Shown in pieces: positions 1 to 41,439 of a DNA stretch of 41,439 bases. Positions within the stretch are counted from its first letter, which is position 1, and every line of letters starts with the position of its first letter. The stretch comes from Scytalidium lignicola (Eukaryota; Ascomycota; Leotiomycetes), in the NCBI GenBank assembly GCA_002812745.2, contig NCSJ02000359.1:1-41439 (forward strand), given 5' to 3'. The translations under genes and the position numbers were made by a program. Under the pieces are notes generated by a model that was not told the DNA's origin, searched no databases, and was given only the letters and a program-made list of their open reading frames with translations.

Positions 1-933
1 TAATAATGTGATTAATAACATTTATATTTATAATCTACTGATTATATATAAACATAGAGAAAGTTATAGGATTAACAATGACCAAGTTAATAAAGTTGAG
101 GTTAACAATATTAAATTTGTCCTTTAAATTAAACTTCTTAGGTTTATCCTTACTTTTCTTCTCCTTCTTCTTGTCAAACTACTTTGCTTTATATTCCTTA
201 AGCTTCTTAAGATACTTTTGAAAGTAATTGGATTCCTTGTAATTGTTCTTCTTGTAATAATTGTATTTGATGTCCTTAAAGCCTTTTAAATTGTTTAAAT
301 TGTTCAAATTATTCTTGTTATACATAATAATATTAAAGGAGTTAATAGTAGAGATAAATTCATTAGTAATGTCCTTTATAAGTTAAGTAAGTATAGATAA
401 CTTCTCTAATCTACTAACTAAACGTTGATGTTCAGCTTAAATAGGATATTCATCCTTAAGACTAGAAATAAAGACAAATTAATAGAGAAACTTTATATTA
501 TTACCCTTGATAACCTTTAAATTAACTATTATCAATTTGAATATAACAATATATATACTTGTAGAGTTGAAGTGATTACATTTAATGAAGATCAGCTTAA
601 ACAAGAACTTTTGTTATAGATTTCAACCTTTTCCTTGATATTGAACTTTTAAAGTACTTAAACAAGCTTTATTGTATTATAGTCTTTGATCAATAATATA
701 ACCTTGTTGTTAATATTAACATTAAGATATATATAAGTTTTAACATCATCTTTACACTAAGCCTTCTACTCAGGATTATCTCCTTTAAGAAGTAAAACAA
801 TATTACTAACATGATCTTCAAGACCTTTAGACTAGAGCAATACTATAAAACAGAAGTTCTAAAGGTTATAGTTCTCTGAACCTTTAAGTCTTTAGTCCTT
901 AAGAAGAATTATAGTTCTAGAATTGTTAGCCAT
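1..933 (-). pseudogene. Ty1/copia-like gag remnant, RIP-mutated, runs off the left edge
   Basis: On the minus strand an ATG at 933 opens a frame (MANNSRTIILL...) with a spacing typical of Ty1/copia gag proteins: a LKGSENYNL block, then a SKGLEDHV block about 25 residues later. The frame is broken by many TAA/TAG codons at positions where the family has Gln or Trp (for example directly after ENYNL), the mark of C-to-T RIP mutation. Nearer the window edge the translation becomes Lys-rich, as gag proteins do before the zinc knuckle. The rest of the element would lie to the left of the window. The family call rests on pattern recognition; the pseudogene state is clear. Confidence 0.6.
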
Positions 934-3900
934 GTTAAAGGTAATAGCTAGATGCATGGATATAGGTAAACAAAGACNAAAAAAGGTGTTAATCAACATA
1001 ATCAACATAAAAGAAGTAGAGTTAGCTTAATTACATTGTTACTGGAGTATATAACCTGTTAAATTAAGTATAACAAGAAGTTGTATAATCAGGGTTACTC
1101 AAATATATTGTAATGTTATAGTAATTATATATGTACATGAGTAAAGAGAGCTAACTAGTAGACTACTAAAAAGGGAAGTCATGTATAATAAACAAGATGA
1201 TGCTTAAGGTAACATATAGGATATCATAACAGTTAATCATAACTTCTTTAAGTAAAGTTATATAAAGAAGTGTTGTAAACAAGTATAAATAACATTTACT
1301 TAAGTTCTTTTTATTATTATTAGCAAAATTTAAACAAAATCACTACTAAGAATAATAAGAACATCTTTAAACAGAAAATTCTAGCCTTTTACAAACTATA
1401 AATCATATAATAACCAGTAAATAACCTTAAAACAATACTTGTATTGTATAAGAACTTTATCTTATATAATTAGATTTACTTTATAGATTATAGTTGTTAA
1501 CTTACTCNTTTTTTACAACTATACTTATAAACAATTCATTTAATTGAATTAATATTTAAAATTGAGAATAAGTTATATAATCTCTTAAAAGCAAAAGTGT
1601 AATAATGTTTGTAAAAGTTATATATAACATTGTTTTGCTTAATTTACAAAAGTAATAATATATAATCTTGTAAAGAAAGGTCTTGTTAATTCTTTCTNAA
1701 GCTTTTGTAAATAGAAATAAGCAATTTACAGTTCATTTTTAATTGTTATAATAATAGTATCAAAATACTAACATTAATCATTGTTTAATTAATCTTGTAT
1801 ATCAGTAGTTAAAGACTCTTCTTGTATTGGATTATATATAAGTTTAATAGAATTAAGCAAAGACTAATTAAAACAAAGTATAAGTATGTAAAAGTGTATA
1901 AGAGTTCTTTAAAGATTATATAATTTCTTATTAAGCAAATACAACTTATAATCATACTTAAGGTTTTATAATACTAATAAGAATCTTATATTATAAAGAA
2001 ACTTTAAATAATACTGTAGATTATCATATATCTAAACCTTAAAATGCTTTTATACAGTTATAAGCTTACTGATTAACTATGCTCATAAACTAATTAAGAA
2101 TATAATTTATAAATTACTTCTTAAATCAAACTGAATTGCCTTTTCAAAGTAAGAAAACTATTCTTAATTATTATCAGTTAAACCTTTAATAATATACATT
2201 ATATAGTATGTAAAGTATTATATATTATTGACTATATACAACNTTTTTAAATAACTTTAAGTTATAAACATGTATAAGTAAAAGTTATAAATAATATCTC
2301 TTCTTATGTGTTAAACTACAATAATATATATAACTTACTACTTAGCCTTATTTATAATCTTTTTAAACTTTAAGCTTTTTATCTTACATAAAGTGATTAG
2401 AAAACTCTTAATATAAGAACTTATAGTTGTATATAAAGCTATTATTATAAACATATTTTATAAGATCTAGGTTAACATAGTTATTTTCTGAATTACATTT
2501 GAAAAAGGTTATTAGTTTAAAGTAAGAGTTTTTGATTATATTCACAATTTAATCTAGTTTTATATTATCTTTAAAAATAACTGTATATTCTTTTAAAAAG
2601 TGTACAAGTAAGCATGTTATTAATGGTTACTCTTAATAAGTTGAATATTCTATCAATCAAGTAATAACNTTTTATAAAGCTAATATAACATATTTAAATA
2701 TATTGTTTAATCTTATCCTGTTAGTTTTTAACTACAATAGTAAAATAATCATAGCCTTTATAAATGTATTTATAGATATACTTTATAGTTTATACTATAT
2801 TATATAACTTAATGTTAAGATGATAATTGAACTTTTAAAGTAAGTATAAGTTGTAAGGAATAATCTAATAATTGTCATTTATAATCAGTTAACTAAAAGT
2901 GTTTAATTTGTTTATATGCATTTGATTATTATCTTTATAATAGTATAATAAATATTTATCTTCAAAAATAATAATAATATTTGTAAACTTCTTTAAAAAG
3001 TGCTTTAAACAACAAAGTAATTCAGTAGTTATTTTATGTTTTATATAAGGATTTTAAGAGTAATCTAGACTGTATATACTATGTATTATATATTTGATCA
3101 CTAAATTTTATAAAATGCTATAAAGATTATAAGATAGATTTAATATCTTTACATAGATAAGTTTATCAATATAGTTTAGAGTAAGCTTAGTTATATAATA
3201 TTTAATGAATAAAATAAAGTGTATATAAGGCAAACTATGTTTTTAATATTTAATTATAAAACAATGACCTTCTTAAAGGTTAAAAGCTCTTGCTTTAAAT
3301 TCCTTATATAACTTAATCTTTTTAGCCTTAAAAATATAAGTAACTAAATCAGAGCAGTTTATAACTGACTAGTCAAAAAGAAGATTATCTCAAATCTCTT
3401 GTTAATTAGGATTTGTAATAATAGTAATAAAGTATATAAGTTTCCTGAAATAATATATTAAAACCATTAAATCTTGAAATAATTATTATATATAATAATT
3501 ACTCTTTACAAACATAAAAGGAAGTATAATATAATAGCCTAGCTTAGTTATATTTATATCCTCTAACTATAAAGTATTGTGTACAAACTGATATAAATTG
3601 GTTTATAACTGATTTTGATGATTATAAAGTTAATTAAGCTTATAAGTTTCACAATACATATAAAAATTAATAACATACTATTAAAAGAGTTAGTAATTGT
3701 AAAAGATAAAAGAGAATTAATCTTTTTAAAGGTGTAAATAATAATAAAACTACATTTATTGTATTAACCGTTTATTTTCACTGTTATCCTGATATTCTAA
3801 GCTATAATGCTAATTGTAATCATTATAAAAGAACAATAATACATAATATAATAGTATATAAAGAGTATAACTTGTTAGAATTCAGGTTAATTAAAATATT

Positions 3901-5969
3901 TTACTACTTTTACTTTAATTAACTAATATAATATCTTTAGACTTGAATTTGCCAGATTCTTCAGGAATAATTCTAATAATCTTATTATATATAAAAAGAT
4001 TAATATACTTTGAATAATAAGCATCTTCTTTAATTAACTTTATTCAAGAGTTTAAACTTAGTCAAAAGTGCTTTAGTTGTATAATTATATGTTTAAAGAT
4101 TATTTTGTATAAGTGAATAAGAAGGTTATAGCTTATAAGCATAGTGTAAAGCTTATATAATAATATTCAATTTAACTTAAGATTTTAATCAAACTGAACA
4201 TTTGTAATGTAATCTGAATTGTAAAAGAATAATTAAGTAAATTTAAATGTTTTTAAAGAATAAGCTAAATCTAAAAGTCTTTATAAATAACATAATATGT
4301 TGTGAATTGAAAAACAAGTTATATTATCTTCTCAACTATTAATACACTTGTTATTAGTATAGTTTACAAACGTAAAAGCAAAAGTAAAGTTATATTTTCT
4401 TATTTAAGACTAAAATACTTTTACTTATAAATTGTCTTTTATAAATAAGTCTTTTAACAGTTAAGATAACTTATAAAATGACTTTAAATCCAATTTCTTA
4501 TTCTTGTAATAACTTATCAATGTTTCTCCTAACTAGAATAACACTTTACAATATGTATATTCATTACTTATTCATCTTATATAATAAGGCTTAACAAGCT
4601 GAAATATAAATATAAAGCTTTTCAGCATATTTCATAATTATATTACTTTCTAAGAAGGTTTTTGTAAACTTGTAAAAGTTATACTTAAGGCTATACTCAA
4701 AAGTAAAGAAAGTAAAGAAAATAAAGGAGGTAAAGGAGGTTTAACAGTAAAGAAGAGAATTAAAAGGGTTTTATAATTCTGGATTAACTTTAAAAGGTGT
4801 AATTATACTAGTTAAATAAGAATTATAACTTGATTTAGTTATCTTCTCTTATTTGGAAGTAGTAAAGTATTATAAGCTTGTTAAGTTTACTATAAAGCAG
4901 TTATATTAAGCTTTTTTAGTATAACTCAATTTTGATTTTAACAATAATATTCTTATAATTTGTTTGTATTAAAGTGTAAATAAGGTNAAAGNAAAAGCAG
5001 TAATACAAGTAATAACACACTTTACAATTTGTATAAATATTATATAAACTACTGCATAACCAGCAAAGGAAGTATTAAGAAGGACAATCTCTTTTATAAA
5101 TTATACAATAACTTGTAAGTAAAGCTAAAGGAATCTGTTCTCTTACTTTCCTAAGTATTATTAGTAACAAAGTAATACAATTTCAAAAGTGTAGAAAAAG
5201 GGAAAAAATNAAAAAGAAGGGAAAATCTACAGTTAATAAACTTACAGACTATAACAAAAAGAATACATAAAAGCATATTGAAAGGAATATGTAAAAGGGG
5301 AATTAATATTATATTACAATTTCTAAAAAACATAATGTTTCTGAGTAACTAAACATATGATAATTGATATACTGAAGAAAGGGAAAAGTAAATAACTATA
5401 CAATACTCTATGTATATTATGTTATTAATAACCTTTGAGAATATCAAGGTTATAAGCTAAAAGGTTGATTGGATAATCACGTTATGAAAACAACATAGCT
5501 TACAAACCTGATCAGCTAATAGAACGGCCGAAAAGAGCTCTCAGGAACCAATTATACACGCGGAAAGTGTGTTAAATTATGTAAGGGAGTTTACAATGTT
5601 TTCGATATTATATAGATTAAAAGCATGAAATTTGTCCGATTTATGCTTCCTCTATCCTTTGAAGAGGTCTTTCAGACTACTTTAATTTCACAAAAAGCAT
5701 TGAAAACCGAGTATATCCTCTAGTATCTCAAAGAGCTAGCTCTTGAACAGGAATACAAGTCAACCGCATTAAATCAGGTCTAAGAGATCGTTAAAGCGAC
5801 AGTAGCCGTACAAGTATATGTAATAGTCAGTTTTCTATAAATTACTTTTCTAGTGCTTATCAGGTTATAACAGTAAGATCTATAATATTCACTAATAATT
5901 ATAATTAATATAAATAATTTTACTTAAATGAAACTTGTTAAAAAATAATATAAGTAATAATAATGTAAA
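934..5969. repeat. AT-rich RIP-degraded block, no intact gene
   Basis: About 5 kb of extremely AT-rich sequence with stop codons in all frames and no open frame with recognisable protein character; the only frame above 60 codons (5151-5333 minus) is low-complexity and contains an N. The composition and stop pattern match heavily RIPed transposon remains. The segment just right of 933 should include the 5' non-coding part of the copia element. A stretch at about 5500-5820 is less AT-rich but still has no frame I can support. Confidence 0.6.
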
Positions 5970-5971
5970 TA

Positions 5972-6080
5972 CTGTCATATCCTAAAGTGGCCTGTTTTTC
6001 GCGAATTCGAGCCCTGTGCACGCCTTTTTGCAGCGCGTACCATAGTAAATTAATGTAGAGGACTAAATCAATGAATTGAC
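5972..6080 (+). repeat. Left terminal inverted repeat of the 2.9-kb Tc1-like element
   Basis: 109 bp matching the inverted sequence at 8785-8893 apart from a handful of transitions. The shared core includes TTTTTCGCGAATTCGAGCC and a TAATGTAGAGGACTAAATCA block. Confidence 0.9.
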
Positions 6081-6144
6081 TACCATACAACATGTTTCTA
6101 CACTTGTTTTTCGTGCTATTTGCGTACGAAGTGCTTAAATCGAT

Positions 6145-7446
6145 ATGCTACCCAAAAAAGCTTGCCGTTCAACATCTAAACCACATGCCAAACGACATAC
6201 GAAGAAGGTTTTAGAGCCTCCAGAGCCTCCAGAGCCTTCTACACCTCGAACACGTCTGATTCTAAGGGTTACTCCTGCTCTATCACCTTGTATAACTGTC
6301 AGACCTTCAACAATTGGTTTTAGCTCTCTAGTGATTAGTTCTAGCTTTCCTATAGCTGTTGAACTGTTGAGAAACACCTCCCTTTCTCCGCTTAATTCGA
6401 CTGATATACTATTAAAACAACCTTACAATCTTGAATTTAGAATAAAGGTGTTTTTTGAGGGTTTGATGGTTTTATCTGAAGGGTTTCTTGAAGATATAAA
6501 TGCAGATAATCACCTGAATTTCACTGATATTATAGAGTAAGTTAAAACAAGAGTTATTGAGATTATGGAGTGAAAGAATATTCAAGGGCCTCTTTGAGGT
6601 GGAGATTGATTAAAGTGCTATTTTGGCAGTATTCTCAGGCTTACTGAATATGATATAACATCTAATATTAAGTAAGAAAAGCTTGAAACTCTCTTGAAAA
6701 ATCAACTTGTTAAAAAAGAAAATACTCTTTGAATTGAGGTTTGATATGCTGTCAACTCTAATTTATACAACAAACCTGTACTTGTTTTAATTACAAAGTC
6801 AGCTTTACCAGAGAAACCACCTTCAAAATGAATTTTTCAAGCCTTAACAGAGAATAAATTCAAAAACGAAGTTATAACTCTTATAACCAAACGACTATGA
6901 AGTATAATCAAGATTTAGATCGAAGAATTGAACTAAATAATCAAAGATCAACTTATATATGGAATTGTATATACATTGTTCAAGTATTATTATTATAAAG
7001 TTCTAACTTACATTAATCAATTTAAAATCTGTTAGGATAAGATGATAAGTAATAAGAGAATCAAGTATGCTCTGATTTTAATAGCAATAACAAAAGTATA
7101 AGCAGATGAGATTAAAAAGAATAGATTAACATTGAAAGCTTTATCTTTGAAGATAATTTGTATAATTAAAGAAAAGGAGAATTAATATCTTGTTCTATAG
7201 TAAAAGAAAGAGAAAGTAAAGTAATTAAGGTCTAAAAACATTCTATTGATGTTATTACATAGTAGTAATATTATCTTTAACATAAGAACCTTAACCTCTT
7301 CAAATCAACTAACAAGTTAAAGTTAAACCAGCTTATTTAATAAGGAATTAATTTGTCCATCAAGCCTTATTCAACTTGATTGTAATAATGAAGGTTTAAT
7401 TCTGTTATTTACTGAATATATACATAAATACCTTCCTTTACATTAA
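6145..7446 (+). pseudogene. Second (cargo) ORF of the Tc1-like element, unknown protein, RIP nonsense
   Basis: I do not recognise this protein. The first 131 codons are open from ATG 6145: a basic N-terminus (MLPKKACRSTSKPHAKR), a PPEPPEPSTP stretch, then ordinary globular-looking sequence. Past the first TAA at 6538 the same frame stays protein-like to a TAA at 7444-7446, giving 433 codons. The interruptions are almost all TGA, TAA or TAG at places expected for Trp or Gln (several TGA between 6560 and 6910, as in a PPSK-stop-IFQ context), with no frame change. That is how a real gene looks after RIP. The 3' third is rich in Lys, Ile and Gln. It lies inside the TIRs, convergent with the transposase, and could be a second element-encoded protein or a captured host gene. 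Confidence 0.55.
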
Positions 7447-7694
7447 AAAAAGTGACAAGATTGAATTAGTACTCATAATTTTACTAGACCAAGATATCCC
7501 TTTTATTCTATTTAACTAACTTAATGATAGTCAGCTTAAATTACATGGTTTTCTATATAAAGCTGTTATAATTGTTCAAATGCATATACTAGGGTGGAAA
7601 AAGGAGTATAAGAATCACTTTGATTTATTAACCTCTATAGTAATTCTTATAGATTTAGAGGTTTAATGGCTTTTATTATACATAGTAAAACTAA

Positions 7695-8686
7695 TTAGAT
7701 TTTTGTATTTTCAATTATTTGATAACTTAAATAACGAAAATGGTTATTTGTATTCTTAACAGCTTTATAACTACTTCTCCTTCTTATTTTGTCGATTTTA
7801 ATATAGAGTAAAGCCTCAAAATCAACCTTAATATCTTGATAAGAAGTGTAATACCAACGAATTCACTTCTTTAAATCATTAAAACTCNTTTTTGATTAGG
7901 TTGAAAAATAGGCAATATAAAGGTAAAAACTTGAGCAAAACACCTTTAACATTACAAAGTGATTAGAAGTATGCTTTTCTATGAATTGTACAATTGTCCA
8001 TTATTAAAACTGACCTCTTGTACAACTAAAGGTTATATAATAACAGTATATCAGTTTCAATCCATTGCTTGAATATATTGGCTATTATACTTCTTTTGAC
8101 AATGATTGTTGTGATATAACCTTTTATTGTATATACTAGTAGAATCAAGTACTTCTTTGATTGTTTCAACCACTTTTTAACCTTTGTTAGCCTACTAATA
8201 AGTGCTTATCTATATTTCCAATGTCCTGTACATTTAGTACTACCAGATTCATCTACAAAAACAAGTTAATTAACTCTTTATTCTGCAGATTCAATATTCT
8301 AATTATTAATAAGATATTGATTTCGTTGAGTAACTATGATTTCAAACTTTTTATAGTTAATATCAAGCTTCTTTAAAAGCTTAGAAATCATCGATTATGA
8401 TAATTGTACGTTGAATTCATCGTATACAAAGTTTATGATCTTATCCTGAAATATCTCATTAAACATTACTACCAATTCGATAACTGCTTCTTCGATTTCA
8501 AGGGTAACCATTAAAGGTCGGTATATCTAATCCAATGATTGTACAAAGTTGTATACCTTGAGCAATATATCGAACAATTTCGTAGGAGACATCAAAAGTA
8601 GTAATAATCGTATATTTGTCGTCGTTAGAGTTCAGGAGAGCACTTTCAATAGCTTCGACTACCTCTCTGCGAAGGTTTAGAGTCAT
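7695..8686 (-). pseudogene. Tc1/mariner-type DDE transposase, degenerate
   Basis: From ATG 8686 the minus strand encodes an N-terminal helix-turn-helix-like region (KYTIITTFDVSYEIVRYI). After a one-base frame change near 8510 it continues as LEIEEAVIELV..., then FVDESGSTKCTGHW (first catalytic Asp), a frame-disrupted MDNCTIHR block (second Asp) and a degraded LPLYCLFFNLIK block followed by SFNDLKK. The last corresponds to the family's PPYSPDxNPIE motif, with the Pro residues and catalytic Glu region altered. The tail (HFRYLSYQIIE) also matches the usual C-terminus, ending at 7695. Frameshifts and nonsense codons make it inactive. Confidence 0.75.
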
Positions 8687-8784
8687 TGGATAGATTATAT
8701 AGATTTTATAAGGTTAAAACATTCAGTATATATCGGTCAATTCGATTAGTTCAAGAAACAAGCAATAGATCGATCGAATAGAAT

Positions 8785-8893
8785 GTCAATTCGTTGATTT
8801 AGTCCTCTACATTAATTTACTATAGTACACATTGCAAAAAGGCGTGCACGGGGCTCGAATTCGCGAAAAACAGGCTACTTTAGGATATGACAG
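8785..8893 (-). repeat. Right terminal inverted repeat of the 2.9-kb Tc1-like element
   Basis: Inverted partner of 5972-6080, differing by a few transitions (for example GGGGCTCG against GAGCCCTG on the other arm), followed by TA. Confidence 0.9.
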
Positions 8894-8895
8894 TA

Positions 8896-10130
8896 AAAGA
8901 TTAATGAACAAATATAAGCTTAATAAATTTTATTAAAATTAAGTGTAAAATTATAATATTATTTTAACTTAATTTTGTTTTAAAATTTATAATCATTATA
9001 AATAAAGAATTTTAATTAGAGTATAACTTTAATTAAAGTTTGTAATAATAGTAAAAGTAAAGTATAAGTAAAATAAAAGTTAAATTAACTTAATTATAAA
9101 ACTATTATATTTTAGATTATGTGTTATATAGAATACGTGACCTNAAAAAGGTGAAGTTATAAGATTTTACTAGTACTTAATATTCTTAACAGTTAATATA
9201 TTAAAACTGTAAATGTAGACTAGCTAATAGTTTTAACTTCTTAAATTATAATAAGCTTAAGCTAGTTATAATTATAAATAACGTAAAACTGAATAATCAA
9301 TTCTCTTAAAAGCGAAAGTAGTATAGCTAAAGATGATTAAAACTAGCTTAACAATATAATTTAGTAGAATACTTAAACTATTCAAAGAATTTCCCCTTTA
9401 TTTTTAATATTATAAGTATAAATATCGTTCGATATCTCATGAACCTTAAGGAAGATCCTTGAGTCTTTGTACGAATCACTTAACCGTATTACAGGACTAA
9501 CAGATTCATCTTCCGGATTCGAATACTACTTCATGCGAATCAGCGCTACTAGTATAAACTCGATCAGTTTATAAGTAGTAATTTAAAGAGTTAAGTATAA
9601 TAATAAAGTATCTTTGAATTTTATTAAACAGCATAGCTTTTTATTAAGATATTCAAAAAATTACTAAAATAAGAACAATATCTAATAATCAAAATATATT
9701 ACAATTATAAATTTTAGTAGATTATCTTTATTATAAAAGCTTTAATAAATTATAAGTCTTATTTATTTACATTTTAAATAATAATATCAGATTATACTAA
9801 CTTTATTTTAATTAATTTTCTATTTAGTAAATTGTTCTTTTGTATTCTTTAAATAACTTTTTCTTAATTTATTTTAATCTTACTTTTGATATACTACTTT
9901 GTAATTCTAGATTTAACTATTATAAGATTTACATTTACAAATTAACATTTATCTACTAACTTTTTAATCTTATTTTAAAAATCTTTATTTAATAATAAAT
10001 AGTTGTTTTCTAGCAGTATAAACTTAGTATTAAAATTNAAAAAAACCTTTTCTTTTATTAAATCTTTAACAATATAATCAAAACTTAGTATTATTATTGC
10101 TTGGTATAAGATTTCAAATTGTAACTTGAA
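8896..10130. repeat. AT-rich RIP-degraded block
   Basis: About 1.2 kb of very AT-rich sequence without any supportable frame. A short island of normal composition at 9425-9560 holds no gene I can identify. The right edge grades into the possible gene relic at 10.14-10.6 kb. Confidence 0.55.
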
Positions 10131-10140
10131 AAGTTTGTCT

Positions 10141-10600
10141 ACTAGATTCAAGACACCAGCTGCGTCGAACGTCTATGGAGCTTCACGACGTGCATACACT
10201 TCAGCATGGTTTGGCATTCCCTCGAGAACTGCCTGGGATAGATGGAACCCAGCCATGTGAAGAACGGCTGCAAAATTTGTTCCAGATAAATCATGGTGTT
10301 TGTCCGCGATTCCTCCCTATGACCCGCTCAGTTGCTTAAAAGACTAGTAACGGTATGCTAAAGACAACATAGAACTTACCAAGTATTGTTTGACTGCCTC
10401 GGACTATGTCAGAAGGCAATGACTAAACACACGGAGTCGACTGTTTTATCCTAAACGCTGTTCCAAGTCCGCCGCTCGTGGCCGAGCGATGACATCACAA
10501 GCGGTTCGAGCAGTAGATCTTTTACTCCCAACTCCAATTGCTGAAGCACACAGCGCAGGGTTAAATTCAACATGTAGAGCAAAATCAGGCTTTTTAACTC
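10141..10600 (-). pseudogene. Possible relic of an unidentified spliced gene
   Basis: The minus strand has protein-like segments of normal base composition. One runs from about 10319 down (GGIADKHHDLSGTNFAAVL, then HMAGFHLSQAVLEGMPNHAE) to a TAG near 10172. Just upstream is a good donor/acceptor pair (GTAAGT at 10379, CATAG ending near 10320) that would join it to an earlier segment containing SEAVKQYL and, further up, ALCASAIGVGSKRSTART. TAA/TAG codons interrupt the frame in RIP style, and leftward it runs into AT-rich sequence. I cannot assign a family, and a second frame over part of the region is also open, so this is tentative. It lies directly downstream of the UstYa gene and could be a lost enzyme of that locus. 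Confidence 0.25.
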
Positions 10601-10857
10601 TGTGGACTCAGAAATCGTACATGTGGAACGTCAGAACATTAATTGCAACATCAAATGGCGATGTATTTCCAGGTGGGCGGATTCCAGTGAGCTTATTGAT
10701 TATGATAATACTGATAGAAAGTACTTGTAGATGTGGTAGCTATGGATGGGCACAGAAAACTTTATTACAGCCTCTGACATATACTGTAGGACTACAACAT
10801 ATTTAACTTAATAAATTAACAAAGTCTTGGGCATTTCTTTCGACAAATTACGTCTCT

Positions 10858-11894
10858 TTACTCGCCTAAATATCCATCGACCCACGTCTTTGGATCTAAA
10901 GGATCATTCATTTCCCGATACTCAAAGTCAAAGCCAGCTTCAACATTTGCTCCATACTTGCCTACAGACGCCCAGTCTCGAATTTTGTCGAAGTTCCTAC
11001 ATGTATGAGGGGTTGCATACACGTTTTGCATTACCTTCGCGTCTTCGTTCCAAATCCAGGTAGCTGGAGTCACATCTACATGGCACATAAGTGCCTGCCG
11101 GATAGACTCAATACAATGAGCAACATGGTGCGGACCAAAAAGTAAATCTTCTTTGTTCCCGTCGATTACCCCTGGGACTGCTCCTTTGTAGTATTCTGGG
11201 TGAGTGCTTTGGCGGATCATGTTCTGTTGTGGTAGATTAGTTATCCGAGGTAATGTATAAAGAAATGAAAATATCATACCAAACAATGTAGCTGATGGAA
11301 TACGTCGAGCTCAATAACATATCGACGCTGTGGATCATGCGGGAAAATAAGAGTTTTGTTAGCAAGCTTAGCAGCTTGCTGCTTTGGAATAAGCTGATAT
11401 AAACCTTCATGATACGTTAAAAATATACATCTTTCTTATAAAAGTTGTACTCACTTGGATACAGATCTTCCCAAGCCTTATCTAACTCTGGGGATGCTTC
11501 TCCAAAGTATGGTGAAGGATCACCTTTATGTCCTGTACCGAAGTATCGCAATTCATATTCAAGGAGGTGTTGCACAGGACCTAAAGGACCTTAGTATCTA
11601 GAGTTATTCAAGAAGTTGAGACGCTTAACTGTAAAGAATTTGTGAAGGGTTACAATTGCTGCCCTTACACCGTACATAGTGCATGAAATTCCAAAGGATA
11701 ATTAGAGCAAGTAAATTCCATGGAAGAACAGTGAGAAGAAAGAAAAGAAGTCTTCGTTGGAACTTAACAGCTTTCCGAGATTTGGATTCGGACGCAGCAT
11801 TTCGAAACCATTCTGAGCTTGCTGCCTCTAAGTTGTGATCAGATATAAGAGGTTCTTCAACCTCATGTTCTTTCTCGAGTGCCATGTTTGACAT
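10858..11894 (-). CDS. UstYa-family (DUF3328) oxidase, RiPP-modifying type
   Basis: Four exons: 11894-11630, 11580-11455, 11404-11280, 11223-10858 (introns 49, 50 and 56 bp, all GT-AG), giving 293 aa from ATG 11894. The N-terminus is a short cytosolic segment followed by one membrane helix (about residues 45-68, LLFFLLTVLPWNLLALIILW). Exons 2-3 give the family pattern SPVQHLLEYE, then GDPSPYFGEASPELDKAWEDLY. Both family HxxHC motifs are intact: HQLHC, whose following NMIRQ is spliced on at the exon 3/4 junction, and HVAHCIESIRQALMC followed by DVTP. UstYa-family proteins carry out oxidative cyclisation or related oxidations on fungal RiPP cores (ustiloxin, phomopsin, asperipin, victorin) and, in cyclochlorotine, on a nonribosomal peptide. 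It diverges from the repeat-bearing secreted precursor 496 bp away, which supports a RiPP role. No frame damage is visible. A second Met at codon 4 is an alternative start. Confidence 0.93.
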
Positions 11895-12390
11895 GGAAAT
11901 TCATGTAAGAGTTGGAACGCAAACGTATTTGAAGTAGTAATCGTATTATGTTAATCATAAGCATGTGCTTACACATCAATGATAGTATAACTATGGCGTG
12001 AGGACCTGCCTAAATGAACATTGTCTGCCTAGAATTATTGTCCAAAACTGGCAGGAGAGTTGTTGCAATATAGAACTAACTATTAGCACCTTCTGTAAGA
12101 GATAGTTTTTGCGTGTGGCACTTTTGCTCAGTGACGGGTCGGGTTGCTCGGGAGCCAATAGCCTTCAATGTTACCTTCTCTTTCTGTCATAAAATACGCA
12201 GAAATTTGTAAGCTAATGCGAAAACAACACATTACGTAAGTAGGATTCCATAACTAACTTATCATCTTAAGATTATAAAGGGCATAATATCTCACAGTGT
12301 TGGGAACCATCAAACGCATACAGATTCTTCTTCACTTCTGAAATACTATCTTAAACTATCTCTACTGCTCTACCATATAATATTATCAAG
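11895..12390. promoter_or_regulatory. Shared divergent promoter of the UstYa gene and the peptide precursor
   Basis: A 496-bp intergenic region between the two head-to-head start codons, suited to co-regulation of oxidase and precursor. A TATA-like ATTATAAAGGG at about 12272-12282 precedes the precursor ATG by about 110 bp. No operator can be named from sequence alone. Confidence 0.5.
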
Positions 12391-12813
12391 ATGAAGGCAT
12401 TTACCATTGGGTTTATCTCCTCCCTACTTGCCGTTTGCTCTGTTGCCAGTCCAGTCCCAGCAAACAGCGTTGATTCAACTGCTGCTCCTGTTGCTGACAG
12501 TGGAGATGCCACACGATGGATCAAAGAACGGGCAAACAATGTCGACCTAGTTGCTGCTCCCATCGCCGACAACGGAGATGCTACACGATGGATTAAGGAG
12601 CGTGCTAATGCTGTCGATTTAACTGCCGCCCCAGTTGCTGATTCCGGGGATGCCACTCGGTGGATTAAGCAGCGTGCAAGTGATATGGATTTAACTGCAG
12701 CTCCTGTTGCCGATAACGATGATGCTACTCGGTGGATTAAAAAACGCACTAGTGACATTGATCTCACCGCTGCTCCTGTTGCTGACAATGGAGATGCAAC
12801 ACGATGGATCTAA
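12391..12813 (+). CDS. Secreted multi-repeat RiPP precursor peptide (dikaritin-type)
   Basis: 140 aa, one exon. Residues 1-20 are a classic signal peptide (MKAFTIGFISSLLAVCSVAS). From residue 24 the protein is five tandem repeats, four of 24 residues and a last one of 21. Each has the form xxx(V/I/M)D(S/L)(T/V)AAP(V/I)AD(S/N)(G/D), then an invariant DATRWI, then K-E-R, K-E-R, K-Q-R and K-K-R; the last stops right after DATRWI. Signal peptide, repeated core and basic cleavage sites are the architecture of UstA/PhomA/VicA-type precursors processed by Kex2-like protease in the Golgi. DATRWI is the probable core region. Trp is its only aromatic residue and no Tyr occurs in the repeats. Only repeat 4 has a true dibasic KR. 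Final structure and exact core ends are not known. A non-RiPP repeat peptide such as a multicopy pheromone is less likely, given the adjacent UstYa gene. Confidence 0.88.
   Translation: MKAFTIGFISSLLAVCSVASPVPANSVDSTAAPVADSGDATRWIKERANNVDLVAAPIADNGDATRWIKERANAVDLTAAPVADSGDATRWIKQRASDMDLTAAPVADNDDATRWIKKRTSDIDLTAAPVADNGDATRWI
12460..12810 (+). repeat. Five tandem 72-nt coding repeats in the precursor
   Basis: Units at 12460-12531, 12532-12603, 12604-12675, 12676-12747 and 12748-12810 (the last 63 nt). The DATRWI block is coded with different synonymous codons in different repeats (GAT GCC ACA CGA TGG ATC, GAT GCT ACT CGG TGG ATT, and others) while the residues never change. Confidence 0.95.
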
Positions 12814-13646
12814 GAATGTTCTGATAGCATTCAATTAAATTGTTCCACATATTATATAAGGAAGAACAAGTCACTGGGTGACAGCCGTGCTGATGGTTTT
12901 GAACTCATTATAACTTTACTGAAGGGATTTGAGCCGGGCGATTATAATTGAACGAATGAAATACAAAATTAAAATATAAATATACATTGCTTTGTGCATG
13001 AACCAATAACAACGTTAATCGGTGACTAACAATAATGGCGGGATATATTCATTCATTTATAAAACATTCACATCAGTTTCTATGTAAAACAGACAGTTAA
13101 ATTGATATTTGCTTTATTCATAAGAAAAGTGTAAAGGGCTGCATATATTATGTATAGAATTTGTTAAGTAATTCAGTTAACTAATTTTATTTATAACTTT
13201 ATATGAATTAGATTCAATTTTCATTAGTTTGCCTAAATATCCTGTTTTCAACAAGATATTAAATCTACCACAAGATCCGACCAAACTAACACTTATTAAG
13301 TTTAAGATTTAAAGTTTAATGTTATACATAATGCTTAAACGTTAGTCAATTATCTTAATATAATATAATAGTCAAATCCATAAACTTTTAATTCCATAAC
13401 AGTTCATGATTTTCAGAAACACTAATTTTAACTTGAATCAAACTTACTTTGTCTCATCACAAACCTTATGCAACTATAAAATTGTAAGTGAAATCATAAG
13501 GAAAACTGTCATTAAAATTAATATTTATTATAACTGTAATAAAACAGTATATCCTTTTATTTTATTGAATGTTAATTTCTGGTTAAATAATTGCTTCTTA
13601 ATAATTACTACACCAAGAATTTTCGTATTATTATATTTTGTTACTG
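12814..13646. other. AT-rich intergenic stretch, no gene seen
   Basis: About 830 bp downstream of the precursor gene. The open frame at 13406-13729 is AT-driven and runs into a MITE, so it is not taken as coding. The 3' UTR and terminator of the precursor must lie at its left end. Confidence 0.5.
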
Positions 13647-13878
13647 TACGTAAGGGGGTGCAAGAAATGATTCGGCCCCCTATTAGCCAATCGTTATGCA
13701 GCATTCATCCAAAATTCAAACTGCTTTAATGCTGCTAAGCGACTACACTGTTTTCAAATTCCAGTGCTATACAAGTGTTCCGCGAGTTGTCTAAAATGGC
13801 GTAAGAAAATCTTTTGATTCAGCTAAAAAACCTCTTGCTTGACAAGGAGCCGAATCATTTCTTGCACCCCCTTACATA
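13647..13878. mobile_element. 232-bp MITE with Tc1-type TIRs
   Basis: TACGTAAGGGGGTGCAAGAA at 13647 recurs inverted, ending CCCCCTTACATA at 13878; the match runs about 30 bp on each side (through GATTCGGC / GCCGAATC). The ends are TA, as for Tc1/mariner insertions. There is no coding capacity. Its TIR is nearly that of the adjacent autonomous-size copy at 13889, so it is probably a non-autonomous derivative of that family. Confidence 0.85.
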
Positions 13879-13888
13879 CGGAAGGGGG

Positions 13889-15075
13889 TACGTAAGGAGG
13901 TGTAAGAAATGACTGGGCTACCCCCTGCAAGGCAGTCAAGCGAATATATTGCCGCTTTTCAGTAAACAAACAGTGTTTACTTTGTTTTCTTTTTATTATT
14001 ACTATTACTATTACTACTGTTTTAATGGCTTGGGATACTCTTACACGTGTGTGATTCAAGACTAAGGTCCAAGACGGCTATTCTGAACGTTATGTAGCTC
14101 AAGAATTAGGTATTCCTTATGGTATAGCTCAAAGGTAGTTCAAAAAGAAGGATTGTGTACAGAAATCAACCGGTTGGCTACGTAGCCTTCTTGACAGTAC
14201 AATTCTTGTAATTATCTACTGGTTTATTGGCTATTATGAATGACGAACAGCTTCGATTAAACAAATCAAGAAGGAATTCAATTTAAAGGCATTCAGACCT
14301 ACTATTTTAAAAGTATTAGCATGCTTTGGATATCATTACCATGTTCTTGATTGCAAGCCTGGAACCTCTACAAAAAATAGACTATTATAATGGACTTTTT
14401 GTATTGCAAATTGGGATAGACCACTATAGTACTGGAGGAATGGAATATACACAGATGAAATTATTATGCATACAGATATGCTTAGACGTCAGTGATTACT
14501 CAGAGTAAGAAGTGAAAGGCAAAGGCTTGATTGTATTCAGTTTACCTTCTATTCTGGCTATCAATCTGTTATCGCATAAGTTGCTATTGGTTACAATTAC
14601 AAGTCAGAGTTTTCCTTTGTTTTATATGAAGGAGAAGGCAAGGGATTCATACAGAAAAAGTATGCAAAGTAAATCCTCCAAGGGCCACTGAAAGAGATAT
14701 TTGAGGATTTGGAAAAAGGATACAAAACACTAAGAGCATATTGATATGTAAAGGATAACAGCCGAGTGCATAATAAAAAGAATACAGCTAGAAATAAAGG
14801 ACTATGCAATAAGATACAAATAGAATGCTATATCAATTCAATTGAGTAGCCTCCTCAATCCTTGAATTTGAATCCAATTAAGAATATATGGCAAGTTCTC
14901 AAGCAATTACTCAGAAATTGTAAGCCATTTAGTGGGTAAAAGCTAGAGGATCTCAAAGTAGTTATACAAGATATATAGGAGAACGAGATATCAATCGAAC
15001 GGCATATTAACTACTTTATTGATATTATGCCTGAAAGGATAGTAAAGGTCAGGATGTGGAAGGGAGGCCCTTCAG

Positions 15076-15106
<31 letters not shown>

Positions 15107-15214
15107 CTCTTGTACAGTAGTAATAAAATAGCAATGTGAAAATGCCTTTTTTGGGTGGTAGAATTCGCTCGCTTGCATGGGGTAGCCTAGTTATTTCTTG
15201 CACCCTCTTACGTA
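13889..15214 (+). mobile_element. Tc1/mariner element, full length, inactive (copy 1)
   Basis: 1,326 bp from TACGTAAGGAGGTGTAAGAA to the inverted TTCTTGCACCCTCTTACGTA, bounded by TA. It encodes the transposase relic at 14025-15086. Its right-hand TA (15213-15214) is also the left TA of the next element, so the two abut exactly. A (GTA/TAG)n trinucleotide run lies at about 15081-15106. Confidence 0.9.
14025..15086 (+). pseudogene. Tc1/mariner transposase, nonsense-mutated (copy 1)
   Basis: One continuous frame of 354 codons from ATG 14025 to TAG 15084-15086, with no net frameshift but many in-frame stops. Visible family features: an N-terminal KTKVQDGYSERYVAQELGIP helix-turn-helix region, IYTDEIIMHTD, YEGEGKGFIQKKYAK, VKDNSRVHNKKNTAR around the second catalytic Asp (D-N-S-R-V-H), and LNLNPIKNIWQVLKQLL, equivalent to the DLNPIENIW block, with the catalytic Glu now Lys. 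Stops sit mostly at Gln/Trp-type positions, consistent with RIP. Confidence 0.82.
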
Positions 15215-16544
15215 CAGAAGGGGGTTTTAATAATGACTAGCTTACCTATGGAAAGCAGTGTAGTTAGTGTATTGCTGCTTTTCTAAATAAACAAACATTG
15301 TTTACCTCCTTTCTATACCATCACCACCACCACCATCACCACTACTATTATTACTATTATTACTCTTATAGCTTAGGATACTCCTACATGTATACGATAT
15401 AAGACTAAAGTCCAAGATGGTTATTCTGGACGTTGTGCATCTTAAAAATTAGGGGTTCCTGAATTAACAGTTAGAAGGTGACTTTATAAGGATGATCAAG
15501 TATACAAATCCACTAGTAGACAATGCAAAATCCTAGATGAGACAATTAATAAAATAATTTAGTAGTTTACTGGATATTATGATCAGAGAATACTTCTTAT
15601 ATCAAAGATCAAAAAGTAATTTAATTTAAATGTTTTTAACAATACCTTTCTTGTTGTACTTGTGTATTTTAGCTATTATTATTACATACTTGATTATAAG
15701 CTATTTCTTTTAAAGGTTAATAAAGGTAAACAGTTTATATATTGTATAAAGTATTAAGATCATAATGTCAATTATTAAAGGAAAGGAATATATTATGATG
15801 AAATAATCACATGTTCAAATATACTTAGAAGAGAATACTTTTTGCGTAAGTATGAAGAACAGAGAAAGCTTGATTATATTCAATTTACATTTTATTCAGG
15901 CTATAAATCAATTATAGCATAAGTTACAGTTGGTTATAACTTCAAATCCAAGCTTTATTTTGTTTTATACGAAGGTGAAGGCAAAGATTTCACATAACAG
16001 AAGTATACTAAGCAAATCCTAAGAAGGCCATTGAAAGAGATATTCGAAGTAAAAGCACAACCAATGAAGGAGATATTTAATATATTAAAAGACTTCTTTT
16101 GTGTAGAAGATAACAGCCTTACATAGCAAAAAGAATACATTAAAGAATAAAGGATTTTGTAATGTTATGTGATTAGAAAGCCATATTAATTTAATTGATT
16201 GGCTACTAGTCTTACCAGATTTGAATCCAATTGAGAACATATAAAGAATCCTAAAGCAATTGCTATGAAACAGGAAGTTACATGGAGGGTAGAATTTGGA
16301 GGATTTGAAGGAAGCTATGGTAGATATATAAGATCATGAAATATCGATTGAGAACTATATAAACCACTTTATTGATATTATGCCACAAAGGATTTGGAAG
16401 GTTATATGGAGGAGGGGAGACCCTTCAGGCTGGTAGTTAATTAAATTGATCATAAAACAGCGTTGTGCAATTACCTTATTTGGGTGGCAGAATAGGTGGC
16501 AATACAGGGGGGTGCGCCAGTCATTATTGAAACCCCCTTCCGTA
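15213..16544 (+). mobile_element. Tc1/mariner element, full length, inactive (copy 2)
   Basis: 1,332 bp. The left end TACAGAAGGGGGTTTTAATA matches the inverted right end TATTGAAACCCCCTTCCGTA, with TA at both borders. Same family as copy 1 by transposase and length, but with a different TIR subtype (GGGGGTTT(T/C)AATAATGA instead of GGGGGTGCAAGAAATGA). A CAC/CAT/TAT trinucleotide run lies near 15317-15365. Confidence 0.88.
15368..16436 (+). pseudogene. Tc1/mariner transposase, RIP- and frame-damaged (copy 2)
   Basis: Clearly homologous to copy 1 along its length (KTKVQDGYSGRCAS, YYDEIITCSNILRREYFL, YEGEGKDF, VEDNS, and a degraded ESNxEHI block where copy 1 has NPIKNI). The start codon is now ATA, many in-frame stops are present, and start-to-stop distance is not a multiple of three, so at least one indel has occurred. 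More decayed than copy 1. Confidence 0.78.
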
Positions 16545-16855
16545 CAAATCCGATTCGAAAATCCGAACGGAGCTCAAGGTGCTGTACGTTTAACTAAAGT
16601 CTTATTGGCATATGCAGAAACCATGTGAGATGCATTATCCTTTTCTCTTTAGCATAGTTATCTCGATTTAAGAGAACATTGAGGGATGGTCCCTGGAGTC
16701 AGGTTAAGCTTCTGGCACAGGCTGATACAACTCAAGTAAAATGATAACAGATATCACGTAGGATCTACGTACTTAAATTAATGCAACTAATCATTTGCCA
16801 TGCAATATAAATTAATGGATTGAAACGATCTATTCCTACGATGCATCATGTATAT

Positions 16856-17710
16856 TCAATTGGTGAAGAACTGCTTAAGTTCTACAATATGCCAAGGAAC
16901 TACGAACTCCCTGTAATAATCAAATAGAGCATCAATACAAGCACGGAAGCCCGGTTTCTTCTCAAACTCTTCATGGTGTGCCTGAAGTAATTTGAGCAAA
17001 AGTGATGATATTTATATAAACGATGCGAGAACTTACGTCGACTGTCTTCCAACTGATCAAAAGTAATTGATCTTGTGGGTTCTCAATCAATGGGCTAATG
17101 AAAAAGCCATCACAGCCTGGTTCCTCATTCAATATTCCAGTAACAACTTTATTAAATTGCCTGTAGTATCCCGAGACTCCTCCTTCGGTGACCTTGGTCA
17201 TCGCAACTTCAATTGCTGGTGACCGCAAGATGCTTTGGAGATGGTCGTGGTCGTTTAGAGTTGACTGGTTAATCAAGGTATGCTGTGCCCACTGAACCTT
17301 GCGGCCATTCAGCGCAGGCTGGATAACTTTGTGTAGTGAATCGTACAAATCACTGGTAAAGAAGGCATGACTGGAGGCTACATCTTGCCATAAGACTAGC
17401 GCAACTTGAGTGTAACGATCTTCAAACCTTTTTCCCCGCCAAATTGTCTTTAGTCCATCTGCACTAATATTTTCTGTCAGAATATTTCGTCCTTATCAAA
17501 CTGAAGCATTCTATGTTGTTCTTATTAATATAGTAGGTGCGTTTGGACAAGTGTTAATATCATGAGAGAGTGGTTCCTAAAGACCCCAAACACTCTAACT
17601 CACCTCTGTAGGATTTTGAAAGCTGGTGCCAGATCTCTATCTATTTCCTCTGTTGTAGGTGTAGGGCGATGGGGAATGATAATAAGCTGTAAAGCCTCCT
17701 TAGCCGCCAT
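16856..17710 (-). CDS. ABM-like dimeric alpha/beta-barrel domain protein
   Basis: Three exons: 17710-17604, 17463-17037, 16981-16856 (introns 140 and 55 bp), 219 aa. The first acceptor was chosen because ATTAG|TGC restores the frame ...KILQ-SADGLKTIW. The N-terminal half (ALQLIIIPHRPTP..., GLKTIWRGKRFEDR, VALVLWQDVASSHAFF) and C-terminal half (PAIEVAMTKV, GVSGYYRQFNKVV, GCDGFFISPL, LLLISWKTVDAHHEEFEKKP) each look like a ferredoxin-like/ABM unit, so the protein is probably a duplicated dimeric alpha/beta-barrel fold. Such proteins act as cofactor-free monooxygenases, cyclases or isomerases, often in secondary-metabolite clusters; the reaction here is unknown. No signal peptide or membrane segment is seen. 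It is divergent from the Zn2Cys6 gene to its right. Gene structure is solid; the fold call is from sequence character. Confidence 0.8.
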
Positions 17711-18653
17711 AGTTAGATTGCATGTATTGTTATTATCTTGACCAACACTTTCAATTATGAAACAAAATGACTTGTAATTCCATGATAAAAAAAAGTGCAC
17801 AGACCATGTGATTTAGGGCAATACACAAGCCATGACTGTAGTATTCGAAAGGTGCTTGATGTGGAAATCGGGATTAACTAATAAAATGCCAAGTTGCGTT
17901 GGTTCGGGCGGGTTGATAAAAGCAATTGGAAAGTATTAGTCCGAAATTTAGTGCGACCGAAGCTATCACGGAAATTGAATAATAATCCGTTATTGAGCAG
18001 TACAGAACTGAATTATGATTTGCTTTAGAGACCAGCCCATATCAAGCTATTGCCCTCTTAGTCTCTTGTCTGGGATGGGACTTGGCGCTTCCTTAAGAGA
18101 CCAAGATATTTGTGCACCTATGAAGTCGATGGCGGGGAAGAGAATTGCACCTTGACATATCTAAGTATAACGATGATGCTAGAGATATAAACTGTTTTTA
18201 GGTGCTCAAGTCTGCATGGAAGGATGAAAGCCAGGGTAGATAAATCCTAAAAAGGATTGCTAGTATCTATGTATCCCTATATTGTTGACCATCAAGAGGA
18301 CACTGTATATTCCGAGAGCGATTCATAAATGAAGATATAATCAACGAATCAAATATTGAAATTGTTAGAAGATGGCATTAAGAAGTTCCAGTAATACTAG
18401 ATGTAAAATTAGTAGTCATTGGTGGACTATGGAGGCGGGGTGGGCAAGAGGTTGCCTCGCTGTCTCTAGTCTCGCCCCCTCGCTTTTCCCCATATTTTCA
18501 CATCTGTCTTCCCCACAGATTAACTCCGATCATGGAGAATAGTCAAAGAGGCTCTATTATCAATTGACAATATTTATCTTGACTAATCTGTATCTTCCGA
18601 GTTAAATAAGACTGACATCCATAACATGTACTTCCTTTATACGAAAGGGGAAA
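17711..18653. promoter_or_regulatory. Divergent intergenic region, ABM gene / Zn2Cys6 regulator 1
   Basis: 943 bp between two head-to-head genes, with no supportable frame and near-normal composition. It must hold both promoters; no specific operator is recognised. Confidence 0.4.
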
Positions 18654-21472
18654 ATGTGGACTACTGAAGAGGATGTTCCTCAAAAGGACATCTGCCCAAA
18701 GTCAACTATTGCATGTCATTCGTGTAGAAAGTTTGTTCTTATCTTCAATTTCCTTCTTTTTCCTATTGAGACTAACTCAAACACACGATGGTAGACGTAA
18801 GATAAAATGGTGAGCAAATGGTGCATTTATAGTAAGATCCAAGGGCGGAGCTAATACACTCAGCTCACGGGAACTTCCTCGCTGCGAAGTCTGTGAAAAA
18901 ACATCACAGTTTTGCCAGTATCCGTCAGGAAGCTTAAAACCTGGACCTAAAATAGGTATTCCTGCCGTTATGGCACTCTTCCCTCAAACTACTTTGGACA
19001 CATATCTAACAACCACGAGGTTCGGTCAGGGGAAATCGCAAACGGCAACGGGAGGCCGAAAACAGTGACTTAACGATGGAATTATCTCCAATAGCAACTC
19101 CACCATACGATAAATTGGATTTAGGAGCACGACATACTAATGTGAAATCACCGCCAAAGGTCGTCTGTGACAGAAATTCAAATCTTGACAATAGTACAGC
19201 GCAGAACATTCAAACAGAGGCTCAAAACAATCAACACAATTCCTCCCGGGGATCTTTAAATATCCACGACCTGTCATTTATTTTGCATCCATGTCATGAC
19301 GCTTCCACTTCAGAGAACGATTCGCCTAATATTCATTCGCAAAAACCCAAGGAGAGGGAAAATTCTACGGTGATTGCACATGCTTGCCATGCACTTCGTG
19401 TTACTCCTAATGTTCTCGAAAAGATGTGAGTCTGTGAAAAAGTCTCTAATAAATGAATCGTGAAGAGACTAATATCTATCCCTCTAGGATCAATATTTAC
19501 TTTGATAACATGACCGCGATAAACCTTTTCCTGGAGCCTAACTTCCGAGAAAAATTACAAAACATTGATTCACCAACCCAACTCCACGCTTTGTTAGCAT
19601 CCATACTAGCTTTCTCTGCTAGGTTTTGTGCTCAAGAGGGAGATGATGAACAAGATCATAATTCCATTGAAGTAGTAGGAATATGTCGCAACCCAACCTA
19701 CTTTTTGAATTTAGCCTCACAATTCACCGATGAGGCACTGAGGCAGTGTGACGATGAGGCGCCTCCATTATGTCTTCTACAAGCTCTTATCCTCCTATCC
19801 CATGGTCAGCTCACTCAAGGTGTTCGAGGGAAAGCATGGAGATCTCTAGGGGTTTGTGTCAGGTTGGCATACGAGCTGAATTTGCATCTGATAGACTTTG
19901 GCTACCCCATTGAATCGATAGAAGTGGATGTAAAGCAATGGTCTGAACAAGAAGAGAAGAGACGGGCCTGGTGGGCTATATGGGAGATGGATGTTTTTGC
20001 AAGTACCATTCGACGCTGTCCAACAGCTATCGGCTGGTCACAGATTGAGACATTATTACCCGTAGAAGATGAATATTGGTTTCAAGGAGAATATCGACAA
20101 AGTTGCTTCTTAGAAAAAGACTTCGCCCGACGATGGAAAGCCCTTCAGGAGTCTGGTAATCAGTCCCCAAAGGCATGGTTTATTGTTATCAACTCCTTGA
20201 TGAAGGAGGCACAGTGTATTTCTAGTCCCCGAGGTGTCACTAATTTTTTCTTTCCAGACGAACGTCGACAATCTGCAAAGTCAAATAAGTATAAGAAGCA
20301 AACTGCGGTGGCGGCGGATGAAGCTCGTGACAAGCTGGAAATACTCTCTAACTCGGTTCGTTGCTTTGTGTTAGCTCTACCAACTTCACTTCGATATCGG
20401 CATCAGTACCTTGGTTTCGATGTACGGAAACCGGGTCAGACAGCATCCTTGAGACAACTACATTGTGGACTCTATAATATTCATGTTATGACACAGCTAG
20501 CAAAGCTCATGATTTACCGTTATGAGGTGTTTTCAGGGACTACGAGAGCAGGGTTCTCTACCTCACAAACAAACTCCAGAGGTGCGAACATGGCAAACAC
20601 AGGGAACGATGGGACAAATATAACCTCTACAATGAATGGTGCTCAAAGTTTAGCGATAAGCCAGTATTTCGAGGCCGCCGATGAGATTCTCACTATTGTC
20701 CACAGATGTTGTGATGACCACATCCAATGGATCAACGCATTCCTTGCTAGTACCATCTGGTTGGCATCAGCTGTGCAGCTTGTGCGTAAGGAATTTGGAC
20801 CTTCAGGAACTAACAGAGCTCTTGTCAAGTCAAAATTCGAGGTACTATATATGACATACAAGAAATGCGTGTTATTCTGGAATATTCAGACTGCGCTTCA
20901 GCAGAATCTTGAGTCTCTAGAATCACATCTTGAGAGATTTCGGGCTAATGGAACCAAAAGACATGAGCAACTGTTAAAAAATAACTACCGAAGAGATATA
21001 ACTAGAGCTGAACCATGGACTGGTGAGATAGACATGATTCACTCTAACATGAATAAGGTACAGGACAGTGACATTGGAGCTACTAATGGTGTGTTTCCCG
21101 TGTATCTTTTTTTAAACATCCACGTGTTTGCAACTAATCAAATCCTACTTCACTATAGGGCCCCCATCATCTAGCTCTCAACGGCCCCAAGTAGGTCCTC
21201 TTTACCTCGAACCTATATCACCCGCAGCCTCAAATTTAGACTTCATGCATGTGTCGTCACAGACAGACAGCTGGTCTCATGGTAAGGGAGATCTGCAGAT
21301 TCCTCCATCGAATTTGATAGATCAAGCTTTATTTTCAGAATCGGGGGAGCAATCACAAGCTATGTGCGCTGATAGTTTCCCAGGTCTTACATTTGGACTC
21401 AATATGGATAGCAGCGACATAGAGTTGCAGAGTTATATTGATGAGTTACTTTCCGGGGGTTACACATACTGA
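18654..21472 (+). CDS. Zn2Cys6 transcription factor with fungal-specific TF domain (copy 1)
   Basis: Six exons: 18654-18730, 18795-18809, 18864-18955, 19020-19425, 19488-21088, 21159-21472, 834 aa. The zinc cluster is built across exons 1-3 as C-x2-C-x6-C-x6-C-x2-C-x6-C (CHSC, RKRKIKC, then CEVCEKTSQFC); exon 2 is only 15 nt. A basic linker follows (KPGPKIGSVRGNRKRQR). The large exon carries the PF04082-type middle region: PPLCLLQALILLSHGQ, VRGKAWRSLGVCVRLAYEL, EEKRRAWWAIWEMDVF, RRCPTAIGWSQIETLLP. The C-terminus is acidic. This is a nuclear DNA-binding activator type. Regulator 2 (25047-27884) matches it domain for domain, so the two are paralogues. Convergent with the FAD monooxygenase (184 bp apart), it is a candidate local regulator. 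ATG 18654 is the start that gives the intact cluster. Confidence 0.9.
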
Positions 21473-21656
21473 AGATTATTTGGATTTATTACATTATTGT
21501 ATTAAATCTGCTTTAGGTAGCTAGGTTAGCAAGACGTTATATGACTACATGACTTGCCTAGCTTAATGGGCAAAATATACTTTGCACTATAGTGGTTTTG
21601 CGATTCTCAGTTAAGAGAATAACTTGGATACGCAACATAAATTCTACTAGATGAAC

Positions 21657-23805
21657 CTATACGCCATTAACAAGTCTCCTAGCAGCGGTATATCCAAGAA
21701 TATGGCGCATAACCTCCCTCAACTTATATTCACATTCCATAACGCCGGCTGACGCTTTCTGAGCTCTCCAGGCTACAAACCGATCTGGACGTACCAACAC
21801 TGCCCCAGATTCTTCCACTCCTCTCAATCTCTCCCAATCAAAGTAGACATCCTCCCAATCCTGTCTAAAACCGATTGAATACGCATTTACCGTGACACCC
21901 AAATCTTCTGTCACCGATTTAGCGGCCTCTACCCAAGCCTCGCCGCCGATTCCCGTAAAAAGAGTAAAGTTCCCATGTCCAGACAGGTCAATTGTCGATG
22001 TAGGATTACCAGGTATTGCTTTGTTTAGCCAGACATGTGGAAGGCGTGAGCCTGGGTATGTGTTTGGATCATGGTAAAGGACTGGATCCTCTTGAACGCG
22101 CTCACAGGGAATATACTGCTTCTCTTCATCCGCGTCATAGATTGCAGCACTTGTATAACGTTGACCCATTTCAATTCCAAGTCCATGGAATTCATGGGAA
22201 GTGTGTAAGATTGCTTTCTGGAAAGCCTTACGACGCATTATCCCAGCAGGACATGGACTTGACATCTCAGCAAGAAGTTTCTTTCTAGTTGTGAGGTCAT
22301 TGGGAAGGATTCCAACAGCCTTCCATATGTCTGAATGGTCACGGAAAGCTTGATTAGCACGTGTAATGATAGAATGACCAACGGGCTGTCGTTCAGTGCT
22401 GTATGTTGAGAGGATAGAGGGCTTTGCGAGTCCTCTGCTGACATACGCGATCTTCCATGCCAAGTTGAAAGCGTCTTGGATGCATGTGTTAGACCCTAAC
22501 CCATTCATAGGAGGATGTCTGTGTACAGCATCGCCTAGGCAAAACCTGTCTAAAGCATTAGTGTATTTATACCTCCATCCGATTTTTGATACGGCCTGGA
22601 CATACACATTACCCTGGGAGTATGTCTCCGCAACAATTTCATTAATATACCATCTAGAGATGTCCAGAATCTCTACTGGTATAGAATCATCACCAATGAA
22701 GTCCTTCACTCTCTTAATGTATTGCTCTGTTGATGGTTCTGTAGATGGGTTGAAATCGGGAGTAGGAAATAGAATAAACATCCACTCATACCAAGGTTTA
22801 ACCATCCTCACAATTCCCATCCATCCAAAGTCAGGATGGTCTCGATCAGGCTGCATGACCCAGTGGAGGTTGCCCTGCCGATGTTTAATCAGGTGTGATA
22901 AGTCAGCCTTGACAAGCACATTTATGGCAAGTCCTTGTCCTGACTTTATAGACAAAGGAAGATTCAATTGTTTGACGATTTTGCTACGCGCTCCATCTGC
23001 CCCAAAGAGATACTTGGTGCGAACCTTGTATTGTAGCTTTGAAAGGTTATCTTCAATTGTTGTAGTGATGAGTCCCGTGTTCAGGTCTTCGGTGAAGGAG
23101 AGAAAAGTAGTGTCGAACCGTACGGTGAAGCCGTGTATAGTTGCGTAACGGATCAGTACAGGCTCTAGGAGGGTCTGTGGAAGGTCGACTGGACTACATG
23201 GACTGGCGGATTCATAGTCGCCCTGTTACCAGCGATTTAGCCCCACAGTACATGATATAAAGGTGTTATATGTTAGGTAAAACTATTTTACCTTTCTCTT
23301 TGGATCATTTCCCCAAGAATATATGCGAGCATACTCTTCTCCTGCTAAGCTGTGACACCACCGGGTGTGTATCATGCAGTGACCTTTAGATGCGATATTG
23401 GAAAGCTCTGTATCAAGTCCCAAATCGCGTAAACAGTCTTAACCTAGCAATTTAAGAAAATTATCGGTATATCTATCCGTGAACATTGCTCACCTAAAGC
23501 TGCCATGTTTGTTATATGCGCCCGTGGAGTATTTGCGGTCCCCGGGGCTGAACTTATCATAATCCCCTTCATCCCTTTGTTCAAATCAGTATTGTATTTG
23601 GAACTACTTGTATTTAGCATAGTTTTATACCGTATGATGTTAGAAAGCATGCCAACGAAGCTCCTGCTGGACCGGCGCCAACAATCAGATATTCAGTCTC
23701 TGGTATTTCAGAAGGAAGCTCTCCATTGATACATTTTCCATTTTCTGCCGTCCTGTTAACAGTACAACCACCGCTGTTGATTGTAATACTATTGGAGGCT
23801 GCCAT
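21657..23805 (-). CDS. FAD-dependent aromatic monooxygenase (TfdB / phenol 2-monooxygenase type)
   Basis: Five exons: 23805-23631, 23574-23494, 23437-23292, 23222-22606, 22545-21657, 635 aa. Visible FAD/NAD(P)H motifs: N-terminal YLIVGAGPAGASLACFL (GxGxxG, about residues 40-56), the DG motif FGADGARSKIVKQ, and the GD motif FCLGDAVHRHPPMNGLGSN followed by DAFNLAWK. The C-terminal third, with LFTGIGGEAWVEAA and LVRPDRFVAWRA, is the thioredoxin-like tail of phenol/dichlorophenol hydroxylases. It would ortho-hydroxylate a phenolic or similar aromatic substrate using NAD(P)H and O2; the substrate is unknown. ATG 23805 is the first in-frame ATG; the GTG at 23820 is not used in fungi. Intron 4 (60 bp) is in frame and free of stops, so naive translation adds 20 residues inside the GD region. 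It diverges from regulator 2. Confidence 0.9.
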
Positions 23806-25046
23806 TGCGGTAATCGTCACTGCCGTCTATCACCTAGTGATTTATTATTCATGTAGCAGTCTTGTCTTTCTATATGTTAGCCAACTTAGCTTGCTCAGTC
23901 AATAGGTACCTCAACGCAGGGATCAAGGTCTTTCACCAACAAAATCATCTGACAAAATAAGACCATCCTACCGCTCCCATTCAACCTTATTGCTCCGGTG
24001 CCTTTCTTTCCCATGGGCTAGATCCTAAAGAAGCTGGTCTGCGGGGCGATCAAGAAGTGTAGCCAAGAGCATACCGAATTAATCACCCCGAAGATGCTCC
24101 GCCTGTGGACAACAACTTGTCTCAAACGGCCACATAAAATAGTATATATTTGTGTGCCACAAAATATCTTCGCGGTATCTATAAGCCCTCAACGACTGAA
24201 ATTTTGCAATTTGTTGATAATATAGTTGGTTGTGGCTATGATTGCTGCCGAGTTTTTAGAACAAGCCAATATAGTTTAGTAGTTGATATATCAAAAACCA
24301 CGGCTGTAAATAAGCAGGATTAAAGAGATCTTTAAATTATAACTTCTATCTCAAGATAAAACTGTATTGCTAATATTAGTATAAATCCCGGAATTAAGCC
24401 GCTTGAAAACTACTTCATCGCATGAAGACAAGTGAAGAGAAGGCATAATCTATACTCATTATAAATTAGCAGTAGCCTATATATTCAATCATGGGTAAAA
24501 CTACGTTATGTTTAAAGTAAACCCCCAATTTACGCGTGATCACGAGCCTTATCTGTTTGAATCAATAATGCCCAAGAACAACCGTGAAGGCAGGGGAATA
24601 ATTTCTGACGTAGTTGAGGAGGTTTTTTATGTCACTTGTAAGCCAAAGAATTAGGATTCTCTAGTAGGTAATACATGTGATTGTATCACCAGCGCAAAAT
24701 ATTTGTTATATAAGAAAACGGAGAGAGCAACATGTTTACGTAGCCGCTATAAGAAAGAACTGGCATTGCAAACCTCCAAGTCGGTGCCCAGCCCATCCAA
24801 ACCATCAGCCAAGTTCCCGTCAACAAAAAGATGTTTTGTTTCTTTCAAGAGCTACGAATGCGCCACTGCCTATACTTTCTTGGGTCTAATCTAGTGTCTG
24901 GGCAGGACTAAATTTCCCCGCATTACACGTACTTTCTCCGCAATTTCCTTCCCCACGACCTGCTGCTGCTTGTTATCATTTTGGGAAATGTTACATACAA
25001 AGCAGGGTTGCATATAGCTAGAGAGACAACCACCACCACGTCTACC
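23806..25046. promoter_or_regulatory. Divergent intergenic region, FAD monooxygenase / Zn2Cys6 regulator 2
   Basis: 1.24 kb between head-to-head genes. Open frames at 24677-24894 overlap in two frames with no recognisable protein character and are not taken as genes. A short upstream ORF for regulator 2 lies at 24988-25017. Confidence 0.4.
24988..25017 (+). promoter_or_regulatory. Upstream ORF in the probable leader of regulator 2
   Basis: ATG-to-TAG of 10 codons ending 29 bp before the chosen ATG (25047), in another frame. If transcribed it could dampen translation of the regulator. Transcript start unknown. Confidence 0.35.
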
Positions 25047-27884
25047 ATGTTAAACGTCCTCCAGGGAGAGGCTGGAGAGCTGCGATCCACCATCGCCTGT
25101 CATGTCTGTCGGAGACGCAAAATCAAATGCGGCCGGGAGCTCCCCCATTGTCTCGCATGCGAACGATCCTGTCAGACATGTCAATATCCAGACAAGATCT
25201 TAAAACCAGGCCCGCGCATAGGCACTTCGCGCAAGAGCAGGAAGAGGCCCGTTGAGCCCCAAGAGGATGACACTGGCCAACCTACGCGGCGACAGCGACA
25301 GCCTCCTACCCCTGATGGGTTCAGCAGTGAAGATGTCAATGACACGGAGCCCTCGCCGATTGAGCGGCCACCGATGCCACAGCAAAGTAGGGCATCACGA
25401 GATATACAGAAGCTCTCATTCATAATGTATCCATCTCACGAAGCTTGTCGACCAAACAGTGGCCTTGAACAAACTTGCACGCCACCAACAAGCGCCTCAG
25501 GGAATGAGGAGTCCCCGCTCATCTCCACCGGCCAGGCCTTGGGTGTGACATCTGACCAGCTGAAGATACTGTCCGTTAGCTAACTTATTCCCTAAATCAG
25601 ACTTTAGCTAACCAGGTCATTGTAGGATCGATGAGTTCTTAGAGAACTTCACCTCGTTTCAGCTCTTCCGCACCCCTTACTTCTCTGCGAAACTTCAGCA
25701 GATCGAATCGCAAGTTCAGCTAAACGCACTTCTTGCAGCCATGGCTGCTTTCGGCACAAAACTCATTGAACCAAACGGCGACTCAGGTTCAGATACAAGT
25801 GAGTCTAGACAAGAACAAGAGAATCTGTTCTCTTGTTCACACTTTATTGATTTAGCAAGGAAAAATGTGAATGAGGCCTTGGAGGAGTGTGGAGATGAAC
25901 CACCACCATTGTGCCTTTTGCAAGCCTTGATATTGACCACTCATTGGCTGCTGATCCAGGGAGTGCGCGGACGAGCGTGGAGATATCTGGGTATATGTAT
26001 TCGTGTTGCATATGAGCTAAATTTGCACCTCGTTGATACAGAGAATCCTTCAAGCCGGAACAGGGAGAGTCGCGAGAACTCTATCGATTGGTGTGGCGAT
26101 GAAGAAAAGAGGCGCGCTTGGTGGGCTATTTGGGAGATGGACGTATTCTCAACCGTCATTCGGCGCTGTCCGACCTCGATTGACTGGATCCAGAATGAGA
26201 CCTTGCTACCGGTCGCTGATCAGTTTTGGTTTGATGGCGAGCCTCAATCAAGCTGTTATCTTGAACCAGATCCGACGGACAGATGGAAAGCTCTACAGAA
26301 TAGCGGGAATCAGTCACCGAAAGCTTGGTTCATTGTGGTCAATTCGTGGATGAAGGAAGCTCAAATGATCTCTAGTCCCACTGGAGTCAAAGCTCGATCT
26401 GACTACACGTACCGTGCAGATTATAATCAGAGAAATAGTCGCCGGCTGACTGGCGATTATGCTTTTCACCGGCTTACCATCTTATATAACTCTCTGAGAT
26501 GTTTTACAACTGCACTCCCTTCAAAGTTGAAGTATCGCAGTCAGTATCTCAATTTCGAGCTCCGCCAAGTGGATCGAGAAGAATTTACAAGGTCCCCACG
26601 ACAACTACATAGTGCCATATACAGCATTCATCTCATAGCTCAGCTGACCAAGTTGATGATACATCATTGGCATGTTTTTGGCATGGCTGCGAGCGCTGCC
26701 CGATATTCTGCGCTGAAGGACCTCGGCAGTCGGTCTACGACATACGAGATACATCCATCCCAGATACACACAGAGTCGTATCATGTAAACAGGAAAAGAG
26801 CAACTGATGAGTATTTCGAGGCAGCATATGATATCGTAACTATTCTTAACCGCAGCAGCGATCAGCACTATCGATACGTAAACCCTTTTCTAGCTAATAC
26901 CATCTGGCTTGCTGCTGCTGTCGAATTGGTACATGAGGAGTATGTGGATGAAATCAGTGACAAAGCTGCCGTAAGATCAAATTTTGATGTATTATGCATG
27001 GCCTACAAGCTGTTTGTAGGCTTTTGGGAGATGCCCAAGGCTTTGCAGCAAAACCTCGGGATCCTTGAGGAGCAACTCGCTGCCTTCAGGACCCGCTCGA
27101 AAGAGAATCTTATTAATGAACGGCGGTTCCAGACACTACAAGAGAGAGCATATAATAGCACTTTCTCTACTAAAGCCATGCAAAATACTACAGATAATAG
27201 AGCAAGCCGAAGATTGTCTGATGATGGTGAGCAAATGCGAGCCTATCCTAAGCTCAGATAAGCTAATATTTGATAGATCGACCTTCTCAATCATTACAAC
27301 ATACCGCCGGTTCAATGTCTCGCACTCTCTCTGGGCTAGAGGATCAAACAAACTTCCTTTTACCCAATGGAAGGCAGCATTCTTCCTTGCTACATCAGCT
27401 TGTAACAGATCAGACGGTAAGCAGTCAGGCACCTGCCGATAGGCCAGCAATAACTCAAACGACAGCAACTCAGACAGAAGTTGCTCATACAAGTCAAAAT
27501 CAAGATGAAGAAAGTCGAAGAGGCTTTGTTTCTACGTCTATGTCCCCAATCCCACAGCAGCCGCGGCAGACTTTCAATTCACAACAAGAGGGCCAACAAT
27601 CACGCCCCAATGCGCCCATCCACTCGTTCAATACGCAAGCACCTCTGAATACATCGTCGATGTTTTCGCCTGTGACCATTCCAGTCCCTTCTAACCTAAT
27701 AAATGGCAACTCATTCATGCATGAAGCACAAATGGATAATTCCATTCCCAACATGGGAGGTGAATCGATAATTGGATCTGATTTCGAAGACTTATTGGGA
27801 TACACTAACAGTTCAAACACCAATAGGATGGAGTTATCTATATTTCTTGATGATTTCCTTTCCTACAGCCCAGCACCTAGGTGA
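25047..27884 (+). CDS. Zn2Cys6 transcription factor with fungal-specific TF domain (copy 2)
   Basis: Three exons: 25047-25570, 25626-27226, 27277-27884, 910 aa. The zinc cluster is in one exon: CHVCRRRKIKC, then CLACERSCQTC (C-x2-C-x6-C-x6-C-x2-C-x6-C), followed by the KPGPRIGTSRKSRKR linker. The middle region repeats the copy 1 blocks: PPLCLLQALILTTHW, VRGRAWRYLGICIRVAYEL, EEKRRAWWAIWEMDVF, RRCPTSIDWIQNETLLP. The C-terminal exon is Gln/Ser/Asn-rich. The central exon is 1,601 nt, the same as in copy 1, and the intron before it is in the same place and phase (donor here GTCCGT). The start is the first ATG in frame; the TTG at 24981 is not a fungal start. It probably arose with copy 1 by duplication and sits between the FAD monooxygenase and the dead transporter. 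Confidence 0.9.
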
Positions 27885-28127
27885 ATACCACTCGATTGAT
27901 CCTCTGCAAACTAGCAAATTGGATATAACCCACATTTTTGGTACTAGAAATTATAGGCGTTGTAAGGCGATCGTGTAGGTTATCACGATTCCATTTTTTT
28001 TTGTATTCTAGAAATGGCTATTACGTCCAAGTTTTGAGTTTAATGTAACAATGATAATTAGTTGAGATAATGCTATTATCTAATATTACTTCGGATGAAA
28101 TTGCGCTGTGAGCNTTTTATATAAATT

Positions 28128-28200
28128 ATACAGATAGAGCTTAAATTAACGTATACAGATAAAGCTTGAGTCAATTATACGGATGGAGCTGAAATTGGAT
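28128..28200 (+). repeat. Three degenerate 24-25-bp tandem repeats
   Basis: Units beginning ATACAGATAGAGCTTAAAT, ATACAGATAAAGCTTGAGT and ATACGGATGGAGCTGAAAT follow each other directly. Function unknown; it lies between the 3' end of regulator 2 and the 3' end of the MFS relic. Confidence 0.6.
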
Positions 28201-29716
28201 ATATTAGTCTAAGACCTCCTGTCAAGTAGATAACTTGTCTGAACCTAAGGTCTTAGTACTAAAGTAACGTGACGATTCTGCAATCGTAACACTACCTTGC
28301 GGACAGATTTCTCTAAGAAGATTCAAGGCTTAGAAGAGCTGATTGCCTGATACTGTCAATTTTTAGGAGTCTTTAAACTAGGTAATTGCTGCTTTGTTGT
28401 CCTTCTTTTCCTCAAGACTAATGATAGTCTCACTATGTTCCTTGGATAGAACTGCTTTTACGACAAATAGACTAGCAATGATGCCACAGAATAAGAAATA
28501 TATACACATACTTTACAAATTCTGCAAGTTAATAGAGAATGTATCCTTAACAGCTTTGCTTTAGATTAAATCAGTTAAAGTATAAGTGATCATAACATTT
28601 GTTATTGCATTTTTACCGGAGAGTAATTTAGTAATGTTAATTAGGATTTTAACAGTACAAAAGTTAAAGGTTTAGTTGTTTATTGAATTTTAAAAAACAA
28701 TTTTACCTAAGATAATAAAGATAGCTAAACTGATAGAGTAAGTAAATACAAGAGTGGAAATTGCTATTCTAATATCTTTTTGAGTATATAAAGCTTATAA
28801 TATAATTATTAGAAGTATGAATTGAAGGTTATTACTTACATTAACAACAAGTTGAAATTCGACTATTTTGCTGATAGAAGCTGTTGATTTAAAGCAAATA
28901 TAAAGTTTATTTCCAAGAGTAAAAAAGATAAGTTTTATTTAGATGAACTTTTTATACTGTTTAATTTAATAGATAATAAGACTGAATAAAATATTTATAA
29001 ATAAGGTTATAATGAATTGTAAAACTAAAAGTATATTTAACTTTAAAGTTAAAGTTTTTTAAGCATATTAAAAGTNAAAAAAGTAAGTAGTATTTGTTAT
29101 TAATAAATAAGATATTGTAAAAGAAGGTTATTAAAAGAGTAATAACATTAGATTACTGTATAAATAATACTAAAGTATTAAAGGGTATTTTATAAGTTTT
29201 TTCTTGTTGTAGATAAAGAGTATATTGTACAATATACTAAAAATGATCAAACAGATGACTTTAAACAATGATTAAGCAAAGATATTGTTGTTAAAGTTGA
29301 GTTTTAACAGTATTATAACAGTAAGTGTAAGGATGTTCATAGATTTAACTTAGTCGATTACTTTAATGTTATCCTTAAGTAATGTTTTAAGATTGTAAAT
29401 GTTTAAGAACAAAAAAAAAATAACGAAAATAATATTATAACAAAGAAAATTAATTTACTAGTATTATTGCTAAGAAGCATAATTTACAAGAAGACTGTTA
29501 AATACAAGATTAGTTATATTAGCTATAACTTATATAACTTTACAAAGTTTTAAAAACAAGCTTTGTTGCTTTATGTTAAAAATGTTGTTAATAACAATAT
29601 TAACTAACATGATCAATCTTTTACCTACAGTACTTTAGAGGGCATAACCTGTAATAAACATAATTATGTTAATTGCAAGTGTACAAAGGAAGTTGCTATT
29701 TATGAACAGAACAATA

Positions 29717-32027
29717 ATCGTCAGCCTGAGGCCAGCATTGTCTGACTTTTTAAAAGTCGCATTTGCTCCTAGTCAGTGGAAGCGAGTGTGACAGGTAAGT
29801 GAGTGTGACACTTTATTCAATTTCTATAGCACACACACCAAAATTAAATACAACCCACCATCAAACCTATAGAACATAGTAATCCTCTTCGTCTGAAATA
29901 CTTGAATTCAATGAGCATTCAGATTCGCTTGAAGTGCCACTATAGCCGAATTCTCCTTCAATATCCAAACGCAAAAAGTCCTCCTCCTCTGATTCCTCCA
30001 TTTCCTGTCCTGGTTGTTGCTCCTGTTCCTGTAGCTCTGGTTTTGCAAAGCTCGTCCTAATAGGGTAGTTAATAGGCGTTTGAGATATGCTGTAAAGTGG
30101 AGGTTCCCTTGAATCAATTATAAGTGTAACTAAAGGTTTCTGTTCAATTGGCTCCTTGCCAGGCTCTATGAAGGGTAGTGGAGTATACTCCTTCTACAAC
30201 TCAGATACACCCATTACTCTACGAGGAAGTTGTTTAATTGCCTTCTTTCTCTGGGACTCCTTCTTACGCCATGTTACCTATGTAGCCTTTTGAGCTTTCT
30301 TCTCCTTATTAGCTATTTGACATAACATTCTAGCCTCCTTATTTGCCTCCTTTTCAGCTACTTTCCGCTCCTTCTCTTGCTTGAGATTTTGGGCATATTC
30401 GGCTGTTAGTTCTCCTTCCTTTTGGAGTCTCTTCCTGCTAGATGGCTTTCTGGATATGAACTGTTCAATCCTTTGGTAAGCAAGATCCTGTTCCACTGTA
30501 GCCAAATAGCCTTCATCTAATACTCTTTAAACATCTTGTTAAAAGGAATCAAACTTGTGTTAGGAAGGAGAGCTGAGCAAGTTTATAACCTTAGGCCTTA
30601 GCTCGTCAAGTTGATATTGAACTTGTTAAATTGTTTAAGGTGTTCTAGGCTTTGGCAAATCAAGTAGCCTTTCCTTTTGTTCCTTCTTTATATATTTGGC
30701 TATAAGCTTGAAAACAAGTGTTCTTTTAACAAGCTACATGCTTACTTTGTGCTAAGTATGCTGAACAGTAGATTTGGCAAAGGTTTTCTCTTGAATTGAA
30801 TATAAATCACCAAAAAAGGAATTTAAAGTATACTCGAAATCAAGTGATTCTGTAGTACTTTGAATTGCCTTGTTATACTAGTGCTTGTAGGGTTGAAAGA
30901 TCCCTACATCTAAAGGTTGTATATAGTAGGTTAAATGTGAAGGGAACAAGAATGGAATCACATGATTCACTTGAGCTAATTCGACGAATTCAGGTGTTAT
31001 ATGACTACCATGGTTATCCATTAAAAGGAGCTTCCATGGTTGATCTGGTCCTGCTTGAGTATGCTTAATAAAATGCTCTATAAAGCATATACTTAGCATA
31101 TCAGAAGTATAACCATTCTCTGATAACAGGACCAGCTCCTTACAAGTCAAACCTCTTGGCCCATACCATGAATCCATATGATATTTACCCTCAACTATGA
31201 TTGCAGGAGGAATAAGGGTTGTTCCATTGGCTGTTATAGTCTCAATTATGGTAATTGAACGTCGATTCTCAAGGCTCAAGGAGTAAAGCTCTTAAACTTC
31301 AGTAGGAATTAATACCTGAACTCCTTTAGAACACCCAATTCTGAAGCTAGTTTTGTCAAAATTATAGAGATCTTGCTTTTGAATATCATACTTTTTAAAG
31401 GCTATTTTATATTTGCGAAACCATTCTAAAACATCACCTTTATCTTAGGCTGTAATCCTGATTTTAGCAATTGGTTTGGTTACAATTGTATGTAGGCCAG
31501 GTTGTTGTTTATACCACTTTCTGAACCAGTTATAAGAAGGTGGGGTTAATTCATGAGCTCTCCGAAGGTTGCAAATAGCTCCAAATATAATATCCTTCGT
31601 AAGTAATTGACGATTTTCAAGGTATGAGCAAATAAAAGTATGAATAACTTGTTCCTGAGAGGGAGTCAAGATCTTGTTTTGACCTCCATGAGGTTTATGA
31701 CCTTGTTTATCTCTCTTGATTGACATAGCTAAACTTAATCGATTGATTTTGAATAGCTTGGCAGCCACAGTCTGAGATTCAGTAGGATTCTCAGCAAGCC
31801 ATTGTTTTGCCTCAAAAATTCGCATTTGAGGCGATTCAGTGGACTGAACCTGCTGCATAATTCGGATGGTGGGTTGTATTTAATTTTGGTGTGTGTGCTA
31901 TAGAAATTGAATAAAGTGTCACACTCGCTTACCTGTCACACTCGCTTACCTGTCACACTCGCTTCCACTGACTAGGAGCGAATGCGACTTTTAAAAAGTC
32001 AGACAATGCTGGCCTCAGGCTGACGAT
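29717..32027 (-). mobile_element. Pogo/Fot1-family DNA transposon inserted in the MFS gene
   Basis: 2,311 bp bounded by TA (29715-29716 and 32028-32029). Terminal inverted repeats start ATCGTCAGCCTGAGGCCAGC and are 146 bp (29717-29862) and 163 bp (31865-32027). The 17-bp difference is one extra copy of a GTCACACTCGCTTACCT unit in the right arm (three against two). It encodes a transposase relic at 29867-31858. The MFS reading frame continues across the empty site when the element and one TA are removed, confirming the borders. Confidence 0.93.
29867..31858 (-). pseudogene. Pogo/Fot1-type transposase, in-frame nonsense only
   Basis: ATG 31858 to TAG 29867-29869 is 1,992 nt in one unbroken frame (664 codons) with about a dozen internal TAA/TAG codons and no net frameshift. 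An N-terminal HTH/CENP-B-like DNA-binding region (AAKLFKINRLSLAMSI, then ILTPSQEQVIHTFI, then YNWFRKWYKQQPGL) precedes a DDE/DDD catalytic core: NFDKTSFRIG (first Asp), LLMDNHGSHITPEFV (second), YYIQPLDVGIFQPYKH (third, Asp as in Fot1/pogo). A long Lys/Glu-rich, probably coiled region follows (about 30280-30500), then an acidic tail (ISDEEDYYVL). Stops lie at Gln/Trp-type positions, so RIP rather than drift is the likely cause. Confidence 0.88.
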
Positions 32028-32488
32028 TAATAGTTAACATGATTTTGCAATTTTATATATTTAATAACTTAACTTATATAAGTATACTAATTGTAATGGC
32101 AAACAAGTAAGCACTACTAATCTAGGTCTAGCCGGAAAGAGAGTACAACTCTAAGGTAATAATAAGAATGACTATAACTACAATAATGTTATCAAAGGCG
32201 ACAACGAAGACTGATAGAAAGCACATGATGAGGATTATGGTGATGCGAAATTTGCTGCAAGATACAACGACATTACTGCTTTCTCCTTGTTCAACCTCGG
32301 AGGCAGGTGCGTAAATTGGTAGCTCGATGTGCTCCTCAAGCGGAAGGTTAAAGGGGAGAACCCTGGTAGGCATAAGTGTAATAGCATTAAGCTCAAGAGT
32401 ATTGCCTTTCATAAAGTCTGCCATTGTTAATAGGAATATATCGTAGGTTGAATTTGATTTGAAGATGGATGGGGAGTGGAAGAAAAAN

Positions 32489-32880
32489 GGCTTGAGCTAA
32501 AGGCACTTATATTGCCGTTATCAACTGTTACACAAACTATTTATCTTTCGTTAAAATATTATTACTATTTCGCGTACTTGTAACTTTACTGAAATTTAAG
32601 CTGTAAATGCCTTAAAACATATTAAAATTATAGTAATTTTAAGGCTAAGAATGCCTTGTAATTATAGTGAGTATTAGGCTTTACAGGTCCTACAGGCTAT
32701 AGGCTTCTAGGCCTAATCACAGAAGAGGCCAACGACTTACAGCCGTTAGCTGCCATACAGTGCCGTACAGCCTATAGAGAATAGCATTAGCAAGAGATCA
32801 AAGATTAACGTTCTGAGTGAGAGTCGCTTTGGTCTGTGCAACAGCCAATAACGGCGATATAAGTGCCTTTAGCTCAAGCC
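32489..32880. mobile_element. ~390-bp MITE-like inverted-repeat element between MFS relic and SDR
   Basis: GGCTTGAGCTAAAGGCACTT at 32489 recurs inverted, ending at 32880; the match extends about 55 bp with only transition-type differences. The interior is non-coding and contains smaller inverted pieces around 32680-32770. A flanking A-run is present on both sides in inverted orientation (with an N at 32488), so the exact ends and target duplication cannot be fixed. It lies 64 bp upstream of the MFS start codon. Confidence 0.75.
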
Positions 32881-32905
32881 TTTTGCATATGACAGTAAAA
32901 AGGCC

Positions 32906-33774
32906 TTAAGTTACAGTGAATCCACCATCAACTGGCAAAGCCACTCCAGTCACATGTGAAGCAAGACCACTAGCCAAGAAACAAATACTATCTGCTACTT
33001 CCTCAGGCAAAGCTAGTCTACCCTGTGGTATGCGATCAATCGTGGTCCTGAGAGCTTTCCTTGTTTCTTCTAACAACAACGGCGTGTCGATAAACCCTGG
33101 GCAAACAGCATTTACCCTAATACCTTTTCTCGCATAATCCAGAGCATCAGATCGCATGAGGCCTAATATTGCATGTTTCGAGGAATTGTAGATGCCCAGG
33201 TTTGGCATTGCCATGTAACCAAGGACGGACGAGACATTTATAATAGCGCCCCGTTCTGATATAGATCCGGATGACGAAATAGTTCGAGGTTCCTGCTTGA
33301 TCATCTGTTCAAGCTCATATTTCTCACACACCCAAACGCCTTTGAAATTAATGCTCATGACACGGTCGAAATCCTTCGTCTCAGTCTCGCCTGTTGGAAG
33401 TAGCAGCTGCCCCACTCCGGCGTTGTTGATAGCATAGTGAATTGCACCGAACTTCGATACAACGGTCTCAATTGCTGAAGCAACAGCTTCTTCTGAAGTT
33501 AGATCTGCTGTTATGGCTAAAAATTCCACGTCGGGGTTGACAGCGTTTAGAGCAGAGGCTGTTCCGTCCAAGGCAGTTGGATTGATATCTAGGCCAGCTA
33601 TCTTCTTTGCACCATGATGAGCAAATCTTAGAGCTGTAGCACGTCCAACTGCACCGCCTGCACCCGTTATAAATACAACACTAGAAGGTAGTTCAGCGTC
33701 ATCCTAATAAGTATAGCTCATTTAGTAGGTGAGGTCGAACACACTGGTACATACCCTGATAAATCAAGACTCAT
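32906..33774 (-). CDS. Classical short-chain dehydrogenase/reductase
   Basis: Two exons: 33774-33745 and 33703-32906, 275 aa (41-bp intron, donor GTGTGT; a GTACCA donor 6 bp earlier is also in frame). Rossmann motif TGAGGAVGRATALRF (the usual GxG position reads G-A-V-G), NNAGVG, catalytic Ser in INVSSVLGY, YNSSK for the Tyr-x3-Lys pair, NAVCPGFIDTP, and a C-terminal SHVTGVALPVDGGFTVT typical of the family. It would catalyse NAD(P)-dependent oxidoreduction of an alcohol/ketone; substrate unknown. Intact and cytosolic. It lies beyond the dead transporter, on the same strand, and fits as a tailoring enzyme of the 17-34 kb neighbourhood. Confidence 0.92.
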
Positions 33775-34601
33775 TGTAGAGATTATGAAAATTTCAATTC
33801 TAAGTTTAATCTACAAAGAGTACAAGGCCCTTTTTAGAACCAAGTGCGTTACACCCTTTTAACCTTTTCCTATGACTCAATACTATGGCGTGGGAGGTTG
33901 ATAGTTTATTAGTCTATCGGGATTAAAACCCAAGCATACGTTCGGGTTCAGGAGGTTATAGTGGGAATCCGGGGTAATTATGGCGCAGGCCAACCTCAGT
34001 GAGAGAATATAAGAATGGAATGCAAGTGCAGCAAATCTAGAGAATAATTAATCCGGTAAGCAATTATTTATGATATCAGTAGTAGTGTGCGATGACAGGA
34101 ATTACAGCGCATGATCAACTATAATTACAGGGCTGCAGTTAGATCGCATGATCCCTACAGTTATCGGATTAATTACCTCCACCCACTGAGTCTTTGCTTG
34201 TCACGGTTGTATAATACCCCAAGATCCTGGACGGAGTGATTTCGGACTATTCGACAGATTCGAGGGCCCCCCCACCTGTCAAGGCCGATATCTCTACGAC
34301 AGATCAAGCAGTCACAGAATTTCCTGTGTTGCACATGTGGAGATTTGAGCAGCCTATCAAACGGTACTAGCTGTGTCTCACTACGATCAAAGCTGGCTAA
34401 GATCTTCATGTGCGAAGTCGAAAATACTAGGTTTTTAACCTTCTCCACTATCTTACACTGCCAAAAGTAAGGCTACAGTAATGAGGATTACATGCATATG
34501 TAAGTCTGGACGTCAGCTATCCAATAATATCACTTGCGTCTTCATATGATAACTGGTTACTGATCAGGCTAAGTGTGAAATTCAAAAGCATAAGTTATTA
34601 A
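33775..34601. other. Intergenic region upstream of the SDR, no gene supported
   Basis: About 830 bp of near-normal composition. It contains the SDR promoter. A minus-strand frame at 34173-34448 is open but only from a GTG or an internal ATG, matches nothing I know, and is left out. Confidence 0.4.
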
Positions 34602-36158
34602 AAGGTTATTACTCTACTAGAGGTTAGCCTTAAACAAGTCTACACCTCTAGTGTAAATGATAGCAAATATAGCACGGCGGCTGCTTGGGTGCAAGAGCAT
34701 ATGCTTGAGGAGCCGGTATGTGAGAAATGCGCGGAGAACCCTAATTTAAAAGACGAAGACAGGTTAAGTGTTCAAGAAATTGCTACATTTATACAAGATT
34801 TAGGTATTCCGGATGCGCTTGCAGGGTCCAAACCAATCATTAGAGATGATCAGCCTTGGGAGGAGACTTTAAGTGGCAATGGTACTCCGCTACAGGTAAA
34901 TATAGGAAAATCCCATCTGCCAGATCTATAACTCGCAACCCGATTCGATATCGATGGGTTTATTGCAGAGGCATCATCACTCAAAGTCCTTAGAGGATTT
35001 CCTTTTTCATACTATCCTTGGCCTACTCGAAATCTCCAGAAGCCCATTCATATATGGTTCCATAATCAGTGCCTTGATCGATGCCGTCATATCCGATTTG
35101 GAGAGGCCATCCATGCACAAGGTATTGAGTTGTTTATTGCGTTTTCTCGCATGCCAATCGGTAAGGAGACGTTCTTGATAGAGGAGCAGCATACTCTCTG
35201 GATTGATGGTGTAGTTTTGCCGTCGCTCCGGAACATACTACCTCGAACATCGATGCAGCATTTTCCTGCAACCTGGGCTATTGGGGCTAGAAAGATGCGA
35301 GCAAAACACAATGAACATCGGACTTGGGATGTTGGTGGCACTCATCCGATACATTACCCTGTACAAGAAGCATTCGTACCAGGATTGTGGGAAGCCATGC
35401 TGTCGCGACTCTCAGATCCATGTCTTGCTCTCTTTCGTAGAATGTTTATTGTTATTCAGATATATGGCACCAAGCTAGTCTGGAATAATTCCTCCTTTTC
35501 AGCTTTGTGTAGTAACATGCTCGCTGAGTTAGATAACAGCATCAACCGAGCATACCTTATTCGTGAGAAGGCCTATTTCGATGTAGGAAAGGAGACCATA
35601 TCAAAGTCGGCATGGGTCCATTGGAGGAAAATGTGCTGTTTGAAACACTGGCTTGCTTCAGTAGATCCAAAGACTTATGTTGGACATCGTGTATTTCCTG
35701 TTAGTGGTACACGGGATGCTGCGACTATGTCTATTGAATCAACGCAAAAACACTTCTTGCATCTGCATGTGGTACATGCGAAACGTTATAACAGCTACAA
35801 AGAACTTGTAGATGCAGGCAAAATCTTTCCATTTACAAATCGCAACATCGAGAGTATGCTTGTCCCTACAAACCTTCTCCAGCTGTGGGCCAAGGCTGGT
35901 GGCGCACCTAGCCGGTCGAAATACGTTGAGCATCTTGTCACTGAGGCTGGAAAACGGTCTTATTCAGAATCAAAGAAACGGTCCAACCTTGCATTTAGCG
36001 GCTCACAAGGTGAGAGCTTTGGTACTCGAGAGGAGTATCGGATGCTGCTAGAGGTTGTTGAAGTGTTAGACCTCGACTCCCAACCTTGTCGCCTAGCCGA
36101 ACCTCTACCATACTACTCAGTACCGCTGAGGCTACGCTATTCTTACGGTGGGAGCTGA
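34602..36158 (+). pseudogene. Unidentified fungal gene with one nonsense codon
   Basis: I do not recognise the family. The frame is open from 34602 (after TAA 34599-34601) to TGA 36156-36158, 519 codons, interrupted once by TAA at 34929-34931 in a PDL-stop-LATRFD context where CAA (Gln) is the simplest ancestor. The first in-frame ATG is 34701. Features: a C-x2-C pair in EEPVCEKCAENP, then WPTRNLQKPIHIWFHNQCLD, QHFPATWAIGARKMRAKHNE, THPIHYPVQEAFVP, ESTQKHFLHLHVVHAKRYN, GGAPSRSKYVEHL and a Ser/Lys-rich tail. No signal peptide or membrane helix. The text is protein-like throughout and composition is normal, so it is either recently killed or the upstream part belongs to another exon. A splice joining around the stop was not found. 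Confidence 0.6.
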
Positions 36159-36795
36159 ACCGTTGGGTTGGCGCTTTAGACTACCTTCTAGGAACCTCGA
36201 GTTCAACCTAAGTAACTTTCCACTATATTACTATCTTATTCACAAGTACTCAATCATCCAACTCGCACCTCTTAATTTATCCTCCTGCCCACTGCACCCA
36301 TCACATGCTCGTGATAGATACAGAGGGATTGTTACATTGAACAAGCTGACTGACTACATAACAGTGGCTTCCCTCTAGCTTTGAATTCCAAATATAGTTG
36401 GCTACTACTTGGGCTCACGTTGCTTGTTTTGATAATCACCGGCTTATTGGCTTTCTGGAAATGGGAAGCAGAACAAGGGACAGCGCAAAATCCTCGCCAT
36501 TCTAGAAAGATAATAGAAAAATGATGTTTGATTTAGATTTCTTATAATGACAATACCAAAAGATAGAATACAAGTTGATCTTTGGCCTTACAAAGTGAAG
36601 AGAATACCCTTCACTTTGTAGCCATAGGCTCCCTGTAAGGTAGCTACTGGGGCAAAACCCCTGTAGACTCCTCACTTTACTTCTATGTGATATGATAACC
36701 TGATATATAGTTAGACATCTAGATAGACATAACCCCCCATAGGTAAACTCTAGGCTGGCTTATAAGCCTTGATTTATCTATAATATATTTTATAT
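36159..36795. other. Intergenic, contains a strong hairpin
   Basis: No gene. It lies between the 3' ends of the 34.6-36.2 kb relic and the HsbA-like gene (convergent). It holds the perfect 12-bp inverted repeat at 36589-36620. Confidence 0.5.
36589..36620. repeat. Perfect 12-bp inverted repeat, 8-nt loop
   Basis: TACAAAGTGAAG at 36589-36600 and CTTCACTTTGTA at 36609-36620 flank AGAATACC. It could form a hairpin in either strand's RNA; it lies about 175 bp past the HsbA-like stop codon. May be a 3'-end structure or the core of a small palindromic repeat. Confidence 0.7.
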
Positions 36796-37441
36796 TTAAC
36801 TATATGCATCAGTCGCTTGACCAATAGCATTCATGAGATTGATAGCATCAGATTCGATTTGGGCCTTGATATCGCCAGAGATAGACTGAGCTGTGATGCT
36901 TGCAAGGCTCTAAATATCCATACCAACATTAACAAAACTCTCAGTAAATGTTAAGGGTTGCTTACATCAAAAACTCCTTGATGGGTTCGTAAACCAGCTG
37001 CTATTGGGGCTCCTACAAACGGGACCCGGTTGATTTGCCCACTCTTTTCGGTGAGGATGTTCATCAACGATACCTGGGTCTGTACTAAATTATGAAAGGC
37101 ATTATTGATATTAATAGCGTCATTGCCTTGATAAGTGTTCTCCTGGAGAACTGAGGTATAGGGAATAGTAGTGTCGTCAATATCATCGAGACCTTTAGAA
37201 ATTTGCTGTAATGTGTGTAAGAAATCTGTATTAATAAAGATACATAACAGGGTAGACCTACGGCTGTGGCACTAAAACTAAATGCTGACAGCTGCTGGCT
37301 AGGCGCAATTAAGGCTTGTGATTTCTGAGTAAGTATATTAAACCCATCGATGATACTGGAAGCTGGTTCCTGGGCAATGCCGAGGCTAGCAAAGCTGACA
37401 AGGCTAGCAAAGGTAAACACAGCATTGGTGAAGAAGTGCAT
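36796..37441 (-). CDS. HsbA / cell-wall galactomannoprotein-like secreted protein
   Basis: Three exons: 37441-37273, 37225-36966, 36909-36796, about 180 aa. Signal peptide MHFFTNAVFTFASLVSFASL, cleaved about GIA|QEP. The mature part has the HsbA/MP1-like pattern: IIDGFNILTQKSQALIAPSQQL, LQQISKGLDDID, NDAININNAFHNLVQTQ, NILTEKSGQINRVPFVGAPI, AAGLRTHQGVFD, then SLASITAQSISGDIKAQIES. Such proteins are secreted or wall-bound, bind hydrophobic surfaces or lipids, and are often antigenic or effector-like. The intron 2 splice (GTAAGC...TTTAG) is clear. The intron 1 donor is not: GTGCCA gives a 47-bp intron, while GTCTAC at 37257 would give only 32 bp; both keep frame. No damage is seen elsewhere. 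Confidence 0.82.
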
Positions 37442-38727
37442 ATTAATAGTAATTGTTTAAGAAACTTGAAATAAATATTTTAAAGTTATTTTAAAAGTTA
37501 AAGGATGTTAGAGAAGTTAAAGAGGTTTAATATGGCCTATTTATATTCGTTTGTAAATAAGGTGCTAAAGTTTATCAGGATATGGTATGGCAGAAATATG
37601 TTTGTCTCGGCCGTTTAAGATGCAAAAATATAGCCGACATATGAGAATATTGGCCAATTTTTAGTGGATTCTAATTACCAGAAAAAAGAATTATAAGACA
37701 AATTTAGTTGAATAATAGCCTAACATTAGCGCTAGCGCATATTAGCGTCGGGCACAGATTTCATCAGTAAGGAATACAAATCAGGACCATGCTTTTGTTC
37801 GGATATTGCCGTATTTTGTATCAAATATTGGGACAGACTGTACTCATCTGAATCAGACACAAGTCAGAAATGCACATGGCCTTCTATAGCTCATGCATGA
37901 ATATCAGTGTGCCGGAGGGCCTGTATGGATAGGGCCAAATGTCATTTCCATTAAAAACAATTCATTAGAAGTCGGCCTGACTTTCCTCATTTCATCTGTG
38001 CACTATCTGTGCCCCTCTGGCCTTGGCCTCTGGTGCTAAGCCCCACATTGGATATTGGTCTGCTGACTGCGTGTTCATATTATTTGCAAAGCTAATACTC
38101 CGTACATCAACGAATATGCCTAGCCTTTTAGCTATCAAGCTGAGGTGGAATTAGCCCTCTGAATTTTATAATTTGAATAGTATTATATTATCTAATCCTT
38201 ATAGATCAAACTGATTTGCTTGCAAGAATTGGTCTGGAATTCTGTTTGAAAGAGCTAGTGCATTAAATTGATACGCAATGCCGATAATCATAAGGCCTTA
38301 GGCATGACAATTGCCTGAAGCCTGACAATTAGTAGTGTGCTTGCACAATCATAGCTTCATTTAAAAGATTATCATTCTTGTAAATAATATTAGACCTACC
38401 AAATCCTGTATTATCTCTATTTCTTATTCACTTTCAGGACTAGCGATATTCATCTTTATTATGTCTAGCATAGAGTTGTCAGGAGCAGCTGATACAATTA
38501 GCATCTCATGGAAATAATTTGTTAATATGATTGGACTTGATTCAGCTTTGCTACAAGAGAATATTACTCACAACTTAGTTCACCTATACATAAGCAAGGC
38601 CGACGATCTCAGCTCGCCATCAGAAGACTGCAGCCGATCGCAATTTAAGAAGCACGCAAAAGGAACCACTGAACACGCCACTACATAAAAATGAAAATAA
38701 GCAAATAGGTAGTACTATGCTGGCTAG
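37442..38727. other. Intergenic, no gene seen
   Basis: About 1.3 kb upstream of the HsbA-like gene, with no supportable open frame on either strand. It ends at the target duplication of the hAT-type element. Confidence 0.5.
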
Positions 38728-38735
38728 ACTGAGAC

Positions 38736-39311
38736 TAGACTGGCCGACGGTTCAGTCCGAGCTGAACCACGGTCTTTCTACGGTCTGAAGCTGAGACTGA
38801 ACTTACGGTCTGAGACCGTATGGTCCACGGTCTCAACCTAAATCAATAGGACCAGACCGTAGGACTACAGTTCGGTCTCAAATAAATATAGAGATTATAT
38901 ATTAGTGCCAGACTATACGGTCTGAGACCATACAGTCCGGTCTATACAGTTCGGTCCCAGTGGACCATATGGTATACACCTATATCAAGAATATTAATAG
39001 TTAATTTTAAAAATGCAACATAATATTCCCAATTTATTTTTGCGTGAATTTTTATTTGAATTCTATATTAATAATATTAAATATCTTTAGCTTTACGCCT
39101 AATTGATTTGAGTAATATTACTGTTATGGTAAAGCGTTATGGTCCGTGTACAGTTCGGTCTTAGATTTTTGAGACCAAACCATATATGGTCTGGTCTGAA
39201 TCAAAAAAGGGGTCTGTGAAACGGTTCAGTCTCGAAAATCTGAGACCGAACTGTAAATTTACAGTCTGGACCGGACCGGACCATACTTCGGACTACGGTC
39301 CGGCCAGTCTA
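38736..39311. mobile_element. 576-bp non-autonomous hAT-type element (MITE/foldback)
   Basis: Terminal inverted repeat TAGACTGGCC / GGCCAGTCTA, flanked by a perfect 8-bp direct repeat ACTGAGAC (38728-38735 and 39312-39319). An 8-bp duplication is the hAT superfamily hallmark. The two flanks of the interior (about 38740-38975 and 39130-39310) are packed with copies of GGTCTGAGACC, ACGGTC/GACCGT and CAGTTCGGTCT-like pieces in both orientations, with an AT-rich spacer between. No coding capacity; it would depend on a hAT transposase elsewhere. Confidence 0.85.
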
Positions 39312-39319
39312 ACTGAGAC

Positions 39320-39907
39320 ACAGAACCATAATAGCCAGCGACATCTGAGTTCCATGATTCCATCTGTTCTCAGGGGGTAGGGGGTGCAGAATCGGTGCTC
39401 ATCCAAAATCGGTGCTCACTTTTCGGACATTAACCGTCGGCCCACTGCACCTGCCCCGCGCTAAAATTGCCCCTCACCTTTGCCGACCTTATGATACCAG
39501 TCACTAATTTTGCAGTCACCGAAAAAGAATGTTCTGATGTAGCAATACAAACCTTATAACTTCAACCATATATTACACGTTTGATTTTTCAAAGAAATTA
39601 GTATATTTTGAATAAATTGACAGAGTAGCCTGCGGTACTCTACACACTGAATAATATCCTAGAAGAAAATAAATACAACAGAAACAATACACGCTTGTAA
39701 AAGCGAGCAATTTCCTTTCTTGTCTACCAAATATCATGGATATGGAAACTATAAATGGGCTATGTCATATAATATTTGCCGTTGAAATTGTGGTGCTGTG
39801 CTCACGAATAGGTGTTGGACAGGATCTATGTGCGAGATGGGTCTTTTAAATCAAACATATATTTGTCTAGCAGAACTAGCAAACTAGGACGAGTAGCTAC
39901 CAAGCGA
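39320..39907. other. Intergenic, 3' side of the BTB gene
   Basis: No gene. It contains a G-rich run (39373-39387) and a doubled AATCGGTGCTCA piece (39391-39420). The plus-strand frame at 39812-40114 is a shadow of the BTB gene. Confidence 0.45.
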
Positions 39908-40970
39908 TTAACTCCTAGTTTGACGGGTTATGCCGACTGCACAACGGAGTGTATACAGTGGTTCAACAACCCTGCCATGTTGCTCGATATAACAGCTAAA
40001 CTCAGCATTGCAAGTCCCATTACAACAGCTTTCCGTTCTAGACAACACCCTAAGACATTTTTCGACATTGTCAATAATATGACCGGCTCTTGCAGTTTCC
40101 TGCTGAAGGAGTGACTTTTGATCTGTTAAATCTGCATGAAGCTCCATCTTGGTGTAGGCCAGGTCTGTCTCGAGCTTCTGAATCCTTTTATCACAACCCC
40201 GAAGAACGTTAATGGCGAAGGTACTCATGCTCTCAAGGTCTGAAAAGCTGTCCAGCTCAATGAGCTCTCTTATATGCTCAGCTGCTGCTGAGGCCACCAA
40301 TTCATGCAGTTGTTTATCTGATGTCGAACCTAGAGCCTCTTGAACGACACCACAGAAAGCAACGGCGGACCAGTTGGTTTGAAGTATGTGCTGAATTTTA
40401 GATACTGAAAGCTGATTCAGCTTTGTTATATTAAAATAATCCGCGATGGCATTTACGTGGATATGGTGCTGTAAGACCGCAGTTTGCTTGCTTGATATGT
40501 TTGGCTGTAGACCGGCCATTACATCATCATCATCCGGCCGATTCAGGAGGGATTGAGCTAAATGTTGTTAATATTAATATACAGCCTGCTTAACTCCAAA
40601 TACGGATAGTAATCCTACGTTCATCTTGTATGGTTGATAAACTTTGAGCATCTCGTTCTTCCAAATTAACTTGGTATTCTCCGGTATAAAGGAACTCGAT
40701 CATGCGCTTGACCGTTACAGTATCGAAGGAGTCTATTCTTAGAATATTTGTTTCCGCCTCCTGCATTCACATAAGTACCATATGTAGCATTGTCTCATTT
40801 TTCCTATATACCTTCCAATCTTTCAAGGCCGCTTCGATGACGGGAGACTGGAAGCAAACAATAGCCTTGTGAACTTTGAATACCTCTTCCTCGCACACTA
40901 TTTCGAAGTCACAGAACTGTCCAGAATTCATTAGCTGGACCAGCAATGGCGACGATTCATTAATATCCAT
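39908..40970 (-). CDS. BTB/POZ domain protein
   Basis: Three exons: 40970-40812, 40760-40643, 40557-39908, 308 aa (introns 51 and 85 bp). The BTB domain spans exons 1-2: SPLLVQLMNSGQFCDFEIVC, EVFKVHKAIVCFQSPVIEAAL, then TNILRIDSFDTVTVKRMIEF and LYTGEYQVN. Exon 3 continues with the usual HIHVNAIADYFNITKLNQLS helical segment, and the C-terminal half has a probable coiled coil (DKRIQKLETDLAYTKMELHA) and a Cys-containing tail. BTB domains dimerise and often link substrates to Cullin-3 ligases; most fungal members like this have no known role. Start at ATG 40970 because upstream in-frame sequence looks unlike the family. Intact; composition normal. Confidence 0.88.
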
Positions 40971-41439
40971 TTTCGGGGCGTTGGTGATATGAATAATTAA
41001 TGTATAAAATGGTCTCCGCTGTGGATTACCCCGCAGCCGTGCGAAGAGATTTCGGAGCTCACTAGTACCGTACTCGTGCATTAGCTGCCTAACGGCCCAT
41101 CCGCCGGAGTATGGCCTCAGGCGGCCCGTGCGCTGGTTTTTGGCCTCACCCGCCAAACCCGATTCGGCCGGCCCTCTGGGAAGGCCCCGATTGCCAGGAC
41201 GGACAGCTCGACCGCGACGGGAGCTGCTGCAGGATGGCTGGTGTCGCGTCGGTGGAGAATTGGCCGGCCTATCGCGGGATCCAGTTTACGCGGTCGTGCG
41301 ACGTCGACTGGTCGAGCTATTCGAGTGCGAAGTGTAAACGAGCCGATTTCGAGCCTTCCAAGTGAATTTGCACCATCAATTCGCATCCAAATCTAATAAA
41401 GATTACGTGCACGTGTAGAGCCAGAAATCGGCTTTCGCA
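40971..41439. other. GC-rich upstream region of the BTB gene, gene content unclear
   Basis: Composition rises sharply in the last ~400 bp, with many CpG, unlike the rest of the window. Several overlapping frames are open on both strands (for example 41117-41386 minus, 41128-41337 plus), as expected of GC-rich DNA, and none has a family signature. It may be the BTB promoter plus the edge of another gene or repeat beyond the window. Confidence 0.35.

Follow-up and report, generated by a model that had tools for sequence, protein, structure and literature searches.

A divergent UstYa oxidase gene and DATRWI repeat precursor in Scytalidium lignicola, a candidate two-gene locus for a modified peptide

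What is made by two genes of Scytalidium lignicola that stand head to head, a UstYa oxidase gene on the minus strand and a 140-aa repeat ORF on the plus strand? The reading preferred here is that this two-gene unit probably makes a ribosomal, post-translationally modified, Trp-centred hexapeptide, with product, cleavage and crosslink predicted from the two sequences and from the enzyme family. The pair lies in a window (the whole stretch of DNA analysed) of 41,439 nucleotides, and the coordinates of its features are given in Table 1. The best protein match of the oxidase gene is its own record, B7463_g11184 of Scytalidium lignicola. The published draft of S. lignicola DSM 105466 comprises 47.7 Mb and 12,795 predicted genes and was assembled from Ion Torrent reads (PMC6256649), so homopolymer errors are possible in the assembly; the genome searched comprises 46.85 Mb in 664 contigs. 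In the library searched no paper has DATRWI or ATRWIK, none of the texts read deals with the locus, and Rfam gave zero matches at the gathering score over the whole window.

Table 1. Coordinates of the features discussed (positions in the window, unless C340 or C188 is named)
Feature	Position	Strand	Remarks
AT-rich left flank	1..10000	.	GC 0.19-0.29 per 2-kb block
UstYa/DUF3328 oxidase gene	10858..11894	-	4 exons, 293 aa, HQLHC and HVAHC
UstYa exons	11894-11630, 11580-11455, 11404-11280, 11223-10858 (incl. stop)	-	ATG at 11894, stop at 10858
Divergent intergenic region	11895..12390	.	496 bp; both promoters presumably inside
Repeat precursor ORF	12391..12813	+	single exon, 140 aa
Signal-peptide-like N-terminus	12391..12450	+	about residues 1-20 (MKAFTIGFISSLLAVCSVAS), by hydropathy
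Core copy 1, DATRWI	12505..12522	+	residue 39
Linker K-E-R	12523..12531	+	after core copy 1
Core copy 2, DATRWI	12577..12594	+	residue 63
Linker K-E-R	12595..12603	+	after core copy 2
Core copy 3, DATRWI	12649..12666	+	residue 87
Linker K-Q-R	12667..12675	+	after core copy 3
Core copy 4, DATRWI	12721..12738	+	residue 111
Linker K-K-R	12739..12747	+	sole dibasic site, residues 117-119
Core copy 5, DATRWI	12793..12810	+	residue 135; stop codon directly next
Element with terminal inverted repeats	13646-13879	.	first of three
Element with terminal inverted repeats	13888-15215	.	second of three
Element with terminal inverted repeats	15212-16545	.	third of three
C340 repeat ORF (MKITFISFISLAVAISA...)	C340:28453-28893		DEYGAKWAKR x4; between two UstYa genes
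C188 repeat ORF	C188:92282-92485		PPYHPNIDV x4, 3 with KR, fourth ends EEK; divergent from its own UstYa gene

The repeat precursor and selection on its core

The plus-strand frame had been described in the first-pass annotation as a signal peptide followed by five repeats, and this description agrees with a hydrophobic N-terminus (best 11-residue hydropathy 2.35), with five units of an exact 24-residue period that each end in an invariant DATRWI, and with a tandem repeat score above chance (TRF score 245). The same annotation placed K-x-R after every DATRWI, which is correct for the first four copies (KER, KER, KQR and KKR) but not for the fifth, where the stop follows. Tyr, Phe, His and Cys are all missing from residues 21-140, which hold five Trp, one per core. 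Acidic residues stand just ahead of the core (GDATRWI or DDATRWI), and the units begin with AN, AN, AS or TS after the predicted cut sites. Five Pfam families, DUF3511 among them, matched the precursor, all under their cut-offs, and were taken as low-complexity matches.

At synonymous sites the repeats have diverged strongly from each other. Per pair of units pS ranges from 0.27 to 0.91 and pN from 0.08 to 0.17; the core taken by itself has a pS of 0.22-0.91, with pN at 0 for each of the ten pairs. Differing codon pairs were 26 synonymous and 0 nonsynonymous in the core, 4 and 0 at the linker K, and 5 and 0 at the linker R, as against 1 and 5 at the middle linker residue and 17 and 30 in the N-part of the unit; the AAPVAD stretch ahead of the core is fairly conserved (30 synonymous, 4 nonsynonymous). 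A minimum of 8 nucleotide changes separates the repeats in core, K and R, all 8 of them synonymous, for which the probability under neutrality is about 1e-4 with transitions weighted twofold and changes assumed independent. Since the changes there are all synonymous, the core, the K and the R have been kept by selection and the frame is real. Purifying selection on these residues is thus visible, though it could be past selection, and because the Asp (GAT) and Trp (TGG) codons are invariant across the repeats, the test is silent for these two residues on their own.

No homologue of the precursor was found at E <= 1 among 7,995 candidates scored from 5.8 billion proteins, a search with a capped candidate list, in which weak relatives could have gone unseen. 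In a loose control, the repeat ORF of C340, from elsewhere in the genome, matched two relatives (E 1.1e-58 and 9.6e-11) among 9 candidates, and such precursors are therefore findable in the protein set searched. The 46.85 Mb of the S. lignicola genome hold no second copy of the precursor. The DATRWI codon pattern matched at a sixth site of the genome, on C123, which was set aside: about 1.4 matches are expected by base count, the reversed control gave 0, and the surrounding 10 kb hold no repeat ORF.

The UstYa oxidase gene

The minus-strand gene had been read in the first pass as an intact four-exon UstYa/DUF3328 gene with both HxxHC motifs, and its coordinates proved right. HQLHC and HVAHC are present and intact, as are the reading frame and the splice sites used. 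The donor of the first intron is GTTAAG (11629) and not GTAAGG (11668), the former being preferred because with it NPSQILYSPVQHLLEYE is regained, a stretch that aligns to the best homologue. In the public model P0001 and in an alternative 280-aa splice version the donor lies 39 bases upstream, at the cost of NPSQILYS, a segment that is present in homologue P0002 by alignment. In P0001 an extra exon reading also takes the place of the likely true C-terminus, TWVDGYLGE; TW with a short tail ends all eight other homologues of a 10-row alignment.

The family assignment was borne out by PF11807, which matches the spliced oxidase (280-aa version) at 1.1e-49 and 169.7 bits, the cut-off being 25. Copper-type oxidases of this family usually close such repeated peptides into rings. 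Both HxxHC motifs are kept in 10 of the 10 rows of the smaller alignment (two rows being versions of the UstYa gene itself) and are invariant or at least 90% conserved in a 52-row alignment made from 52 of the 120 proteins listed by the UstYa protein search. An AlphaFold2 model of P0001, which includes the wrong C-terminus of that record, has a moderate mean pLDDT of 72.8; in it HQLHC and HVAHC sit in helices, and a long N-terminal helix spans residues 36-68. Together with the hydrophobic sequence the model suggests that the protein carries an N-terminal membrane helix. The UstYa profile matched no solved structure by sequence at E <= 0.1, and Foldseek found no fold match for the model (best of 26: E 0.85, prob 0.03).

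By BLAST the oxidase is 63% identical to a protein of Hymenoscyphus albidus and 51% identical to a protein of Mollisia scopiformis. Against the paralogous places of its own genome, tblastn gave 26-46% identity over parts and at the highest 55% over one 22-residue piece; with identities this low the gene is not a recent duplicate of those places. A further tblastn match of UstYa type in the window, at 36.9-37.2 kb, is weak and seems to be a chance hit.

Genomic setting and alternative readings

PF11807 gave 54 exon matches in the S. lignicola genome, which merge to about 37 genes, spread over 29 places. Apart from the present locus there are 28 of these, and 27 were read, 19 of them in 6-10 kb and 8 in pieces of about 3.2 kb, C228:12427 being left out. 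Tandem amino-acid repeats were looked for in all six frames over 249 kb without overlaps, made up of 187 kb from UstYa places, the 41 kb of the window and 20 kb from elsewhere. This gave three repeat ORFs, not counting shadows in other frames: the DATRWI ORF and one each on C340 and C188 (Table 1). The latter two likewise lie near UstYa genes of the same genome, but differ from the DATRWI ORF in having a 15-aa unit, KR linkers and Tyr in the repeat. Repeat ORFs next to UstYa genes thus recur in S. lignicola. As the DNA scanned was mostly centred on UstYa genes, their recurrence beside these genes is shown, whereas confinement there is not.

No repeat ORF was seen in the DNA examined (6-10 kb or pieces of about 3.2 kb) at 25 of the 27 other places, so that most UstYa genes of this fungus have no visible link to a repeat ORF in that DNA. 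With about 37 such genes, this means that UstYa genes often serve something else. It is a point in favour of the best-surviving alternative, namely that unmodified, linear peptides with a signalling or effector role come from the precursor while the neighbouring UstYa acts on something else. A published survey reports 6120 of 7878 repeat precursors without a DUF3328 gene nearby and a W content that is alike with and without one (20.5% and 24.5%, respectively; PMC7329392). Against this stands the head-to-head adjacency of precursor and UstYa: about 37 of the 12,795 predicted genes are of the UstYa family, which gives a given gene a chance of about 0.6% of having a UstYa gene as one of its two neighbours. 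Unmodified linear peptides are therefore regarded as an unlikely product.

The flanks bear on a second alternative, in which transposons have cut up a larger cluster, the pair is what was left stranded, and the product is no longer made. The first-pass annotation had placed the pair between two transposon blocks. This is right for the right side, where three elements with terminal inverted repeats of 35-45 nt begin 0.8 kb past the precursor, while the left side proved to be AT-rich DNA with a RIP signature, the composite index being +0.07 in one of the five blocks and +0.44 to +0.54 in the others; the two ORFs tested in the left 10 kb had no Pfam match. Beyond 16545 follow an ABM-like ORF (below cut-off), a piece of a DDE_1 transposase and an SDR. 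Two paralogous fungal transcription factors, 48% identical, lie to the right of the elements, and between them, at 21.7-23.2 kb, a gene for an FAD aromatic hydroxylase (PF01494/Rng_hyd_C). The hydroxylase was considered as a cluster partner; these three genes lie 6-15 kb from the pair, and because of its place between the two paralogous transcription factors the hydroxylase looks like part of a separate unit. With these genes at that distance and inverted-repeat elements adjoining the pair, the limitation of the locus to two genes is provisional.

Pfam was run on 31 pieces covering all 24 window ORFs of at least 120 aa, most of them in one piece; short exons may be missed. These 24 ORFs showed no tyrosinase, transporter or peptidase family and no methyltransferase above cut-off, the sole methyltransferase match lying below cut-off inside the SDR; the window has one UstYa gene, into which all C287 PF11807 matches fall. 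The absence of a methyltransferase, tyrosinase, peptidase and second UstYa gene that had been claimed earlier is therefore upheld within that set, and it fits a remnant, as do the inverted-repeat elements on one side and the RIP-marked DNA on the other. However, neither reading frame is broken, the splice sites used are intact, as are both HxxHC motifs, selection on the core is visible, though possibly past, and the RIP signature is absent inside both genes (composite -0.42 and -1.09), so that neither is RIP-damaged. Decay of a former cluster is on this evidence improbable.

A precursor of an alpha-type mating pheromone with an unusual peptide would show the same architecture of signal peptide and repeats, a STE2 receptor gene is present in the genome, and the strict pheromone pattern WCxxxGQxCW has 0 matches in it (control 0). 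Yet the repeats are without Cys, two of which are reported for Leotiomycete pheromones, and no XA or XP dipeptides (the STE13 criterion) stand right after the cut site (PMC6339444); as far as the survey describes them, pheromone precursors are without accompanying DUF3328 genes, three exceptions apart (PMC7329392). The pheromone reading is accordingly very improbable. Looser pheromone patterns gave 2 matches (one with an in-frame stop) against 4 in the control and 12 against 16, another gave 6 (two with in-frame stops) against 2, and no two matches lay close together. Many fungal secreted proteins are repetitive, but a structural or surface protein in place of a peptide precursor is hardly credible for a short, invariant, charged core that is followed by basic K-x-R, conserved against a variable N-part of the unit, and adjoined by UstYa.

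Proposed pathway and comparison with known systems

The preferred reading remains that of a modified, Trp-centred peptide. The precursor would enter the secretory pathway by its signal peptide and meet a membrane-anchored UstYa, whose two HxxHC motifs would be expected to hold a two-copper centre in the Golgi lumen, as the family suggests. There the enzyme would oxidise the repeats or the already-cut peptides. Since the repeats have no aromatic residue other than Trp, an oxidative crosslink or hydroxylation would most likely fall there; that the modification is a crosslink has about an even chance. Cutting of the chain at or near K-x-R and trimming to ...WI could give up to five identical copies of DATRWI or ATRWI. 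The last copy ends in Ile and a stop, which suggests a peptide C-terminus at Ile, and the K-E tail would need trimming for all five copies to be equal.

Cutting is the weak point of this scheme. The genome has one Kex2-type gene, and cutting by Kex2 is not expected at three of the four linkers because they are non-dibasic, against its known preference; either Kex2 tolerates K-x-R, or another protease acts. The residues after the linker Arg (A, A, A and T) fit in part the reported P1' trend of cut sites, which includes Ala among small residues (PMC2515848). A more specific proposal goes beyond the unit itself: a lone UstYa would crosslink the Trp-only DATRWI, with release at K-x-R and not at dibasic sites, and like precursors may sit unnoticed beside orthologous UstYa genes in other Leotiomycetes and Sordariomycetes. 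It is offered tentatively, as a possibility more than an expectation.

If the product exists, a Trp-centred core would join a family whose known chemistry is that of Tyr and Phe, with a very small gene set that could easily be rebuilt in a laboratory host. Counts of fungal modified peptides may be too low, since this precursor does not figure in the protein set searched and would not pass the dibasic rule of a published survey (PMC7329392). The usual searches would miss a precursor of the DATRWI type; a simple change would be to scan for repeats beside UstYa genes without requiring KR.

As to class, dikaritins are defined by their enzyme, a DUF3328 protein with two HxxHC motifs (PMC12048977). 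The present oxidase is such a protein, scoring above the profile cut-off with HxxHC(x)nHxxHC and a single predicted N-terminal helix, and the precursor has a repeated core and, by hydropathy, a signal peptide. Kex2 sites of dikaritins are given as KR, RR or KK (PMC9769878), and only one linker of the four (KKR) is dibasic here. In known UstYa products Tyr, or Phe in victorin, is crosslinked (PMC9233826), and the repeats hold neither. Y occurs in 65.6% of the DUF3328-linked repeats surveyed, which makes it common and not universal (PMC7329392). W-bearing, Y-free repeats with a DUF3328 neighbour have already been noted there as type P-3, and for that reason the Trp core is unusual yet not unheard of. 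The older five-gene definition (tyrosinase, methyltransferase, several DUF3328, transporter/peptidase) does not describe the locus; nor does it describe the asperipin-2a cluster (PMC12048977). Of the claims made in the first pass, that of a RiPP gains support from the UstYa family, the repeat precursor, the selection on its core and the two further UstYa places with repeats, whereas the assignment to the dikaritin type outright was not sustained.

The precursor shares its architecture with the KEPs (Umemura 2020, Le Marquer 2019), for which DUF3328 adjacency is reported in 22% of those surveyed, DUF3328 genes peak at the position adjoining the repeat-precursor gene, and Scytalidium is named in two repeat-precursor types (PMC7329392). 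Under the survey rule 3 or more tandem repeats, each 8 aa or longer, must lie between KR, KK, RK or RR (PMC7329392), while the DATRWI precursor has a single dibasic stretch and, in a further difference from the surveyed KEPs, is absent from the protein set searched. With three of four linkers non-dibasic and the repeats without Tyr and Phe, the locus is filed neither as a standard dikaritin nor as a KEP, and neither its core nor the way its cutting sites are spaced matches what has been described.

Copper- and oxygen-dependent activity has been demonstrated for CctR, which is described as a copper enzyme, and the same type of activity is reported for AprY and ApnU (PMC12435403); the HxxHC motifs of the present UstYa, placed in helices by the model, match that description. 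Asperipin-2a of Aspergillus flavus comes from a four-gene cluster with a precursor and a single UstYa-type gene at its heart, of which aprY is essential (PMC6514808). AprA and AprY likewise combine hexapeptide-core repeats with one UstYa-type enzyme, which is thought to cyclise, but the core there is FYYTGY with Tyr ethers, in place of the Trp-only DATRWI, and the cluster has reductase and transporter genes, neither of which was seen beside the present pair. Relative to ustiloxin and phomopsin, the window holds no tyrosinase, methyltransferase or second UstYa gene, Tyr is absent, and K-x-R is not dibasic. Their systems (UstA/UstYa/UstYb, PhomA) have in common with the present one a signal peptide, repeats and a DUF3328 oxidase gene, and acidic residues precede the aromatic part in EDYxI (PMC6339444) as in GDATRWI or DDATRWI. 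On the best reading the precursor and UstYa pair would thus work like a dikaritin system, while departing from it in its cutting sites and in having Trp in place of Tyr or Phe.

Public model of the UstYa oxidase gene

The public model of the UstYa/DUF3328 oxidase gene, B7463_g11184 (P0001), is partial, carries an extra exon at its 3' end, and has its first donor placed too early. Homologues support TWVDGYLGE as the probable true C-terminus of the predicted protein rather than the reading through the extra exon, and likewise support the inclusion of NPSQILYS, contrary to P0001. The coordinates of these and other features are listed in the table.

Features of the window and of two further Scytalidium lignicola contigs (C340, C188)
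Feature	Location	Strand	Detail
Extra 3' exon of P0001	window 10449-10598	-	
Region of first donor	window 11581-11668	-	
Three adjoining elements	window 13646-16545		related terminal inverted repeats
FAD aromatic-ring hydroxylase and two transcription factor genes	window 19010-27884	- (hydroxylase)	
DDE_1 transposase ORF, second ORF upstream, tandem repeat	window 30878-31964	- (transposase)	
Tandem repeat	window 31917-31964		17-bp unit, 2.8 copies
Small gene	window 36800-37460	-	start secreted-protein-like, MHFFTNAVFTFASLVSFASLGIAQ...
KR-type repeat ORF	C340:28453-28893 (L059:3954-4394)	+	DEYGAKWAKR x4
Repeat ORF	C188:92282-92485 (L050:1283-1486)	-	PPYHPNIDV x4

Other genes and elements of the window

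Two paralogous transcription factor genes of the Zn-cluster type, 48% identical, flank the hydroxylase gene, and this group may form a catabolic or metabolite unit of its own. A Pfam search with the first ORF of the small gene gave no match. The three adjoining elements are free of RIP marks, whereas the left flank of the window is RIP-marked. The tandem repeat lies just past the 5' side of the region of the second ORF and DDE_1 transposase ORF.

Repeat ORFs beside other UstYa genes

The C340 ORF, whose N-terminus resembles a signal peptide in sequence, is flanked on both sides by UstYa genes; a metagenome protein matches 85% of its length at 89% identity. The C188 ORF has KR in three of its four repeats and is divergent from the neighbouring UstYa gene.

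Elsewhere in the Scytalidium lignicola genome, a lone pheromone-like stretch coding WCDTLGRVCW occurs at C34:41741-41770 (-); a control pattern yields as many matches as the pattern that found it. In the same genome, about five UstYa genes lie within approximately 10 kb at C521:127938-138064, perhaps a larger peptide cluster.
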